A stretch of DNA of 64,000 nt, taken from contig NZ_JAGSGD010000001.1 of assembly GCF_016772415.1 (NCBI RefSeq), positions 1,054,001 through 1,118,000 of the forward strand. The letters are read 5' to 3'. The translations under genes and the position numbers were made by a program. This stretch comes from Phenylobacterium glaciei. GTDB taxonomy: Bacteria; Pseudomonadota; Alphaproteobacteria; Caulobacterales; Caulobacteraceae. The stretch's first letter is position 1; each line of letters starts with the position of its first letter. This document shows positions 1 through 64,000 of this stretch, piece by piece. The notes under the pieces were generated by a model. It did not search any database. It worked only from the letters and a program-made list of their open reading frames with translations, and was not told where the DNA came from.

Positions 1-1
1 C

Positions 2-1219
2 CGATGTTTCTGCATCACCCTTGATCAGGAGAAGCTGGACGCCGCGATCCGGACTTCGGCAATGCCGGATCTATCCAGGTTGCTGATTGAGCGGACGAGC
101 CTGTTCGCAAGCTCGCCGGTGTTCCTGGCCAAGGCCGATATGGACGCGATGCTGGATGTGGTGCTGGCGATCGAGGCCGCCGCCGCCAGTCCGCAATACC
201 AGCGTGCGGTCCTGGCCTGGGCGCCGCCCATCGCAAGCGGCGACTTCGGCCCTCTGGGTGTCTTCATGGGCTATGATTTTCATCTTGGCGACGACGGGCC
301 CAGGCTCATCGAAGTGAACACCAATGCGGGCGGCGCCTTCCTGAACGCCGTGCTGGCCCAGGCTCAAAGGGCCTGTTGCCGCGAAGCGCAAGAGGCGGTG
401 AGCCCTCCTGTCGATGGTGAATTCGAGGACGCGGTTTGGGGAATGTTTCTGGCTGAGTGGCGACGCCAAGGCCGCGCCGGTCAGCCGCGCACGATCGCCA
501 TCGTGGATGACCGCCCGCAGGAACAGTACCTCCTGCCGGAATTTTTGCTCGCCCAAGGCCTCTTCGAGCGACACGGCGTCCAAGCGTGGATCGCCGACCC
601 GGGCGAATTGAGCTTCACGGATGGAGAGCTGTGGCGCGGCGGCGAGGTCGTGGACCTCGTCTATAACCGCCTGGTCGATTTCTCGCTGGCCGCGGCGGGC
701 CATGAACCCCTCCAGGCTGCCTATCAAGCCGGGGCGGTCGTGCTCACCCCCAACCCGCACAATCACGCCCTCTATGCCGACAAGCGAAACCTCGTGCTCC
801 TCTCCGATCCGGGTGCGGTAGGGGACTGGGGATTGACGCCGGCGCAGCGGCAAAGCCTGAGCTCCATTCCCCGCACGGTCCCGGTAACCCCCGAAACCGC
901 GGACCAGCTATGGGCGGATCGTAAGCGCTACTTTTTCAAACCGGACGGCGGCCATGGCGGCAAGGCGGTCTATCGCGGCGACAAGACTACGCGCGGGGTT
1001 TGGGAGCTGATCCGCAAGGGCGGCTATATCGCCCAGGACCTGGCCCAGCCAAGCACGCGCAGTATCGCCGTCGATGGTGAGATCCAGTCGATGAAGCTCG
1101 ACGTGCGCCTCTACACCTACGCGGGAACAGCACTTCTGGCCGCCGCGCGGATCTACCAGGGTCAGACAACCAATTTCCGAACGCCGGGCGGCGGATTCGC
1201 ACCGGTCTTCGTGGTGTGA
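2..1219 (+). CDS. ATP-grasp family protein (5' end may lie outside the window)
   Basis: This looks like an ATP-grasp ligase of the circularly permuted, glutathionylspermidine-synthase-like kind, which would couple a carboxylate to an amine using ATP; the substrate is unknown. Seen: an LIEVNTNAGG segment near residue 85 (counting from the ATG at 62), a Lys/Gly-rich nucleotide loop YFFKPDGGHGGKAV near residue 290, and a C-terminal KLDVRLYTYAG ... RIYQGQTTNFRTPGGGF block with the Arg/Asn expected of a metal-nucleotide site. The frame is open from base 2 and the ATG at 62 has no clear ribosome-binding site, so translation may begin upstream of the window. It is followed after 39 bases by a permease and an Anbu protease gene. 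Anbu loci of other bacteria commonly include ATP-grasp proteins, so the three probably act together. The fold call is fairly secure; the function is open. Confidence 0.75.
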   Translation, partial: RCFCITLDQEKLDAAIRTSAMPDLSRLLIERTSLFASSPVFLAKADMDAMLDVVLAIEAAAASPQYQRAVLAWAPPIASGDFGPLGVFMGYDFHLGDDGPRLIEVNTNAGGAFLNAVLAQAQRACCREAQEAVSPPVDGEFEDAVWGMFLAEWRRQGRAGQPRTIAIVDDRPQEQYLLPEFLLAQGLFERHGVQAWIADPGELSFTDGELWRGGEVVDLVYNRLVDFSLAAAGHEPLQAAYQAGAVVLTPNPHNHALYADKRNLVLLSDPGAVGDWGLTPAQRQSLSSIPRTVPVTPETADQLWADRKRYFFKPDGGHGGKAVYRGDKTTRGVWELIRKGGYIAQDLAQPSTRSIAVDGEIQSMKLDVRLYTYAGTALLAAARIYQGQTTNFRTPGGGFAPVFVV

Positions 1220-1258
1220 GGCCCAGCGCCACGCACGCGGACGAAGACAACGGGCACT

Positions 1259-2629
1259 TTGCTTAAGCGCCGCCGACAGGGAGCGACCGTTATCGACGAG
1301 CATCAGCAATATCGGAAGAACAGCCTGACCCTGGCGGGCGCGGTGGCCATGGGCGCCGGTGTGATGATTGGCGCGGGGATTTTCGCCCTGACGGGTCAGG
1401 TCGCTGAACTCGCGGGGGCGCTATTCCCGCTGGCCTTCGTGGTGGCGGCGGTGATCAGCGGTTTCGCCGCCTACACCTACATTAAGATGTCGAACGCCTA
1501 TCCCTCAGCCGGGGGGATCGCCATGGTGTTGAGCAAGGCCTATGGGCGATCGACCATCACCGGCGGCTGTTCCCTGCTGATGGCGTTTTCAATGATCATC
1601 AGCGAAAGCCTGGTGGCCCGCACGTTCGGGACCTACACGCTGCAGCTGTTCAATGTCGGCGCCAACCGGCTGCTGGTCCCGGCCCTGGCGGTCGGCCTGA
1701 TCGTCGCGGCCTTCCTGATCAACATCGCGGGCAATCGCGTCATCGGCAGTGTCTCGAAGATTGCGGCGGTCCTGAAGATCGGCGGAATTGCGATCTTCGC
1801 CATCGCCGCGCTTTGGGCGAGCGGCTTGAACTCGCACGAGGCCGCTTCCGCGCCCGCAGCAGCGGCCAACGGCGTCACGGCGAGCGGCTTCCTGGCCGGG
1901 GTCGCCCTGGCGATCCTCGCCTACAAGGGCTTCACCACGATCACCAACAGCGGCAGCGAGGTCGTGAACCCCCACAAGAACGTCGGCCGGGCGATCCTGA
2001 TCTCCCTCGCCATCTGCTTTGTGGTCTACATGTTGGTGGCCCTGGCGGTCGGCGCGTCTCTGTCGATCGACCAGATCATCGCGGCCAAAAACTACTCCCT
2101 GGCCGAGGCCGCCCGTCCCGCCTTCGGGAATCTCGGGGTGCAGTTCACGGTCCTGATCGCGGTTATCGCCACCGGCTCAGGTCTGCTGGCGAGCATTTTC
2201 GCGGTTTCGCGCATGCTGGCCATGCTGACCGAGATGCGCCTCATTCCCCATCGGCATTTCGGCCTGCCGGGCGAAAACATCCAAAAGCACCTGCTGGTCT
2301 ATACGGCGGCGATAGCCAGCCTGCTGGCGGTGTTCTTCGACCTGTCACGGATCGCCTCTTTGGGCGCGATCTTCTACCTGGTCATGGACATCGCCATCCA
2401 CTGGGGAGTGTTCCGGCATCTGAGACGGGAGATCGGCGCCCATGCGGGCATACTTATTGCCGCCATGATCCTGGACGCCCTGGTTCTGGGCGCTTTCCTG
2501 CTTGTGAAATCCCAGACCGATCCGGCGATCATCCTCATAGCCGTGGTCGGGATCTCAGCGATTTTCGGCCTGGAGAAGATCTACCTCAGCCGCACACGGG
2601 AGACGTCACTGTCGAGTGCTAAGCCATGA
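1259..2629 (+). CDS. APC-superfamily amino acid permease
   Basis: A 456-residue inner-membrane transporter with about 12 hydrophobic segments. The first carries the APC signature GAGVMIGAGIFALTG around residues 32-46, and the glycine-rich unwound helix of amino acid/polyamine permeases is present. The track start is a TTG at 1259; there is no convincing Shine-Dalgarno, but the next ATG falls inside the first membrane helix, so TTG (or another near-cognate codon) is preferred. The stop overlaps the next gene's start as ATGA (2626-2629), which indicates translational coupling with the Anbu-type protease. Substrate cannot be read from sequence. Given the ATP-grasp and protease neighbours, it may import or export a peptide-like or amine compound made or degraded by them; that is inference. 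Confidence 0.85.
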   Translation: MLKRRRQGATVIDEHQQYRKNSLTLAGAVAMGAGVMIGAGIFALTGQVAELAGALFPLAFVVAAVISGFAAYTYIKMSNAYPSAGGIAMVLSKAYGRSTITGGCSLLMAFSMIISESLVARTFGTYTLQLFNVGANRLLVPALAVGLIVAAFLINIAGNRVIGSVSKIAAVLKIGGIAIFAIAALWASGLNSHEAASAPAAAANGVTASGFLAGVALAILAYKGFTTITNSGSEVVNPHKNVGRAILISLAICFVVYMLVALAVGASLSIDQIIAAKNYSLAEAARPAFGNLGVQFTVLIAVIATGSGLLASIFAVSRMLAMLTEMRLIPHRHFGLPGENIQKHLLVYTAAIASLLAVFFDLSRIASLGAIFYLVMDIAIHWGVFRHLRREIGAHAGILIAAMILDALVLGAFLLVKSQTDPAIILIAVVGISAIFGLEKIYLSRTRETSLSSAKP

Positions 2630-3345
2630 CCTATTGCCTAGGAATTCTTCTTCGTAGTGGCTTGGTCCTCGCTTCGGACTCGCGGTCGAACGCTGGCGTC
2701 GATCAAGTCATCCACGTCCGCAAGCTCGCCTTCCTGCCGGTCGCCAGCGGTTGCTCGGTGGCGATTATGTCCGCCGGCAATCTGGCGACAACCCAGGCCG
2801 TCGTCAGCACCCTGCAAGAAAAGTCCGGGTCAGGCCTCGCGGGCCTCGATATCGCAGCGGCGAAAACGCTCTTCGAGGTCGCTTCGATTGTTGGCGCCGC
2901 CCTACGGGCGATTGCCGAGCGCGATGGGAGCTATGTGGCAGCCTACGGCGACGCGGCCGCCAGTTTCCTGATCGGCGGTCAGATGGCCGGCGAGGAACCT
3001 CGGCTGTTTCAAATCTATGCCGCAAGCAATTTCGTGGAGGCCACCGATAGGTCGCCCTTCTTGCAGATTGGGGAGACCAAGTACGGCAAGCCAATCCTTG
3101 TGCGAGCGCTCACCATCGAGACCAGTTTGGAGGAGGCGGCCAAACTGGCGCTGCTCTCCTTCGACGCAACCCTGCGCAGCAACGTCTCGGTGGGCATGCC
3201 GATCGATCTGCTGACCTATGTCGCCGACAGCTTCAGCACCGGGGGTATCAAGACCATCGAAGTCCATGATCCCTACTGGATGGCCCTGCGCGACGCCTAC
3301 GGCAAAGGCCTGGCGGCGCTGATCGACAGCCTCCCGACGCCTTAG
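2626..3345 (+). CDS. Anbu-type proteasome-related peptidase
   Basis: A 239-residue member of the Anbu (ancestral beta subunit) family, a bacterial Ntn-hydrolase related to HslV and the 20S proteasome beta subunit. Seen: the N terminus MTYCLGILLRSGLVLASDSR, giving Thr1 as nucleophile once Met is removed, with Asp17 (in SDSRSNAG) and Lys32 (VRKL) at the spacing of the proteasome Thr1/Asp17/Lys33 triad, plus a SAGNLATTQAV segment typical of the family. Length matches Anbu (about 240-250). The start is fixed by the ATGA overlap with the permease. Anbu proteins assemble into open helical rings and their natural substrates are unclear. Known Anbu loci carry transglutaminase-like, alpha-E and ATP-grasp genes; only an ATP-grasp is visible here, together with a permease, which is unusual. 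Confidence 0.88.
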   Translation: MTYCLGILLRSGLVLASDSRSNAGVDQVIHVRKLAFLPVASGCSVAIMSAGNLATTQAVVSTLQEKSGSGLAGLDIAAAKTLFEVASIVGAALRAIAERDGSYVAAYGDAAASFLIGGQMAGEEPRLFQIYAASNFVEATDRSPFLQIGETKYGKPILVRALTIETSLEEAAKLALLSFDATLRSNVSVGMPIDLLTYVADSFSTGGIKTIEVHDPYWMALRDAYGKGLAALIDSLPTP

Positions 3346-3408
3346 CCGCGCGGCCCGCTCGGCAAAACATCGGTACGGACAAGTTAAGTCGGGAAGGTCT
3401 TTTTCTGG

Positions 3409-3530
3409 CGGAAAGGGCTACTTCTCGCAGCCGTGAAAACAAGTGAAATCAACGCCTGTGGACTCGCGTCCTTAGGCCGAAACGCTCGAATTTTCGCGTA
3501 TGAGGCGAATTGTGGCTTTAACCTGTCAGT
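3409..3530 (+). repeat. Direct repeat copy A, left of the SIR2-like gene
   Basis: This ~120-bp element recurs in the same orientation at 5087-5203. The 28-bp core at 3461-3488 (GACTCGCGTCC TTAGGCCGA...) is identical in both copies, and flanking bases match with scattered substitutions and a few small gaps. It lies in the 415-bp gap 3346-3760, in which no gene is supported. In one frame both copies encode a similar peptide (LASLGRNARIFAYEA), so the repeat may be derived from coding DNA. Confidence 0.85.
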
Positions 3531-3760
3531 TCCCCTTCCGCTTTCTAAGGTTATCGGAAATCGGGGGGAGGGGCGGGCATCTGCGCGGCGCGCTAGGAGT
3601 CCGGTCAGGCTCGTTGAATGCCTTGGAATGTCCGCTTTGAGGCAACATCCCGCCGCTGGTCGAGATGACCGAATTGCGCTCATACGGTTTAAGCCGAAGC
3701 ATTATGTGGAAGGGCGCTCGCCCCCGATGATCGACCTCAGGCCAAAATCCGATCCGTGCG

Positions 3761-4780
3761 TTACGCGGAAAGCAGCACGCCATGCTCGCGAATGAACTGA
3801 GTCGAATCGACAGGTTTATATCCAAGATGGATGTTAGCCTGAACCCCGTAGGCGCTGTGAATGCGCGCCGTAACAACTTGCACAACTGGGTCTGGCTCGC
3901 CGTACATCGTCGCCAGGACCCGCGGCGGGTTGCTCGGGCCAGCTTCGGGTGAGATCAGCTCCATATTCTGTTTGTGAAAGCCAAACCCTAGAAACACGAT
4001 GTTGCTTGCGGCCTGCAGCTTGCCCTGCATTTCGACGAGGTCAGGGCGCTCGCCCAACTCTTCAGTGTAGATCGAGATGCCCGACGCCATTCTAAGTGTG
4101 TCAGGGTGTTCTGGACCGAAGGGCGAGTGCGGTGCCGGCATCCACGGGAGTGCGCCAAGCCCCCCGTAGGGTCGGTAAACCTTCAGGCCCTCCATGATCG
4201 GGACCGCCTCGACATCCTCGATGGCATAGGCCTGACGTACCAAGTGAAAGAGCGCGGTCTCGGCGCAGCGGTCGTAGTTGAATGTCACTAGGGACAGGTC
4301 GCTGAAAAGGTCGCGGCGGTCGGCCGCGCGACGTCCGGTGACGAGCATCTGGACGATCTGATGGACCCAGCCGCTATCGAGCTTGGCGAGGGCTTGGGCG
4401 CGCGCGTCGGCTTGGCCCGACCATAATTTTCTCAGCCAGCTGGAATGCTCTTTTGCCGCGATTGCCCGGACGATCGCCGCCTTGCCAACGGTCATCATCA
4501 GCTCATCTGCGCCGTGGGTGTAGAGGCAGTCATCGATGGATTTGAAGCTGCCGATAACCGAGGCTAGGCGTTGGGCAGCCGCGAATGCGGACGGACTCCT
4601 GTCTCCGAAGGCACGTTGAAACTGCATGGCGAGGATTTCATCGCCCTTCAACACAGTGCCGAAGTCGAAGTGAAAGGCGAGCCGGTCGCGGATGTCTTTT
4701 GCGAGCTCGGACCCGACGGGCATGCCGAAATCAACGCTTGAGCCGGCTCCAAGCACTAGAACGGTGGAGCCCGACAACAT
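3761..4780 (-). CDS. SIR2-like domain protein, candidate anti-phage effector
   Basis: A 339-residue protein with a SIR2-like fold. Seen: the N-terminal NAD-binding loop LVLGAGSSVDFGMPVG at residues 8-23, a central SLVTFNYDRCAE motif as found in SIR2-like defence proteins, and a later IVFLGFGFHKQN strand-loop. Proteins of this class (ThsA, DSR, SIR2-HerA effectors) often degrade NAD+ to stop phage growth; that activity is assigned by family, not shown here. No partner gene (TIR, HerA, Argonaute) is adjacent; the next gene upstream is qatD, 468 bases away. The start is supported by AAGGAAG a few bases before the ATG. The gene sits alone between two direct repeats, so it looks like an inserted single-gene cassette within a defence island. 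Confidence 0.8.
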   Translation of the reverse strand: MLSGSTVLVLGAGSSVDFGMPVGSELAKDIRDRLAFHFDFGTVLKGDEILAMQFQRAFGDRSPSAFAAAQRLASVIGSFKSIDDCLYTHGADELMMTVGKAAIVRAIAAKEHSSWLRKLWSGQADARAQALAKLDSGWVHQIVQMLVTGRRAADRRDLFSDLSLVTFNYDRCAETALFHLVRQAYAIEDVEAVPIMEGLKVYRPYGGLGALPWMPAPHSPFGPEHPDTLRMASGISIYTEELGERPDLVEMQGKLQAASNIVFLGFGFHKQNMELISPEAGPSNPPRVLATMYGEPDPVVQVVTARIHSAYGVQANIHLGYKPVDSTQFIREHGVLLSA

Positions 4781-5086
4781 GCATGCTTCCTTGCGCCGGG
4801 GGGGAATTGATCAAGTCGGCCGCGGCAGCGAGGCAGAATGCCTTGATTCACCTACAGGCGGTGAAAACCCGCCGGATAGGAAGAACGCCGAGCCGACCAT
4901 GGTGAGGATCAGTTGCTTGTTAAGCAGGCCGCCGTTGTCGACGCGCTCGATGCAGGCGGCCGCAGGTTCAATTCCGCTTCTATGCCTCTAGATATCTCCC
5001 CACTTCACGCATTCCAGAAGCACAGCAAATCGGCTGGGGTTCGCTTCCGTGGCCCTGACAGGTTACTCGCAAAGGCCGTATTCCGG

Positions 5087-5203
5087 CGGAAGGGGTAATT
5101 TCTCACAGCAGCGAACGAGGGAAATCAGCGCCTATCGACTCGCGTCCTTAGGCCGAAACGCTCGGATTTTCGCGTATGAAGCATTGTGGCTAACCAGTCA
5201 GTC
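5087..5203 (+). repeat. Direct repeat copy B, right of the SIR2-like gene
   Basis: Second copy of the repeat at 3409-3530, same orientation, about 1.68 kb away. Its identical core is at 5137-5164. It lies in the 468-bp gap 4781-5248, which also holds a small hairpin (GGCGG / CCGCC, 4857-4873) upstream of the SIR2-like gene. I see no gene in this gap. Confidence 0.85.
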
Positions 5204-5248
5204 CTGTCGACGCGTCGATGCTCTTCAGGCAATTCGCACTTATCCGGC

Positions 5249-6007
5249 TCATCTAATTTTGACGCGATCTTTGGTAATGGTGGAGATGCGCCGGAAATTG
5301 TCGACCAGAACTGATCCGATTTCTGAAGTGCTGCGACCTAATAATTCATCAAGCTCGTCGACAACGCTCATCGCTTCCCATGGGTAAGATGACCGGCCGC
5401 TGATTTTCCCAAATGGGCCATCCGTCTCCGGAAGGATGCGGTCGAGTGGCATCGCAGCCACGTTATTCCTGCCTCGTTCAGACGTGAGCATCGGTCGCCC
5501 CACAGAAAACCAACACCCCATTTCGGACGCTCGCCGGACCTCACGCTCTGTGCCGCTGAACCAGTGAAGCACAGTCGTCCCAGCGCGTGGTTCGCTCTCC
5601 AGAACATCGAGCAAGAGTTTTGTCGCTCCGCGACTATGTAGCGAAATGGTCTTCCCACCGGCTTGAGCACAAAAGCCTAGGATTGCCGATAGGATCCCGC
5701 CTTGCCGGTCCAGGGTATCGCGATGGGGGCGTGAGCCGTCTAGCCCAACCTCCCCAACGTAGTCTGTCTGGGGAAGTAGTTTTTCAAAAAGGGGAAGCTC
5801 GCCTTCGCGCGCGACCGCGATCTCGGGATGTAGTCCGAGTGCCGTCCGAATGCGGCCCTCAGAGCCTGCGAGCGCTAGCGTCCCGAGGAAGGCGCTAGGT
5901 GTAGTGGTGACTGAAAGAACGTAAACGCCGCGTCTCGCCACCTCGCGGGCAACGTCGTGAGGATTTGGATAGAGGTCGAGGTGACAATGGAAATCGATTA
6001 ACGCCAT
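5249..6007 (-). CDS. qatD: QatD-like TatD-family metal-dependent hydrolase
   Basis: A 252-residue TatD-type amidohydrolase/DNase. Metal-site motifs are all visible: DFHCHLD at residues 4-10, GEVGLDG near 85-91, LHSRGA near 123, HWFSGT near 148 and ETDGPF near 193. The family comprises magnesium-dependent nucleases. Its start lies within the end of the QueC-like gene (10-bp overlap), so the two are translationally coupled. Position as last gene of a four-gene KAP-ATPase / QatB / QueC-like / TatD-like operon matches the QatABCD anti-phage system, in which the TatD-like protein is the likely nucleic-acid effector. The mechanism of Qat is not something this sequence settles. Confidence 0.87.
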   Translation of the reverse strand: MALIDFHCHLDLYPNPHDVAREVARRGVYVLSVTTTPSAFLGTLALAGSEGRIRTALGLHPEIAVAREGELPLFEKLLPQTDYVGEVGLDGSRPHRDTLDRQGGILSAILGFCAQAGGKTISLHSRGATKLLLDVLESEPRAGTTVLHWFSGTEREVRRASEMGCWFSVGRPMLTSERGRNNVAAMPLDRILPETDGPFGKISGRSSYPWEAMSVVDELDELLGRSTSEIGSVLVDNFRRISTITKDRVKIR

Positions 6008-7257
6008 GCCACTCCATCTAGGAAGTCAGCCATTTCGACCAGCCCGCGCGTCACAGCGCCGGTGATTGCTCCCCTCCGTGCCGGGTCGGCAGGCAGAGGT
6101 CCAGATTTCGTCGCCCACCTTCCGAATTGCTCAGGCGTGCTCTGCCTCGCGCGCGCGGTTGCGATCCTGGCGGCCATGACGTCGTCGTTCTTCGCGGATG
6201 TCCGCAAATCGGCTCGGTAGTGTGTGCCGTCAGGAGTCCCCGAGCTATGAAAAGCTGCCTGACGGATGAGGCAAGGGACACACCGCCCACACTGGGCGTT
6301 GATGCGCTTGCCCTTCCCACAGGAGTAGGATGTCGCGGCAAGAGTAGCGAGGTTCGCATGTGCGCACGCCGCCATCATTTCTCCTTTCGTCTGTCCCTCG
6401 AAGATGTTTGTGAGACGGACGTTGAGTCCGACGCCGGCCATCGCCTCTTCAAGCTGATTCAGGAAGTAGGGATGGGTCGTGCGCGTGCTCAGGGAGCCCA
6501 TACGCCGGGCAGTGAATGGCGGATTAATCGCTATTAGGCCGTTCTCAGGAACGATGACTTCATTCAAGCCGTGGGCTGATGCCGCAACTGCACCATAGGC
6601 AAAGAAGATCAACGACCTTCCGCGCGTCGAGCCTTCGTAGGGGGTGCGCCAACGTTCATTCACATTGCCGTCGAAGCGGTGGTTCGCGAGTCCAATTGCT
6701 TCCGCCAGCTCGCGCTGCGGCCCCACCTCTTTGGTGGATCCTTGGCTGACCAAGAAGGGTCTTCGGCCTTGCTCAAGCAATTTCAACGCGCCGAGTAGGC
6801 TGTCGAGGCCCCCGGAGAAAAGACAGATTGCGTCGCGATCAGTTGGGCGTACCGCCACCGGGGGAGGGCTAGATCCGCCGCCCCGCACGGACAGTTGCCA
6901 TATGTCCCCGGTCAGAAACCGGAGGGCGCTCTCAAGACGCGGGAGTTGTGGGGTCCAGAGAGCGGGATTACCGACTGCAACATCGAGGGCGATCACGCGT
7001 GTCCAGCCATCCTCAGCAACGTTCCGCATGACAAAGCGATCGGCGGCGAACGCTGCGATAGCGATTGAGAGGAAATCCCATGAGGCAGCAGATGGCGTTT
7101 GCGGCAGGTGTTTAACCGCGGACTCGTGCAGGTGAGCGCCAAGACCGGGCATTGCAGGAGAGCCTGCATGATACAGCGCCACCCCAATATTTCCGGCCAG
7201 CAGAGCCGCCTGGGCGTCTGCGACGACGGGCGTTGCGACGACTCGGGTCACTCCCAT
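5998..7257 (-). CDS. qatC: QatC, QueC-like PP-loop ATPase
   Basis: A 419-residue protein whose central region resembles QueC, the enzyme that converts carboxy-deazaguanine to preQ0. Seen: the PP-loop CLFSGGLDSLLGAL (SGGxDS), and a zinc-type cysteine cluster CGKGKRINAQCGRCVPC near residue 320. It is much longer than QueC (about 230 residues), with an N-terminal extension of roughly 140 residues and a C-terminal helical tail, as expected of QatC. Standalone QueC function in queuosine synthesis is unlikely because no queD, queE or queF is nearby. The gene overlaps qatB by 10 bp and qatD by 10 bp. Chemistry on a protein or a nucleic acid during defence is the family hypothesis. Confidence 0.88.
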   Translation of the reverse strand: MGVTRVVATPVVADAQAALLAGNIGVALYHAGSPAMPGLGAHLHESAVKHLPQTPSAASWDFLSIAIAAFAADRFVMRNVAEDGWTRVIALDVAVGNPALWTPQLPRLESALRFLTGDIWQLSVRGGGSSPPPVAVRPTDRDAICLFSGGLDSLLGALKLLEQGRRPFLVSQGSTKEVGPQRELAEAIGLANHRFDGNVNERWRTPYEGSTRGRSLIFFAYGAVAASAHGLNEVIVPENGLIAINPPFTARRMGSLSTRTTHPYFLNQLEEAMAGVGLNVRLTNIFEGQTKGEMMAACAHANLATLAATSYSCGKGKRINAQCGRCVPCLIRQAAFHSSGTPDGTHYRADLRTSAKNDDVMAARIATARARQSTPEQFGRWATKSGPLPADPARRGAITGAVTRGLVEMADFLDGVAWR

Positions 7258-8072
7258 CCTGACATTTCCTCGTAAACAATAGTGGCGATTTGGGTCACTA
7301 GCTGGGCTACGCGGTCTTGCGTCAGGGCTGGCCCGGCTGATTGGATGATGGGTGTCGCGATGACATCTGTGACTTCTCTGACCATTGAGCGGAGGTCATT
7401 TTCTCTCGCAATCGCCTGCTGCGGACTGGCGTTCTCAGCAGACTGACCTTGCTCAGCAATGACAGCGGTAAAAACCAGTTCGGCGACAAATGCCCTTGTC
7501 GCGACGACGACGGTATAATTGTTGATTGCCGTGGGATCGAAGAGATCAGCGCCCTCCAACGCCTCCGTAAGCGCTTCGCCAACCGCTGCCCGAATGTTGT
7601 CTTCATCAACGATCCCGGGCGGACAAAACGCGTCGACAATGGCGTCCACGGCCTGCGCAACGGGCATCCCTGCAAGCGTGCTGAGGTCGAAGCCGTTTGG
7701 CGCGGGTTGTTGACCTGACACCGCTTGGGAAAATGCGGCTATGGCACCCCCGCCCACACGTGCCGCCCGCGCCAGACGCTGGGCACCAGGCGCGCCGCCG
7801 CCGGCCGAGCCCCGGGAGAAATGTCCCAGCGCTCTACGCGCGTCGGCACGATCACCTGAACTCATGAATTTCTTCAAGGACCGACGCATGCCTGCCAACC
7901 GGCGGGGCTCAAAAACGTCGGGGGCAGCGGCACCGTCCGCCGGGTTGGGAATGGTACCGTCGGCGGGCGGGTTTACAGCGCCCGGCGCGGCGGGGGGAGG
8001 GTCCTGATTTGCCCACGAAGGAACTAAGGGAGAGCCGCCTCTAGCCGACGGCTTCGATTGCGAAGTGCCCAT
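7248..8072 (-). CDS. qatB: QatB-like protein
   Basis: A 274-residue protein with no enzymatic motif I recognise. The first ~95 residues are low in complexity and rich in Gly/Ala/Pro/Ser (disordered); the remainder is predicted mainly helical. It is identified by position: it lies between a KAP-type ATPase and a QueC-like gene, exactly where the divergent QatB subunit sits in QatABCD operons. The start ATG overlaps the stop of qatA (TAATG, one base) and the end overlaps qatC by 10 bp, so it is certainly part of the operon. Its role (adaptor or substrate for QatC) is inference. Sequence alone would not have identified it. Confidence 0.75.
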   Translation of the reverse strand: MGTSQSKPSARGGSPLVPSWANQDPPPAAPGAVNPPADGTIPNPADGAAAPDVFEPRRLAGMRRSLKKFMSSGDRADARRALGHFSRGSAGGGAPGAQRLARAARVGGGAIAAFSQAVSGQQPAPNGFDLSTLAGMPVAQAVDAIVDAFCPPGIVDEDNIRAAVGEALTEALEGADLFDPTAINNYTVVVATRAFVAELVFTAVIAEQGQSAENASPQQAIARENDLRSMVREVTDVIATPIIQSAGPALTQDRVAQLVTQIATIVYEEMSGWE

Positions 8073-9832
8073 TATCTGCCCTTGGCGAGATACCCGCCGT
8101 TTTCAAGAATAAACCTGGTGGGCTTGTGCATCCCCCCGGCCGGAATCGTCTCTACGAAAGCCTTCAGTTCCGCCGCAGCATCAGATGAAGCTTTGCCGAG
8201 GATGACGGCCCCATGAATCCCGCTGGGTAGCTTCTTCCAGTCCTGCTTACGCAGATGCTCAATCAATTCGCCCATGACAGCTCGCCGATCGGTTGCAGAG
8301 AGATCGCCAACGACGCTGGTACCTGCCGGTGAATTCACTGAATCGACCGCACTGAGCGCTGCGACCGCGGCTACGGCTGCGTCGCTCAGGCCTGAACGCG
8401 CGACGGAAGGTGCCATGACGTCGCGGCTTAGGAACACTGCTGGCCGAAGGGAGGCTGCATTATCGAAATGAGGCTCCATCTCGCGCCACTCTTCGATGAA
8501 AGGCTCGTGGCCCTTCCACTCCAACGGCCAATCCGGGCGATCCTCCTTCAGTTTTCCTGTCGCATTCAGGAACGGCTCAGCTCCGTTCTCATCCATCACA
8601 AGTTGGTAGAGCTTCTGTGCCGCGCGAGCGTCGGTGCTCCGCTCGAAAACCGCCAGCTTGGCGAGCGTGGCCAAATCCACATTCATCTTCCGCGAACCGG
8701 CGAGAGTCTGCCGCAACGTGATGGCGTTGAGCAACCGCTTCACGATGCGCGGATTACCGCCGATGGTCGGGGCCTTGGTGAGGATAGGTGCCAGTCGGTC
8801 ACAAACAGCGAGCGCATCGAGAAGGTGGGCCGGGCTCCCCGCCAGCTCGAATATTTCTTTCCTCGTGAACGTAGATCCTTTCCAACCGGTCTGCAGAGCC
8901 TCCAGCAGATGGGCCTTCACCTCTGGCAGCTTCTCCGGTGCATGGAGGCTGGTGAACAGAGAATACATATAGGCTCTGACATCTTCGGAGCTGACTTGCG
9001 GGACCCTGAGTGGCACCTGGATTACTTTGTCGAGGTAGTCCTTCACATGACGTGAGTTGATGTCACCGAAGTGCTTGCTTACGGAGTGCCGGATCATGTC
9101 TTCGTCTGCGGCAATGACGAAGGCGGTGCCCTCAATGAACAGGAACAGACGGACGGCCTCGAGCGTGCCGATGGCGACATCGGGAAGACAGCGGTCCAGA
9201 TTGTCTATGAAGAGGATAAGGGGCCGGCCGAGGCCGGCGATTATCTCCCCGAACTCTTCTCTAAACGCTGCGATTTCCTTGGGCGGCGTTTTCTCCTCGG
9301 CCGGGCGGATCAGTTTTGACCACGCGTCCACAGCCGCCTTACCACCCTCTTTGAGGGCATCCGCATCATCGCCGCCAGCCTTGCCCGCGACCATTGCTCC
9401 AATCGCGCCACCGGCCTTCGTTAGGAGGCCCGGCGGCACGCCGAAGGCCATTCCCAGGCCGAAGTCTGCCGCCATTCCGAGAGCCCGGAAATAGTTGACG
9501 CGGCCGGCGAACGCCTTGGCCTTTTGCAGTAGACCTTCGTTCGCCTTGCTCTCATCGACTAGCCGTGCGGCGACCACTTCCATGAGGGCCGCCTTGGCAT
9601 CATCGAAGCCCTGATACAGCCAGGCATCAAATTTCACGATTATCGGCGCAGGTTCGGCATTCTTAAGTGTCTGCTCAACCAGGCTTAAAACCGTGGACTT
9701 TCCGGTACCCCAGGTACCGAACACACCAATGGATATGGGCAGTAGGCTCGCGTTAGTTGCTAACGTCGCCACCTGCTCGGCAAGCTCTGTAAAATTGAGA
9801 AAGTCGTCTTGGCTTTCGCTATCGCGCCACAT
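8072..9832 (-). CDS. qatA: QatA, KAP-family P-loop ATPase
   Basis: A 586-residue KAP NTPase. Seen: Walker A GTWGTGKST at residues 39-47, Walker B-like ILFIDNLDRCLPDVA near residue 215, a glycine/alanine-rich hydrophobic stretch around residues 120-145 typical of membrane-inserted KAP proteins, and a long helical C-terminal part. I chose the ATG at 9832 over a longer TTG start at 9850 because GGGGGA lies at good spacing just upstream of it. It is the first gene of the qatABCD operon. In Qat systems the ATPase is required for phage defence. The upstream 370 bp hold an AT-rich stretch near 9850-9900 that could carry the promoter. Confidence 0.88.
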   Translation of the reverse strand: MWRDSESQDDFLNFTELAEQVATLATNASLLPISIGVFGTWGTGKSTVLSLVEQTLKNAEPAPIIVKFDAWLYQGFDDAKAALMEVVAARLVDESKANEGLLQKAKAFAGRVNYFRALGMAADFGLGMAFGVPPGLLTKAGGAIGAMVAGKAGGDDADALKEGGKAAVDAWSKLIRPAEEKTPPKEIAAFREEFGEIIAGLGRPLILFIDNLDRCLPDVAIGTLEAVRLFLFIEGTAFVIAADEDMIRHSVSKHFGDINSRHVKDYLDKVIQVPLRVPQVSSEDVRAYMYSLFTSLHAPEKLPEVKAHLLEALQTGWKGSTFTRKEIFELAGSPAHLLDALAVCDRLAPILTKAPTIGGNPRIVKRLLNAITLRQTLAGSRKMNVDLATLAKLAVFERSTDARAAQKLYQLVMDENGAEPFLNATGKLKEDRPDWPLEWKGHEPFIEEWREMEPHFDNAASLRPAVFLSRDVMAPSVARSGLSDAAVAAVAALSAVDSVNSPAGTSVVGDLSATDRRAVMGELIEHLRKQDWKKLPSGIHGAVILGKASSDAAAELKAFVETIPAGGMHKPTRFILENGGYLAKGR

Positions 9833-10200
9833 TCTGTTTTTCCCCCGCAATGATCCTACAACTAAAGAGTTTGTTTTTGCTATGGGATATATTCAGGTAG
9901 AGGAGCGGTGTTCGGCTTGTCGGAGCCGACCCGTCCACAGCGCAATTTGGGCACGCTGGTGTCGACCTTCCCAGCGTCGGCAAAGAATCCAAGCCAGTCA
10001 TCACTGGCTATCTAACCCTCGCTGTTCGGAAGCAGCCCTGGGGGACTTCGGCTAAGAGCCCGTAGAAAACATTAGGAGCAGTCCGGGCAACGGCTGCTTT
10101 GGGCTCTTAGTCGCCGTTGGGAATGTCCGGATTTGGGCTGGAGACTGCGCGCTCGCCAACGGCAACTTCGCGACGCGGAGCCAACGGGGAAAATCGACCC
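9833..10200. other. Intergenic gap upstream of qatA with an inverted repeat
   Basis: No gene is supported here. The AT-rich part at 9850-9900 is the likely qatA promoter region. An exact 10-bp inverted repeat (CTAAGAGCCC at 10052-10061, GGGCTCTTAG at 10101-10110) encloses a further GCAG/CTGC stem. It follows the minus-strand GNAT gene that ends at 10201 and could form a transcript-end structure, although there is no T-run. Confidence 0.6.
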
Positions 10201-10734
10201 TCAGCGGTCGTTCGCGATGTCTGCTTCCGGTGCGCTTGGCGGCTCTCCAGCCCACGCACCTAAGGGTTTGGACCAGAGGAGAAGATCGCCGTCTTCCGGG
10301 TCGTGGCGTGCGCCTACTTGTACGAAGCCGTTGTGCTCCAGTACCCGTTGCGACGACGGGTTGTCGGTGGCCGTCTCCGCGCGCAGAGCCCTCAAGCCAC
10401 CCACTCGACCAACCTCCTCACACAAGAGTCTCACGGCCTCCGTGGCGTGGCCATTTCGTCGGCGGGTTTCGGCTATCCCGTATCCGATTTCGGCTGAGCC
10501 TGCGGCGTCAGGAAGGCCTTTGAACGAGCACAGGCCAACCACCTCGCCTTCATCGACGATCAGCCAGGAGCCGAGGCACCCGGCTGCCTCCAATCGCGCT
10601 GAGGCCGCACGAAGCCATCTGAGTATGCGTCGTTGTTCCACGCCGCCGGGAGCTTCGCGTAGAGGATCGGGGGGCGGAGCTTCTCCGAGAAGCCATGCGA
10701 AGTGCTCGTCTCTGGCCACGATTAGCATTGTCAT
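10201..10734 (-). CDS. GNAT N-acetyltransferase (RimJ/RimL-like)
   Basis: A 177-residue GCN5-related acetyltransferase, which transfers acetyl from acetyl-CoA to an amine. Seen: a strand-loop SWLIVDEGEVVGLCSFKG around residue 60, the acetyl-CoA-binding helix with EIGYGIAETRRRNGHATEA, and the late ETATDNPSSQRVLEHNGFV block characteristic of the Acetyltransf_3 (RimJ/L) subgroup. Length is usual. Substrate cannot be predicted. A second, unrelated GNAT gene lies 66 bp upstream on the same strand; both are probably accessory resistance- or detoxification-type genes of the island. Confidence 0.85.
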   Translation of the reverse strand: MTMLIVARDEHFAWLLGEAPPPDPLREAPGGVEQRRILRWLRAASARLEAAGCLGSWLIVDEGEVVGLCSFKGLPDAAGSAEIGYGIAETRRRNGHATEAVRLLCEEVGRVGGLRALRAETATDNPSSQRVLEHNGFVQVGARHDPEDGDLLLWSKPLGAWAGEPPSAPEADIANDR

Positions 10735-10800
10735 TTGCCGAGGGTGGTCGATGTTCGCCCGACGCTCAAGCTTTGGCCAATTGTCTTGTTCTAGGCGGAG

Positions 10801-11244
10801 CTACCGCCAGCTAAAGATCGCCATCTCCGTCTCGCCGTCCTGCTCATAACGAACGAGGTGCAGTGACCGGGAAGTGTAGAACGCGGTGGCGTTCATGTTG
10901 GCGCGCGGCGTCCAGAGCCAGAAGCCATCGGGCATCTTCGCCTTCGCGTCTTCGAGCAAAATAGTCCCAACGCCCGTTCCTTTTGCGTGGGGCGCAACGA
11001 ACAACTGGTTCAGCCTGCCTTCGCGTGGGGTGATGGCTAAGAACCCAACGATCTGTCCGTCCCGGACCGCAACGCGAACAACCCAACCATTTCTGATCTC
11101 GGCTTCGATACGGATGGCGTTTCCAGCGACCGAAATCCCGTCCGCGAACGCGAGGCCCGTTGTTGCCCAGCTTGCAAACCACAGGTCCGCCACGGTTTCC
11201 AGGTCGGACGGCTGGTAGTCGCGGGTGATGGTGGGGCTCATCAT
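10801..11244 (-). CDS. GNAT N-acetyltransferase
   Basis: A 147-residue single-domain GNAT enzyme. Seen: N-terminal YQPSDLETVADLWFASW, the central strand RVAVRDGQIVGFLAI, then the acetyl-CoA-binding block NQLFVAPHAKGTGVGTILL and the C-terminal LWTPRANMNATAFYTSRSL with the usual Asn and Tyr of the active-site region. It starts with tandem ATG codons at 11244. The gene lies upstream of the other GNAT gene in the same direction; a shared transcript is possible. The 267 bp upstream contain no gene that I can support. Confidence 0.85.
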   Translation of the reverse strand: MMSPTITRDYQPSDLETVADLWFASWATTGLAFADGISVAGNAIRIEAEIRNGWVVRVAVRDGQIVGFLAITPREGRLNQLFVAPHAKGTGVGTILLEDAKAKMPDGFWLWTPRANMNATAFYTSRSLHLVRYEQDGETEMAIFSWR

Positions 11245-11511
11245 GTCTGCTCCCGGCGACAGGGTGATCGACTGTTCACGACCCTGAGCGGACGTTGAGC
11301 ATTATACCTTCGGCTCAGTTCCGTCGGCAGAGGCACGGAACGCTCGCCTCGCCGGTCGCGCAACCGTTACCGGCTTTGATACTCACGCCGCTGCTTGGTG
11401 ACTTCGTAGCGAACGATGGCTGTCTAACGCGTCATCGTTCTCGCTTAGGATAGAGCGAGCCTCGACGGTGAACGCGCCGACCTTCAACCCGATGGACTCG
11501 GGCCCTTCGAC

Positions 11512-11925
11512 TCAGCCTCTAAAAATCTTCAGTAATGTCACTGCTGGGGATGCCGATCCGATATTACGGTTTGTTTGAGCCGCCTCGATGACTTCGACAA
11601 GTTCATCATATTTGTCGGCTTGTCTGTCGTTTAAGTTGGTCATATTCATGTTCCAGCGCGGGAAGGTACGGAAGCTTGCCGGCTCGTTGTACAATACTCG
11701 CGAGTTTTTGTGCCTAGGATCGAGTTCTATTTTTTTATATAGCTTATCAAGCGTTGATAATGGCCCTTCCAATACTTGCAAAAACCAACCGCCATTATAA
11801 AATAGGCTACCTGTTACGTCGAGTGGCGCATTGTTTTTCTTTGCAGTTTCCTGAATCGCAGAGAGGTCTTCTGGAGACATCTTACGTGTTGCTTGGCTTA
11901 CATAAACAAGTTGGTTAATCGACAT
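11512..11925 (-). CDS. BLUF-domain blue-light sensor (short form)
   Basis: A 137-residue protein that is essentially one BLUF domain, which binds FAD and senses blue light. The photochemical residues are present: Tyr8 in LVYVSQA, Asn32 in NNAPLDVTG, Gln50 in GGWFLQVLEG, and Trp90/Met92 in FPRWNMNM. No output domain follows, so signalling must be by protein-protein contact. The stretch is visibly AT-richer than its neighbours (runs such as TTTTTTTATA near 11710), suggesting separate acquisition. A short ORF lies 9 bp upstream on the same strand. A second, different BLUF gene starts 0.7 kb away on the other strand. Confidence 0.9.
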   Translation of the reverse strand: MSINQLVYVSQATRKMSPEDLSAIQETAKKNNAPLDVTGSLFYNGGWFLQVLEGPLSTLDKLYKKIELDPRHKNSRVLYNEPASFRTFPRWNMNMTNLNDRQADKYDELVEVIEAAQTNRNIGSASPAVTLLKIFRG

Positions 11926-11934
11926 ATTTTCATC

Positions 11935-12141
11935 CTATTTTTTCGTGAACCCGGTCGTATCTGACTGTACGTCGTCAGAAGTATTGGGACCGCCGGGTTG
12001 CGGAATTATTGGAGGGTTGGCCTCGTCTGGGGTTGATATCTTGGCGGCGTTTTTGCGAAGCCTGCGAAGGGTGACGCCATAGAACGGGCAGAAATATACG
12101 TGACGGACAAAGGATGAACGTTGGGTGTATTCGTCCGACAA
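11935..12141 (-). CDS. Small hypothetical protein upstream of the BLUF gene
   Basis: A possible 68-residue protein, opening with a TTG codon. The middle is basic (TLRRLRKNAAK) and the end is Pro/Asp/Thr-rich and probably disordered. No family is recognised. It is listed because it ends 9 bp before the BLUF start, shares its strand and base composition, and leaves little other space. The start is weak and it may not be translated. Confidence 0.3.
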   Translation of the reverse strand: MSDEYTQRSSFVRHVYFCPFYGVTLRRLRKNAAKISTPDEANPPIIPQPGGPNTSDDVQSDTTGFTKK

Positions 12142-12609
12142 GATGGCGCAACACGGCGCACCCTACTTAGCGCACTTGGAAGCGCGAGTTGCCGAGATTG
12201 GCGCTAAAATCATTGAGCGAACGCAGGTCCGCTGACCACCCTGAACAGCCTTTTGGGAGGGTCTGCTACGCGGCACCGAGCCGGAACGTCTGCTTCCGGG
12301 CCCCGAGCTACCGGGGAGAAACATCCCCTCTCGAACATTGCGAGTGTCGGCTTCCCGGCTTTTCGGTCTGCCACTTCTCGCGGGCTAAGCTTTCGTCTTC
12401 GCATGACCGCCTTGGCCCTAACCCTGCTCGCCTCAGCAGTCACCTCCTCCGCGACGCCCTCGTAGCCTTGAACCACGAACGGTCTTCGCTCGCTTAGCCA
12501 GGGTCAGCGTATCGGAAAAACTGGGCGGGGCGGAAGGCGCTGCCAGCGCGATTCACCAATCTGAAAGCGCCTCGCTGGTAACGATGCCGGGAAGATCGGA
12601 ACCAGTATC
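12142..12609. other. Intergenic gap between the two BLUF genes
   Basis: This 468-bp stretch separates divergently oriented genes. ORFs in it lack protein-like composition in every frame. It should hold the promoters of both BLUF genes; I see no strong sigma-70 box or palindrome. Confidence 0.45.
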
Positions 12610-13023
12610 GTGATTTGCATAGCTTATCTGAGTACGGCGCAGCTTGTGCCCACCCCGTCGGAACTGGACGCCATTCTGGCCGCGTCCCACCGCAACAACC
12701 GCCGCTGCGGCGTCACTGGCATGCTCTGCCACTATGAGGGCAGCTTCCTGCAGTTCCTGGAGGGAGAGAGCGGCGATGTCGACGCGACCTACTCGCGCAT
12801 CGCCGCCGATCCGCGCCACACAGGCCTCATCTCCCTCTACCGCCAGGACATCGACGAGCGCCTGTTCAACGAATGGTCAATGGCCCTAGCGCGTGTGGAG
12901 GCCATAGACCCGGCGCAGCAAGCATTCTGCAGGGGCCTTCGCACCCTGGAGTTCGCCGCCACCCCGGCTCACCGCCAACTTGTCGAGCCCTTTCTCGCCA
13001 GCTTTCGCGCCTGGATTCGCTGA
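12610..13023 (+). CDS. BLUF-domain blue-light sensor (second, divergent copy)
   Basis: A 137-residue single-domain BLUF protein starting with GTG at 12610. Seen: Tyr6 in IAYLSTA, Asn30 in RNNRRCGVTG, Gln48 in GSFLQFLEG, the DPRHTGL turn and Trp/Met in FNEWSMAL, so flavin binding and photochemistry look intact. Identity with the other BLUF protein is low outside these motifs, and this gene is GC-rich like the genome, so it is not a recent duplicate. No output domain is fused. It could act as a stand-alone photoreceptor working through a partner protein. Confidence 0.88.
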   Translation: MICIAYLSTAQLVPTPSELDAILAASHRNNRRCGVTGMLCHYEGSFLQFLEGESGDVDATYSRIAADPRHTGLISLYRQDIDERLFNEWSMALARVEAIDPAQQAFCRGLRTLEFAATPAHRQLVEPFLASFRAWIR

Positions 13024-13273
13024 CGGCGGGGCGCGTCCGCCGTTCGGATTGTAGTGGTCACGTTGATCGGCGGGCCGGCGCGCCTAGGGCAATCCCTGAA
13101 GACATTCGGGAACCCGCGCCAAGCCGTGTCACGTGTTAGAATCAGATCGCGCAAGTTCGCGCCTCCGCTGTGGAACGACGTGCGGTCGATTGGGGGTGCG
13201 CCAAAGTCCGCCGTCCACCCTTCAGCGACCTTCGGAACTTCTGCTAGCAGGCGTGGTGCCAATTGAGCGGTAG

Positions 13274-13764
13274 GATGCCAAGGGGCTCCGGGCGCGCGGT
13301 CCCTCCAACAGCGCCTATGAGGGAGCCTTGCTCGCTCATCTGCCAACAGCTGGCGTTGCGGTGGTCACGGCGATCCCCAACGCGGACGGGGCCCTGTGGC
13401 GTGATTTCGAGACGCCGGAGGGCGCGCGGACGCTGATCCTCTTTCGGTGGCTCGACGAAGCGCACCACGAGCGAACCTAGCCGATGTCGCGCTCATGGGA
13501 CGAGGTCTGGCTTTGATTCATGAGGCTGGGGGGATCTGCCGGTCCACCCAGCCGGTACGGCTATTCCCTGGAGCCTGTTCACAGCGGAGGTTTGGCCCGA
13601 TGCTGGCGGCGCCTATGATGGATGACGCCGCCCGGTCGTCGGTGACCGGACTCATGACGCGCATGGAGCTCAGGCTGGCGCAGGTCCCCGAGCTCACCCT
13701 AAAGTGCCGATCCTCGGGTGAGGCGTCTCCCCGTGAACGCCATATGAAGGCCGGGCTCAGGTGA
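13274..13764 (+). pseudogene. Aminoglycoside phosphotransferase-family remnant
   Basis: From 13274 a frame reads LRARGPSNSAYEGALLAHL, then GVAVVTAIPNADGALWRDF and LILFRWLDEAHHERT, which is the N-lobe of an APH-type kinase, but it ends at a TAG at 13478. The matching continuation, LADVALMGRGLALIHEAGG, is in another frame immediately after. The N-terminal start and the catalytic HGD loop are missing, so this is a truncated, frameshifted relic. The extent of the 3' part is uncertain. Confidence 0.55.
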
Positions 13765-13830
13765 GGCTCATTCCCGGTGTGGTGTGTTGTAGGAACGGCC
13801 GTCTCGGCCCTTCAGCAACGGATTGGCACG

Positions 13831-14262
13831 ATGAAAAAGCTTCTGGGTATCCTTGTCGTAACCGCGGCCATCGGGGCCGTTGGGGCTCCAGCCATGGCGC
13901 AACCGCGCGAACACGAGCACGAGGATCAAAACCAGCGTCAATACGGCCAGTACTTCGGCGGATATCAGAGCTTCGACGCCCTCTATCAGCATGATCTTGG
14001 TGGCATCCAGCATGGTCTTCGAGACGGGTCGTACACCCGCCAGGAAGCCCGATATTTCATGGCGCAGCTGCGGCAGATCCGGCAGCGTGAACTCTATTTT
14101 CGCTCGCGCGACGGTTATCTTGATCCCCGCGAAGGCCAGGACATCCAGCGTCGGCTGGAGCAACTTCACGCGGTGATGCACGAAGCCCACGAAGACGGCC
14201 ACGTCGCCCAGGACGACTGGAACGATCGCCCCCGTGACGGCGGCTACGGTTATCGTCGCTAG
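13831..14262 (+). CDS. Small periplasmic protein of unknown function
   Basis: A 143-residue exported protein. The ATG at 13831 gives a clean signal peptide, MKKLLGILVVTAAIGAVG, with an AMAQ cleavage region; a longer reading from 13777 would bury it. The mature part is rich in His, Gln, Arg, Tyr and Asp: an HEHEDQNQRQYGQYFGGYQ start, a helical ARYFMAQLRQIRQRELYF middle resembling RcnB/Spy-like or EF-hand-like periplasmic helices (GYLDPREGQDI could be a loop), and a Gly/Tyr/Arg tail. It lies 133 bp before copC in the same direction, so a role in periplasmic metal or stress handling is plausible but unproven. Confidence 0.65.
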   Translation: MKKLLGILVVTAAIGAVGAPAMAQPREHEHEDQNQRQYGQYFGGYQSFDALYQHDLGGIQHGLRDGSYTRQEARYFMAQLRQIRQRELYFRSRDGYLDPREGQDIQRRLEQLHAVMHEAHEDGHVAQDDWNDRPRDGGYGYRR

Positions 14263-14395
14263 GATGCGGGCGGAGCGCTTCCGGGCGCACCGCCCCGACT
14301 CGCCTACGCCTAAGACTCGCAAAGCACTTGGGCACGCGAGGGGTCCGCCGTGCGGCGCCTTTACCAACTGACCGACCACCCATGAGGATCTTAAG

Positions 14396-14767
14396 ATGAA
14401 CAATAGACCGCACCTCGCGCCGGCGATCGCCTTGGCTCTGGCCACCCTCTTCGCGGGCAGTCAGGCCGCAGCGCATGCAAAGCTCGTGAAATCGAATCCG
14501 GCGGCAGACGCCTTAGTGGCCGCTCCGAAAGTCATCACCCTGGTTTTCACCGAGAAGCTTGCGCCGGCCTTCTCAGGATTCGAGCTCGTGATGGTCGAAC
14601 ACAACAGCATGAAGATCCCGGTGAAGACGACCGTCTCCAAGGATGGGAAAACCATCACCGGTAAGCCCAAGGGCGCGTTCATGAAGGGCAGCTACAAAAT
14701 CAACTGGCATGCCGCCTCGGGCGACGGCCACCGGATGACCGGCGTAGTCCCCTTCAAGGTAAAGTGA
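14396..14767 (+). CDS. copC: CopC-family periplasmic copper-binding protein
   Basis: A 123-residue periplasmic CopC-domain protein. A signal peptide with ATLFAGSQAAA is followed immediately by HAKLVKSNPA, so that mature His1 is the N-terminal copper ligand of the family. The second ligand region is SGDGHRMTGVVPFKVK at the C terminus, which also closes the beta-barrel. It lacks the methionine-rich Cu(I) loop of long CopC forms, as in the single Cu(II)-site type. No copD, copA or copB is adjacent, so it stands alone or works with the small exported protein upstream. It converges with an ECF sigma gene, separated by a large hairpin. Confidence 0.87.
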   Translation: MNNRPHLAPAIALALATLFAGSQAAAHAKLVKSNPAADALVAAPKVITLVFTEKLAPAFSGFELVMVEHNSMKIPVKTTVSKDGKTITGKPKGAFMKGSYKINWHAASGDGHRMTGVVPFKVK

Positions 14768-14901
14768 CGAGATGCTGGAAGCCGCGCTCGGGTCTTGCCA
14801 GCCCAACTTCAGAGAGCGCTAACCGACGGTCTTTAACGGGGGGTAGTGCTCATGGCGTCCCCCACCGTCTGCTCATACCTTAGCCGTGGAGGCGTGTGCT
14901 C

Positions 14902-14989
14902 GCTATTGAAGCTGTGGGCGGCTCTCCTCCTGTTCTGCAGGAGCTCATGCTCCCGCGGATGGTAGAGAGCCATCCACAGCTTCAATTGC
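14902..14989. repeat. Long imperfect inverted repeat between copC and the sigma gene
   Basis: Arms of about 22 bp (14905-14926 and 14965-14986) begin ATTGAAGCTGTGG and match with two mismatches; the similarity extends about 3 bp outward. The ~38-bp loop holds a smaller CTCCTG/CAGGAG stem. It sits between convergent genes. It may be a transcript-end structure for both, or a miniature palindromic mobile element. Confidence 0.8.
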
Positions 14990-15020
14990 AGACCTATTGC
15001 GGTCAGGGCGGCTCACGACC

Positions 15021-15674
15021 CTAGGCCGACGTTCGGAACGTCCGGTTGTTGCAGGGAAGATCCGAGGTCATGTTCGCTGACGGCTCCGTCGCGCTGACGA
15101 GAACAGCGCGCAGGCGCTTGAGCGCACGCCGTAGCCGGGATTTCACTGTTCCGAGGGGAAGGCCCAAAACCCGGGCGATCTCGCCGTGAGGGCTGTCATG
15201 AAAATAGGACATCCGAAGCAACTGGGCCTCCGTCGTCGGCAACTGGTGCAGAGCTGATCGTAGGCGCTGCTCGCGCTCGGCGCTGAGGTACGCGTCCTCA
15301 GGCGTCACCGGCCCCAACGCATCGCCCATCAGGTGGATGAAGTTGGCAGCAGGGCGATCTCGCCGATACCCGTCCACGTAGGTGTTGCGGTCGATCGTGT
15401 AAATCCACGCCGAGGCGCTTCCTTGGTCCGGATCGAATGTGGCGGCCCTGGTCCAGAGCTTGACGAAAGTTTCGACCGCAAGATCCTCGGCCAAATCCGG
15501 AGCGACGCCCTTTCGCATCATGTAGCTCTTCACTTTGGGCGCGAGGCTATTGAACAACTGCGCGAACGCGTCCCGGTCACGCCCTAAGGCGACGGCCGAA
15601 ATCAGGCGGGCATATTCTGTCGATTGCTCATTCGAAGGAGACGCCTGGAGATTGCCCAAGTTGCCAGGATTCAT
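15021..15674 (-). CDS. ECF-type RNA polymerase sigma factor
   Basis: A 217-residue extracytoplasmic-function sigma factor. Region 2 is visible as FAQLFNSLAPKVKSYMMRKG ... FVKLWTRAATFDPDQGSASAW, with the -10 recognition stretch IYTIDRNTYVDGYRRDRP; region 4 is QLPTTEAQLLRMSYFHDSPHGEIARVLGLPLGTVKSRLRRALKRL split by its helix-turn-helix. The ATG at 15674 is preferred over a TTG at 15689 because GGAG lies nine bases before it. Group II ECFs of this look (RpoE/SigK-like) normally precede a ChrR or RskA anti-sigma gene. None follows here: the gene is succeeded by a hairpin and convergent copC. The anti-sigma may be lost or encoded elsewhere. Confidence 0.88.
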   Translation of the reverse strand: MNPGNLGNLQASPSNEQSTEYARLISAVALGRDRDAFAQLFNSLAPKVKSYMMRKGVAPDLAEDLAVETFVKLWTRAATFDPDQGSASAWIYTIDRNTYVDGYRRDRPAANFIHLMGDALGPVTPEDAYLSAEREQRLRSALHQLPTTEAQLLRMSYFHDSPHGEIARVLGLPLGTVKSRLRRALKRLRAVLVSATEPSANMTSDLPCNNRTFRTSA

Positions 15675-15866
15675 CACCGGAAGCTCCAAGCAGGGCGTCA
15701 GCGCCGTTGATTGAGACAGCCGCTACGCAACGCCGACAGCTTACGAACGCGGTCCGGTGTCTTCAGCCCTCACATCGTCAAACGGCGAAGCTCGCCCCTG
15801 GGTTCCTGAACTAGCACCGCAGGGTGCGCCCCCGCCTGCTGTGCTGCCACGGCAAGCTTATCCGGC

Positions 15867-15897
15867 GGAAATCGGTGACGCTTGTAGGAAATCGGTG
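15867..15897. promoter_or_regulatory. Tandem 11-bp repeat upstream of the sigma gene
   Basis: GGAAATCGGTG occurs at 15867-15877 and again at 15887-15897, exactly 20 bp apart (about two helical turns), in the 313-bp gap 15675-15987 that holds no gene. It lies upstream of the minus-strand sigma gene and could be an activator or sigma-recognition site. Confidence 0.4.
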
Positions 15898-15987
15898 TCA
15901 CGGGGTGGCTCCTTCGACTGGCGTCACGCCAATACCGGAGACATGTTGACCTTAAACTGACAGCACCCCTTCAGAGGCTCTGATGCG

Positions 15988-16770
15988 TCAGCCAGTCGTC
16001 TCCAGGATCAATCGAACCGTCTCGTCCGGCTGGTCCCATTGCGGGAAGTGACCGCAGTCTCGAAACCATTGCAGCCGCGCGCCAGGGAAGGCGGCTTGGG
16101 CGCGCTTGGCTTGGCGCGGTAGGAGAAGACGGTCGTTGCAACCCCAGCCTATTGCTACGCGGCCCGGAGGGGACGATGTCCCATGTTGCAAAGGCCCACT
16201 GGCCAGTTCGCGCACCACGTCATCGAAGACCGAGGTTGCCGCGAAGGTCCGCATCTCCGTCAGGACCACGTCCGGAGGGAGCTTCCAGGGCTTCGCCGAC
16301 AGCTGGGCGAGCAGCAGCGTCCGTGTTGCGGCGTGGCGCGCGAGGAAGGGCATAACCGGCTGAAGCCATCGCACGAGTTTTATCGAGGCCGCGATGGTGG
16401 TCTGGAAGAACTTCGTCTCCCAGCCCTGCCAGAAGCCGCCGGGATCGAGCGCGACGCAGTTGCCGCCCACGCCTCGCCGCGACAACTCCAACACCAGCCG
16501 CGCCCCAACTGAACTACCAACCAAGTCGATCCCGCTCAGTCCCTGCTCTTCGATGAAGGCGGAAATCGCGTCGGCATAGGCGGCGACTGTTTGGCGTCCA
16601 GGGATGGAGGGTGACATGCCATGCCCCGGCAGATCGATGAGCACGAGCTGGCGCGACTGGCTGAGCACCGGGGCTATCATGTCCCACGAGCGGACGCTGC
16701 CTCCCAGTCCATGCACCATCAGGAGCGGTCGCCCCTGCCCGAGGCGTTCAGAGTGAATGGTCATAGCCAC
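15988..16770 (-). CDS. Alpha/beta-hydrolase fold protein
   Basis: A 260-residue serine hydrolase of the alpha/beta fold. Seen: the oxyanion motif LLMVHGLGGSVRSW near residue 17, nucleophile elbow DLVGSSVGARLV (Ser in G-S-S-V-G) near residue 85, an acid candidate in GWGCNDRLLLPRQA, and the catalytic His in DCGHFPQWDQPDE near residue 247. Length and arrangement match the esterase / haloalkane-dehalogenase / meta-cleavage hydrolase group; an Asp nucleophile (dehalogenase) is excluded. Substrate unknown. Neighbours are an ECF sigma gene downstream and a thermonuclease relic upstream, giving no pathway hint. Confidence 0.85.
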   Translation of the reverse strand: MAMTIHSERLGQGRPLLMVHGLGGSVRSWDMIAPVLSQSRQLVLIDLPGHGMSPSIPGRQTVAAYADAISAFIEEQGLSGIDLVGSSVGARLVLELSRRGVGGNCVALDPGGFWQGWETKFFQTTIAASIKLVRWLQPVMPFLARHAATRTLLLAQLSAKPWKLPPDVVLTEMRTFAATSVFDDVVRELASGPLQHGTSSPPGRVAIGWGCNDRLLLPRQAKRAQAAFPGARLQWFRDCGHFPQWDQPDETVRLILETTG

Positions 16771-16980
16771 ATAACGGCGGCCGCAGGCTCCAGTTCATCG
16801 AGCCTCCTCGGGTGTGCCAAGTGGCCGATTTCCGCTGTACGTAGCAAGGACTCAGCCGCCGCACTCTGCGGCCGCAAGCGTCTCCGGTTCCACACCCTAC
16901 CAGCAGAGCTGCGAAGCCCGTAAAGCCGCCCCTGCTCACCTATGAGCGGCCCCGGTGTCCGGCGCGACCAGCTGCCCCCT

Positions 16981-17300
16981 ACCTGGCACCCGGCTCCACC
17001 TTCAGCGGCCCTGTGGCCTACGTCGGGGACGGGGACAGCATGGCGGTCGGCCAGGGTAACCAGAACTGGGTGGAGGTCCGGGTGGCGGACTTCCATGCGC
17101 CTGACCTGCGCGCGCCCGGTGGCGCCCAGGCGAAGGCGGCCCTGGAGCGCATCACGGCGGTAAGCGCGCCGTCTGCAATGCGCAACACCTCAGCCATGAC
17201 GGGGTGGTGGCCGGGTGTCGGATCGGAGGGAGATCGGTGGAGGACTTGATGAGGTCGGCGGGGGTGCCTGGTCGTCGGCACCCAAGGTCCGCTCGCCACC
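16981..17300 (+). pseudogene. Thermonuclease (SNase-like) relic with a frameshift
   Basis: From about 16998 one frame reads TFSGPVAYVGDGDSMAVG, then WVEVRVADFHAPDL and GGAQAKAALERI, the first half of a staphylococcal-nuclease-like domain. At about 17150-17165 the homology jumps to another frame: KRAVCNAQHLSHDGVVAGC, then GRSVEDLMRSAGV. A single-base indel explains it. No good start or signal peptide is visible, and usual catalytic residues are partly changed (VRVADFHAPDL). The remaining part of the 596-bp gap 16771-17366 shows no gene. Confidence 0.65.
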
Positions 17301-17366
17301 CATCTAGGTCGTGCACAACGTCCGCTTGGTGGACCGAGGCGACCACCAAGCGGCACGCCGGTACGG

Positions 17367-17993
17367 TCAGATTTCGATCTGCTCTGACAAGGCAAGGGCG
17401 TCATCCACCTCGATTCCCAGGTACCGAACCGTGCTCTCTAGCTTTCGATGACCTAGGAGGAGCTGGCAGGCGCGGAGATTGCCGGTCTTCTTGTAAAGCA
17501 GGGCCACCTTGGTTCGGCGCAGGCTGTGCGTGCCGTAGGCGCGGGGCTCCAGCTCGATCATGGTCACCCACTCACCGACAAGCCTGGCGTACTGACGTGT
17601 CGTCAGGTGGTCGCCGGGACGCGAACGGCTAGGAAAGAGCCAGTCATCCGCGCGCGTTCCGCGCAACGCCAGCCACGCAGATAGCGCGTCCCGGCTGGCG
17701 TCAGTGATCTCGAACGGTACGGGCCGGCCCGTCTTCTGCTGGATGACCGTGACTCGGTCCCGCATTATCCCGCCGGGCGCAACATCACTGACCCTGAGCT
17801 TTACGAGGTCGCACCCACGAAGCTTCGCGTCCAGAGCGCAGTTGAAGAGAGCCAGGTCCCGGACCTTACCCGCGGTCCTCAACTGCTGGCGAATTCCCCA
17901 TATGTGCTTGGGCTTGAGCGGGGGCTTCGCCCCAATGATGCGCCCTGAATTCCAGGGCCGTTTGGGCATGCGAAAGAGGTCGATTTGAGCCAT
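17367..17993 (-). CDS. Tyrosine recombinase, catalytic domain only
   Basis: A 208-residue integrase-family protein. All catalytic positions are visible: Arg59 (AKLRGCDL), Lys87 (QQKTGR), His156-x-x-Arg159 (THSLRR), His182 (LLGHRKLES) and nucleophile Tyr191 (VRYLG). It lacks the N-terminal SAM-like core-binding domain that phage and XerC-type integrases carry, leaving a short form like those found beside plasmid and island genes. DNA strand exchange is expected by family; its target is unknown. Decayed nuclease and kinase genes nearby fit a region of past insertion. It ends 170 bp from pyrC with no apparent shared function. Confidence 0.88.
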   Translation of the reverse strand: MAQIDLFRMPKRPWNSGRIIGAKPPLKPKHIWGIRQQLRTAGKVRDLALFNCALDAKLRGCDLVKLRVSDVAPGGIMRDRVTVIQQKTGRPVPFEITDASRDALSAWLALRGTRADDWLFPSRSRPGDHLTTRQYARLVGEWVTMIELEPRAYGTHSLRRTKVALLYKKTGNLRACQLLLGHRKLESTVRYLGIEVDDALALSEQIEI

Positions 17994-18162
17994 GGCTCAC
18001 CTCCGACTGGCAGCGCCCACCCAGCCGGCTGAATCATACAGTTTCATTGGGAATGCGTCCGCAGGCAGACGTTCCGCATGTCGCCAGCGGGTGGAAAGCA
18101 GTCCTGACGGTGACCTCAATAGCGGACCTTTCCAGCCTGACCCGCGGCACACTCAGGTCGGT

Positions 18163-19257
18163 CTAAATCACCGATGGTTCGACAAAGCGCCAAGCAAGAG
18201 TTTCGCCGGCGCCGAACGGCACGATCGCAGTGGCGGCTGCTGCAATGGTCAGGGGGACTAGACTGGGAGATCGCTCCAGAATGACCATGCTCTCATTGGG
18301 TGCCAGGCCGTAGAAGCGAGGACCATTTTCTGACGAAAAGGCTTCGAGAGACCCGAGCGCATCCTCTTCATCGAACACCGTCGCATAGCTTTCCAGCGCG
18401 AAGGGAGCGTTGAAGATTCCCGCGCACCCGCACGCCGACTCCTTGTCGCCGACCGCATGGGGGGCGGAGTCCGTGCCCAGGAAGAACTTGGCGGAGCCAG
18501 AGGTCGCCGCCCGGCGCAAGGCGAGCCTGTGCGTCTCTCGCTTGGCGACCGGCAGGCAATAGAAGTGCGGTCTAATCCCGCCTTCGAACATGGCGTTTCG
18601 GTTGATTGCCAGATGGTGGGGCGTAATGGTCGCTGCCAGATTTGGGCCTCCGGCTTCGACGAAGGCCACCGCGTCGACCGTCGTAATGTGCTCGAAAACA
18701 ACCTTCAGGCCCGGAAAGTCCCGGATCAGCTTGCCGAGGATGCGTTCGATAAAGACCGCTTCCCGGTCAAAGATGTCGACATGGCGGTCCGTCACCTCGC
18801 CATGTAGAAGCAGCGGCATCCCGATGTTCTGCATGACCTCAAGCACAGGATAGATTTTCCGCACGTCGGTGACGCCATGATCCGAATTCGTCGTGGCGTG
18901 CGCGGGATAGAGCTTGCAGGCGGTGAACACGCCTTCGACAAAACCACGCTCGACTTCAGAGGCCTCGATCGTGTCGGTCAGATAGCAGGTCATCAGCGGT
19001 TGGAAGACCCGTCCTGGTTCAAGCGCGGCCAGGATTCGATCACGATAGGCTTTCGCCGCTGCGATCGTGGTGATCGGCGGACTGAGGTTAGGCATGACGA
19101 TGGCCCGTGCAAACTGTCGGGCCGTGTAGTTGACGACGGAGGCGAGCATCGGCCCATCGCGAAGATGGACATGCCAGTCGTCGGGTCGCCGAAGGGTCAG
19201 GCGGGTCGCCGAATTACGGGCCTCACCGGGCACGGCGTCGATGTCAGATGTCAGCAT
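18163..19257 (-). CDS. pyrC: Dihydroorotase (type II, PyrC)
   Basis: A 364-residue zinc amidohydrolase catalysing carbamoyl-aspartate to dihydroorotate in pyrimidine synthesis. Seen: the metal-binding [10 protein letters not shown], the carbamylated-lysine region [34 protein letters not shown], and a C-terminal [10 protein letters not shown] that supplies the catalytic Asp. This is the E. coli PyrC type (about 350 residues) rather than the longer PyrC/PyrX pair common in Caulobacter and many alphaproteobacteria. The ATG at 19257 overlaps the end of ilvD by 14 bp, which rejects a longer upstream reading. It is the third gene of an operon with a DNA-binding gene and ilvD. Confidence 0.93.
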
Positions 19258-21007
19258 AGACGTGGTCCTCGGCTGCGGCGCCGGGATGGGTGACCGCACC
19301 ATGCCGGGCGGTGCCCACGGTCTGCGCGTACTTCCAGATTGAGCCGGACTGGAAGCCATGCCTGCGTGGTGACCAGTTGGCCCGTCGCGCCGCCAGGGTC
19401 GCCTCGTCGAGCCGGATCGACAGGATACCGGCGTCTGCGTCGATATCGATGATGTCGCCATCTTCGATCAGGGCGATCGGGCCGCCGGTCGCGGCTTCCG
19501 GCCCGACATGGCCGATGCAAAGGCCTCTTGTTGCGCCCGAAAAGCGACCATCGGTGATCATCGCCACCTGCTCGCCCATGCCCTGCCCATAGATGGCGGA
19601 GGTGGTGGCGAGCATTTCCCGCATTCCAGGTCCGCCGCGCGGACCTTCGTAGCGAATCACGATCACCTCGCCGGCGGCATAGCGGCGGGCCATGACCGCG
19701 GCAAAGGCGTCTTCCTCGCGATCGAACACACGGGCCGGTCCGCTGAAGGTTAACCTGTGAAGCCCAGCGACCTTCACAATTGCGCCGTCCGGCGCGAGGT
19801 TGCCCCTCAGTCCAGTCAACCCGCCCGTGGGCGAAAGGGCGCGGTCGGTTGGAAAGACCACGGTCTGATCGTCGGGGACGCGAACCTCTGCAAGGTTTTC
19901 CGCCAGAGTCCGACCGGTCACGGTCAGGCAGTCGCCGTGCAGAAAACCTCCATCGAGCAGGGCCTTCAGAACCACTGGAACGCCGCCGATATCGTAGACG
20001 TCCTTTGCGAGGTAACGCCCGCCCGGCTTCAAATCGGCGATCAACGGCGTTCTCTTGAAGACCTCCGCGACGTCGAACAGATCGAATTCGAGCCCGGCCT
20101 CGTGCGCCATGGCGGGAAGGTGCAAGGCGGCATTGGTCGACCCTCCCGTGGCGGCGACCACGGCGGCGGCGTTTTCCAGAGACTTTCGGGTGACGATGTC
20201 TCGCGGCCGAATGCCGCTCTTCAGGAGCTCCATGACCGCGCGGCCTGCGGCTTCTGCGTATCGGTCGCGGGATTCATAGGGGGCCGGCGTTCCGGCCGAG
20301 CCTGGTAGGGCAAGACCGATCGCCTCGGAGACATAGGCCATGCTGTTGGCGGTATATTGTCCACCGCAAGACCCTGCTGACGGGCACGCGACCGTTTCCA
20401 GTTCGGCGAGATCCGCATCGGAGATTGTTCCGGCCGCGTGGGCGCCGACGGCCTCGAAGACGTCGAGCACCGTGACATCCTTACCGCGAAACCGGCCCGG
20501 CAGGATCGATCCGCCATAGAGGAAGACCGACGGCACATTGAGGCGAAGCATCGCCATCATGAGCCCCGGCAGAGTCTTGTCGCAGCCCGCAAGCCCGACA
20601 AGCGCGTCATAGCAGTGGCCGCGGACCGAAAGTTCCACCGAGTCCGCGATGACCTCCCGACTGACCAGAGACGCCTTCATACCGGCGTGGCCCATGGCGA
20701 TGCCGTCAGTGACGGTGATGGTCGTGAATTCCCTTGGTGTGCCGCCGGCAGCGGTCACGCCGCGCTTCGCGGCCTGGGCCTGACGCGAGAGCGTCATGTT
20801 ACAGGGAGCGGCCTCGTTCCAGGTCGTCACCACGCCGACGAAAGGCTGGGCGATCTCCTGGCTCGAGAGTCCCATGGCGTAGAGGAATGACCGGTGGGGC
20901 GCGCGTTCGGGGCCGACCGTTGTGTGCCGGCTTGGCAGCCGGGACTTGTCGAGCCGATCTGGTTCCCCGTCAAAGTTCGGGACAAGGTCGTTGGATTTAT
21001 CGTTCAT
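19244..21007 (-). CDS. ilvD: Dihydroxy-acid dehydratase
   Basis: A 587-residue IlvD/Edd-family iron-sulfur dehydratase, catalysing the penultimate step of valine, isoleucine and leucine synthesis. Seen: [13 protein letters not shown] near residue 60 with a cluster Cys, [15 protein letters not shown] near residue 140, [16 protein letters not shown] near 210, and [17 protein letters not shown] and [17 protein letters not shown] in the C-terminal domain. Length is usual for ilvD (about 560-615); the short-clade or sugar-acid dehydratase paralogues of this superfamily cannot be fully excluded. Its start overlaps the preceding helix-turn-helix gene by ATGA (21004-21007). Being downstream of a small DNA-binding gene and coupled to pyrC, it may be a second copy acquired as a unit. 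Confidence 0.92.
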
Positions 21008-21213
21008 GGGCGCGGTTCAGACAGGTGCGCTGAAGGCGCTCGATTGGCGTGGGCGTCGAGGAATTCTTCGAGATCACGCACGGCGATCCGCCACTCCCGC
21101 CCGATCCGAATAGCGCGCACGTCGCCCGCCTTGATCAGCCCCCTCAAAGTGGCTTCGCTCAGCTTCAGAAGGTCGGCGGTCTCCTGCAGGGTAAGGAGCG
21201 GTTTGCGGAGCAT
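21004..21213 (-). CDS. Excisionase-like helix-turn-helix (HTH_17) protein
   Basis: A 69-residue MerR/excisionase-type DNA-binding protein: [20 protein letters not shown] is the helix-turn-helix and [20 protein letters not shown] the wing, followed by DLEEFLDAH. Such domains occur in Xis proteins and small repressors. The gene is unusual in being the leader of a metabolic operon: its TGA overlaps the ilvD start as ATGA. Three related motifs in its promoter region (21261-21323) would be natural binding sites, so it may be an autoregulator of ilvD-pyrC. Function as a recombination factor for the recombinase at 17367 is the alternative. Confidence 0.85.
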
Positions 21214-21260
21214 GGCCAGGCGAGCCTCAATCCCAAGTGTCCAACCGCGAGTGCGACCGG

Positions 21261-21323
21261 ATAGGCGTCATTTAGCATCAATAGGCGTCAAGAGACAAAA
21301 TATTCCATCACTAGACGCCAATA
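21261..21323. promoter_or_regulatory. Iteron-like motif cluster before the HTH-ilvD-pyrC operon
   Basis: ATAGGCGTCA occurs at 21261-21270 and 21281-21290 (20 bp apart), and its near-inverse TAGACGCCAATA lies at 21312-21323. They fall in the 171-bp space between the LysR gene and the HTH gene, where the operon's promoter must be. They are good candidates for the binding site of the operon's own excisionase-like protein. Confidence 0.55.
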
Positions 21324-21384
21324 GCCTGCGGTTGCTGGGCTTTGTGCGACGATCAGCGTGCGGGAACAGCGGCCACGGGTCTGG

Positions 21385-22290
21385 TCAATCGACGGAAGGA
21401 GAGGGATCAGGCCGCTCATACCTGGCCAGCAATTCGCCAAGAAGCTGATTGGGGAACCGGCGGTTCTGAATAATGGCGTAGAAGCTTTCCGTAAGCTGCG
21501 GGATCCGGCAGTGCTCGACCAGCACTCCGGACTCCAGTTCGTCGCGCACGATGATCGGTGGCGCAAGCGTCACGCCTTCGCGCTCGCGGGCGAGCAGGCG
21601 CAGCATCGCCATGTCGTCGACTTCGGCCAGGATGATGGGCCGGATGCCTGCCAAATCTAGCAGACGATCGAACCCGACCCGAATGTCGCTGTCGAGGCTC
21701 GGAAGCAGAATCGGCTCGCTGCGAAGATCCTCCGGGAAGCGGAACGGAAGCTTGTCGGGCCTCGGCCGGCCGACGAGACTGACGGGCTGTTGGTTGAGCA
21801 GGTGATTGCGAAACGGCGCGCGGGCGTCGCGTTGAGCGGCGCTATTGGAAAGAACCACGTCTATGGCATGGGCTTCGAGCTGCGCGAAAAGGTCGCGTGT
21901 CGTGCCGGAACGCACGATCAGCTCCACATCCGCGCGACCGACCAATGGGCGCAGGAACTCAAGCTGGAAGTTGCGCGACAGGGTCGTCAGCGCGCCGACC
22001 CTCAGGACCTGACGGCTGGCCTGCGGCCGCCCGTCCAGGGTGCTCATCAACTCGTCGCCGGCCTGGAACACAGTGTCGGCATAGTCCAGCGAGATCTGAC
22101 CCGCCTCGGTCAGGACGAGCCGCTTGCCGACCCGTTCGAACAGCGGGTGGCCCATCTGGTGTTCGAGTTTCTGGATCTGCACCGATAGCGACGACTGCGA
22201 CAGGTTCAGTTGCTCGGCCGCTCGCGTCAGGCTGCCCTCATGCGCGACCGCCCAGAAATAGCGGAGATGGTTGAAGTTCAGGCTCTTCAT
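21385..22290 (-). CDS. LysR-family regulator (NhaR-like)
   Basis: A 301-residue LysR-type regulator. The N terminus NFNHLRYFWAVAHEGSLTRA, then AEQLNLSQSSLSVQIQKLE, is the winged helix-turn-helix with the FWxVxxEGS style of NhaR; the rest (TLSRNFQLEFLRPLVG ... DVVLSNSAA) is the periplasmic-binding-like effector domain. NhaR activates a sodium/proton antiporter gene in E. coli. Here the gene is divergent from dabB-dabA, and DabB is related to Mrp/NuoL antiporter subunits, so control of that operon by an ion or anion signal is likely. A perfect palindrome lies directly before its start codon. The partner of autoregulation is therefore visible in sequence. Confidence 0.9.
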   Translation of the reverse strand: MKSLNFNHLRYFWAVAHEGSLTRAAEQLNLSQSSLSVQIQKLEHQMGHPLFERVGKRLVLTEAGQISLDYADTVFQAGDELMSTLDGRPQASRQVLRVGALTTLSRNFQLEFLRPLVGRADVELIVRSGTTRDLFAQLEAHAIDVVLSNSAAQRDARAPFRNHLLNQQPVSLVGRPRPDKLPFRFPEDLRSEPILLPSLDSDIRVGFDRLLDLAGIRPIILAEVDDMAMLRLLAREREGVTLAPPIIVRDELESGVLVEHCRIPQLTESFYAIIQNRRFPNQLLGELLARYERPDPSPSVD

Positions 22291-22313
22291 ATCGTTCTAT
22301 AAAACAGAACGAT
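22291..22313. promoter_or_regulatory. LysR-type operator palindrome
   Basis: ATCGTTCT (22291-22298) and AGAACGAT (22306-22313) are a perfect 8-bp inverted repeat around a 7-bp AT-rich centre, fitting the T-N11-A rule for LysR sites. It abuts the regulator's ATG and lies 85 bp before dabB, so one site can repress the regulator and activate the operon. Confidence 0.75.
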
Positions 22314-22397
22314 TAGGCCGCAACAATGAATTTTCCTCCGTTTGGCAGCACGGCTACCTCGTCCCCCTAGCCGCTGGATGCGCTGAAGGGGAAACCT

Positions 22398-23957
22398 TTG
22401 CCAATCGATCTCCTACCCTTTGTCGCACCCTTAGCGCTGTTGATAAGCGCCGCCGTCGGTTTCGCGATCCCTGGCCGTAGGCCTCGCATGCTACCTCGGC
22501 TGGCAGAAGCCTCGGCCCTTGTCGCTCTTGTCGTCGCGGCGGTCGCGGCCGGATTGCTCATCCTGCACGGATCGGGGAACAGCCGGCTGCTCGGGCTGCA
22601 TGGCGTCGGTCTGGCAATCCGGTTGGATGCCGTCAGCGCCGTGATGTTCCTTCTGGTCTCGTTCATCGGCTGGGTCGTGGTGCGGTACGCCGCAACCTAT
22701 CTGGACGGCGAGGCGCGACAGGGCGCGTTCACTGGCTGGCTCTGCATGACCCTGGCCTCGGTGCTCCTCCTTGTGCTGTCGGGTAACTTGGTCCAGCTCG
22801 TTCTGGCGTGGGTTGCGACGAGCCTCTTTCTGCACCGGCTTCTGTTGTTCTATCCGGACCGCCTCGCCGCCCAGCGCGCAGCCGCGAAGAAGTTCGTCGC
22901 CGCTCGTCTTGGCGACGCGGCGCTGATCTCAGCGGCGGTGTTGCTGGCGCTGGCTTACGGCACGGCCGACATCGCGCAAATCCTGAGCAGTGCGCGCGCC
23001 GGAAACGGCGGCGGACTGGCGATCACCGCGGCCGGATTCCTGGCGGCGGCGGCCCTCTTGAAATCAGCGCAGTTCCCGATGCACGGCTGGTTGACCGAGG
23101 CGATGGAAACGCCAACGCCGGTGTCCGCGCTCCTGCACGCGGGCGTCATCAACGCCGGGGGGTTTCTGCTGATCCGCTTCGCTGACGTGATGTTTCTGGC
23201 GCCGGGCGTCCTGGCGGTCCTGGTGATGGTCGGCGGGTTCACCGCGCTCTTCGCCGGATTGGTGATGCTGACCCAGCCTGCGGTGAAGACCTCGCTGGCT
23301 TGGTCGACGGTCGCTCAGATGGGTTTCATGATCCTAGAGTGCGGGCTTGGGCTCTTCCCGCTGGCCTTGCTGCATATCGTGGCCCACTCGCTCTACAAGG
23401 CCCATTCGTTCCTGGCCTCCGGCGGTGCGGTTGACTTGATAGCCGCCAACCGCAGGCCCGGTCCCGTGGCCATTCCCAAGGCCGGCGCGGTCGGGCGGGC
23501 CTTCCTCCTGGCGCTGGTGATCTATGCCGTCGTCGGGTTCGGGTTCGGCTTCCAGCACAAGTCGCCGCAGGAGATCGCGCTGGGCGCCATTCTGATCTTC
23601 GGAGTCGCCTACATGCTGGCCCAAGGATTGGCGGACGCGGCGCCCAGAGCGTTGACCCAGCGGACGATCGGCTACGCGGTCGCCACCTCGGTCAGCTACT
23701 TCGGGCTGCAGGTCTTCGCCGTCTGGCTGACCGCCGGCGTCCTCCCCGCAGCTCCGGCGCCGGGGCCGCTGCAATGGGCGCTGATCGTGCTCGCGGTCAT
23801 CAGTTTCGGGCTTGTGGCCGTGGTCCAGGCGATGTTCCCGCTCTGGGCCTATCACCCCGCCGCCGCAGGCCTGCGCGTGCATCTCTCCAACGGCTTCTAC
23901 GCCAACGCGGTGTTCGACCGGCTGCTCCGCGGCTGGCGTCTGCGCGACGCAACCTGA
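22398..23957 (+). CDS. dabB: DabB-type inorganic-carbon transporter membrane subunit
   Basis: A 519-residue NuoL/MrpA-like proton-translocating membrane protein with about 13-14 helices. The Proton_antipo_M core is evident in the central helices: [20 protein letters not shown], then [20 protein letters not shown], with the conserved Lys and His. It is shorter than NuoL and pairs with a DUF2309/DabA gene, which identifies DabB. DabAB concentrates inorganic carbon in the cytoplasm using the proton gradient. Start is TTG at 22398, with AAGGGG about 8 bases before it. First gene of a compact four-gene operon, 108 bp from the divergent LysR gene. Confidence 0.88.
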
Positions 23958-23976
23958 ACTGTCCGGAGCCCGACAG

Positions 23977-26394
23977 ATGACGACTTCAGAGACTCTCATC
24001 CTGCGTGCCGCCCTGGAACTGGACGCCGCCGCCGATCGCGCCGCCCGCGCGATCCCTCCGGTCTGGCCGCTAGCGTCGAGCGTCGCAGTCAATCCGTTCC
24101 TCGGCCAGGCCGATGAGAACCTCGCCACCGTCGGCGCGCGCTTGGCGCGGGTGGCGGGTGTCGCGGTCACCATGCCCCGAAACTGGTACCAGGAGCGGAT
24201 CGCAAGCGGCGTCATCACTGACGGCGATCTGTCGGAGGCTTTGGCCGGCGCGCTGGAGGCGCCGCGTCCTGCGAGCCTCGCCGCGCTCAAGTCCGCCGCC
24301 CATGTGTTGAAACCCACAGCCCGCGCGCTGCCAACGATCGCGGATCTCGCCGCCGAGGTGTCGGGGATCGACTGGCCGGGGTTGATTGCGGAGCGCTTCG
24401 GGGCCTGGGCGGCCGGATACTTCGACGAGGGCCAGGCGCTCTGGGCCGCCCCACGCGGACGAGGCGCCTACGCTGCCTGGCGCGCCGTCGCCACCCACGA
24501 TCTGACGCCCGAGATTGTCGGCCTTGGAGGTTTTGCGACCCGCGTCTCGGATGCCCCGGAAAGTGCGCCAGACGCAGTTGCAGGCGCGGTGAGCCGGATC
24601 GCGCTCCCAGCCGAGGCTCTGGAAACCTACTTCCACCAGATGCTGATGACGCTGGGCGGCTGGGCGCAATATGCCCGATATCGACTTTGGCAGGCAGAAC
24701 TCGGCCGCGGCGCGGACGCGACGATCACCGACTTTCTGGCCATCCGCCTGATCTGGGAAGCTGCTCTGCTCGACCGTTATGAGGACAAGATCGCAGCCCG
24801 ATGGAAGGCTGTCATCGCCTCGCATTCGACCCCGGTCACACCGACAGCTGACCATGTCGTGGACGCCATCCTGCAGGAAGCGTCTGAACGCGCGGCGCAA
24901 CGGGCCTTGGCCGACACGCTCGCAGCGCCGGGAAGTGTCGCGACGGGGGGGCGACCTCTGCTCCAGGCCGCGTTCTGTATCGATGTCCGATCCGAGGTGT
25001 TCCGGCGGGCGCTGGAATCGGTCAATCCAAATATTCAGACGCTGGGGTTCGCCGGCTTCTTCGGCCTGACAGCCTCACATCGGCGCTTTGCCTCCGACGT
25101 TCAGGAACTGCGGCTGCCTGTCTTGCTGAATCCCGGCCTTACCTCCTGCTCGGGCAGGTCGGAGAACGCTGCAGCAGATCAGTCTGCGCGGTTCAAGGCC
25201 CGCGCCAAGCGGGCCTGGGGTCGGTTCAAGCTGGCCGCCGTGTCGTCCTTCGCCTTCGTCGAGGCGACGGGACCAATCTATGTCGGCAAGCTTGTGGGCG
25301 ATGCTTTAGGATTGCATAGCAATCGGGCGCCCAACGATCCTGCGCCACGTCTTGATCCCGCTCTCGACCGCGACTCTCGAACTAAAGCGGCCGCAACGGT
25401 GCTGCGGGCCATGTCGCTGACGACCAACTTTGCAAGGCTCGTGCTGCTGGCCGGGCACGGCGCAAACGTCGTCAACAACCCCCATGCAAGCGGACTGCAT
25501 TGCGGCGCATGTGGCGGATATCCGGGTGACGTAAATGCGCGGCTGCTGGCTGCACTGCTGAACGACGCGGAGGTGCGCAGAGGTCTGGTTCTTGAGGGAA
25601 TCAAGATTCCGGACGACGCCCTTTTCGTCGGCGCCTTGCACGACACGACGACGGACGCGGTCACGCTCTATGCCGAGGACCTCCCGTCCATTTCCCATGG
25701 GCCTGACCTAAGCGCCGCGAGGGCCTGGCTCGCGGCCGCGGGCGATGTCGCGCGGGGCGAGCGGGCCTTGCGTTTGCCTCGGGGGGCGGGGGAGAGCCTT
25801 GCCAGGCGCAGCCGCGACTGGGCTGAGGTGCGACCGGAATGGGGGCTGGCAGGCTGCAAGGCGTTTATCGCAGCCCCACGTCGGCGCACGACGGGCAAAT
25901 CCCTAGAAGGTCGCGCCTTCCTTCATGACTATGACTGGAAGGCTGACAATGACTCCGGCGTTTTGGAGTTGATCCTGACCGCGCCTGTGGTCGTCGCGAG
26001 CTGGATCAGCTTGCAGTATTACGGATCGACCGTAGCGCCCGAGGTCTTCGGCGCCGGCAACAAGCTCCTGCACAACGTGACCGGCGGCATCGGCGTCGTT
26101 GAGGGCAACGGCGGCGTAATGCGGGCCGGTCTCCCTTGGCAATCGGTCCATGACGGCGAGCGCTACGTCCACGAGCCGCTTCGCCTGTCTGTCTGCATCG
26201 AAGCGCCCCGCGAAGCGATGACCGAGATCCTCAGGCGTCACGACGGCGTTCGCGCGCTATTCGACAATCGCTGGCTGCATCTCTTCGCCCTCGATGAGGC
26301 CGGCAGGATGGTCTGGCGCTACGCCGGCGATCTCCAATGGACCGCCATGAGCGTCGCGGCCGATCCCGGCATGTCTCTGAAGATGGCGGTCTGA
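23977..26394 (+). CDS. dabA: DabA, beta-carbonic-anhydrase-like subunit (DUF2309/UPF0753)
   Basis: An 805-residue DUF2309 protein, the peripheral zinc subunit of the DabAB inorganic-carbon pump. The likely zinc and catalytic residues are all present at the expected arrangement: Cys334 and Asp336 in [14 protein letters not shown], His494 in [13 protein letters not shown], Cys509 in LHCGACGG, with a nearby Arg338. This resembles the Cys/Asp/His/Cys set of beta-carbonic anhydrases. The start ATG at 23977 follows GGAG; a longer reading from 23812 runs through dabB. It begins 19 bp after dabB and ends 3 bp before cysD, so it is clearly in operon. The hydration of CO2 coupled to proton flux is family knowledge; the linkage to CysD suggests another anion could also be considered. 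Confidence 0.92.
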
Positions 26395-26397
26395 CCT

Positions 26398-27303
26398 ATG
26401 AAACGCGCCATCTCCCACCTGTCATGGCTGGAATCGGAGGCCATCCACATCCTGCGCGAAGCGGTCGCCGAAGCCAGCAACCCCGTCATGTTGTTCTCTG
26501 CGGGCAAGGACTCGACCGTGATGGCGCACCTGGCGATGCGCGCCTTCTATCCGTCCAAGCCGCCGTTCCCACTGCTGCATGTGGACTCGACCTGGGATTT
26601 CAGGTCGCTGATCGCGTTCCGTGACGACTTCGCCGCCAAGCATGGCTTCGAGCTCATCGCCCATTCAAATGAGGAAGGGCGCGCGGCGGGCATCAATCCC
26701 TTCGACCATGGGGACCGCTATACCCTGATCATGCGGACTGAGCCGCTCAAGACCGCCCTCGACCTTGGCGGCTACGACATTATCTTCGGCGGAGCCCGTC
26801 GCGATGAGGAGAAGTCGCGTGCCAAGGAACGCATCATGTCGGTTCGCGGCGCGGGCCACGCCTGGGAGCCGCGCCAGCAGCGACCAGAGCTCTGGCGGCT
26901 CTACAATACCCGCTTGGGCAAGGATCAGACGGCCCGGGTCTTTCCGCTCTCCAACTGGACCGAGACGGATATCTGGGCCTACGCGATGCTCCACAAGATT
27001 GAACTGGCGCCGCTGTACTACGCCGCGCCACGGCCGGTCGTTCAACGCGGCGGGGCCTTCGTCGTGGTCGACGAGGAGAGCCGCATGCGGTTCCAGCCCG
27101 GCGACGAAATCCAGACCAGGACCGTGCGCTTCCGGACGCTCGGCTGCTGGCCGGTCACCGGTGCGGTTGAGTCTGAAGCGACCGATCTCGCCGCGGTCGT
27201 CGATGAAACTCTGCGGGCGTCGTCCTCCGAGCGGCAGGGGCGGATCAGCGACGGGGAGGATGGCGGCTCGCTCGAACAGAAAAAGCGAGAGGGCTATTTC
27301 TGA
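26398..27303 (+). CDS. cysD: Sulfate adenylyltransferase small subunit, CysD-like
   Basis: A 301-residue PP-loop protein of the CysD/PAPS-reductase superfamily. Seen: VMLFSAGKDSTVMAHLA (PP-loop SxGKDS) near residue 37, LLHVDSTWDF, then IIFGGARRDEEKSRAKER near 125, FPLSNWTETDIWAYA near 180, and a C-terminal LEQKKREGYF exactly as in CysD. CysD transfers AMP to sulfate to form APS, but needs the GTPase CysN, and no cysN (or cysNC) is present in this window. It begins 3 bp after dabA and is followed 3 bp later by the DUF6671 gene. Either a distant CysN serves it or this CysD copy has a new role with DabAB. Confidence 0.92.
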   Translation: MKRAISHLSWLESEAIHILREAVAEASNPVMLFSAGKDSTVMAHLAMRAFYPSKPPFPLLHVDSTWDFRSLIAFRDDFAAKHGFELIAHSNEEGRAAGINPFDHGDRYTLIMRTEPLKTALDLGGYDIIFGGARRDEEKSRAKERIMSVRGAGHAWEPRQQRPELWRLYNTRLGKDQTARVFPLSNWTETDIWAYAMLHKIELAPLYYAAPRPVVQRGGAFVVVDEESRMRFQPGDEIQTRTVRFRTLGCWPVTGAVESEATDLAAVVDETLRASSSERQGRISDGEDGGSLEQKKREGYF

Positions 27304-27305
27304 AC

Positions 27306-28172
27306 ATGACAGCTGACGATCGTCCCTACAAAGACACGATCGCCGTGCTCGCTACGATGCACGACAAGGAGCGCGTGGTCGCGCCAGTCCTAAAGGAAGG
27401 GCTGGGGTTGCGGGTCGCTCTGGCGCTCGGCCTGAATACAGACCGGTTCGGCACATTCAGCCGTGATGTCGAGCGGACCGGCTCCCAACTTGATGCGGCC
27501 AGGGCCAAGATCGCCGCGGGGTTCGAGTACGCGCCCTATGCTCGAGTGGGTATCGCCAGCGAAGGCAGCTTTGGCCCGCACCCCTATATCCCCTTCCTTG
27601 CTTTGGGCCGCGAGCTGGTCCTGCTGATCGATCGTGAGCGCGGCCTCGAACTGACGGGCCACTTTGCGAGCCTCGAGACCAACTATGGCCATGCGGTCGT
27701 CTCGGACATGGAAACAGCGGTCGCTTTTGCTGAACGGTCTAGATTTCCCGAACATGGGTTGATCGTCATGGGCTGTGTCGACGAGAAGCCCGCGCCTGAT
27801 CTCGCCCTGTTCAAGGACGTCATCGACCACGCTGCTCTGGAAATAGCTGTTGGCCAGGTCGTCGCCACATGCGGCGCGGCCTTCGTCGAGGCGGATATGC
27901 GCGCCCACCGCAATCCAACGCGGATGCGCGCGATCGAGCGCGCGGCAAGCGACCTGGTTCGCCGGTTTCGCAGTGAATGCCCTGCCTGCAAACACCCCGG
28001 ATTTGATGTCACCGAACGCATTACGGGTCTGCCTTGCGAATGGTGCGGGGAGCCGACGCATGTGATCCGCGCGGAGGTCTTGACCTGCCAGGCTTGCGAC
28101 TACCGACAGGAGCGCCAGGCGACTTGCGCCACGACGGCGGACCCGGGGCGCTGCGAGAGCTGCAATCCTTGA
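27306..28172 (+). CDS. DUF6671 family protein with C-terminal zinc ribbon
   Basis: A 288-residue protein resembling the family DUF6671, whose function is not known. Seen: an N-terminal domain beginning IAVLATMHDKERVVAPVLKE, with ARVGIASEGSFGPHPYIPF and LALGRELVLLIDRERGLEL; an AHRNPTRMRAIERAASDLVRR helix (Asn/Arg/Glu); and about eight paired cysteines from residue 223 onward (CPACKHPGF, LPCEWCGEP, LTCQACDYRQER, CATTADPGRCESC), forming zinc-ribbon-like knuckles. It follows cysD by 3 bp, so it belongs to the dab operon. A role as adaptor, or in handling a small carboxylate or sulfonate, can be imagined but nothing in the sequence proves it. Confidence 0.8.
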   Translation: MTADDRPYKDTIAVLATMHDKERVVAPVLKEGLGLRVALALGLNTDRFGTFSRDVERTGSQLDAARAKIAAGFEYAPYARVGIASEGSFGPHPYIPFLALGRELVLLIDRERGLELTGHFASLETNYGHAVVSDMETAVAFAERSRFPEHGLIVMGCVDEKPAPDLALFKDVIDHAALEIAVGQVVATCGAAFVEADMRAHRNPTRMRAIERAASDLVRRFRSECPACKHPGFDVTERITGLPCEWCGEPTHVIRAEVLTCQACDYRQERQATCATTADPGRCESCNP

Positions 28173-28510
28173 CCTTGAAGCGGAGCCTAAGCGGGACGGT
28201 CGACCTTCGGGTCAAATATCACCTTGCGGTCAGCGGTGAGCGGGTTCTGGCGAATTCCCAACCGATCAAGACTTGCTTCAATTTTTCACCCGACCACACG
28301 GAAACTCATGCAGCTTCGGGGCGGCTCCCTGCCTATGGGCGTGGAGATAATCTGGTGACTGCTTAGGTCCGCTTCGGGTCGATTCTCACCGTCGGGTTCT
28401 GGGCCGAAACTCTCCGTCGCGGCCGTGGCCCGGCAGGTTTGAACGGCAAGTTTCCGGCGGCGTCTTAACTTCCGCTGTTGGCGCTACGCGGACTTCAGAT
28501 CGCGTCAGCA
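28173..28510. other. Gap after the dab operon
   Basis: This 338-bp interval separates convergent genes and holds nothing I can support as a gene. It is the likeliest left edge of the recombinase-bearing region that runs to the tRNA at 35.1 kb, but no attachment-site duplicate was recognised. Confidence 0.4.
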
Positions 28511-29404
28511 TCAGTTTTCATTAAGGCCGAAATCCCGTGTGTGGAGGCGCCGTTTCCACAGAGCCTCAATATGCTCAACCTCGGGCCTCAGCAGATCTGG
28601 TGATGTGCGCTGAAGGATGCTGAACCGCAGATCCGAGGGCTGGCTAGCCTTAAGCCCAGCATTGCCGCCATGACCGCTGTCGCTATAGCTCATCCAGCGC
28701 CCAAGGAGGTTCTCGTGCCCTGCCGCGGAACCCACATACCCGCTCCGGCGGCGGACATCGAAGACGTAGTAGACGCCTCGCCATTCGGCCAGTTTGGCCC
28801 GCCAGCTGGCGGGGATGACCCGCAACTGATCCCAGGTCAGCACCAGCTCGTCAGCCGGCGGCATGGACGTCACAAATTGGCTTTCCAGGGTAATCGCGCT
28901 AACCGGCAGCCGATTGCGCTCCGCTCGCCGAAACCATGAGCGCTCAGGCGCCGGCCAATCTATCGTGAGCTTCCCCCCCCAAGCGCGCCAAGTGTCCAGA
29001 GGCTCCAGGTCCATCGCAACGAGGTCCGTCCCCGCCTCCAGGCCCTTGACGCCCATGGTGGCCAGCTCCTGGAGATCAGGGCGAGCCCAGAATTCCGGAC
29101 CTGGTATGAGTGAAGTGCCGTTGACCGCAAAGAGGCCTGCAAAGACGGCCGAGCCGGCCTCCAGGCCCGCGAAGGCCGCCACGTGTCGTGCTCGGCTGAT
29201 CGCGCGGACAGCCATGCCATCCTGGAGGCTTTGGTAGAGGTGGAAGAGATCCGGGCGCTCCGAAATGAGCGACGGCAAGACCCGGCGGACTGCGGCCTCG
29301 CGGGGCCTGTGCCGAAGTACAACGACTGAGCCGGGATCCATTCCAGAGCTGGAAAGGAGGAAATTCAACTCCAACCCAGCCGCCGCCTGATCCCCCTCGT
29401 ACAT
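28511..29404 (-). CDS. GIY-YIG nuclease-domain protein
   Basis: A 297-residue protein with a C-terminal GIY-YIG nuclease domain of about 95 residues: RGVYYVFDVRRRSGYVGSA carries the GVY...YVG pair, followed by the Arg of LLGRWMSYSDSG, the metal-binding Glu in RPEVEHIEALWKRRL, and the late Asn in FGLNEN. The first ~200 residues form a separate alpha/beta domain (GSVVVLRHRPREAAVRRVLP, PERSWFRRAERNRLPV) seen together with GIY-YIG in island genes. Bases 29405-29451 separate it from a divergent XRE regulator, so it is probably tightly repressed. DNA cleavage is expected from the fold; anti-phage defence or homing is inference. The start ATG lacks a clear Shine-Dalgarno. Confidence 0.8.
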   Translation of the reverse strand: MYEGDQAAAGLELNFLLSSSGMDPGSVVVLRHRPREAAVRRVLPSLISERPDLFHLYQSLQDGMAVRAISRARHVAAFAGLEAGSAVFAGLFAVNGTSLIPGPEFWARPDLQELATMGVKGLEAGTDLVAMDLEPLDTWRAWGGKLTIDWPAPERSWFRRAERNRLPVSAITLESQFVTSMPPADELVLTWDQLRVIPASWRAKLAEWRGVYYVFDVRRRSGYVGSAAGHENLLGRWMSYSDSGHGGNAGLKASQPSDLRFSILQRTSPDLLRPEVEHIEALWKRRLHTRDFGLNEN

Positions 29405-29451
29405 GGTATAACTGATAAACTCGGCTTCAAGCGCCAGTCAACGCTCTGCCC

Positions 29452-29703
29452 ATGGATATGCGGAGGCTGGTGGGGCGTAACTTGCGCCGATTTCGCGCTG
29501 CGGCGGGTCTTACCCAGGAACAGTTGTCCGCGCGTACTGGGTTTCCGCAACAGCACATAAGCGAGATCGAGCGGGGGCATGGAAACCCGACGGTTCTGAC
29601 GCTCTATGAGATTGGCCTCGCACTCGGCGTAACCCCGGTTGATCTGGTGAGCCCCGACCAAGAGGCCGAGCGTGAATCGCCACCAGCAGTGAGGAAATTT
29701 TGA
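29452..29703 (+). CDS. XRE-family transcriptional regulator
   Basis: An 83-residue Cro/C1-type helix-turn-helix protein: NLRRFRAAAGLTQEQLSART, then GFPQQHISEIERGHGNPTV, then LYEIGLALGVTPVDLV, with a charged tail. It is divergent from the GIY-YIG nuclease gene with only 47 bp between start codons, the arrangement of a controller protein with its nuclease. Compare C proteins of restriction-modification loci, which are of similar size; here no cognate methylase is directly beside it, although a methyltransferase gene lies 0.7 kb away. Confidence 0.87.
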   Translation: MDMRRLVGRNLRRFRAAAGLTQEQLSARTGFPQQHISEIERGHGNPTVLTLYEIGLALGVTPVDLVSPDQEAERESPPAVRKF

Positions 29704-29973
29704 ACGCCTAGGGCGGATGCCGTCTTAGACTATTTCTAGCTGAGCAGGGCTGGTCCGGAGTGGCGCGAACGGGGGCTGCAGTCGGTGACCCTGTCCCACA
29801 AAGTCGTGGAGAGGGCACCTGGGACGCCGCACGGGTCAAGCTGCCACTGAGCCTGGCTAGCTCGCTTCACGCCCAAGGTGGAATAGGATCGGGCTCGCTT
29901 CCCGGGCCCGGATTTCAGACGGCCGGCTCGACTTGAGCAGCCCGTGGCGTTGAAGGCGCCACGGGCCGTAACC

Positions 29974-30444
29974 TCACCGAACTTTTCGGCGCCGGGAGGC
30001 CTCAAGGGCCTTATCTGTGGCTTTGCTCTCGTCCTCGGTTTGAACCTTTTGGTAGAGGTGTGATTTCCCTCTCCGATCCAGGATCTTCTGGGCGCCGTAG
30101 ATGATGCCCGCCAAGACTTCATCACTGGCATCAAACAGGGGCACGGGCGGCTCAGTCTCCAGGCCAAAATTTTTAATCAGGCTGAAGACCTGCTTTGCGG
30201 CAGGGACGTTTCCCTTGGCTCCAGAGTTCGCGAGCCCTTTGAAGATAAGGTCGAGAACGGTGAGGTTCACTAGTTTCCCGTTTTCGACAACAGTGACCAC
30301 CCTATCCAGGTGTTCCTGCATGCGTTGCTTGAAACCTTTGCGGCCTCGAGGTCTGCCGCTGGGGTTTCCGGATTGTAGCGGCTTGTAGCGGCTATGGACG
30401 GGCGGGTTGCCGTAGCCGACAGGCTGATCAGTTGGTTGGGACAT
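29974..30444 (-). CDS. DUF5681-domain protein
   Basis: A 156-residue protein whose N terminus, SRYKPLQSGNPSGRPRGRKG followed by FKQRMQEHLDRVV, is the DUF5681 signature (a basic GNPxGRPxG stretch that looks DNA-binding); the rest is helical with a charged tail. The ATG at 30444 is preferred to a TTG at 30453, although an AGGAG lies 3 bp before the TTG and 12 bp before the ATG. It overlaps the methyltransferase gene by 17 bp and is co-transcribed with it. DUF5681 genes often follow ParB-methylase fusions in alphaproteobacterial islands and near phage terminases. The 270-bp gap 29704-29973 downstream holds no gene. Confidence 0.82.
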   Translation of the reverse strand: MSQPTDQPVGYGNPPVHSRYKPLQSGNPSGRPRGRKGFKQRMQEHLDRVVTVVENGKLVNLTVLDLIFKGLANSGAKGNVPAAKQVFSLIKNFGLETEPPVPLFDASDEVLAGIIYGAQKILDRRGKSHLYQKVQTEDESKATDKALEASRRRKVR

Positions 30445-31885
30445 TGTCTTCAAGAGCTCCTTCGCGGGATGTTGCTAGTTCATCGAAAGTCTCCCCCGTG
30501 GCCCCGAGCACCGCGGGCTTTCCGGTGTAGGCCTGCCAGCGGCGGCAAATAACGTCACAGAACCAAGGGTCCAGTTCGAGGAGACGGGCGCGCCGGCCAG
30601 TTTTCTGGGCGGCGATGAGGGTCGTCCCGGATCCCCCGAAGGGGTCCAGGACGATCTCATTTCGTGCGCTGACGTCTTTGATGGCGTCAGCAACCATGGC
30701 GACGGGCTTGCAGGTGCTGTGGAGCGCAAGTGTCGCGTCCCGGCCACGCCCGAAGGCGTTCATGCCCGGGTATTCCCAAACGTTCGAGCGCCAGCGGCCC
30801 GTCTCGCCTAAGCCGAAATTGTTTCGGTGCGGAGCTGTACCAACTTTGAAGACACCGATCAGTTCGTGGCGACTTCGGTAGAATGTTCCCATCCCGGCGT
30901 TGGACTTCGCCCAGACGATCAAGTTCTTCTGCTCGGAGTAGACCGCAGCGGCGGCCGCAACCAAGGTCGGGTAGCCCTTCCAATCCATGCACTGAAAATG
31001 GATGGCGCCATCCAAGCTATAAGCGGCCGCGGCGGCCATGGCCTTACGAAGGAATTCTTGGAATTCTTCGTCGCTGAGTTCCCCAGCCGCCGCTACGAAT
31101 TCACGGCGCTTGATCTTCCCATGGCCCCCTACGTAGCCGTCGATGGGAGTGTTGTAGGGAGGATCCGCGAACACCATTCGGGCGCGCTCGTCGCCCATGA
31201 GCATCTCGTAGCTTGAGACGTCACAGGCATCTCCGCAGTGCAGCTTGTGGACTCCCAACAGGAAGACGTCACCGGAGCGGGTGACGATTGGGCCCTGGCC
31301 TTCAGGGATGCGGTTGTCTTGTTCGTCCTTCGGCGCCGGCTTGTGTTCGAGAAGGCTGTCCAGTTCTGCCCCATCAAAGCCCGTTAGCTCGAGAGGAGTG
31401 TTGAGCTGTAGATTCTCGAGGGATTGAAGCTCAGCCGGGAGCAAATCCTCATGCCAACCAGACTCCATGGCGAGCTTGTTGGCCGCTAGTCGGTAGACAC
31501 GGATTTCAGCAGGGCTGAGATGCGCAATGCGGATAACCGGGATCTTTGCAAGTCCGAGCTCTTGCGCGATTTCAAACCGACATTGCCCATCGATGATAGT
31601 GTTGTCGGGATCGACCGTGATGGCGTCTACAAAGCCACGGCTCAGGATAGAGGCGCGCATCTTCGCGCGCTTTTTGGCGGAGTGTGTGTGTGGGTTGCCC
31701 GGATAGAGCTTAAGCAATCCCGTCTCGACGAGATCGATCTTGAGATCCAGGCTCTCGGGAAGCAGCGACGCAGCCAAGGACTGACTAGAGTCCTTCCGAC
31801 GCGCGGCATCGCCAGCGCGACGCGCATTTCGAATCTGAGGCACACCAATTTCCAGTTTCGGTGGGCTTGGTCTTCCGATCCACAA
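30428..31885 (-). CDS. ParB-domain / DNA methyltransferase fusion
   Basis: A 485-residue fusion. Residues ~46-180 are a ParB/Srx-like domain (LVETGLLKLYPGNPHTHSA, then IIDGQCRFEIAQELGLAKIP). Residues ~200-470 are an amino-methyltransferase of the beta order: catalytic DPPY at 241-244 (FADPPYNTPI) comes before the AdoMet motif DPFGGSGTTLIAA near residue 416, the CcrM-like arrangement implying N6-adenine (or N4-cytosine) methylation. Target sequence is unknown. Start is TTG at 31885 and is not secure. It overlaps the DUF5681 gene. Such fusions are typical of phages and integrative islands, where they may alter host or phage marks; no restriction enzyme is coupled to it. Confidence 0.88.
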   Translation of the reverse strand: MWIGRPSPPKLEIGVPQIRNARRAGDAARRKDSSQSLAASLLPESLDLKIDLVETGLLKLYPGNPHTHSAKKRAKMRASILSRGFVDAITVDPDNTIIDGQCRFEIAQELGLAKIPVIRIAHLSPAEIRVYRLAANKLAMESGWHEDLLPAELQSLENLQLNTPLELTGFDGAELDSLLEHKPAPKDEQDNRIPEGQGPIVTRSGDVFLLGVHKLHCGDACDVSSYEMLMGDERARMVFADPPYNTPIDGYVGGHGKIKRREFVAAAGELSDEEFQEFLRKAMAAAAAYSLDGAIHFQCMDWKGYPTLVAAAAAVYSEQKNLIVWAKSNAGMGTFYRSRHELIGVFKVGTAPHRNNFGLGETGRWRSNVWEYPGMNAFGRGRDATLALHSTCKPVAMVADAIKDVSARNEIVLDPFGGSGTTLIAAQKTGRRARLLELDPWFCDVICRRWQAYTGKPAVLGATGETFDELATSREGALEDNVPTN

Positions 31886-32177
31886 TTGGAACGGAGACCC
31901 CTCAGATTCTGTGCCCGTGGTTCAAACGAAGATGAGCGGACCGCGGTCAATCTGTAAAGCGGAATAGTCGGGCGGACCGATCTTTCTAACCATCTATCCG
32001 CGGTCACAGAACGGAGGCCGAAGGCTGTAAAGCGGGGATAAGCACTGGACTTCAGTCGCGACCAGAGCGCTCATCACCTTGAAGCTACAGGCAAAAGATC
32101 GCGCGACGAATATGCCCGGGTACTCCGGGCTCGCGGCAGTGCCGGGACCATCCCCGCCCGGAAAGCGAGATTCTGAC

Positions 32178-32642
32178 ATGACCAAATTTACTAGGATTCA
32201 GGCCCAGCTACTCACCCAAGCCGCGGCGACGGAAGGCTTTATCCCTCCCGCAGATACGGCACAGACGACGATCACCTCCCTCATCCGACGGGGCATGCTG
32301 ATCTCCTTGCCGGGAGCAGACGGGCCAAGCCGTTTGATCATCACTCAGGCGGCCCGCGCCGCGATTGGAGGCGCCGCGGCGCAATCAGCCAACGCGGACG
32401 CTGACGAGCCAGCTACTGTGCCCATAGTAAAGGCCCAGACTAAGACTGACTTGGTTGTCACGCTGCTTTCACGCCCTGAAGGCGTGACCATAGAGGACCT
32501 CATGCGGGCGACCGGATGGCAGGCCCACTCAGTCCGGGGGGCAATCTCCGGATCGATCAAAAGCGGGAGGGGCCTCGACGTCGTCTCGCAGAAAATCGAT
32601 GGCCAGCGTGTCTACCGTGTCCTCGTGGACGCCACGACGTGA
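32178..32642 (+). CDS. DUF3489-domain protein
   Basis: A 154-residue protein with two small winged-helix-like parts: an N-terminal segment (TRIQAQLLTQAAATEGFIPP) and a C-terminal DUF3489 domain (KTDLVVTLLSRPEGVTIEDL, then MRATGWQAHSVRGAISGSIK), joined by an Ala-rich linker. The ATG at 32178 gives a start typical of the family; a longer ORF reading from 32079 is rejected. GTGA overlap with the next gene marks it as the first gene of a three-gene recombinase module found in many alphaproteobacteria. It probably binds DNA with the recombinase. Confidence 0.83.
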   Translation: MTKFTRIQAQLLTQAAATEGFIPPADTAQTTITSLIRRGMLISLPGADGPSRLIITQAARAAIGGAAAQSANADADEPATVPIVKAQTKTDLVVTLLSRPEGVTIEDLMRATGWQAHSVRGAISGSIKSGRGLDVVSQKIDGQRVYRVLVDATT

Positions 32643-33055
32643 CCAATCCCCTTGCGATAACTGAAGAGGTTCGGGCGCTGGAGCACCTGGACCTCGATGG
32701 CCTCAGGCACGCCTGGCGCCGCCGCTATGGCGCGCCGCCAAAGCTCCGCTCAGTGGACCTCCTGGCCAGGCTGCTGGCTTGGCGCATCCAAGCTGAAGCT
32801 TTCGGCGGGCTGGATGCCGAGACCCGCCGCAATCTTCGGCGCGCGTCGGCTTCGCCGCGAGACCGGCAACTGTCTGCCGGCTCGCTGATAGTGCGCGAAT
32901 GGCAAGGCCGACGGCATGAGGTGACCGTGGGCGAGTGCGCCTACCAGTATGAGGGCCAGACCTACCAAAGTCTCTCGGCCGTCGCCCAGGCCATCACCGG
33001 GGTTAAGTGGAACGGGCCCCGGTTCTTTGGCCTGCGGGCGGGAAGCCCCACCTGA
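32639..33055 (+). CDS. DUF2924-domain protein
   Basis: A 138-residue basic DUF2924 protein, starting with GTG at 32639, which overlaps the previous stop (GTGA). The motif block includes LRHAWRRRYGAPPKLRSVDL, then LARLLAWRIQAEAFGGL, VREWQGRRHEVTV, and the final AITGVKWNGPRFFGLR, all characteristic. It ends by overlapping the recombinase start as TGATG. DUF2924 proteins nearly always sit just before a large serine recombinase and are supposed to be recombination helper proteins. There is no experimental support for this in sequence. Confidence 0.87.
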   Translation: MTNPLAITEEVRALEHLDLDGLRHAWRRRYGAPPKLRSVDLLARLLAWRIQAEAFGGLDAETRRNLRRASASPRDRQLSAGSLIVREWQGRRHEVTVGECAYQYEGQTYQSLSAVAQAITGVKWNGPRFFGLRAGSPT

Positions 33056-34686
33056 TGGTCAAGACGCTGCGATGCGCCATCTACACTCGAAAATCTTCCG
33101 AGGAAGGCCTGGAGCAGGGCTTCAATTCCCTCCATGCTCAGCGTGAGGCGTGCGAGGCCTATGTGCTCTCGCAGGCCGGCGAAGGCTGGCTTCCCATCAA
33201 GACCAACTATGACGACGGCGGCTTCTCGGGCGGCTCGATTGATCGGCCGGGCCTGAAGGCTTTGTTGGCCGACATCGAGGCCGGCAGGATCGACGTGGTG
33301 GTGGTCTATAAGGTTGATAGGCTGACCCGGTCGCTGACCGACTTTGCCAAGATCGTCGACCGTTTCGACGCCAAAAGCGTCTCGTTCGTCTCGGTGACCC
33401 AGGCCTTCAACACCACGAGCAGCATGGGCAGGCTGACCCTCAATGTGCTGCTGTCTTTCGCTCAGTTCGAGCGTGAGGTCACGGGGGAGCGGATCAGGGA
33501 CAAAATCGCCGCATCCAAGGCCAAGGGGATGTGGATGGGGGGCATGCTGACGTTGGGCTATGACGCCGCCGAGCGGACCCTGAAAATCAACCAGCCAGAG
33601 GCCACAATCGTTCGGCAGATATTCGAACGCTACCTTGAACTCGGATCGGTGAATACTCTGGCACGGGAGCTTGAGCAGCAGGGTGTCCGGTCAAAGGCCT
33701 GGGTTTCATTGGAAGGCAAGCCGATGGGCGGTCGAGCCATCAGCCGCGGCTCGCTATTTCACCTGCTGCGCAACCGCCTCTATCGCGGTGAGATCGTTCA
33801 CAAGGACAAGGTATTCCCCGGCCTTCATCCCCCGATCGTGCCTGCCGAACTGTTCGACGCGGTGGGCGCGATGCTGGACCAGAACCACCGCCAGCATCGC
33901 GAGCGGCCGACGCGCGCTGGGACGTCCGTACTCACCGGCCGGATCTTTGACGCGTCCGGCCAGCCCATGAGCCCCAGCTTTGGCTATGGCCGGCATGGTG
34001 GGCGCTATCGATACTACATCTCGATGCCACTTCAGCTCGGGAAGACCAAGCCCTCCGACGAGGTGATCCGCCGAGTCTCGGCGCCTGCCGTCGAGAGCTA
34101 CCTTGTCGCTCAGCTCGGCCGGTTAATGGCGCGCGATGATGTCACGCCCGTGGATCTGAAATCCCTGATCCGGCGGGTCGAACTTCGAGCCACCGAGACC
34201 CACCTCGTCCTCGATGCCGATCAGCTGTTCGTTGGGCAGCATCCGGCGCTTGCGCAGCAGGCCTTGGAGCGGCTGCTGCAGCCGGACGAGCAACTGCTCT
34301 CTGAGCCCGGCTTCCCAAACTCCTTCCGTCTTGTTCTCGCTCAGCGGCTGCAACTGCGGGGGGGCCGGACGTGGATCAACGGATCGCAGGGTGCCGCACC
34401 TGCCCAGTCAAGTCTGGGTCTTGTGAACGGCTTGAAGGCGGCGCACGCAGAACTTGCCAGCCTAAAGGCCTCGCCATTGACCGCTAAGGACCAATTGATC
34501 GAGGCCGCGGCGCCAGCGAATCTGCACCAGCGCCAACTCAGCCGGCTGGCCTTTCTGGCCCCAGATCTTCAGCAGAGGATTCTGTGCGGCGCCCAGCCCG
34601 AGCGGCTCAACCTGCGCATCATTCTGAAGTCCAGGGTCCCGCTCGCATGGGCCGATCAGCGTGCTTGGTTTGAGTCGTACCGATAG
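33055..34686 (+). CDS. Large serine recombinase
   Basis: A 543-residue serine recombinase. The N-terminal resolvase domain shows CAIYTRKSSEEGLEQGFNSL with the nucleophile serine in RKSSEEG, then YKVDRLTRSLTDF and SFAQFEREVTGERIRDKI. The middle is the Recombinase domain (PMGGRAISRGSLFHLLRNRL, YRGEIVHKDKVFPGLHPPIV), but the zinc-ribbon cysteines of phage integrases of this class are absent. The start ATG overlaps DUF2924's TGA. It would integrate, excise or invert the element around it; the direct neighbourhood of TTCCCTG repeats and of a tRNA gene at 35.1 kb is compatible with an element end. Whether it is active cannot be told. Confidence 0.92.
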   Translation: MVKTLRCAIYTRKSSEEGLEQGFNSLHAQREACEAYVLSQAGEGWLPIKTNYDDGGFSGGSIDRPGLKALLADIEAGRIDVVVVYKVDRLTRSLTDFAKIVDRFDAKSVSFVSVTQAFNTTSSMGRLTLNVLLSFAQFEREVTGERIRDKIAASKAKGMWMGGMLTLGYDAAERTLKINQPEATIVRQIFERYLELGSVNTLARELEQQGVRSKAWVSLEGKPMGGRAISRGSLFHLLRNRLYRGEIVHKDKVFPGLHPPIVPAELFDAVGAMLDQNHRQHRERPTRAGTSVLTGRIFDASGQPMSPSFGYGRHGGRYRYYISMPLQLGKTKPSDEVIRRVSAPAVESYLVAQLGRLMARDDVTPVDLKSLIRRVELRATETHLVLDADQLFVGQHPALAQQALERLLQPDEQLLSEPGFPNSFRLVLAQRLQLRGGRTWINGSQGAAPAQSSLGLVNGLKAAHAELASLKASPLTAKDQLIEAAAPANLHQRQLSRLAFLAPDLQQRILCGAQPERLNLRIILKSRVPLAWADQRAWFESYR

Positions 34687-34730
34687 CGGTAGAGAGGGTC
34701 TTCTCAGTCCTGAAGCGCAACTGGTAAGGT

Positions 34731-34909
34731 CCCTGATCCTGAGAACTAAATTCCCTGATCAGGTCGCTTCGAATTCCCTGCCCGATTTTATGGTCGCAAA
34801 GCGCCCACGCGGAATATCCCCACGCAAACAGCCACTTGCCGTAGGTTTGCCATATCGGGCTTCGCCACCACCCGTGAGACTCCCTGTTAATTTCCCTGTT
34901 AGCAGGGAA
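34731..34909. repeat. TTCCCTG repeat cluster between recombinase and tRNA
   Basis: In the 392-bp gap 34687-35078 the motif (T)TCCCTG occurs at 34751-34757, 34774-34780, 34881-34886 and 34892-34898, with a CCCTG at 34731 and an inverted CAGGGAA at 34903-34909; the last two form a CCCTG-TTAG-CAGGG hairpin. No gene is seen. They may be recombinase sites or a structure at the end of the mobile region. Confidence 0.65.
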
Positions 34910-35078
34910 ACCGTCGCGCTTTTTGAGGCCCGGAGACGAGGCCTCGAATTGCGGCCAATTTGGCCTAGTGCCGGCTCCGAAACTCGCTCGCCCGTGACGG
35001 ATTGAGGCCTGAATAGCTGGGGGAATTCAAACGACAGGGGACTGCTCCGTCCGAAAGAGACTGGTAGCGGAGACTGTC

Positions 35079-35155
35079 TGGCGGCCCGGGAGGGACTCGA
35101 ACCCCCGACCTTCGCTTTAGGAAAGCGCTGCTCTATCCTGCTGAGCTACCGGGCC
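35079..35155 (-). tRNA. tRNA-Arg (anticodon CCT)
   Basis: The minus strand folds as a tRNA: 7-bp acceptor stem GGCCCGG/CCGGGCC, D-arm GCTC...GAGC, anticodon loop TTCCTAA with anticodon CCT, T-arm GGGGG TTCGAGT CCCTC, discriminator G, and an encoded CCA at 35081-35079. It decodes AGG. Its 3' end points to the recombinase-bearing region, the usual place for element insertion. Confidence 0.95.
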
Positions 35156-35208
35156 TGACCGGTGGGGTGATAGCGCAAGGGCGCATGGCGGCGAAAGGGA
35201 AGATGCGG

Positions 35209-36510
35209 ATGGGGGCTCTACGCTATTTTCGGGTGCTGTATGTGCAGGTCCTAATCGGCATCGCCCTGGGCGTGCTGGTGGGCTGGCTGTGGCCCGAGAT
35301 CGGCGTGGCGCTGAAGCCGCTGGGCGACGGTTTCATCAAGCTGATCAAGATGGCCATCGCCCCGGTGATCTTCTGCACCATCGCCGCCGGCATGGCCCGC
35401 ATGAGCGACATCAAGGCCTTCGGCCGGCTGGGCGCCAAGACGCTCATCTATTTTGAAGTGGTCTCGACGGTCGCTCTGGTGATCGGCCTGGTGGTGGGCA
35501 AGCTGGTGCATCCTGGCGCGGGCTTCAATGTCGACCCAGCCAGCCTCGATCCCAAGATCGCCGCCGACTATCTGGAGAAGGCCCACCACAGCCCTGACCT
35601 CGTCACCTATCTGCTCAACCTGATCCCTGACACCTTCTTCGGGGCCTTCGCCGAGGGTCAACTGCTGCAGGTGCTGGTGATCGCGGTGATCACCGGCCTG
35701 GCCTGCACCCGGCTGGGGCCGTTCGGCGACAAGGTGGCCGGCGCCCTGGAGGATATCTCCAAGGTGTTCTTCTCCATCATCGCGGTGGTGGTGCGCCTGG
35801 CGCCGATCGGCGCCTTCGGAGCCATGGGCTTCACCATCGGCAAGTACGGGATCGCGGCCCTGGTGAAGCTGGCCGCCCTGGTGGGGACCTTCTACCTCAC
35901 CAGCCTGCTGTTCGTGCTGGTGGTGCTGGGCCTGATCGCCTGGATGTCCGGGTTCTCGATCCTGAAGTTCCTGGCCTATATCCGCGAGGAACTGCTGATC
36001 GTGCTGGGGACCTCGTCCTCGGAGTCGGTGCTGCCGCAGATGATCGACAAGATGCAGCGGCTGGGGGCCGGCAAGACCACGGCGGGCCTGGTGATACCGG
36101 CGGGCTACAGCTTCAATCTCGACGGCACCAACATCTACATGACCCTGGCCACCCTGTTCCTGGCCCAGGCCACCAACACCCCCATCACCCTGACCCAGGA
36201 GCTGACCCTGCTGGGCGTCGCCATGCTGACCTCGAAGGGGGCCAGTGGCGTCACGGGGGCCGGCTTCATCACGCTGGCCGCCACCCTGGCGGTGATCCCG
36301 GATATTCCAATCGCCGCGTTGGCCCTGCTGGTGGGGGTCGACCGGTTCATGAGCGAGTGCCGGGCGCTGACCAATCTGGTGGGCAATGGCGTGGCGACCC
36401 TGGTCGTGGCGCGATGGGACGGAGACCTGGATCGCGAGGTTCTGGCGGCGGAACTGGCGCGCGGTCCGCGAACCGTAATCGCCCAACCTGTCCCCGCGCC
36501 GGCCGACTGA
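35209..36510 (+). CDS. dctA: C4-dicarboxylate:sodium/proton symporter
   Basis: A 433-residue SDF-family symporter taking up succinate, fumarate and malate. Seen: the serine-rich hairpin [17 protein letters not shown] near residue 270, and the conserved [19 protein letters not shown] near 310, then [16 protein letters not shown]-like [15 protein letters not shown] and the substrate-binding [20 protein letters not shown] chose the ATG at 35209 because AAGGGA lies 9 bases before it and the protein then begins as DctA does; ATGs at 35185 and 35203 are less well spaced. Glutamate/aspartate carriers (GltP) are alternatives, but the Asn/Asp pattern favours DctA. It starts shortly after the tRNA gene on the opposite strand. 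Confidence 0.88.
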
Positions 36511-36882
36511 GCGCGGCCCCCTAAGCTGCTATCTTGCCGATCGCCGTCCAGGGCGGCGTCAACTTTCCGTTCGTCACCAAGACCGCAAGCTCGGTGTCGC
36601 CTGCCAAGGCGGAAATCAGTCGGATCAGGGGCATGAGGCCGGCAGTCCTGAAGGCGTGCGTCGCCTGTCGATCGCACGGTGCTCGCCTAAAGCGTGCTTC
36701 TCGCATGGCGCAATTAGGCTTTGGTTAACCGCGTCAAAGTGCGCAGGAGCCCGACCCGACGGGCTAGGGGCGATCCTCGGCGTCGCGGCGCCTCGGCCAG
36801 ACGCCGCAATTAGCGATGCGTTAGAGATTTGGGTGCGAGGGATGTCGCACCTGGTTTGGGTGCTGAAGCGGAGCATATTCGG
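36511..36882. other. Gap between dctA and the chemoreceptor gene
   Basis: A 372-bp interval with no gene that I can support; short ORFs on both strands look random. It carries the chemoreceptor promoter region. A GGAG lies before the chemoreceptor ATG at 36883. Confidence 0.4.
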
Positions 36883-38379
36883 ATGCTGTTTGGTGGTCGT
36901 GCGCAAGCCAAGGCGGTTGACGCGCAGCGGGTCCGGGAGCTTGAGGCCCAGATCAATGCCATGGACCGGTCGCAGGCGGTGATCGAGTTCAAGCTGGACG
37001 GCACCATTCTCCGGGCGAACGCCAACTTCCTCAAGGCTCTCGGCTATACGGCGGCCGAGGTCGAGGGTCGGCATCACAGCATGTTCGTGCCGGCCGATCA
37101 GAAGGACAGCGCGGCCTACCGCGACTTCTGGCGGGATCTGAACAAGGGCGAGTTCATCTCCGCCAAGTTCGAGCGGGTCGGCAAGGGCGGCAAGCCCTGC
37201 TGGATCCAAGCCTCCTACAATCCGGTGCTGGACGAGGCCGGACGTCCCTACAAGATCATCAAGTTCGCCACCGACGTGACCGAGGTCGAGCTGGAGCGAT
37301 CCCGCAACGAGGCGCGCGCCCAAAACGAGGTTGAGCAGAACACCGTGGTCACCGCCCTGGCCGACCGCCTCAAACGGGTGGCCGCCGGCGACCTGACCGC
37401 CCACATCGACGCCGGGTTCGAGGGCCGCTACCAGCAGATCAAGGACGACTTCAACCAGGCCATCGAGAGCCTGCGCGAGGCCATGGTCTCCATCGCCGCC
37501 TCTACCGGCGGCATCCGCGGCGGCGCCGACGAGATCGCCAGCGCCTCGGATGACCTCTCCCGGCGCACCGAACAGCAGGCCGCCAGCCTGGAGGAGACGG
37601 CCGCCGCCCTGGATGAGATCACCGCCACGGTGAGGCGCAGCGCCGAGGGGGCCAAGCAGGCCTCTGGCGCCGCCACCACCGCCAAGGCCGACGCCGAGCG
37701 CTCGGGGGAAGTTGTCCGCGAGGCCGTCGCCGCCATGGGAGAGATCGAGCAGAGCTCGGGCAAGATCAGCCAGATCATCGGGGTGATCGACGAGATCGCC
37801 TTCCAGACCAATCTGCTGGCGCTCAACGCCGGCGTCGAGGCGGCGCGGGCCGGGGAGGCGGGCCGTGGCTTCGCCGTTGTCGCCTCGGAAGTGCGCGCCC
37901 TGGCGCAACGCTCGGCCGACGCGGCCAAGGAGATCAAGACCCTGATCAGCGCCTCGTCGGCCCAGGTGGGGGCGGGCGTGCGCCTAGTGGGCGAGACCGG
38001 CGAGGCCCTGGTAGGGATCGTCGCGCGGGTCACCGAGATCGACGGCCTGATCGCCGAGATTGCCCTGTCGTCGCAGGAGCAGGCCACCGGCCTCGCCCAG
38101 GTCAACACCGCCGTCAACCAGATGGACCAGGTGACCCAACAGAACGCCGCCATGGTGGAGGAAGCCACCGCGGCGGCCTCCAACCTGCGCGGCGAGGCCG
38201 TCGAACTGGCCCGGCTCGTCGAGGGCTTCCAGATCGGCGGGCAGGCCGCGCGGCCGGAACTGGCCCGCGCCGATCGTCACACCCCGGCCCGCAATCCGGT
38301 CGCCCAGGGGCAGGTCCGGCTGGCCAAGGCCTTCGGCGGCGGCCGCGCCGCGGCCGCCGATAGCTGGGAAGAGTTCTAG
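36883..38379 (+). CDS. Soluble PAS-domain methyl-accepting chemotaxis protein
   Basis: A 498-residue chemoreceptor without membrane segments. Residues ~20-135 are a PAS domain ([20 protein letters not shown], then [19 protein letters not shown]); next a HAMP-like stretch ([15 protein letters not shown]); then the long coiled-coil signalling domain with hairpin tip [20 protein letters not shown] and [19 protein letters not shown], which contacts CheA/CheW. Predicted methylation helices flank it. The C-terminal WEEF pentapeptide-like end (DSWEEF) is a possible CheR/CheB tether. Start at 36883 follows GCGGAG; the longer reading from 36829 has no such site. The PAS may sense redox or a small ligand in the cytoplasm. 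Similar receptors are common in Caulobacter. It stands alone, without other che genes. Confidence 0.92.
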
Positions 38380-38383
38380 AAGT

Positions 38384-38998
38384 CTAGGCGGCGCTGCTGG
38401 GGCGGGCCTTGACCCGCTCCATCCAACCCTTGACCCACTTGGCCTCTTCGGGGACCGGCTGGCCCACGGTCGCGCCGAAGGTCAGGAAGCCGTAGAGCAG
38501 GATGTCGGCCAGGGTGAAGCGGCCGCCGCAGACATAGTCGCCGCTCATCTGGCCATCGAGCCAGAGCAGGCGGTCCTTGGCGATGGCCTTCAGGTCGCTC
38601 GCGCCCTCGGCGCCCACCAGCTTCATGCGGCTCTCGAACAGCGGTCGGCCCTCGGCGGCGCGGAAGCCGTTGGCCATGGGCTCGCAGATGTTGAGGTCGA
38701 TGCGCCGCGTCCACATGCGGGTCTCGGCTCGCTCCTCGGCATTGGCGCCGATCAGCGGGGGGGAGGGGTGGACCTCTTCCAGATACTCGCAGATCGGCAG
38801 GATTTCGCAGACCTTGTGGCCATTATCCAGCTCCAGGGCGGGGATCTGGCCGGCGGTATTGATGCTCTCGTTATAGGGGGGCTTGCGGTTCTCGCCGGCC
38901 ATCAGATCGACCTTCTGGGTCGGGATGGTCATGCCCTTCTCGGCGATGAAGATGCGCACCACGTGCGGATTGGGGCCAATCGAGTCGTAGAGTTTCAT
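38384..38998 (-). CDS. Glutathione S-transferase family protein
   Basis: A 204-residue GST-fold protein. The thioredoxin-like N domain starts MKLYDSIGPNPHVVRIFIAE and shows the glutathione-binding NTAGQIPALELDNGHKVCEI with cis-Pro and a Glu/Ile pair in place of the usual Glu-Ser (ESxxI); the helical C domain has GRFTLADILLYGFL. The ATG at 38998 follows GGGAGG; a longer reading from 39058 is rejected. Substrate cannot be assigned. It converges closely with the chemoreceptor gene (4 bp between stops). Confidence 0.9.
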   Translation of the reverse strand: MKLYDSIGPNPHVVRIFIAEKGMTIPTQKVDLMAGENRKPPYNESINTAGQIPALELDNGHKVCEILPICEYLEEVHPSPPLIGANAEERAETRMWTRRIDLNICEPMANGFRAAEGRPLFESRMKLVGAEGASDLKAIAKDRLLWLDGQMSGDYVCGGRFTLADILLYGFLTFGATVGQPVPEEAKWVKGWMERVKARPSSAA

Positions 38999-39071
38999 GG
39001 CGTGTCGCCTCCCTGAAGTCGTTGGCGCGACCTTTTCGGGGGCAGGGTCCGGCGTCAAGCGCGACCCTGCG

Positions 39072-39941
39072 TCAATCCAGCAGGGATTTGATCTGCGCCT
39101 TGATGACGGCCCAGGCCGGCGCCTTGGGATCTATCAGTTCGAAGTGGCCGGCGCCCTTCAGGTTCAGCGCGGTGACCGGGTCGCCCGCGGCCTTGGCAGA
39201 CGCCGCATAGGCCGCGCCGAAGCGGGGCGGGACGATGGGGTCGAGCTCCCCGGAGATCACCGCCTGGGGCACGCCCAGCGGCAGCATGGCGGCCGGCGAG
39301 AGCCCGCCATAGAGATCCTTGGTCTTGCGGAACAGCGCTCCGGTCAGGGCGTCGATGGTGCCCGGTCCGCCGCACGCGTCGGGGCCGGTCTCGCGATAGG
39401 CGGCCAGGTCGATGATCCCGGCCAGGCTCACGGCGCCCTTCGGCAGGAAGGGGTTTTCCCCGCGCAGGGGGCTGGCCTTGCTGGCCCACAGCGCCAGATG
39501 ACCGCCCGCCGAGTGACCGGCGAAGACCACGTTGTTCAGGTCGAGCCGATAGGTCTTGGCTAGTTCGCGGACATGGTCGGCGCCGGCCGCCACGTCGGTG
39601 AAGGTGCCGGGCCAGCCGCCGCCATCGTGGCCGATGCGGCGGTATTCCAGGTTCCAGACCGCGACGCCGTCCTTGCGCAGGTCGTCAGACACGTAGTCCA
39701 TCAGCTCGGTCCCCGGCAGGTCGGCCAGCCAGCAGCCGCCATGGATCATCACCACCAGGGGGTAGGGGCCCTTGCCCTTCGGCAGCCACAGCTCGCCGTA
39801 CTGCAGCGGCAGGGCGCCGTAGGCGATCCGGACGTCCGCATGGGGCCGCTCGCGGCCCAGCAGGTCGCTGTAACTGATGGGACCGGCGTGGGCGCATCCG
39901 GCGACCGTGGCGGCCAGGACCAGGCCCAGAACAGGTTTCAT
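39072..39941 (-). CDS. Lipoprotein esterase/lipase, alpha/beta-hydrolase fold (BD-FAE-like)
   Basis: A 289-residue predicted lipoprotein: signal peptide with lipobox TVAGC from the ATG at 39941 (AAGGAG six bases before it). The mature protein has the BD-FAE/esterase pattern: VVMIHGGCWLADLPGTEL (oxyanion HGGCW), nucleophile elbow VFAGHSAGGHLALWAS, an acid in SGELDPIVPP, and His in KGAGHFELIDP. Related bacterial enzymes include kynurenine formamidase (KynB-type) and feruloyl or acetyl esterases. Cell-envelope location argues against KynB. It is divergent from an enoyl-CoA hydratase gene. Confidence 0.85.
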   Translation of the reverse strand: MKPVLGLVLAATVAGCAHAGPISYSDLLGRERPHADVRIAYGALPLQYGELWLPKGKGPYPLVVMIHGGCWLADLPGTELMDYVSDDLRKDGVAVWNLEYRRIGHDGGGWPGTFTDVAAGADHVRELAKTYRLDLNNVVFAGHSAGGHLALWASKASPLRGENPFLPKGAVSLAGIIDLAAYRETGPDACGGPGTIDALTGALFRKTKDLYGGLSPAAMLPLGVPQAVISGELDPIVPPRFGAAYAASAKAAGDPVTALNLKGAGHFELIDPKAPAWAVIKAQIKSLLD

Positions 39942-40012
39942 CTCGCACTCCTTGCCCGCCGCCACGTCAGGGGGTGAGGATGCCTGAAAACAAGACTTTA
40001 GGGAGAGAGATC

Positions 40013-40840
40013 ATGGCCGACGACCCCATCCTGCTCACCGACGATCCCGCACCCCATGTCCGGCGCATCACCCTCAACCGCCCGGCCAAGCGCAACGCGC
40101 TTTCCAACGCCCTGCGAGGGGAGATCTTCGCCGCCCTTGAGGCGGGCGACCGGGACCCCGAGGTGCGGGTGATGATCCTCCGCGGCGCCGGGACCTGCTT
40201 CTCTTCAGGCTACGATCTCGCCGGTCTTGGCGAGCTTCCCTACTACACCGCCGGTGGCCAGGGACAGTGGGCCAGGCACGTAGTGGAGGGCTGCTTCCGC
40301 ATCTGGGACCTCGCCAAGCCGGTGATCGCCCAGGTCCATGGCTGGTGCCTGGCCGGCGGCTCGGAGCTCGCGGTGGCCTGCGACCTGGTCTACGTCGCCG
40401 AGGACGCCCAGATCGGCTACCCGGCGGTGCGCACCATGAGCCCGCCCGACAACCAGTACCACGCCTGGTTCATGGGCATGCGCGCGGCCATGGAGCTGAT
40501 GCTGACCGGCGATTCGGTGAGTGGGCTAGAGGCCGTCCGCCTGGGCTTCGCCAACCGCGCCCATCCAGTCGGCGAGCTGGAAGCCGAGGTGCTGGCCATG
40601 GCGCAGCGGATCGCCAAGGTCGACCCAGAACTGGCCCAGCTCAACAAGCGCCTGGTCCACCGGCAGATGGAGGCCATGGGCCTGCGCGCGGGTCTGCGGG
40701 CCGGCACCGACCTCCACGCCCTGGGTTGGCACACGCCCGCCAGCCGCGACTACATGGCCCAGATGCGCCAGGGGGTGACCCAGGCGCTCACCGCCCGGGA
40801 CCAAACCTTCGGCGACTATCGTACCGGTGGGGAGAGCTAG
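40013..40840 (+). CDS. Enoyl-CoA hydratase/isomerase family protein
   Basis: A 275-residue crotonase-fold protein. Seen: ITLNRPAKRNALSNALRGEI near residue 20, oxyanion-hole loops with FSSGYDLAGL and AQVHGWCLAGGSELAVACDL (Gly at the second oxyanion position), and a long region QIGYPAVRTMSPPDNQYHAW following. The classical hydratase glutamate pair of ECH is not clearly conserved (SELAVACD has one Glu), so the reaction could be another of the superfamily. ATG at 40013 follows GGGAGAGAG. The C terminus overlaps the convergent antitoxin gene at CTAG. Confidence 0.85.
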   Translation: MADDPILLTDDPAPHVRRITLNRPAKRNALSNALRGEIFAALEAGDRDPEVRVMILRGAGTCFSSGYDLAGLGELPYYTAGGQGQWARHVVEGCFRIWDLAKPVIAQVHGWCLAGGSELAVACDLVYVAEDAQIGYPAVRTMSPPDNQYHAWFMGMRAAMELMLTGDSVSGLEAVRLGFANRAHPVGELEAEVLAMAQRIAKVDPELAQLNKRLVHRQMEAMGLRAGLRAGTDLHALGWHTPASRDYMAQMRQGVTQALTARDQTFGDYRTGGES

Positions 40841-41211
40841 ATCAGGTCGTCGATCGTTACGCCCAGCGCCGTGGCGATGACCCGGAGGGTCTCGGCCTGA
40901 CCGACCCGTTTGCCGGTCTCGATCTGAGAGAGGTAGGCCTGGGACAGCGATGTGGTGTCCGCGAGGTCGCTCAACGTCAGGCCGCGATGCTGGCGCCACA
41001 CCCGGATCGGGCTCTCGCCCTGCAGGATGCGATCCACCACGGCGGCGGGCACCAGTTCATCCTCGCCCGTGGCCAGCCGCGCCTTGGCTTGGTCATAGAT
41101 TGCGACATCGGCGTGATCTTCCGCCGCGGCGACCAGCCGGTCGAAATCTTCGCGCGGCAGGACGACCATCTCTTCGCCGCCGGGGGTCGTGAAGGTGGTG
41201 ATCTGGTTCAT
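40837..41211 (-). CDS. Antitoxin with XRE helix-turn-helix
   Basis: A 124-residue antitoxin. The C-terminal half is an XRE helix-turn-helix (LSDLADTTSLSQAYLSQIET); the N-terminal part (GGEEMVVLPREDFDRLVAAA) resembles the Phd/RelB-like strand and helix. It follows a RelE-family toxin gene by 9 bp, in the HigBA-like order (toxin first). The pair would autoregulate through the palindrome near 41489. A 4-bp CTAG overlap joins it to the convergent hydratase gene's end. Confidence 0.86.
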   Translation of the reverse strand: MNQITTFTTPGGEEMVVLPREDFDRLVAAAEDHADVAIYDQAKARLATGEDELVPAAVVDRILQGESPIRVWRQHRGLTLSDLADTTSLSQAYLSQIETGKRVGQAETLRVIATALGVTIDDLI

Positions 41212-41220
41212 GGCTCACTC

Positions 41221-41472
41221 CTAGTCATAGACGCCGCCGCGAGGTCCGATGGCGAGAATGGCCAGGACCACGCCATCGTCGTCGAAGATCACCCGCCAGT
41301 CCCCAACCCGCAGACGAAATCCGGTCCGGCCCTTCAGTCGGGTGACGTTGTTGGCCAGGGACTCCGGGTGGGAAGCGTACTGGTCGATCTTGGCGCGTAT
41401 CGTCGCGGCGGTATTGGCCGGCATACGCCGAAGCGCCTGCAGAGCCGCCTTGCTAAACGCAACCTCTCTCAT
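41221..41472 (-). CDS. RelE/ParE-family toxin
   Basis: An 83-residue RelE-superfamily protein. Seen: FSKAALQALRRMPANTAATI, then the basic LKGRTGFRLRVGDWRVIFDD with the Arg/Trp-Arg pattern of mRNA interferases, and ILAIGPRGGVYD at the end. In the family it cuts translating mRNA or binds gyrase (ParE). It precedes its XRE antitoxin on the same strand. No Shine-Dalgarno is present upstream and the -10 box lies seven bases before the ATG, so the message is likely leaderless. Confidence 0.9.
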   Translation of the reverse strand: MREVAFSKAALQALRRMPANTAATIRAKIDQYASHPESLANNVTRLKGRTGFRLRVGDWRVIFDDDGVVLAILAIGPRGGVYD

Positions 41473-41506
41473 TACGTCAGTATAGCAAATTGCTACAAGA
41501 TCTCAA
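41472..41506 (-). promoter_or_regulatory. Promoter/operator of the toxin-antitoxin operon
   Basis: On the minus strand TTGAGA (41506-41501), a 16-bp spacer and TATACT (41484-41479) form a strong sigma-70 promoter whose start would fall at or next to the toxin ATG (41472). TAGCAA/TTGCTA (41483-41495) is a perfect inverted repeat overlapping the -10 box, as expected for the antitoxin operator. Confidence 0.75.
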
Positions 41507-41519
41507 TCGCGCAAACGAA

Positions 41520-41547
41520 GACGCCCGGCCGTTGGGGGCCGGGCGTC
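41520..41547 (-). terminator. Rho-independent terminator of cdnL
   Basis: GACGCCCGGCC and GGCCGGGCGTC form an 11-bp stem around a 6-base loop; on the minus strand it is followed by TTCGTTT. It lies 27 bp past the cdnL stop. Confidence 0.85.
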
Positions 41548-41573
41548 TCGAAGATCAGCGGTGATCGGCGCCC

Positions 41574-42083
41574 TTAGGCGGCGACGGCCTTGATCAGGTT
41601 CTTGTTGAGGATGCCGATGGCGGCGTCGCGGTCGATCTGTTCGATCGCGGCGACTTCACGGGCCATGCGGTCCAGGGCCGACTCATAGAGCTGGCGTTCG
41701 GAATAGGACTGTTCCGGCTGGTTTTCGGCGCGGTGCAGGTCACGGACGACCTCGGCGATGGAGATCAGGTCGCCGGAATTGATCTTGGCTTCGTATTCCT
41801 GGGCGCGACGCGACCACATGGTGCGCTTCACGCGGGCGCGGCCCTTCAGGGTGGTGAGCGCCTGGGTGACGACATTGCCCTCGGCCAGCGAACGCAGGCC
41901 AGCGGTGCGGGCCTTTGCGGTCGGGACGCGCAGGGTCATTTTCTCGTGGTCGAAGGTGATGACATAAACTTCGAGCGAGTAGCCGGCCACTTCCTGAGTT
42001 TCGATCCCCTGTACCTGACCCACCCCGTGGGCGGGATAGACGACATGATCGCCAACCGAGAAATCCAGACCAGTCTTGCTCAT
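41574..42083 (-). CDS. cdnL: CarD/CdnL-family RNA polymerase-binding regulator
   Basis: A 169-residue CarD-like protein. The N-terminal RNAP-interaction domain is DHVVYPAHGVGQVQGIE plus EVYVITFDHEKMTLRVPT; the C-terminal helical domain shows TMWSRRAQEYEAKINSGD and AEVVRDLHRAE, with the tryptophan that contacts promoter DNA. CdnL binds the beta subunit and stabilises open complexes at housekeeping promoters such as rRNA; in Caulobacter it links growth and anabolism. Strong neighbours: fdxA upstream on the same strand, as in related genomes. It has its own terminator. Confidence 0.94.
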   Translation of the reverse strand: MSKTGLDFSVGDHVVYPAHGVGQVQGIETQEVAGYSLEVYVITFDHEKMTLRVPTAKARTAGLRSLAEGNVVTQALTTLKGRARVKRTMWSRRAQEYEAKINSGDLISIAEVVRDLHRAENQPEQSYSERQLYESALDRMAREVAAIEQIDRDAAIGILNKNLIKAVAA

Positions 42084-42256
42084 CAGCTAAGTCCCTTCGA
42101 CCTCGTCCGATCCCGTCGACGCATCCAGGTTTTCCGAAGCTCAGGGCGAAAGATGTCCCTCCGCAAAAGTGCGGCGGACAACATTCTTGAGAACGGAATA
42201 GACCTCTAGGACACCCTTCGCCTGTTCAAGGCGTATGCGGCCGGGGACGGCTCTTC

Positions 42257-42299
42257 TGCAGAAAAGACGTGGCGGGCGCGAAACGCTTCTCGCCACGTC
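42257..42299 (-). terminator. Rho-independent terminator of fdxA
   Basis: A 9-bp stem (GACGTGGCG at 42266-42274 with CGCCACGTC at 42291-42299) containing an inner GCG/CGC; on the minus strand it is followed by TTTTCT. It stands in the 279-bp space between fdxA and cdnL, so cdnL has its own promoter after it. Confidence 0.75.
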
Positions 42300-42362
42300 A
42301 TTGTCACCCTAGCATAAAAATCAGCCGAAAGAAAGGCTTGCACCCCTGGCGCGAGGCGGGGC

Positions 42363-42704
42363 TCAGGAGCCGCGGCCGGGCTTTTCGCTGAAATACTTCT
42401 CGAACTTGTCGGTCTCGCGCTCGAAGGCTTCGGCGTCAGCGGGCGGCTCGCCCTTGACTGTGATGTTGGGCCAGATCTTGGCGTAGTCGGTGTTGATCTT
42501 CAGCCACTTGGAGTCGGGCGTGTCCTCGGTGTCGGGCTTGATGGCGTCCACCGGGCACTCGGGTTCGCAGACGCCGCAGTCGATGCATTCGTCCGGATTG
42601 ATCGCCAGGAAGTTCTCGCCCTCGTAGAAGCAGTCCACCGGACACACCTCCACGCAGTCCATGAACTTACATTTGATGCAGGCGTCGGTGACGATGTAGG
42701 TCAT
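42363..42704 (-). CDS. fdxA: Seven-iron ferredoxin FdxA
   Basis: A 113-residue ferredoxin with two Fe-S cluster motifs: [16 protein letters not shown], in which spacing supports a 3Fe-4S site, and [16 protein letters not shown] for a 4Fe-4S site, followed by the long acidic C-terminal tail ([18 protein letters not shown]) typical of the alphaproteobacterial FdxA type. It carries electrons in the cytoplasm; partner enzyme unknown. Start [12 protein letters not shown] is invariant. Gene order with cdnL downstream and the S4/helicase genes further upstream matches relatives, but penicillin acylase and a membrane protein gene intervene here. Confidence 0.95.
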
Positions 42705-42807
42705 CGCGGAACTGGAACTCCGGCAGGTCTAGGCGGCGGGTTTTCCCGGTCGCGACCCCAATTGTCAATGCCGCCGGCCCGCAGGATATCTGAGGACGCC
42801 GATAGGC

Positions 42808-45168
42808 TCATGGCGCAGGCGTCAGCGTGATGACCGTTTCCGTCGCGGCCTCCACCGCCTGTCGCGAATAGACCAGCGGCACGTACTGCCCCTTCACCCA
42901 CTTGGGAAACAGGTCGCGATAGTGCGGGCTCTCCGGATTGCCCGACTGGCCCGGGGTGTTGATGGTCATGCTGTTGTCCCAGGCGCCGACGTCGAGGACC
43001 ATGCGGAAGGAGGCCCCCGCCACGACCCGGAAGTCGTCGGGCCGCCAGGTCGCCGCCATGGGCGACAGGCTGGTCCCGCCCATCGGGGTCGGGCCGGCCG
43101 CCAGCAACGGCTGGGTCGCTGCATCGGCCAGCGGGGTCAGGGCGTGCTCCAGGCGCGCGTGGTGGAGCTTGCCCCAGGCCCAGGTCTTGGGGTCAGGGCC
43201 CAGCCGTGCGGAGACCTCGTCATAGGCCGCCGTCAGGCTCGCCTTCAACACCGCGTCGCGGGCCTCGGCCGGCAGGGTGGCGTCGGGGTTTTCCAGCAGC
43301 TCCATGACCGCGGCCAGGTCGCCATTGCCGATGACGCCCTGGACGTCCTTGGGCGTCGTGGCGGCCACCACGGCGCGGCCCAGATGCTTGCCGGTCCAGA
43401 CCTCGAACAGGGCCGCGCCGGCGCTGCCCTCGGAGGTGCGGTGATCCCAGCCCCGCAGCAGGGCGAGCGCACGGGTCAGCTTCGGATCATCGGTCTTCAG
43501 CGGAGCCAGCACGGCGATCAACCGGCGCGAGGTGATGTCGTAGGGATCGGTCTGCAGAGCCATGGCGTCGGCCACGGTCAGCTTGGGCTTGGCGGCCAGC
43601 ACCTCGTCCACCCGCAGGAACCGGGCGGGGTTCGACCACTCGAACCCCACCTTGCGCTCGGCCACCGGATAGTCCGCCGGCAGGTTCATCTGGTTGGCCG
43701 AGGCGAACCAGCCCTGCCTGGGATCAGCCTCGCTGGGCAGCTGGTCAGGCGTCAGGAAGCCCTTCCACTCATAGCGCCCGTCGCCCGGCACCGGCATCAG
43801 CCCGTCCCAGTTGGGCCGCGCCGGGACCATGCCGGCCGCCACCCAGCCGATGTGGCCAGAGGTGTCGGCATAGGCCTGATTCTCGGAGGGCGCCCCCCAG
43901 CCGGCCAAGGCCGCCTTGAAGCCCGCCCAATCCTGGGCCTGCATGTAGCCGGTGGAGCCGAAATAGGCCGAGGTCCCCGGCTGGCTCCAGACCGTGCGGA
44001 TGGCGAAGGCCTTGCCGCCCTCCGTCTTCAGCACCGGGCCATGGCGGGTGAAGCGCAGCTCCACAGGGCGGGGGACCGCCTCCCCCTTTACGGGGATGAC
44101 GTCCTTGACCACGGTCATGGGCTCCCAGCCGTCGCCATAGCGGTACTGGTCGGGATCGCTGGGCTTGGTCTCGTAAACGTAGAGGTCTTCCTGATCGACC
44201 GGGAAGATGGTCAGGCCAAAGGCGATCTTGTCGTTGTGGCCGATGGAGACCCCGGGCAGGGCGGGCTCGCCGGCTCCGATCACCGAGAAGCCCGGGGCGT
44301 TCAGGTGCACGATGTAACGCAGGCCCGGCGCGCCATGCTCGCGGTGCGGATCGTTGGCCAGGATCGGTCGCCCCGTGGCGGTGCGGGATCCCGAGACCGT
44401 CCAGTTGTTCGACCCGATCGCCTCGGGCGGAACCTCCAGGGCGGCGCGCTGCTCGGGCGGGCCCGAGAACTTCACCCCGGCCCCGGCCAACTGGTAGTCG
44501 GCCAGGACGTCGGCGGGGATAGAACAGGGATCCAGGCCGTCGGGGACCTTCGTCGTCCACTTCGGCTCGATGAAGCGGTAGAGGCGGGCGGCGGGCAGGC
44601 CAGCCTTGCAGGCGATCTGGGCGCGGCCGACCTCGTTGGGGACGTTGCGGGTCAGGCCGTGGCTGCGGATGCGCACCACGTCTTCGGCGCTCCAGCGGTC
44701 GGGGGTCGAGCCGGCGATCCTGAACTCCAGGGGCAGGGGCCGCTTGCCGGATGCGATTTCGCCGACGAAGGCGTTGACCCCAGCCACCCAGGCGGTGGTG
44801 TTGTCCTGCGCGCCTGGCCCATAGGCCGCCCACTCCTTGGCCATGTCGCCGCGATAGAGGAATAGCCGCGCCGCGCGGTCCTGGGCCACATAGGTCGGTC
44901 CGAAGTCCTTGGAGAGCAGGCCCAGACCTCGCTTGCGCCACAGGTCGATCTGCCAGAGCCGGTCGCGGGCGACGTTGTAGCCCTGCAGGAAGAAGGCGTC
45001 GCGGACGCTGCCGGCATAGATGTGCGCGATGCCCCAGGTGTCGACCCGGATCTCCGCCGGCGCGGCCAGGCCCACGACGCTGCGGCTTTCCTGGGCAGGG
45101 GCGGCGAGCGCGCTCAGGCTGGCGAGGCTGAGCAGCGCTCCCAGAAGCGGGGCGACGATCTTGGGCAT
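42808..45168 (-). CDS. Penicillin acylase family N-terminal-nucleophile hydrolase
   Basis: A 786-residue secreted Ntn-hydrolase of the penicillin/homoserine-lactone acylase family. A signal peptide (SLASLSALAAPA) leads the chain. The alpha chain shows DTWGIAHIYAGSVRDAFFLQ and RDRLWQIDLWR. The beta chain would begin at Ser253 in AIGSNNWTVSG after autocleavage, with the oxyanion Asn near FPVDQEDL and the GGTSLSPM and NSMTINTPGQSGNP motifs at the C terminus. Periplasmic. Substrate (beta-lactam, acyl-homoserine lactone or other amide) cannot be fixed; the absence of luxI/luxR nearby gives no support for quorum quenching. It lies between fdxA and the S4 gene, breaking the usual neighbourhood. Confidence 0.92.
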   Translation of the reverse strand: MPKIVAPLLGALLSLASLSALAAPAQESRSVVGLAAPAEIRVDTWGIAHIYAGSVRDAFFLQGYNVARDRLWQIDLWRKRGLGLLSKDFGPTYVAQDRAARLFLYRGDMAKEWAAYGPGAQDNTTAWVAGVNAFVGEIASGKRPLPLEFRIAGSTPDRWSAEDVVRIRSHGLTRNVPNEVGRAQIACKAGLPAARLYRFIEPKWTTKVPDGLDPCSIPADVLADYQLAGAGVKFSGPPEQRAALEVPPEAIGSNNWTVSGSRTATGRPILANDPHREHGAPGLRYIVHLNAPGFSVIGAGEPALPGVSIGHNDKIAFGLTIFPVDQEDLYVYETKPSDPDQYRYGDGWEPMTVVKDVIPVKGEAVPRPVELRFTRHGPVLKTEGGKAFAIRTVWSQPGTSAYFGSTGYMQAQDWAGFKAALAGWGAPSENQAYADTSGHIGWVAAGMVPARPNWDGLMPVPGDGRYEWKGFLTPDQLPSEADPRQGWFASANQMNLPADYPVAERKVGFEWSNPARFLRVDEVLAAKPKLTVADAMALQTDPYDITSRRLIAVLAPLKTDDPKLTRALALLRGWDHRTSEGSAGAALFEVWTGKHLGRAVVAATTPKDVQGVIGNGDLAAVMELLENPDATLPAEARDAVLKASLTAAYDEVSARLGPDPKTWAWGKLHHARLEHALTPLADAATQPLLAAGPTPMGGTSLSPMAATWRPDDFRVVAGASFRMVLDVGAWDNSMTINTPGQSGNPESPHYRDLFPKWVKGQYVPLVYSRQAVEAATETVITLTPAP

Positions 45169-45267
45169 GGGGTTCTCCGGGGCCGGATTACCAGGCTAGG
45201 GCAATATGGGCTGCATCGACAATGGAAGCCTGCGGGCTAAGCTCGCGCCTATCCTGAGGGGGAAGCC

Positions 45268-45954
45268 ATGGAAAGCCGATCGCACCGCGTCTGGGCGGGC
45301 CTCACAGTCGTGACCGGTCTCGCCACCGTGGCCATCACCGTCGCCTTCCAACGGCTGCCGGAGGTGGCCACCGCCGGGGCGTGCTGGGCGCCGGGCAAGG
45401 TGGTGGACTTCGAGCTGGCCCGCACCCTGGCCGACCTGCTGAAGGTGTTCGGCGCGCCGGGCGACACCTGTCGCGCGCCGATCGTCATCGCCATGGATGC
45501 GGTGAACCACTTCGACGTGAAGGCCTATATCCCCAGCTACACAGCCTTCGAGATCTGCGCGGCGATGTTCCTGGGCTTGAGCTTCCGCAAGCCCCTGGTG
45601 CTGGCCGCCATCGGCGTGGCCTTGGCGGCCCTGGCTGGCGACTACCTGGAAACCGTCACCCTGCTGCGGATCACCCAGAACCCCGAGGGCTCAGTCCAGC
45701 TGCTCGCCTGGTCCACCGCCGGCGCCTGGATCAAGTTCGCCGGGCTGGCGCTCAACGCGTTCCTACTGTCGCGCATCTGCATAGCCTCAGATACCCGCCG
45801 GCCGATCCTGGCCCTGCTGCTGCTGTTGCCGATGGTGGGTACGGCCTTTGCGGCCATCGACAACAGCCGCGCCAACCTGATGACCTTCGCCCTGATCCTG
45901 AGCTGGACGCCGGTCCTGCTGGCGGCGGCGCGCGATCTGGTGCGGAGGAGCTAA
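45268..45954 (+). CDS. Membrane protein of unknown function
   Basis: A 228-residue integral membrane protein with about five to six hydrophobic helices. The first (AGLTVVTGLATVAITVAF) is followed by an extracytoplasmic loop with two cysteines (GACW, GDTCRAP), then FEICAAMFLGLSF, LAAIGVALAALAGDYLETVT and the C-terminal helices. No family recognised. It is on the opposite strand from penicillin acylase, with 99 bp between the starts, and its stop overlaps that of the S4 gene by 4 bp. Confidence 0.7.
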   Translation: MESRSHRVWAGLTVVTGLATVAITVAFQRLPEVATAGACWAPGKVVDFELARTLADLLKVFGAPGDTCRAPIVIAMDAVNHFDVKAYIPSYTAFEICAAMFLGLSFRKPLVLAAIGVALAALAGDYLETVTLLRITQNPEGSVQLLAWSTAGAWIKFAGLALNAFLLSRICIASDTRRPILALLLLLPMVGTAFAAIDNSRANLMTFALILSWTPVLLAAARDLVRRS

Positions 45955-46226
45955 CCCAGGGTCGCATACAGCCCCCGCGCCTCGGCCGGCGGTCCCCGGC
46001 GTTCGCCGAGCTCTTCCACCGCCACGGCGATCAGCTTGCCGCTGACAGCGAAGACCAGCTGATCCCCCACCTTCAGGGGCCGCGCGCACTTGTCGATGCG
46101 GGTCTCGGCGCCGGCGCGGGTCAGGCGGACCTTGCCCTCGTCCAGGAACTTGGCGGCCAGAGAGCGGGTCTTGAAGAACCTCGCCCGCCACAGCCAGACA
46201 TCGGCGCGGCAGCCCGTCTCGCTCAT
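45951..46226 (-). CDS. S4-domain RNA-binding protein (HslR-like)
   Basis: A 91-residue protein with an S4 fold: RADVWLWRARFFKTRSLAAK, then FLDEGKVRLTRAGAETRIDK and VGDQLVFAVSGKLIAVAV. It resembles Hsp15/HslR, which binds stalled 50S subunits carrying peptidyl-tRNA. Its start overlaps the helicase gene's stop (ATGA), coupling the two; the pair is conserved in alphaproteobacteria, so it may help the helicase in RNA handling. Confidence 0.9.
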   Translation of the reverse strand: MSETGCRADVWLWRARFFKTRSLAAKFLDEGKVRLTRAGAETRIDKCARPLKVGDQLVFAVSGKLIAVAVEELGERRGPPAEARGLYATLG

Positions 46227-48748
46227 GGATTGGCGGCCTTCGCTTTACGGCGGCGGCGGGGCCGGCGGGCGGGGACAGGCTTGTCCTTCAGGGCGGCCAG
46301 CGCCGAGAAGGGCGAGCTCGGGGAGGGCGCGCTGGGCTTGACCGTGGGCGCCTCGCCGCGCCGACGCCAGACCATGTCCTCGCCGGGCTTTTCCTTGGTG
46401 GTCGGCGCGAAGCCCAGCGCCCGCAGAATCTCTTTGGTCTCCTGCGCACTCCAGCCCAGCCCCTCGCGGTCGGCATCGGTGAGCTGGCCAGGCTTTCCGG
46501 CCCGCATCAGGTCGTCCATCCGCTCCAGGGCCTCGACCGGTACTGCCAGGCGACCGACGGCGCGCAGCCCGAAGGCGGCGAGCGCGGTGGCGGCAGGGGC
46601 GGGATCGGGCAGGCGGCTGATGGCCTGGGTCGGCGGGCGCCAGGCGCGGTCGGCGAAGCCCTGGACGAAGCTCAGCGCGTCAGGCCGCAGCATGGCCGGC
46701 AGGTAAAGGCTGAAATGGCCCAGCCGGATGCCCAGCCCCTTCAGCGCCCGGCGCTCCACCTGGCTCAGCGCCTTGGCCTCCGCGCGGACCGGCGTGCGGT
46801 CCAGGACCCCGCCGGCTTCGATCAGCCGATAGGCGAGGCCGCGGGCCAGGCCCTTGATCTTTCCCTCCGCCATGCCGGTCTCGAGTTTTCGCAACGCCCC
46901 CAGCCGGCGAACGGCCTCGGCGGCGAGGAAGGCCTCCAGCCGCCGGGTGGCGCGCTCGCGGGCGGCGGGATTGCCCAGCTCTCCCAGTAGCCGTACGCGC
47001 GGCGCGAAGGGCGAGCCGCCGGAAATGGCGCCCGCCGCCTGGCCGCGCCACAGGACCATACCGTCCGGCGTCAGGCTGAAGGCGCCGTCCGCCTCACCGG
47101 CCAATTGGCCCAGCCGCTTGTTGATCTCCGGTCCGACCGCCATCGTGGCCGCGGCACGCAGGGCCTTTTCTTCCAGGATCGAGGCGCCGTGCTCGGCCTC
47201 GAAGGTCACGCCCCGCAGCTTGCCGACATAGTGGCCCTCGACGGTGACCGTGCCGTCCTCTGCGACGCCCGCCAGCATGTCCTCGCGCACCCGCAGACCC
47301 CGCATCAGGGCGCTGGTCCGGCGGTCCACGAAGCGGGCCATCAGCTTCTCGTGCAGGGTGTCGGAGAGCTTGTCCTCCAGCAACCGGGTCTTGGCCTGCC
47401 AGGCGCCAGCGTCTGTCAGCCAATCGGGGCGGTTGGCGACATAGGCCAGGGTTCGCACGCTGGCCAGACGGGCCGACAGGGTGTCGATCTCCCCGTCGTT
47501 GCGGTCCAGGTGCCGGTACTGGCCGGCGATCCAGTCCTCCGGAATCCGCCGGTTGCGGCTGGTGAGATATTCGAAGAAGTCCCGCGTCAGCCGCAGGTGC
47601 TCTTCGTGGCCCACCTTGCGGAAATCCGGGGTCTGGCAGACGTCCCACAGCCGCGCCAGCGAGGGCTTGTCGCGGGCCCGGTCGGCGATGTCGGGATCTG
47701 CGGCCAGCTGGCGCAGGGTCACCTCGTCCAGGCTCTCGGCCGAGGCCTTCAGCACGTCGAAGGTCGGCGGCGCGGCCAGCGACGTCATCAGGTTGGCCAG
47801 GGATGAGAAGTCGAGCTTGGCGTTGCGCCATTCAGCGGCCGCCACCGGCTGGAACAGGTGCTCCTGCACGGCGTCCACCAGATCGGCGTCCATGTCCTCG
47901 CACTCGCCGGTGACGCCGAAGGTGCCGTCGGTGCGGAAGCGCCCGGCCCGGCCGGCGATCTGGCCCACCTCCTGCGGGTGCAGGAACCGTGTCCGCTTGC
48001 CGTCGAACTTGCGCAGGCCGGCGAAGGCCACATGGTCGACGTCCATGTTCAGGCCCATGCCAATGGCGTCGGTGGCCACCAGGAAGTCGACCTCGCCCGA
48101 CTGATAGAGGGCCACCTGGGCGTTGCGGGTGCGGGGGCTCAGCGACCCCATGACCACGGCGGCCCCGCCGCGCTGGCGGCGGATCAGCTCGGCGATGGCG
48201 TAGACTTGGTCGGCGGAGAAGGCGACGACGGCCGAGCGGCGCGGCAGGCGGGTCAGCTTCTTCGGCCCCGCATAGGTCAGGCTGGAGAACCGCTCGCGGG
48301 TGACGATCTCGGCGCTTGGCAGCAGGCGGCGGATCAGCGGCGCCATGGTGCCGGCGCCCATCAGCATGGTCTCGTAGGTTCCCCGCGCGTGCAGCAGGCG
48401 GTGGGTGAAGACGTGGCCGCGCTCCGGGTCGGCGCAGAGCTGGATCTCGTCCACCGCCAGGAACTCCACCTCGCGCGACAGCGGCATGGCCTCGACGGTG
48501 CAGACGAAATAGACGGCCCGCGGCGGGACGATCTTCTCCTCGCCGGTGATCAGGGCCACGCAGCGGGCGCCGCGCGCCTTGACGATACGGTCGTAGATCT
48601 CCCGGGCCAGCAGCCGCAGCGGCAGACCGATCATGCCCGAGGCGTGCCCCAGCATCCGCTCGACGGCGAGGTGGGTCTTGCCGGTGTTTGTCGGCCCCAA
48701 CACCGCCACTAACCTTGGCGGAGGCGCGCCGGTCGGGCGGTGACTCAT
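46223..48748 (-). CDS. SUV3/MgpS-like DExH RNA helicase
   Basis: An 841-residue superfamily-2 helicase of the SUV3-like type. Seen: Walker A VAVLGPTNTGKTHLAVE near residue 15, motif II as FLAVDEIQLCADP, motif VI as HPQEVGQIAGRAGRFRTD, then a long C-terminal region ending in a Pro/Arg/Lys-rich tail (KPVPARRPRRRRKAKA) that looks RNA-binding. Mitochondrial SUV3 works with a degradosome; the bacterial relatives are called MgpS-like. Coupled to the S4 gene downstream. The Lys/Arg tail and the S4 partner suggest a ribosomal or decay substrate. Confidence 0.92.
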   Translation of the reverse strand: MSHRPTGAPPPRLVAVLGPTNTGKTHLAVERMLGHASGMIGLPLRLLAREIYDRIVKARGARCVALITGEEKIVPPRAVYFVCTVEAMPLSREVEFLAVDEIQLCADPERGHVFTHRLLHARGTYETMLMGAGTMAPLIRRLLPSAEIVTRERFSSLTYAGPKKLTRLPRRSAVVAFSADQVYAIAELIRRQRGGAAVVMGSLSPRTRNAQVALYQSGEVDFLVATDAIGMGLNMDVDHVAFAGLRKFDGKRTRFLHPQEVGQIAGRAGRFRTDGTFGVTGECEDMDADLVDAVQEHLFQPVAAAEWRNAKLDFSSLANLMTSLAAPPTFDVLKASAESLDEVTLRQLAADPDIADRARDKPSLARLWDVCQTPDFRKVGHEEHLRLTRDFFEYLTSRNRRIPEDWIAGQYRHLDRNDGEIDTLSARLASVRTLAYVANRPDWLTDAGAWQAKTRLLEDKLSDTLHEKLMARFVDRRTSALMRGLRVREDMLAGVAEDGTVTVEGHYVGKLRGVTFEAEHGASILEEKALRAAATMAVGPEINKRLGQLAGEADGAFSLTPDGMVLWRGQAAGAISGGSPFAPRVRLLGELGNPAARERATRRLEAFLAAEAVRRLGALRKLETGMAEGKIKGLARGLAYRLIEAGGVLDRTPVRAEAKALSQVERRALKGLGIRLGHFSLYLPAMLRPDALSFVQGFADRAWRPPTQAISRLPDPAPAATALAAFGLRAVGRLAVPVEALERMDDLMRAGKPGQLTDADREGLGWSAQETKEILRALGFAPTTKEKPGEDMVWRRRGEAPTVKPSAPSPSSPFSALAALKDKPVPARRPRRRRKAKAANP

Positions 48749-48820
48749 GATCCCAAGTTGGGGTGGGAATCATGACGGGGCAAGCGGCGCCGGTGCGTCT
48801 GCGACATGAAAGCCGCATTC

Positions 48821-48940
48821 CGCCTCTCCCCCGGGCTTTTCGGGGGGAGAGGGTAGGGTGAGGGGGGCGTTCCGGCCAGGTGGTGAGGGGCGGCGCGATC
48901 CCCTCACCCTGCCCTCTCCCCTTGAAAGGGGAGAGGAGGA
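48821..48940. repeat. Composite palindromic (REP-like) element
   Basis: The 200-bp gap 48749-48948 contains two hairpins: CCTCTCCCCC...GGGGGGAGAGG (48823-48853) and CCTCTCCCC-TTGAAA-GGGGAGAGG (48913-48936), with GGGTGAGGGG and CCCCTCACCC between them also complementary. This nested inverted design is like REP/BIME elements and also follows the exporter operon's last stop, so it may end that transcript. Confidence 0.75.
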
Positions 48941-48948
48941 ACGCGACC

Positions 48949-50082
48949 CTAATCCAATGTCCGCCGATAGCGGGCCATGGCCAGCGCCGTGACCACGCAG
49001 ACGAAGGCCAGCAGGGCCAGCAGTTCGCGCCACATGTCGCCCAGGCTCTGCCCCTTCAGCAGGGCGCCGCGCACCACCCGCAGAAAATGGGTGACCGGGA
49101 TCACCTCCCCCAGCGCCTGGGCCCAGCCCGGCATGCCGCGGAAGGGGAACATGAAGCCCGAGAGCAGGATCGAGGGCAGGATGTAGAAGAAGCTCATCTG
49201 CATGGCCTGAAGCTGCGACTGCGCCGCCGTGGAAATCAGGAAGCCGAGGGCGAGCGACCCCACGATGAACAGGCCGATCCCCAAGGCGAGACCGATCCAG
49301 CCCCCCAGCATCGGCACATGGAACAGCAGCTTGGCGATGGTCAGGATGATGACGGTCTGGGCGAGGCCCACCAGGACGTAGGGCGCGAGCTTGCCGATCA
49401 TCACCTCGATCGGTTCCACAGGCGTGGCCAGCAGGCTTTCCATGGTGCCGCGCTCAGTCTCGCGGGTGACGCTGAGCGAGGTCATCATGACCAGCGTCAT
49501 GGAGAGGATGACGCCCAGCAGGCCCGGCACGATGTTGTAGGCGGTGACGGCCTCCGGGTTGTAGCGGCGGTGGACCACCACCTCGAAGGCGGGCTTGGCC
49601 TGCAGCCTGGGGGCCAGGGCGCCCTTCAGGTCGCCCGCCAGGGCCTGGGTCGGCAGGGCGGCCAGGGCCGCGACGGCCGGGCCGGTCGCCGAGGGATCGG
49701 TGGCGTCGGCCTCCACCAGGATCTGGGCCTTGTCGCCGCGCGCCACCCGCCGGGTGAAGTCGCCGGGAATGGTGATGGCGAACTGCACCTCGCCGCGCCG
49801 GATCAGTTCGTCCAGCTCGGATGGACTGCGAGCCTGGGCCACGAGGTCGAAGTAGGCGCTGTTCCTCAGACCCGACAGGATCGAGCGGGCGAAGACGCTG
49901 TCCTCCTGCACCAGCAAGGCGGTGGGCAGGTGCCGGGGCTCGGAATTGATGGCGTAGCCGAACAGCAGCAGCTGGATCACCGGCAGGGCCAGGATCATGG
50001 CGTAGGTCAGGCGGTCGCGGGTGAGCTGCTTGAACTCCTTGATCAGGACCGCCCAGACCCGCGTCGCGGAAAACCCATTCAT
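48949..50082 (-). CDS. ABC-2 type transporter permease (YhhJ/YbhS-like)
   Basis: A 377-residue ABC-2 permease with an N-terminal membrane helix, a large periplasmic domain (residues ~45-170) and five C-terminal helices; the signature SVTRETERGTMESLLATPVE and the late FPFRGMPGWAQALGEVIPVTHF are present. It is the last gene of an exporter operon (TetR, HlyD, ATPase, permease) with ATGA overlap to the ATPase. The usual YbhFSR system has two permease genes (YbhR and YbhS), but only one is seen here, so it must act as homodimer. Export of drugs or xenobiotics is expected. Confidence 0.92.
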   Translation of the reverse strand: MNGFSATRVWAVLIKEFKQLTRDRLTYAMILALPVIQLLLFGYAINSEPRHLPTALLVQEDSVFARSILSGLRNSAYFDLVAQARSPSELDELIRRGEVQFAITIPGDFTRRVARGDKAQILVEADATDPSATGPAVAALAALPTQALAGDLKGALAPRLQAKPAFEVVVHRRYNPEAVTAYNIVPGLLGVILSMTLVMMTSLSVTRETERGTMESLLATPVEPIEVMIGKLAPYVLVGLAQTVIILTIAKLLFHVPMLGGWIGLALGIGLFIVGSLALGFLISTAAQSQLQAMQMSFFYILPSILLSGFMFPFRGMPGWAQALGEVIPVTHFLRVVRGALLKGQSLGDMWRELLALLAFVCVVTALAMARYRRTLD

Positions 50083-50996
50083 CGGAAATTGTCCTCGGCG
50101 CCGTCCATCAGCTGGATGAAGACGTCCTCCAGGGTCGGCTCAACCTGCGTCCAGCGGAAGGGTTCGCGGCGGTACGGGGCGATAGCGGCCTCGATGGCGG
50201 CGCGGTCAGTGCCGCTGACATGCAGGGAGGCGCCGAAGGGGGCGGCCATCTCGACGCCGGGCCGCCCTGCGATCTCAGCCGACAGCCGGTCGATCCCCGG
50301 CCCCTCGCCGTTGAAGGTCACCAGGTGCGAGCCCGCGATCACCTCGCCCGCCGTGCCGCGCGCGATCAGCTTGCCGTAGGCGATGTAAGCGATCTCATGG
50401 CACCGCTCGGCCTCGTCCATGTAGTGGGTGGAAACCAGGACGGTCAGGCCCTCGGCGCTGAGTGCGTGGATCTCGTCCCAGAAGGTGCGGCGGGCCTTCG
50501 GATCGACGCCCGCGGTGGGCTCGTCCAGCAGCAGCAGCTTGGGCTCGTGCAGGGTGGCGGTGGCCAGGGCCAGGCGCTGCTTCCAGCCGCCCGACAGCGT
50601 GCCGGCCAACTGGTTTCGCCGCTCGATCAGGCCCAGGCGCTCCAGGGCGTGAGCCACCCTTTCCTTGCGGCGATCCAGGTCGTGGACGCGGGCGGAGAAC
50701 ATCAGGTTCTCCTCCAGGGTCAGATCCTCGTAGAGCGAGAACTTCTGGGTCATGTAGCCGGCCTGGCGTTTGATGGCGCCCGCCTGACTGATGATGTCCA
50801 GTCCCAGGCAGGTCCCGTCGCCGCTATCTGGGGTCAGCAGGCCGCACAGCATCCGCAGGGTGGTGGTCTTGCCTGAGCCGTTGGGGCCGAGGAAGCCGCA
50901 GATGCGGCCCGCCTCGACCTGCAGGGAGACGTCTTGCACCACGTGCTTGTCGCCAAAGCTCTTGTTCAGGCCATGGACGTCGATGGCCAGTGTCAC
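50079..50996 (-). CDS. ABC transporter ATP-binding protein
   Basis: A 305-residue ABC ATPase: Walker A GPNGSGKTTTLRMLCGLL near residue 40, signature TLSGGWKQRLALATATLHEP near 135, Walker B LLLLDEPTAGVDPKARR near 160, and a switch His in STHYMDE. It starts with GTG at 50996, overlapping HlyD's stop (GTGA), and ends by overlapping the permease start; a longer reading from 51302 is a shadow within hlyD. It powers the YbhF-like exporter. Confidence 0.93.
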   Translation of the reverse strand: MTLAIDVHGLNKSFGDKHVVQDVSLQVEAGRICGFLGPNGSGKTTTLRMLCGLLTPDSGDGTCLGLDIISQAGAIKRQAGYMTQKFSLYEDLTLEENLMFSARVHDLDRRKERVAHALERLGLIERRNQLAGTLSGGWKQRLALATATLHEPKLLLLDEPTAGVDPKARRTFWDEIHALSAEGLTVLVSTHYMDEAERCHEIAYIAYGKLIARGTAGEVIAGSHLVTFNGEGPGIDRLSAEIAGRPGVEMAAPFGASLHVSGTDRAAIEAAIAPYRREPFRWTQVEPTLEDVFIQLMDGAEDNFR

Positions 50997-51964
50997 CGGA
51001 CCGGCTCCAGGGGCGTCACGTCCACCGGCTGGCCGGGATTGAGCCGGGCGGAGGGCCGGGCTTCCACCAGGTAGACCAGCCGGTCGCGGGCCTCGCGGCT
51101 GTAGATTATCGGCGGGGTGAACTCCGGGCGCGGGCTGACGAAGGTGATCTTGGCGCTCAGACCCTTGGCGCAGCCGTCGCAGGCGAAGCGCACGACCCGT
51201 CCGATCCGGTAGGCCGAAAGGCTTTGTTCCGGAATGAAGAACCGCAGCTTGATGCGGTCGTCGGGCAGCAGGGACAGGACGGGCTGGTTGGCGATGGACC
51301 ACTCCCCTTGCTGGAAGAACACGTCCTCCACCCGTCCATCGGAGGGGGCGACGGGGGCGAGGTCGGAGAGCCGGGCGTCGGCAGCCGACAAGCCCGCCTG
51401 CGCCTGGGCCACCCGGCTGTCGGCGGCCTGGACCTGACCTTCGCGGGCGCCCAGGGTCGCGGCGTCCCGCTGCCGGCGGGCGGCGGCGAGTTGGGCGTTG
51501 GCGGTCTGCAGGGCGGCGCGGGCGTCGTCCAGGCGGGCGGGCGCATAGATGCCCTTGCGGACCAGGGGCGCGACCCGGCGCATGTCGGCCGCCGCGTCCT
51601 GGGCACGGGCCTGGGCGGCGGCGATATTGGCGTCATAGACCGCCAGCTCGAGGGGGCGCAGACCCTTGCGGGCGTCCTGCGCCTGGGCCTGCGCGGCGCC
51701 CACCTCGGCCTGGGCCTGCTGGCGCTGGGCGGCGAGCTGCTTGGGATCGACCACGAACAGCCGGTCGCCGGCCTTCACCCGGTCGCCGCGCTGCACATAG
51801 ATCTGAGCTACGGCGCCGGAGACGGGTGCGGCAAGATAGAGCGCTTCGCCCTCGACATAGCCGGTGAGCGCATGGGAGCGGTTCAGGCGAGGAACCAGGA
51901 CCAGGGCGGCGATCAGGGAAGCGGTCAGCAGCAGCAGGACGATGACGAGCAGGCGTTGTTTCAT
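50993..51964 (-). CDS. HlyD-family membrane fusion protein (YbhG-like)
   Basis: A 323-residue periplasmic adaptor. The N terminus is one membrane helix (LLVIVLLLLTASLIAALVLV); a lipoyl half (EALYLAAPVSGAVAQIYVQR, GDRVKAGDRLFVVDP), a long alanine/glutamine-rich coiled-coil hairpin (residues ~85-210), the other lipoyl half (DGRVEDVFFQQGEWSIANQP) and a beta-barrel end. It would link the ABC permease to an outer-membrane TolC-type channel, which is not in the window. ATGA overlap with tetR. Confidence 0.92.
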   Translation of the reverse strand: MKQRLLVIVLLLLTASLIAALVLVPRLNRSHALTGYVEGEALYLAAPVSGAVAQIYVQRGDRVKAGDRLFVVDPKQLAAQRQQAQAEVGAAQAQAQDARKGLRPLELAVYDANIAAAQARAQDAAADMRRVAPLVRKGIYAPARLDDARAALQTANAQLAAARRQRDAATLGAREGQVQAADSRVAQAQAGLSAADARLSDLAPVAPSDGRVEDVFFQQGEWSIANQPVLSLLPDDRIKLRFFIPEQSLSAYRIGRVVRFACDGCAKGLSAKITFVSPRPEFTPPIIYSREARDRLVYLVEARPSARLNPGQPVDVTPLEPVR

Positions 51965-52587
51965 GGGACCATCCCCCGCAGCAGGGTCTCGACGTGTTGT
52001 TCCATCAGGCCCGCCAGATCGAAGGGCTCGGCGCCGATGGGGGTGAAGGTCTCGCGCCAGATCACCCCCACCAGCAGGGGCGAGATCAGGCTCACGGCAT
52101 AGAGGCGTGGGTCGCCGGGCTGGACCTCGCCGCGCGCCTGGGCCGCGGCGATGACGGCCGTCAGCGTCCCCAGGGCGGGCACGATCAGCCGGTCGTGCCA
52201 GACCCGCGCCAGTTCCGGGAAATTGCGCGCCTCGCCCACCACCATCTTGATGATGCCGCCCAGGGGCGTCGTGCTGGCCATGTGCGCCATCATCCTCGCG
52301 ACGCCGCGCAACAGGTCGGGGAAATTCTGCGGGTTGGCGGCGGCGAGGGCAGCCAGGTTCTGCAAGTTGGGGGCGACGCCCTGTTCCACCACCGCCTGGA
52401 AGATGTCCTCCTTGGTGGCGAAGTAGAGATAGATCGCCCCCTTCGAGACCCCGGCCCGGGCGGCGATGTCGTCCAGCCGCGCGGCGGCGAAGCCCTTTTC
52501 CCCGAACACTTCAAAGGCCGCCGCGACGATCTCGTCGGGACGGTCGGCCTTGCGACGCCGAAACTTGGGCTGGCCTGCGGGAAGCAT
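51961..52587 (-). CDS. TetR-family repressor of the exporter operon
   Basis: A 208-residue TetR-type regulator: EIVAAAFEVFGEKGFAAARLDD, with recognition helix GVSKGAIYLYFATKEDIFQA, then a ligand domain (VRVWHDRLIVPALGTL-like helices). I take the ATG at 52587, because the longer TTG reading would start inside a 20-bp palindrome (52601-52620) that is clearly its operator. First gene of the exporter operon, overlapping hlyD by ATGA; it should repress its own operon and be released by the transported compound. Confidence 0.92.
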   Translation of the reverse strand: MLPAGQPKFRRRKADRPDEIVAAAFEVFGEKGFAAARLDDIAARAGVSKGAIYLYFATKEDIFQAVVEQGVAPNLQNLAALAAANPQNFPDLLRGVARMMAHMASTTPLGGIIKMVVGEARNFPELARVWHDRLIVPALGTLTAVIAAAQARGEVQPGDPRLYAVSLISPLLVGVIWRETFTPIGAEPFDLAGLMEQHVETLLRGMVP

Positions 52588-52600
52588 TCGGAGATCATTA

Positions 52601-52620
52601 ATAACTGACTGGTCAGTTAT
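52601..52620. promoter_or_regulatory. TetR operator palindrome
   Basis: ATAACTGAC-TG-GTCAGTTAT is a perfect 9-bp inverted repeat, 13 bp before the tetR ATG. Its form and position match the operator of TetR/YbiH/AcrR-type regulators. It can serve both the tetR operon and the short gene on the other strand. Confidence 0.85.
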
Positions 52621-52686
52621 CAATATGCCTCAATCGGAAGCATGGCAAGCCTGGCCCTGTCGCATCCAAGCCGCACTGTCTGTGAA

Positions 52687-52860
52687 ATGATCAACCGGCG
52701 CGGGATAGGGGGTGGCGGCCCTGGCTTCGACACCGGCCCGGTGGCCAATTCCCGCTTCATGGCCTGGGTCAGCGCCGAACAGGTTCCTGACATGACGCCG
52801 GAAATGGCCAACCTGATCCTCTCAGCCGAGGACGGCGAACCCATCGGACCCTATTTCTGA
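52687..52860 (+). CDS. Small hypothetical protein (57 residues)
   Basis: A possible 57-residue protein from the ATG at 52687. A glycine-rich start (NRRGIGGGGPGFDTGPVA) leads to an even, protein-like second half (SRFMAWVSAEQVPDMTPEMA, then NLILSAEDGEPIGPYF). No family known. It is divergent from tetR and lies 60 bp before the DUF4153 gene on the same strand. The opposite strand shows nothing better. The longer frame from 52642 is less probable. Confidence 0.45.
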   Translation: MINRRGIGGGGPGFDTGPVANSRFMAWVSAEQVPDMTPEMANLILSAEDGEPIGPYF

Positions 52861-52920
52861 GACGTTGGCCGTTCCGCCGTCCCATGCGACCGTAAGGTGA
52901 GTGGGGGAGGGACTAACATC

Positions 52921-54747
52921 ATGTTCGCAGGACAGAGCGACCCGGACCAGGCGTCGCGTCCGATCGCCATCGCCCGCGTCGCCATCGGCTTCGCGCAGGG
53001 CCTGGCCCTCTACGGCCTGAACGAGTGGGAGAAGCACGGCCTGACGGGCGGCGTCGCCTCGCCGCTGTTCTGCGCCTGCGCGATGCTGATCCTGTTCCTG
53101 CCGGTGGTGCTGCTGGGCGGCCTGCGCACCCTGCGGACCCGCACCCTGATCGTCTGGGGGGGCATCGCCGCGGTCATTGTGGCGGCGCTCGGGGCCTATC
53201 ACGGGACGATCGCTATCCCCGACAGTGAATTCCAGCACTGGCCCGGGCCGCCCCTGGTGATTTTCACCGCCGTGGGTCTGTTCATCGCCCACCACCTGGT
53301 GACCGGCGCGGACGCCAGCCGCCGATGGGTCGCGAGCTACGACCACTATTTCGATCAGACCTGGAAAGACGGGGTCCGGCTGGCCCTGGCCGTTCTGTTC
53401 GTCGGCGCCCTGTGGCTGCTGCTCTTCCTGGGCGGAGCGCTGTTTGATCTGATCGGTATCAAGTGGGTGGGCAAGACGATCAGCAAGCCCTGGTTCGCCT
53501 TCCCCGCCACCACCACCTTCTTCGCGCTGGCCATCCACCTGACCGACGTGCGCGCCAGTCTGGTGCGCGGCATCCGCACCGTGGCCCTGACCCTGCTGTC
53601 GTGGTTGCTGCCGGTGATGGCGGTGATCGGTTCCGGGTTCCTGATCGCCCTGCCGTTCACGGGCCTGACCCTGCTATGGGACACCAAGAGCGCGGCCGGC
53701 ATCCTGCTCTCGGCCGCTGCGGCCCTGATCGTCCTGCTGAACGCCGCCTATCAGGAAGGCGAGGGCGACGGCCATCCGCCCGTAGCCCTGAAGTGGGCCG
53801 GCCGGGTCACCGGCGTCATCATCGCGCCGCTGGTGGCCATCGCCGCCTATGGCCTGGCCTTGCGCATCGGCCAGTACGGACTGACCCCTGACCGCATCTA
53901 TGGCGCGGCCTGCACGGTGGTGGCGGTGGTCTATGCGGTGGGTTACGCGGCCAGTGTCTTCCTGCCCGGCCTTTGGCTGAAGCGGCTGGAGGTGACCAAT
54001 GTCATCGCCGCCCATGTGGTGGTGGTGGTGCTGCTGGCTCTGTTCTCGCCCCTGGCCAATCCGAGCCGGCTAGCGGTGAACGACCAGGTGGCGCGCCTGG
54101 ATCGCGGCGCCGTGACGCCCGACAAGTTCGACTACCTGTTCCTGCGCTTCGAGGCCGGCAAGCCGGGGATCGACGCGCTCAAGGCGCTCGCCGCCCGCAA
54201 GACCGGAGCCAACGCTGCGCAGATCGCCCGGCGCGCCGCTTCCGCCCTGGCCCGCAAGGCTCGCTACGGCGAGGCCACGACCTCGGTGTTGGAGCGCAAG
54301 GAACTGGTGAGCGTGGCGGGCGGTGGCGTGCTGCCAACCGGCTTCCTGGAGCAGAAGTGGAAGACCTTCGAAGACCCGCTACAAAACTGCCAGAGCGGCC
54401 AAACCTGCCACGCCGTCGTGGCCGATCTCGACGGGGACGCCGTGCCCGAGGTGGTGGTCTTCGCCCTCGGCGACCGCAGGGTCTATCGGCAGGCGGGCGG
54501 CGTCTGGTCGCGGATCGGGACCTTGTCGGGCGCCTACTGCCAGAACGAGGGCGCGGCTCTGAAGGCCGGGCAGTTCGTTGTGAACGCTGATCCCAAGCCG
54601 ATGTCCGACCTGGTGGTCGCCGGACGCCGCCTGAAGGTGCTTCCCAACGACGACAAATGCCCGGACGGCTCCGCCGCTGAGATCCAGCCCCCCGAAATCA
54701 GACAGGCGCCGACGAAGACGGACCGAGCGGTCAGAACTTCGCGTTGA
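52921..54747 (+). CDS. DUF4153-family membrane protein
   Basis: A 608-residue protein with about ten membrane helices in the first 390 residues (e.g. PLFCACAMLILFLPVVLLGG; LLSWLLPVMAVIGSGFLIAL) followed by a ~210-residue soluble C-terminal domain with paired cysteines (QNCQSGQTCHAV). The first part matches DUF4153, with the typical RVAIGFAQGLALYGL beginning. Start ATG at 52921 follows GGGAGGG. Function unknown. The gene runs convergently into a TonB receptor gene and overlaps it by 17 bp. Confidence 0.82.
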   Translation: MFAGQSDPDQASRPIAIARVAIGFAQGLALYGLNEWEKHGLTGGVASPLFCACAMLILFLPVVLLGGLRTLRTRTLIVWGGIAAVIVAALGAYHGTIAIPDSEFQHWPGPPLVIFTAVGLFIAHHLVTGADASRRWVASYDHYFDQTWKDGVRLALAVLFVGALWLLLFLGGALFDLIGIKWVGKTISKPWFAFPATTTFFALAIHLTDVRASLVRGIRTVALTLLSWLLPVMAVIGSGFLIALPFTGLTLLWDTKSAAGILLSAAAALIVLLNAAYQEGEGDGHPPVALKWAGRVTGVIIAPLVAIAAYGLALRIGQYGLTPDRIYGAACTVVAVVYAVGYAASVFLPGLWLKRLEVTNVIAAHVVVVVLLALFSPLANPSRLAVNDQVARLDRGAVTPDKFDYLFLRFEAGKPGIDALKALAARKTGANAAQIARRAASALARKARYGEATTSVLERKELVSVAGGGVLPTGFLEQKWKTFEDPLQNCQSGQTCHAVVADLDGDAVPEVVVFALGDRRVYRQAGGVWSRIGTLSGAYCQNEGAALKAGQFVVNADPKPMSDLVVAGRRLKVLPNDDKCPDGSAAEIQPPEIRQAPTKTDRAVRTSR

Positions 54748-57685
54748 CGCCCACGAAGAACCGCCGGCCCAGGATGTCGAAGCTGGAGGGATCGGTGTTG
54801 GAGTTGGGATAGCTGGTGAAGTGGGGCGGGTCCTTGTCTTCCAGGTTGTTGATCCCCGCCCGCAGAGTGACCCGATCGTCGATCTTCCAGGAGCCCGACA
54901 GGTCGTAGACGTCATAGTCCGGCGTGTTGACCGCTGTGGGGCTGAAGGTGGGCACGCTGCGGGCGTCGGTCATGGCGGCGATATGGCGCCAGCGCAGGGT
55001 GGTCCGTACGGGTCCGACGACCCAGGTGGCCGACAGCACCGACTTCCATTCCGGCAGGGCGCCACCCGACAGATCGGCCCCGATGGTCCCGGCATAGTCG
55101 ACGAAGGTGGCGTTGGGCCGCGTCTGGCGCTCGAAGCTGTCGAGCTTGGAGATCACCAGGTTGAAGGCGAGCGCCCCTGCGGTCTCCGGCAGGCCGAGGT
55201 CGGCGAGATCAAAACCCCAGTCCACCTGGCCGTCGAGCCCGTAGGTCTTCACCGAGGCGAGGTTCACCTGGGTCTGGGCGACGCCGGTGATCTGGCCCGA
55301 GCCCAGGCGGGTGAACTGCTCGCAGTAGAAGTTGGCGTTGGAGAGCCCGGGGTTGGACCCATCGGCGTTGAAGCAGGAGGCCAGGATCGTCGGGACCCCG
55401 ATGGTCCCCACCACGTCGGCCACCTCGATCTTGTAGTAGTCCAGGCTGATGCTGAACCGGCGCAGGAACGGCCTGTCGACGGCCGGCGACCAGACCGCCC
55501 CGGCCGTGAAGCTGTCGGCGGTCTCCTCGGTGAGGTCAGGATTGCCGCCGCCGGTGATCTCCACCTGAGTAGAGGCTTGGTTGAAGGTGTCGATGATCGC
55601 CGTCGGCACGCCCTGGGACAGGCACAGGCTGCGAACCGCCGCGCCGCTGGCGCCGGTTCGGTAGGAGGAGCGCACGTCGCAGGGATCCCCCGCCGTGGTG
55701 CCGGTCCCGGGCGAACCGATGCCGACGAAGCCAAGGGACTGGGGCGAGAACAACTCGGCGATGTTGGGCGCGCGAACGGCGCGCTGATAGCCGCCGCGGA
55801 TCAGCAGGCCTGACACCGGTTTCCAGGTCAGATCGGCCTTGTAGGCGCTGACCCGGCCGGTGGTGGAATAGTCGGCGACCCGGCCGCCCAAGGCCAGGTC
55901 CAGGCTCTCGATCAGCGGCAGGTCGGCCAGCACCGGGACCAGCAGCTCGGCGTAGACCTCCTTCGAGGTGATGTCGCCGCTGACCGGCACCGCCGGGTTG
56001 AAGCCGACGATGTCCGGGCCCCGCAGCAACAGGTCTGGGGCATAGTCGAAGTCGTCCTTGCGGTACTGGCCGCCGGCCGAGAACTTCAGCGCGCCGGCCG
56101 GCAGGTCGATCAGGCTGCCGGTGGTGTAGCCCTCCACCACGGTCTGCTTGATGGTCGTGGCATTTGTAACGTCGCGGGCGATATAGGCCGCGCAGCCGGG
56201 GCTGACCTTGCCGGCCCCGAAGATGTTGAAGCCACCGCAGATGGCCACCCCGCCGTCCGGGGCGAAGGTCAGAGTGCGCATCGCCGCCCGGCTGACATTC
56301 CCGAACTGGTGCTCGGTGTGGTCCATCTGGCCGTAGCTGGCGTAGAGGTCCCATTTCCAATCTCTGATGGGGAGGACTCCACGGAGGCCCGCCAACAGCT
56401 GGGTCGTCTCATAGGTGTTGTTGGAGAGCCGCCCGCCGACCTCGGTGAAGGCGCGGCGGGGATAGAAGGCCGCTGTTGGATCGGCGCGCGAGGCCAGCAG
56501 GGTGCGCAGGTCGGCGGGAATGAAGGGGTTGGTCACCGGGACCACGATGTCGGGGCCGGGGAAGGCGCCGTCGCTGGCCGAGGCCGGGCCCAGCTGCCGC
56601 GAGACATCATAGGTGGTGTAGCTGGCGGTGCCGTAGGCCTCCACCGCGTCAGTCAGGTCGTAGCGGCCGGTGGCATAGAGGCTCCAGCGCTCCAGGGGCA
56701 GGTTCAGGTAGCGGTAGGCGGCGCTGTTGAAGGTGTAGCTGGCCGCCGAGAAGCCCGGGCCCTGGACCCCTTTGTAGTTGTTCACCGGGGCGGTGGAGAA
56801 CAGGCTGCCGTCGGCGTTGAAGGACAGGCTCGCGCCTCGCGCCACCGTGCCGGGTGCGAAGCCATAGGCGCCGAACACCGCGTTCATCGCCGCCTGGCTG
56901 GGGAGGTTGGCCGCGCCGCCGGCGTTGGAGGCCGGATCGAACCGCCCGTCGGGAATGGTGGCCGCGCCGGAGGGCGTCAGGCCGGTGGTCAGGATCGAAT
57001 ATCCCACCGCCGACCAGTCACGATCAGCGGCCGTCAGGCCCTCGCGCTTGTCGTAGGTGACGGCGGCGGCGATGTTGCCGCGGTCGAAGTTATGGCCCCA
57101 GCCTACCGAGGCGGTGAGCTGGCCGGCGTCGTTCTGCTCGGTGGCGCCGAACTGGGCGTCCACCTGCAGGCCCTCGAAGTTCCGCTTCAGCTTGAAGTTC
57201 ACCACGCCGGCGATGGCGTCGGAGCCATAGACCGCCGAGGCGCCGCCGGTGATGGTCTCGACAGTGTCCACCAGGAAGGTCGGCACGGTGTTGAGGTCGA
57301 CCACCGCATTGGGATTGCCCGCCACCACCCGCCTGCCGTCGATCAGCACCAGGGTGCGGGTGGGTCCCAGGCCGCGCAGGTTGGCGTAGGCCTGGCCCGG
57401 CGTGGTGACGAAGTTGGTGGTGTTGGTGCCCGAGCCGTTTGACGGCGTGAACTGCGGCAACTGGTTCAGGGTGTTCTCGATCGTCACCATGCCGACGGCG
57501 GCGATCTGGTCGGCGCCCACCGTGACGATGGGGCTTTCCGACACGTAGTCCTTCCGGGCGATCCGGCTGCCGGTGACCACGATCTCGGAGACCTCGGCGT
57601 CTTGGGCCAGGACCGGCGTGGCGCCGAAAGCCACGAGACTCGCCAGGGCGCTGGCGCACAGCAGGCCCGATCGCATCGTCTTCAT
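54731..57685 (-). CDS. TonB-dependent outer-membrane receptor
   Basis: A 984-residue TonB-dependent receptor. Signal peptide (LCASALASLVAFGATPVLA-Q) from the ATG at 57685; then a TonB-box-like EVSEIVVTGSRI, plug domain (NTLNQLPQFTPSNGSGTNTT; PTRTLVLIDGRRVV; ITGGASAVYGSDAIAGVVNF), and a long beta-barrel ending in aromatic Phe (FFVGVNAKF). The size and the GSNTTNF pattern suit the large Caulobacterales oligo-saccharide or polyketide receptor class, but the ligand is unknown. Cysteine pairs in the barrel loops resemble others of this group. The intergenic region toward rpmB (386 bp) carries a GANTC cluster. Confidence 0.94.
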   Translation of the reverse strand: MKTMRSGLLCASALASLVAFGATPVLAQDAEVSEIVVTGSRIARKDYVSESPIVTVGADQIAAVGMVTIENTLNQLPQFTPSNGSGTNTTNFVTTPGQAYANLRGLGPTRTLVLIDGRRVVAGNPNAVVDLNTVPTFLVDTVETITGGASAVYGSDAIAGVVNFKLKRNFEGLQVDAQFGATEQNDAGQLTASVGWGHNFDRGNIAAAVTYDKREGLTAADRDWSAVGYSILTTGLTPSGAATIPDGRFDPASNAGGAANLPSQAAMNAVFGAYGFAPGTVARGASLSFNADGSLFSTAPVNNYKGVQGPGFSAASYTFNSAAYRYLNLPLERWSLYATGRYDLTDAVEAYGTASYTTYDVSRQLGPASASDGAFPGPDIVVPVTNPFIPADLRTLLASRADPTAAFYPRRAFTEVGGRLSNNTYETTQLLAGLRGVLPIRDWKWDLYASYGQMDHTEHQFGNVSRAAMRTLTFAPDGGVAICGGFNIFGAGKVSPGCAAYIARDVTNATTIKQTVVEGYTTGSLIDLPAGALKFSAGGQYRKDDFDYAPDLLLRGPDIVGFNPAVPVSGDITSKEVYAELLVPVLADLPLIESLDLALGGRVADYSTTGRVSAYKADLTWKPVSGLLIRGGYQRAVRAPNIAELFSPQSLGFVGIGSPGTGTTAGDPCDVRSSYRTGASGAAVRSLCLSQGVPTAIIDTFNQASTQVEITGGGNPDLTEETADSFTAGAVWSPAVDRPFLRRFSISLDYYKIEVADVVGTIGVPTILASCFNADGSNPGLSNANFYCEQFTRLGSGQITGVAQTQVNLASVKTYGLDGQVDWGFDLADLGLPETAGALAFNLVISKLDSFERQTRPNATFVDYAGTIGADLSGGALPEWKSVLSATWVVGPVRTTLRWRHIAAMTDARSVPTFSPTAVNTPDYDVYDLSGSWKIDDRVTLRAGINNLEDKDPPHFTSYPNSNTDPSSFDILGRRFFVGVNAKF

Positions 57686-57829
57686 GTTGGAATCCCCATC
57701 CCTGCCCAAGCCTGATCCACCCACGCGGGTGATTTGCAGCCCAGGCTAGGGGAAGGCGAGCGCCCCCGCCACTGGCGCAGAATGGGCGAGATTAATGAGG
57801 AGAGAGCAGCGCCGGAACGTGGCCGCAAC

Positions 57830-57863
57830 GAATCAGGACCGAATCAGTGACTCGGCATGATTC
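57830..57863. promoter_or_regulatory. Cluster of four GANTC sites (CcrM-type methylation motif)
   Basis: GAATC at 57830 and 57841, GACTC at 57849 and GATTC at 57859: four sites in 34 bp, between the divergent TonB-receptor and rpmB genes. In Caulobacter GANTC is methylated by CcrM and its state can regulate promoters. The grouping is much denser than expected by chance in a GC-rich genome. Confidence 0.7.
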
Positions 57864-57985
57864 GGGATTTGTTCCCTACAAGGTATTGTATCCCAAGGGC
57901 TTGGGGACACAAGACGGTCGGAACAGCGGCCCTGTGACCCGGGTGCCGGAATGTGCGATGACGCGCTCTGAAAGGCGGCTCCGCC

Positions 57986-58015
57986 TTGACGCCGCCGCTT
58001 ACCTTCGACTATATC
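57986..58015 (+). promoter_or_regulatory. Sigma-70 promoter of rpmB
   Basis: TTGACG (57986-57991), an 18-bp spacer and TATATC (58010-58015) fit the housekeeping consensus. Transcription would start near 58022, leaving a 50-base leader before the ATG at 58072. No other gene is supported in the 386-bp gap 57686-58071. Confidence 0.7.
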
Positions 58016-58071
58016 GCCCGCTCTCGCGCGGGTCCGCCCGCCGTCACTCTTTCTCGCTTAGGTCTTAAGCC

Positions 58072-58380
58072 ATGTCGCGTCGTTGCGAACTCACCGGTAT
58101 CGGCCCCATGGTCGGCAACAATGTGAGCCACTCGAATATCAAGACCAAGCGCCGCTTCCTGCCGGCCCTGGCGCCCGCCAGCCTGCAGTCGGACGCGCTG
58201 GGTCAGACCTTCAAGCTGCGCATCTCCAACGCGGCCCGCCGCACCCTGGACTTCCGTGGCGGCCTGGACGTCTTCCTGGTCAAGGCCAAGGACGAGCAGC
58301 TCTCGCCCCGCGCCCTGAAGATCAAGCGCCAGCTGAAGGCCAAGCTCGCCGCGCAAGCGCCGGCCGCCGTCGCCGCCTAA
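58072..58380 (+). CDS. rpmB: 50S ribosomal protein L28
   Basis: A 102-residue bL28: SRRCELTGIGPMVGNNVSHS starts the chain and NIKTKRRFLPAL, then LKLRISNAARRTLDF-type residues follow, as in alphaproteobacterial L28, which is longer at the C terminus (here KLAAQAPAAVAA) than the 78-residue E. coli protein. It binds 23S rRNA in the large subunit. Monocistronic, with its own promoter and a strong terminator. Confidence 0.97.
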   Translation: MSRRCELTGIGPMVGNNVSHSNIKTKRRFLPALAPASLQSDALGQTFKLRISNAARRTLDFRGGLDVFLVKAKDEQLSPRALKIKRQLKAKLAAQAPAAVAA

Positions 58381-58404
58381 GGCGCAGCAGCTTCCAGACT
58401 TGAG

Positions 58405-58436
58405 AAAGGCCGGCGGTGACGCCGGCCTTTTTCTTT
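58405..58436 (+). terminator. Rho-independent terminator of rpmB
   Basis: AAAGGCCGGC (58405-58414), a 6-base loop and GCCGGCCTTT (58421-58430) form a perfect 10-bp stem followed by TTCTTT. It starts 24 bp after the rpmB stop and, being symmetric, may also end the converging dienelactone-hydrolase transcript. Confidence 0.93.
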
Positions 58437-58442
58437 GCGCGC

Positions 58443-59189
58443 CTACTTCAGCGTGCTGTCGAACAGGGCGATCAGTTCGCGCCAGTGGCGCTCGGCGCCC
58501 TCGGGGTTGTGGACCGGCATGTCGGTGGGCACCCAGCCGTGCTTGCAGCCTTCCCAGATGGACACCTCGGCATCGACGCCGGCCTCGCTCAGGGACTTTG
58601 TCAGCAGGGTGTTCTGGGCCTCGTCATAGCTGCGGTCCTCGATGGCGCCGGCCACCAGCACCTTGGCCTTGATCGCAGGGGCCAGCAGGTGGGGGCTGCG
58701 TTCGTCGTCGGTGGCCATGCCGCCGCCGTGGAACGAGGCCGCCGCGCCGATGCGGTCGGGATAGGTCCCGGCCGCGCGCAGGGCGATCGAGCCGCCCATG
58801 CAGTAGCCGGTGATTCCCACCTTGCCCGGCTTGGCGGCCGGATCGGCGTCGATGTAGTCCAGGCAGGCCTTCACGTCGGTCATCTGGCGCCCGGCGCCGG
58901 TGCTGGCGCGCAGCTTGGCGAACAGCTCCCCGGCCGCCTTGTCGCCCGCGCGGGCCGCGGCGATGTCCAGGGGCGGATAGGGGCCGGCGCGCCAGAACAG
59001 ATCCGGCAGCAGGACGTAGTAGCCGGCGGCGGCCAGGCGCTCGCCCATCTCGAACAGGGCCGGGCGGATGGCCGGCGCGTCCATGGCGATGATGGCGGCT
59101 GGCCAGGGGCCGGAGCCTGAGTCGGGCTTGAAGACGAAGGCGCGCGCGTCGCCCTCGGGGGTGGGCAGCGCGATCTCGGTGCGGCTCAT
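58443..59189 (-). CDS. Dienelactone hydrolase family protein
   Basis: A 248-residue alpha/beta hydrolase of the dienelactone-hydrolase family, with the Cys nucleophile in GITGYCMGGSIALRAAG near residue 131, an acid in AGAIEDRSYD, and the His in WEGCKHGWVPTD near 216. Start ATG at 59189 lies 12 bp after the preceding gene's stop on the same strand. DLH opens dienelactones in chlorocatechol degradation, but many family members work on unknown esters; no catechol genes are near, so substrate is open. Confidence 0.9.
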   Translation of the reverse strand: MSRTEIALPTPEGDARAFVFKPDSGSGPWPAAIIAMDAPAIRPALFEMGERLAAAGYYVLLPDLFWRAGPYPPLDIAAARAGDKAAGELFAKLRASTGAGRQMTDVKACLDYIDADPAAKPGKVGITGYCMGGSIALRAAGTYPDRIGAAASFHGGGMATDDERSPHLLAPAIKAKVLVAGAIEDRSYDEAQNTLLTKSLSEAGVDAEVSIWEGCKHGWVPTDMPVHNPEGAERHWRELIALFDSTLK

Positions 59190-59201
59190 AATGGCGTCTT
59201 C

Positions 59202-60164
59202 CTAAGGCTTGGTGGGCTTCCAGTCGAAAGCCACCAGGATGGTCTTCTGGGAATTGGAAAAGTTGTCGTCGGAAATCAGGTAAAATCGGGTCGAGCCGTC
59301 CTTGTTGGGCACGGCGGAAACGCCCTCGATATTGTCGACCGTCAGGGGCTTGGTGATGTCCATGCGGGCGATCTCGCCGGCGGGGCCCAGAATCTTCAGG
59401 GTGATGCGGCTGCCGCGCACCGGGTCCCAGGCGCGGAACAGCCAGGCGGTGTTCCCGCCGGCCAGCCGGTTGACCGCGACCACGCCAAACTCGGCGGGCT
59501 TGTCCAGGGTCGGGCCCTTTACGCAGGCGGCGCTCAGCCGGCAGGTCCAGGTCTCGCCGGAATCCTCGCCAGCCGTGACATAGGCGTCGGGGCCGGCGGC
59601 GGGATCGGCGCTCAAAGCCTCCAGGCCGCTGTTTTCCTGGAAGGTGGCGACAGGAAAAGGAGCCTCACGGGGGGGGGCGCCCTTGGCCGGATAGACCAGG
59701 ATGCGGTTGATGCGCTCGAAGCTGATCAGCATGTCGCCATTGGCCAGGATCGCCATGCCCTCGGCGTCGGCCTGCGCCTTGCCCTGCAGCGGCTTGCCGT
59801 CAGGACCGGTCAGGACGGTGAGCTTGCCGGGACCAAGGCCCGCCAGACGACCGGTCTTGTCCAACAGGACGCGGCTCTCCAGGAGGTCGCCTTCATCGCT
59901 GATGGAAACCAGCCTGCCGTCCGGCGTGATCCGCAGGTCCGACAGGCCGTGCAGGCGCGAAGTCTGGTCCGACGACAGCAACAGGCCGCCGGCATAGACG
60001 AAGTCGCCGATGCGGTCCTGGGCCGGGTCGGCCGGATTGAGCGCGACGGGGGTGGCGGTGATGGTGATCCCGGGGCCGGCGGCCATCGGGCGCTTGGGCA
60101 GGGCGGCCGGTTGGGCGCAGGCGGTGAGGGCCGCGAGCGCAACACCCAGGATCAATCGTTTCAC
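59202..60164 (-). CDS. Lipoprotein with phytase-like (esterase-like beta-propeller) domain
   Basis: A 320-residue protein starting with GTG at 60164, which overlaps cobT's stop (GTGA). Lipobox: [10 protein letters not shown]. The remainder is the phytase-like/esterase-like domain: [58 protein letters not shown], and [20 protein letters not shown] ending [16 protein letters not shown]. Such domains occur in exported or membrane-anchored esterase-like phosphatases. A 605-residue reading upstream is the shadow of cobT. It is in operon with cobT and the dienelactone hydrolase. Confidence 0.85.
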
Positions 60165-62113
60165 GCCACGGCTCTCCGGACTTCCTTGAAGGTGGACCGC
60201 CGGGCTCCGCCGCCCTGGGGGCCTTGCGTGTTGGGCGGCGGGGCCAGCAGGCCCACGGTCTTGCGGTTGGCCTTGCGCGGCTCCTCCTGGAACAGCTCGG
60301 CCAGCTGGTCGACGATGGCGCCGGCCAACTGTTCCACATCGACGATCGTGACAGCCCGGCGATAGTAGCGGGTGACGTCGTGGCCGATGCCGATGGCGAT
60401 CAGCTGCACCGGGCTCTTGTCCTGGATCTCGGCGATCACCTCGCGCAGGTGGCGCTCCAGATAGTGGCCGGAGTTCACAGACAGGGTCGAATCGTCCACC
60501 GGCGCGCCGTCGGAGATCACCATCAGGATGCGGCGGGCTTCCGTGCGGCCGATCAGCCGCTGGTGGGCCCACATCAGGGCTTCGCCGTCGATGTTCTCCT
60601 TCAGCAGCCCCTCGCGCATCATCAGGCCGAGGTTGCGCTTGGCGCGGCGCCAGGGGGCGTCGGCGGACTTGTAGATGATATGGCGCAGGTCGTTCAGGCG
60701 GCCGGGCTGGGCCGGCTTGCCGGCCTTCAGCCAGTCCTCGCGGCTCGTGCCGCCCTTCCACGCCCGGGTGGTGAAGCCGAGGATCTCGGTCTTCACGCCG
60801 CAGCGTTCCAGGGTGCGGGCCAGGATGTCGGCGCAGACGGCGGCCACCATGATCGGGCGGCCGCGCATGGAGCCGGAATTGTCGATCAGGATGGTCACCA
60901 CCGTGTCGCGGAACTCGGTGTCTTCCTCTTCCTTGAAGGCCAGCGACGCCGTGGGATCGGTGATCACCCGGGTCAGGCGCGCCACGTCGAGAAGCCCTTC
61001 CTCCAGGTCGAATTTCCACGAGCGGTTCTGCTGCGCCATCAGCTTGCGCTGCAGCTTGTTGGCCAGGCGCGAGACCACGCTGGAAAGGCTGGCCAGCTGC
61101 TGGTCGAGATAGGCCCGCAGCCGGGTCAGCTCCTCAAGGTCGCAGAGTTCCTCGGCCGCCACGATCTCGTCGTTGGCGGTGGTGAAGACCTTGTAGGTCG
61201 GCGTCTTGGCGTCGCCCTTGGGATCGGGTCGGGCGGGCTGCTCGCCCTCGCCCAGCTCCGGCGGCTCGTCCGAATCCTCGGCGTTGGGATCATCCTCCGC
61301 CTGCATCATCTGGCTGTCGGCGTCCTCGCTTTCGCTGTGGGTCGCCTCGCTGTCGTCCATGGAGGCCTGCTGCGGGGACTGGCCCTCGCCATCGCCCTCG
61401 TCGCCGTCCTCGGCCGACTCGGCCTCGCCTTCGTCGCCGTCTTCCTCGTCCTGATCGGCCTGGTCGGGCGCGTCGCTCAGATCATCGCCCATGGAGAGGT
61501 CGCGCAGGATGGTGCGCGCCATCCGGGCATAGGCCTTCTGGTCGTCGAGCTTGTCGATCAGCTTGTCGAGATCCTGGCCCGCCCGGGCCTCGATCTCGTC
61601 GCGGAACATGTCCACCAGCAGCTTGGCGTTCGGCGGCAGTTCGACGCCTGTCAGCCGCTCGCGAGCCATCAGGGAGACGATCTCGGCCATCGGCGGATTG
61701 GCCTGGGCGTCCACGGGATTGAAGGGGCGCTTGAGCCAGGCCTGCTCGTGCACGACCTTCAGGTTTTCGCGCACGCCGCCCAGCGCATTGGAGCCGATGG
61801 CCTCGATACGCACCTGCTCCAGGGCGTCATAGGCCGGGGCGCCCAGCGCCGAGGCCGGACGGGTCTTGGCGTGGATTTGCGCGTCGTGGTGGGAGATGCG
61901 CAGGGCCATCTGGTCGGCCAGGCCGCGGATGCGCGCGGCGTCCATTGGCGTCAGGTCCCGGGGCGGGTGCGGCAGGACCGCGCGATTGCCCGACAGCAGG
62001 GGGCCTTCCCCGGAATAGACGATCTCCAGGTCAGGGCTTTCAGCGAGCGACCGCGCCGCGTTGGCGAGGGCGCGCTTAAAGGGCTCGAGCGGGCTTTCCG
62101 GGTTCTTGGCCAT
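60161..62113 (-). CDS. cobT: Cobaltochelatase CobT subunit
   Basis: A 650-residue CobT, a subunit of the aerobic cobaltochelatase (CobNST) that inserts cobalt into hydrogenobyrinic acid a,c-diamide. Seen: the N-terminal CobT domain ([40 protein letters not shown]), a long acidic linker (residues ~215-290), and a C-terminal VWA domain with metal-site DNSGSM at 411-416. CobS (AAA+) is usually next to CobT upstream; it is not seen here, as the region upstream has a DUF1328 gene. Porphyrin chelatase relatives (BchD) are excluded by the domain order. Confidence 0.94.
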
Positions 62114-62272
62114 GGTCTTTTCGTCTTAGCGCGTTGCCGCTCGGTGAGGAAAGCGCTGCTTGGTGTCAGGCCCGCAACGACCCTGGAATTCGTCGCCGGC
62201 CGGCCGCAGGAACGTCAAGCCTGGCCCCGCGTTCAAGAGCCAACACCTGGATGTTTTTGGCTGGAGTTCGAC

Positions 62273-62452
62273 ATGTTGAAATGGGCCCTGATTTTCGCGG
62301 TGGTCGCCCTGATCGCCGGCGCGCTTGGCTTCACCGGTATGGCCGGTGCGGCGGCGGGTATCGCCAAGCTGCTGTTCTTCGTCGCCGTGATCGGCTTTGT
62401 GCTGTTCCTGGCGCTGGGCGCCTTCGTGGGCAAGAAGATCAGCGGCGGCTGA
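62273..62452 (+). CDS. DUF1328 small membrane protein
   Basis: A 59-residue protein with two hydrophobic helices ([40 protein letters not shown]) joined by a glycine/alanine hinge, a close match to the DUF1328/YtjA family. It is too short to be noticed in long reading frames. It lies divergently to cobT. Members are often stress-induced. A terminator follows. Confidence 0.9.
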
Positions 62453-62477
62453 GCCCGCCTCATAGGCTGAGACGGAC

Positions 62478-62509
62478 AAGGGCGCAGAGGACACTCCGCG
62501 CCCTTTCTG
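62478..62509 (+). terminator. Terminator after the DUF1328 gene
   Basis: AAGGGCGC (62478-62485) pairs with GCGCCCTT (62498-62505), followed by TCTG. The stem is 8 bp and lies 25 bp past the stop; because its arm carries AAGGG at the other side, it could also end the converging ICMT-like gene. Confidence 0.7.
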
Positions 62510-62517
62510 CTGTCGGC

Positions 62518-63096
62518 TTACAGAACGTAGGGGATCAGTCTTCGGACGCGGCGGGCGTAGGCCGCGTACTCGTCCCCTCCCAGGGCTTGGGCCAGGAAGC
62601 GCTCCTCGACGCGGGCCTTCAACCAGAAGGCCAGGGCCAGGACGCCGAGCCCGGCAAAACCCAGCAGGCTGGGCGTCAGCAGGGCCTTGGCGAGAGCCGC
62701 GGCCAGGATGCCCGTATAGATCGGATGGCGGACCAGGGCGTAGGGCCCGGTGTCGACCACGTGGTGGCCCGCCTTGGCGGTGGTGCGGAACGACCACAGC
62801 GCACCCAGATGTCGCCGCGCCCACCAGCAGAAGGCCATGCTTGCGGCGGTGAGGGTGACCAGGCCCCACTGTGCAGCGGGAAACCAGACCCACAGCCGCT
62901 CCGCGACGTTGGGCGGTTTGAACAGCAGGCCAAAGCCCAGGAAAACCAGCAGGACCGCCGACCGTTCGCCGAGGTTCTGCGGGCGGCTCTCCGCCTTTGC
63001 CGCCCACAGCCCCGCGAGCAGCCATGTCGCGCCCCACAGCGCCCAGAGGCCGTAGACCGCGAGTTCGGAATTTTCGAGGATCACGAGTTGGCGCAT
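62518..63096 (-). CDS. Isoprenylcysteine carboxyl methyltransferase-like membrane protein
   Basis: A 192-residue protein of the ICMT/PEMT (phospholipid methyltransferase) family. Four to five membrane helices and the AdoMet-binding loop VDTGPYALVRHPIYTGIL near residue 115, followed by the late KARVEERFLAQALGGDEYAA YARRV segment. Bacterial members methylate lipids or unknown membrane amines; no Ras-type substrate exists in bacteria. It converges with the DUF1328 gene and follows the histidine kinase gene on the same strand. Confidence 0.88.
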   Translation of the reverse strand: MRQLVILENSELAVYGLWALWGATWLLAGLWAAKAESRPQNLGERSAVLLVFLGFGLLFKPPNVAERLWVWFPAAQWGLVTLTAASMAFCWWARRHLGALWSFRTTAKAGHHVVDTGPYALVRHPIYTGILAAALAKALLTPSLLGFAGLGVLALAFWLKARVEERFLAQALGGDEYAAYARRVRRLIPYVL

Positions 63097-63138
63097 GGGC
63101 TGGTCAGCCTACCCCGATCTCCTTGGGGCCGGAAAGCC

Positions 63139-64000
63139 TCAGGCGGCGACGGTCTCGGCCTCGATCTCTTCGTCGGCAGGCGCCAGGGCCTCGTCGATGG
63201 CCGCGAACAGCTTCACCGCCTCGATGGGCTTGGGCACGAAGCCGCTCATGCCCGCGTCCAGGTACTCGTTGATCTGGTGGCGCATGACATTGGCCGACAG
63301 GGCCAGGATCGGCAGCGCCGGTCGGCCGGTCTGCGCCTCGAACGCGCGGATCGCCTGGGTGGCCTCCACGCCGCTCATCTCCGGCATCTGGATGTCCATC
63401 AGCACCAGGTCGAAAGCCTGGGTCTTCACCGCCTCCACGGCCTCAAGGCCATTGGCGACCACGGTCAGGTCTATGCCGAAGGGCTCCAGCAGCGACTTCA
63501 GGATCAGCTGGTTGGTGGGGTTGTCCTCGGCCGCCAGGATCTTGGCGGTGAAGCCCTCGGTGTTGGGGGTATCGATCTCGACCGTCCGACGCGCGCGGGC
63601 CTCGGCGCGCTTCTCCATCGGCAGGGTGAAGCTGAAGGTCGAGCCCTCGCCCACGATGCTGGTGACGCCGATCCGGCCGCCCATCAGTTCGACGAGCTCG
63701 CGGCAGATGGCCAGACCCAGGCCCGTGCCGCCGAACCGGCGATTGGTGGAGGCGTCCACCTGGCTGAACTTCTGGAACAGGTCCCCCAGCCGTGACGGCG
63801 GGATGCCGATGCCGGAGTCGCGGACGGCGAAGGTCAGACCCTCGGCCGACGGTGTCACGGTGACCGACACCACGCCGTCGGCGGTGAACTTCACCGCGTT
63901 GGAGACCAGGTTGGAAATCACCTGACGCAGGCGCGCGCCGTCGCCCCACCAGATACCGTTCGCCTCGGCGGCGATGTAGAGATCGAGGGTGACGTCCTTT
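63139..64000 (-). CDS. Hybrid sensor histidine kinase (C-terminal part; 5' end outside the window)
   Basis: The last ~287 residues of a hybrid kinase, open to the right edge of the window. Seen: ATPase N-box RQVISNLVSNAVKFT, G1 VRDSGIGIPPSRLGDLFQKF and G2 RRFGGTGLGLAICRELV, then a receiver domain with acidic pocket AAEDNPTNQLI, phospho-acceptor Asp in LVLMDIQMPEMSG, and the Lys in FVPKPIEAVKLF. The acceptor domain and sensor are beyond the window. The receiver would pass phosphate to a histidine phosphotransferase. An internal ATG-like start at 63921 is not the true start. Confidence 0.93.
   Translation of the reverse strand, partial: KDVTLDLYIAAEANGIWWGDGARLRQVISNLVSNAVKFTADGVVSVTVTPSAEGLTFAVRDSGIGIPPSRLGDLFQKFSQVDASTNRRFGGTGLGLAICRELVELMGGRIGVTSIVGEGSTFSFTLPMEKRAEARARRTVEIDTPNTEGFTAKILAAEDNPTNQLILKSLLEPFGIDLTVVANGLEAVEAVKTQAFDLVLMDIQMPEMSGVEATQAIRAFEAQTGRPALPILALSANVMRHQINEYLDAGMSGFVPKPIEAVKLFAAIDEALAPADEEIEAETVAA

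What the first reader, a model, noticed from the sequence alone, without database searches (positions are those of the whole stretch)
22291..28172. DabAB carbon-uptake genes joined to CysD and DUF6671 in one operon under a NhaR-like regulator
dabB, dabA, cysD and a DUF6671 gene are spaced by 19, 3 and 3 bp, with a divergent LysR gene and a perfect LysR-type palindrome between. DabA has a complete zinc/catalytic set (Cys334, Asp336, His494, Cys509). CysD is complete but has no CysN partner in view. A sulfate-activating enzyme with an inorganic-carbon pump and a cysteine-rich protein of unknown function suggests an undescribed pathway, for example vectorial uptake or activation of an anion other than bicarbonate, or sulfur-linked CO2 use. 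The operon arrangement is seen; the role is inference.
Basis: partly seen in the sequence, partly recalled or inferred. Interest (0 to 1): 0.75.

Follow-up and report, generated by a model that had tools for sequence, protein, structure and literature searches.

The report
Low-CO2 backup gene island
A bacterium without the usual CO2-fixing enzyme carries a CO2 pump operon beside spare copies of ordinary enzymes whose relatives need bound CO2 to work, which looks like a kit for living when CO2 is scarce.

Summary
The operon is real: LysR | dabB-dabA-cysD-DUF6671. It recurs: 10 of 56 DUF6671 loci, window included, hold CysD, DabA and DUF6671 within 8 kb. The comparison shows something broader. 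The window also holds ilvD and pyrC beyond LysR. Elsewhere DUF6671 sits near an inorganic-carbon transporter (37 of 56; DabAB or SbtA) and near enzymes that need CO2 as a carbamate, or bicarbonate: IlvD, PyrC, TsaC, rarely FolC or MurF; in single loci BioD, pyruvate carboxylase, RuBisCO. IlvD/PyrC/FolC/Mur/Alr/TsaC lie within 8 kb in 21 of 56 DUF6671 loci, 0 of 80 DabA or SbtA loci lacking DUF6671, and 1 of 9 plasmid DabA controls; in 5 of 10 loci fetched after the idea formed. The host has no RuBisCO and further PyrC, IlvD-family and CysD copies. Best reading: an island for growth at low CO2. DUF6671 is predicted to have a YjjX/ITPase-like fold plus zinc-ribbon-like cysteines. Why CysD belongs, and what DUF6671 does, stay open. 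13 of 56 loci show no such link. Nothing here is an experiment.

The parts
18163..19461 (-). pyrC (dihydroorotase), extra copy; true start uncertain, the ORF as listed overlaps the end of ilvD
   Evidence: TIGR00856 449.6 bits, cut-off 292.95; lysine of the KLYP motif kept
19244..21007 (-). ilvD (dihydroxy-acid dehydratase), extra copy
   Evidence: TIGR00110 677.1 bits, cut-off 618.15; CDK motif lysine kept
21385..22290 (-). LysR-type regulator, NhaR-like
   Evidence: PF00126 and PF03466; NhaR model 135.6 bits, under its cut-off of 219
22291..22313 (.). palindrome ATCGTTCT-N7-AGAACGAT, likely LysR operator
   Evidence: sequence, inverted-repeat scan, core in 27 of 52 LysR-DabB spacers
22398..23957 (+). 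dabB, membrane subunit of the inorganic-carbon transporter
   Evidence: PF00361 128.7 bits; PRK08168 379.6, just under its cut-off of 380
23977..26394 (+). dabA, CO2-hydrating subunit with complete zinc site
   Evidence: PF10070 871.5 bits; alignment to 9rd0_A
26398..27303 (+). cysD (sulfate adenylyltransferase subunit 2), extra copy without adjacent cysN
   Evidence: TIGR02039 426 bits, PRK12563 444.9 bits; 1zun_A E 3.1e-109
27306..28172 (+). DUF6671 protein: predicted YjjX/ITPase-like domain followed by a cysteine-rich C-terminal part
   Evidence: PF20376 177.7 bits; model pLDDT 86.2, pTM 0.80; fold searches; eight invariant cysteines between 225 and 286

Best explanation
This is an inorganic-carbon scarcity island. 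Shown by sequence: a DabAB CO2-hydrating pump in one probable operon with CysD and DUF6671, a divergent LysR with a recurrent operator, and extra copies of IlvD and PyrC beside it. Inferred: when CO2/HCO3- runs low, LysR turns the island on; DabAB raises internal bicarbonate; the extra enzymes keep up steps that fail first because they rest on a carbamate made from CO2. In IlvD and PyrC this is a carbamylated active-site lysine. In related islands FolC and MurF belong to the same class (recalled), TsaC makes its product from threonine, ATP and CO2/bicarbonate, and BioD uses CO2 (recalled). DUF6671 is the marker of these islands and probably acts on a nucleotide. CysD is predicted to be another step that suffers at low CO2, by an unknown mechanism, and to work with the CysN encoded elsewhere.
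For: CO2/carbamate families (IlvD, PyrC, FolC, MurD, MurE, MurF, Alr, TsaC) within 8 kb: 15 of 45 and 6 of 11 DUF6671 loci, 0 of 45 DabA and 0 of 35 SbtA loci without DUF6671; 41 control families: 3 of 45, 1 of 11, 4 of 45, 6 of 35. Fisher 5.5e-10 by loci; 5.2e-6 with 8 of 26 groups at 60% identity. 5 of 10 positive among loci fetched after the idea formed. Transporter of either of two unrelated kinds in 37 of 56. Direct same-strand neighbours such as TsaC-DUF6671-DabA (L225, L227), DUF6671-IlvD (L070, L079), DUF6671-PyrC (L056, L069, L072). L230 TsaC-BioD-BioA-IlvD-PyrC-DUF6671-DabA; L228 with pyruvate carboxylase subunits and RuBisCO; Methylocystis plasmid with IlvD, PyrC, DUF6671, CysD, BioD, carboxylases, DabAB. 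Carbamyl-lysine in the IlvD/EDD family (PMC5770437 passages), dihydroorotase (PMC8659124, start of abstract), MurE (PMC3829189 passages); bicarbonate as limiting substrate of human YRDC, the TsaC homologue (PMC5951830 passages). No RuBisCO in the host.
Against: 13 of 56 DUF6671 loci have no transporter, CysD or CO2 enzyme of the list nearby. The enzyme list was drawn partly from the first 45 loci; MurD, MurE and Alr gave no hit. The island enzymes keep the carbamylated lysine, so they are not CO2-independent forms, and no sequence sign of a lower CO2 need was found. Plasmid-only comparison is weak: 6 of 12 against 1 of 9, p 0.08 one-sided. A Salinivibrio plasmid has TsaC next to DabA without DUF6671 and L155 has CysD near DabA without it. 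Chromosomal controls are from one class only. TerC recurs (10 of 56 against 0 of 80) with no direct CO2 role known to me. CysD is unexplained. No expression or growth data.
Confidence: 0.6

Rival explanations
1. One reading: DabA-CysD-DUF6671 is a pathway that takes up or activates an anion other than bicarbonate, or couples sulfate activation to CO2. CysD would adenylate the anion and DUF6671 would process the nucleotide product.
For: CysD and DUF6671 are 2 bp apart here and direct neighbours in many loci; the DUF6671 model resembles nucleotide-handling folds; this CysD has no CysN beside it.
Against: CysD is absent from most DUF6671 loci (15 of 56 have it within 8 kb); DUF6671 goes with SbtA or DabA alone elsewhere; DabA keeps the CO2 site; in L017, L021 and L072 CysD comes with CysN, pointing to ordinary sulfate activation.
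Confidence: 0.08
2. A mobile hot spot that gathers unrelated metabolic genes; the joint occurrence has no functional meaning beyond shared mobility.
For: A phage-type integrase gene lies near (17367-17993); a second copy with pyrC, ilvD, cysD and DUF6671, where no DabA was found, is in the same genome; 12 plasmid records carry variants.
Against: The 41 control families do not accumulate; the same enzyme types recur with different DUF6671 lineages and with two unrelated transporters; many are direct same-strand neighbours.
Confidence: 0.15
3. A metal-scarcity or stress island (for instance zinc): PyrC and DabA are zinc enzymes, TerC and RaiA occur in related islands, and the spare copies serve under metal stress.
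For: TerC within 8 kb in 10 of 56 loci, RaiA in 2; PyrC and DabA bind zinc.
Against: IlvD, FolC, MurF and TsaC are not zinc enzymes (recalled); SbtA bicarbonate permeases replace DabAB in other loci; no Zur site or zinc importer was searched for.
Confidence: 0.12

Closest known systems
DabAB / DAB2 inorganic-carbon uptake complex (Halothiobacillus neapolitanus)
   Same: DabA and DabB families, zinc and Asp residues, probable CO2 hydration with bicarbonate kept inside
   Different: Host without RuBisCO; operon continues into CysD and DUF6671, with IlvD and PyrC copies alongside; the link with LysR itself is common
SbtA sodium-dependent bicarbonate permease loci
   Same: Takes the place of DabAB next to DUF6671 in 11 of 56 loci
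   Different: Not present in this island; the genome's SbtA-family gene is elsewhere (C1:3104 kb)
CysD of sulfate adenylyltransferase CysDN
   Same: Full-length CysD over family cut-offs
   Different: No adjacent CysN; 55% identical to the genome's CysD that lies beside CysN
YjjX / RdgB / HcgB-type nucleotide enzymes (ITPase-like fold)
   Same: Predicted fold of DUF6671 residues about 9-224
   Different: Little sequence likeness (10-16% in the aligned parts), extra cysteine-rich C-terminal part, no NTPase family match in Pfam
Zinc-starvation backup islands under Zur (recalled)
   Same: Idea of spare copies of cofactor-dependent enzymes, PyrC among them
   Different: The common need here is CO2/HCO3-, not zinc; LysR regulator

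Membership tests
DabAB inorganic-carbon transporter | DabA family match with zinc ligands and catalytic Asp | tested here: met
   PF10070 871.5 bits; C334, D336, H494, C509 aligned to DabA2
DabAB inorganic-carbon transporter | Adjacent DabB membrane subunit | tested here: met
   22398-23957, PF00361 128.7 bits
DabAB inorganic-carbon transporter | Raises internal inorganic carbon in cells | not testable with these tools
   needs uptake or growth assays
CysDN sulfate adenylyltransferase | CysD subunit over family cut-off | tested here: met
   TIGR02039 426, PRK12563 444.9 bits
CysDN sulfate adenylyltransferase | CysN partner encoded next to CysD | tested here: not met
   no CysN beside it; the one CysN over the cut-off is at C1:2816530
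NhaR | Score over the NhaR equivalog cut-off | tested here: not met
   135.6 bits against 219
DUF6671 | PF20376 over its cut-off | tested here: met
   177.7 bits against 23.8
YjjX/ITPase superfamily | Fold | tested here: met
YjjX/ITPase superfamily | Sequence family match and nucleotide pyrophosphatase activity | tested here: inconclusive
   no NTPase family in a relaxed Pfam scan of nine members, whose filters drop weak matches; activity not testable
Carbamyl-lysine enzymes (IlvD, PyrC) | Family match and the lysine that is carbamylated in relatives | tested here: met
   literature passages and abstract start; the modification itself was not tested
Autotrophic CO2-concentrating mechanism | RuBisCO in the genome | tested here: not met
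   no PF00016 match in the genome
Zur-type zinc backup island | Zur box, COG0523, zinc-independent paralogues | not tested
   no search was made

The most novel reading that the evidence does not exclude
Bacteria carry mobile kits for CO2 starvation whose logic is carbamate chemistry: an inorganic-carbon pump plus extra copies of enzymes that need CO2 as a carbamate (IlvD, PyrC, FolC, MurF, TsaC, BioD), marked by a new nucleotide enzyme, DUF6671. Membership then predicts unrecognised CO2-dependent enzymes, first of all CysD, the first step of sulfate activation.
Probability: 0.4. Interest if true: 0.92.

Novelty: new variant of a known kind. Interest (0 to 1): 0.78.

Why it matters
If right, heterotrophs treat CO2 as a scarce cofactor with its own backup genes, and carbamylation in ordinary metabolism is a real weak point at low CO2. 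It gives DUF6671 a first functional setting, suggests why DabAB occurs in a bacterium without RuBisCO, and offers a gene-neighbourhood route to further CO2-dependent enzymes.

Tried and rejected
Set aside: transport or activation of another anion, metal backup, plain mobile hot spot (see rivals). CO2-independent forms of the enzymes: not supported, the lysine is kept in 12 of 12 IlvD, 9 of 9 PyrC and 2 of 2 FolC island rows aligned. The idea that CO2 enzymes accompany DabAB in general: not supported, 0 of 45 DabA and 0 of 35 SbtA loci without DUF6671, though a Salinivibrio plasmid has TsaC beside DabA without DUF6671. BioA is no marker: 5 of 56 against 3 of 80. Small ATP-grasp-like matches of DUF6671 residues 121-199 (mostly 61-75 residues aligned) were not used. 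A relaxed Pfam scan gave no NTPase match. No DUF6671 match in the phage records. Plasmid searches with two other DUF6671 queries returned 12 records each, the same ones.

How the counts were made: baits were chosen after most of the first 45 loci had been seen. BioD, BioA, pyruvate carboxylase and RuBisCO baits were added only after the second set had been seen and are not in the 8 families. The second set has 10 newly fetched genome loci (L224-L233) and L234, a second place on an Arthrobacter plasmid already in the first set. L051 lies in the window's own genome. L022 counts through a 31% IlvD/EDD match beside a DUF6671 gene in three pieces; the MurF of L072 is broken. Four of 56 loci gave no usable DUF6671 protein for grouping. 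Of 123 plasmid records with DabA, nine without DUF6671 were examined as controls.

Literature: ten searches of an open-access library; searches found no paper. Those aimed at novelty were 8, 9, 37, 96 and 101; no listed title or abstract start describes this gene set, and the papers listed in 96 and 101 were not opened. Seen: PMC13144422 outline, abstract, passages; PMC5770437, PMC3829189, PMC5951830, PMC8920986 passages; PMC8659124 start of abstract in a listing.
Full report
The observation. The window holds a divergent LysR gene (21385-22290, -), a perfect palindrome (22291-22313), and dabB, dabA, cysD and DUF6671 on the + strand with gaps of 19, 3 and 2 bp. The operon products match their families. 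DabA has the full zinc set; numbered from the ATG at 23977 the residues are C334, D336, H494 and C509, aligned with C351, D353, H524 and C539 of the solved DabA2. The LysR is only NhaR-like. Beyond LysR, on the - strand, lie ilvD (19244-21007) and pyrC (18163-19461).

The genome. The window is part of a 4.24 Mb assembly. It has one DabA, no RuBisCO large subunit, and one CysN over the cut-off, beside a CysD. It has four CysD-type genes: this one; one 94% identical; one 63.5% identical just downstream of an NADP isocitrate dehydrogenase; and the one beside CysN at 55%. The PyrC family has three members and the IlvD/EDD family five. Two of each belong to this island and to a second island at about C1:373-378 kb, where DUF6671, CysD, IlvD and PyrC are 95, 94, 99 and 96% identical to the window's and no DabA was found. 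An SbtA-family gene lies elsewhere in the genome.

Recurrence. DUF6671 loci were collected. Six loci besides the window show the order LysR, DabB, DabA, CysD, DUF6671 (L015, L016, L019, L020, L068, L076). L055 shows DabA, CysD, DUF6671 at a contig end; L083 and L084 hold the genes on two strands. In all, 10 of 56 loci, window included, have DabA, CysD and DUF6671 within 8 kb. The set is conserved, but CysD is optional.

The wider pattern. Of the 56 loci, 37 have an inorganic-carbon transporter within 8 kb, DabAB or the unrelated SbtA. Within 8 kb, IlvD-family genes occur in 14, PyrC in 8, TsaC in 8, FolC in 2 and a broken MurF in 1, often adjacent on the same strand. What these enzymes share is CO2. 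IlvD-family enzymes have a carbamylated lysine in the CDK motif (PMC5770437 passages). Dihydroorotase has one (PMC8659124, start of abstract). MurE has one (PMC3829189 passages); for MurF and FolC I rely on recall. TsaC makes threonylcarbamoyl-AMP from CO2/bicarbonate; for human YRDC the Km for bicarbonate is 13 mM, explained by a threonine carbamate (PMC5951830 passages). BioD, in L230 and in the Methylocystis island, takes CO2 as substrate (recalled). In L228, DUF6671 and TsaC lie between a RuBisCO gene and two pyruvate carboxylase subunit genes; two genes between TsaC and RuBisCO look like cbbO and cbbQ by eye only. L230 reads TsaC, BioD, BioA, IlvD, PyrC, DUF6671, DabA; no DabB was detected there.

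The test. Baits were 8 CO2/carbamate families (IlvD, PyrC, FolC, MurD, MurE, MurF, Alr, TsaC), 41 control families from E. coli neighbourhoods, many from the same pathways, and island genes. Hits of at least 80 bits within 8 kb were counted. CO2 families: 15 of 45 in the first DUF6671 set, 6 of 11 in the second, 0 of 45 DabA loci and 0 of 35 SbtA loci without DUF6671. Control families: 3 of 45, 1 of 11, 4 of 45 and 6 of 35. The second set holds 10 genome loci fetched after the idea was formed, 5 positive, and one further place on an already known plasmid. MurD, MurE and Alr gave no hit. By loci Fisher p is 5.5e-10; with DUF6671 grouped at 60% identity, 8 of 26 groups are positive, p 5.2e-6. 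Plasmids only: 6 of 12 DUF6671 records against 1 of 9 DabA records, one-sided p 0.08; other loci, 14 of 43 against 0 of 80.

Limits of the test. The bait list was drawn up after most of the first set had been seen; only the second set is independent. The DabA and SbtA controls are chromosomal samples of one class, while TsaC counts come mainly from other classes and plasmids. One positive (L022) is a 31% IlvD/EDD match beside a broken DUF6671. L051 is in the window's own genome. Loci are not phylogenetically independent; the grouping only partly corrects for that.

Regulation. The operator core GTTC-N9-GAAC is found in 27 of 52 LysR-DabB spacers against 0.18 expected, 17 of the 27 in loci without DUF6671. 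LysR plus operator looks like a general DabAB unit, around which the island has been built.

Interpretation. The best reading is an island for growth when inorganic carbon is scarce. DabAB supplies bicarbonate. The extra enzymes, which keep the carbamylated lysine, hold up steps that would fail when carbamates fall apart. Shown: gene content, order, residues, recurrence, counts. Inferred: induction by low CO2, benefit of extra copies, DUF6671 activity, and above all the reason for CysD. Since CysD comes with CysN in L017, L021 and L072 (L017), it most likely makes APS, and the pattern predicts that this step is CO2-sensitive.

Against this reading. 13 of 56 loci show no transporter, CysD or listed CO2 enzyme. 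TerC recurs (10 of 56 against 0 of 80) and has no direct CO2 role that I know; alkaline, CO2-poor habitats might explain it, which is speculation. Isocitrate dehydrogenase recurs in 3 of 56 (1 of 80 in controls). TsaC sits beside DabA without DUF6671 in a Salinivibrio plasmid, and CysD near DabA without DUF6671 in L155.

Novelty. The parts are known families. The grouping was not found in the searches and 101 of an open-access library, which misses most subscription papers. I call it a new variant of a known kind and keep the stronger claim as the novel case.

Noticed in passing
L051 (G000:C1:362100-382000): Second island in the same genome with ilvD-pyrC divergent from cysD-DUF6671, 94-99% identical to the window's genes, where no DabA was found.
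   Followed up: partly
L066:7998-10573 (G000:C1, about 2355-2358 kb): A third CysD, 63.5% identical, just downstream of an NADP isocitrate dehydrogenase; the same dehydrogenase type lies near DabA or DUF6671 in L021, L023 and L027.
   Followed up: partly
L017, L056, L070, L071, L072, L074, L077, L078, L084, L234: TerC-family membrane proteins within 8 kb of DUF6671 in 10 of 56 loci against 0 of 80 control loci; no explanation found.
   Followed up: no
L251:8411-11838 (Salinivibrio plasmid): TsaC directly downstream of DabA without DUF6671.
   Followed up: no
L070 and L234 (Arthrobacter sp. U41 plasmid unnamed2): Two places on one plasmid each carry SbtA, DUF6671, IlvD and TerC genes; the record's source is Lake Untersee, which I recall as very alkaline and CO2-poor.
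   Followed up: no
window 17367-17993 and 28511-34686: Mobile-element surroundings: a phage-type integrase and, by eye only, a DNA-methyltransferase-like ORF (30428-31885) and a serine-recombinase-like ORF (33007-34686); 28511-29404 matched no Pfam or NCBIfam family.
   Followed up: no
L024:3937-7467 (Bacillota): DUF6671 shortly upstream of a gene like a 2-oxoacid:ferredoxin oxidoreductase alpha subunit (below equivalog cut-offs), another CO2-linked enzyme type.
   Followed up: partly
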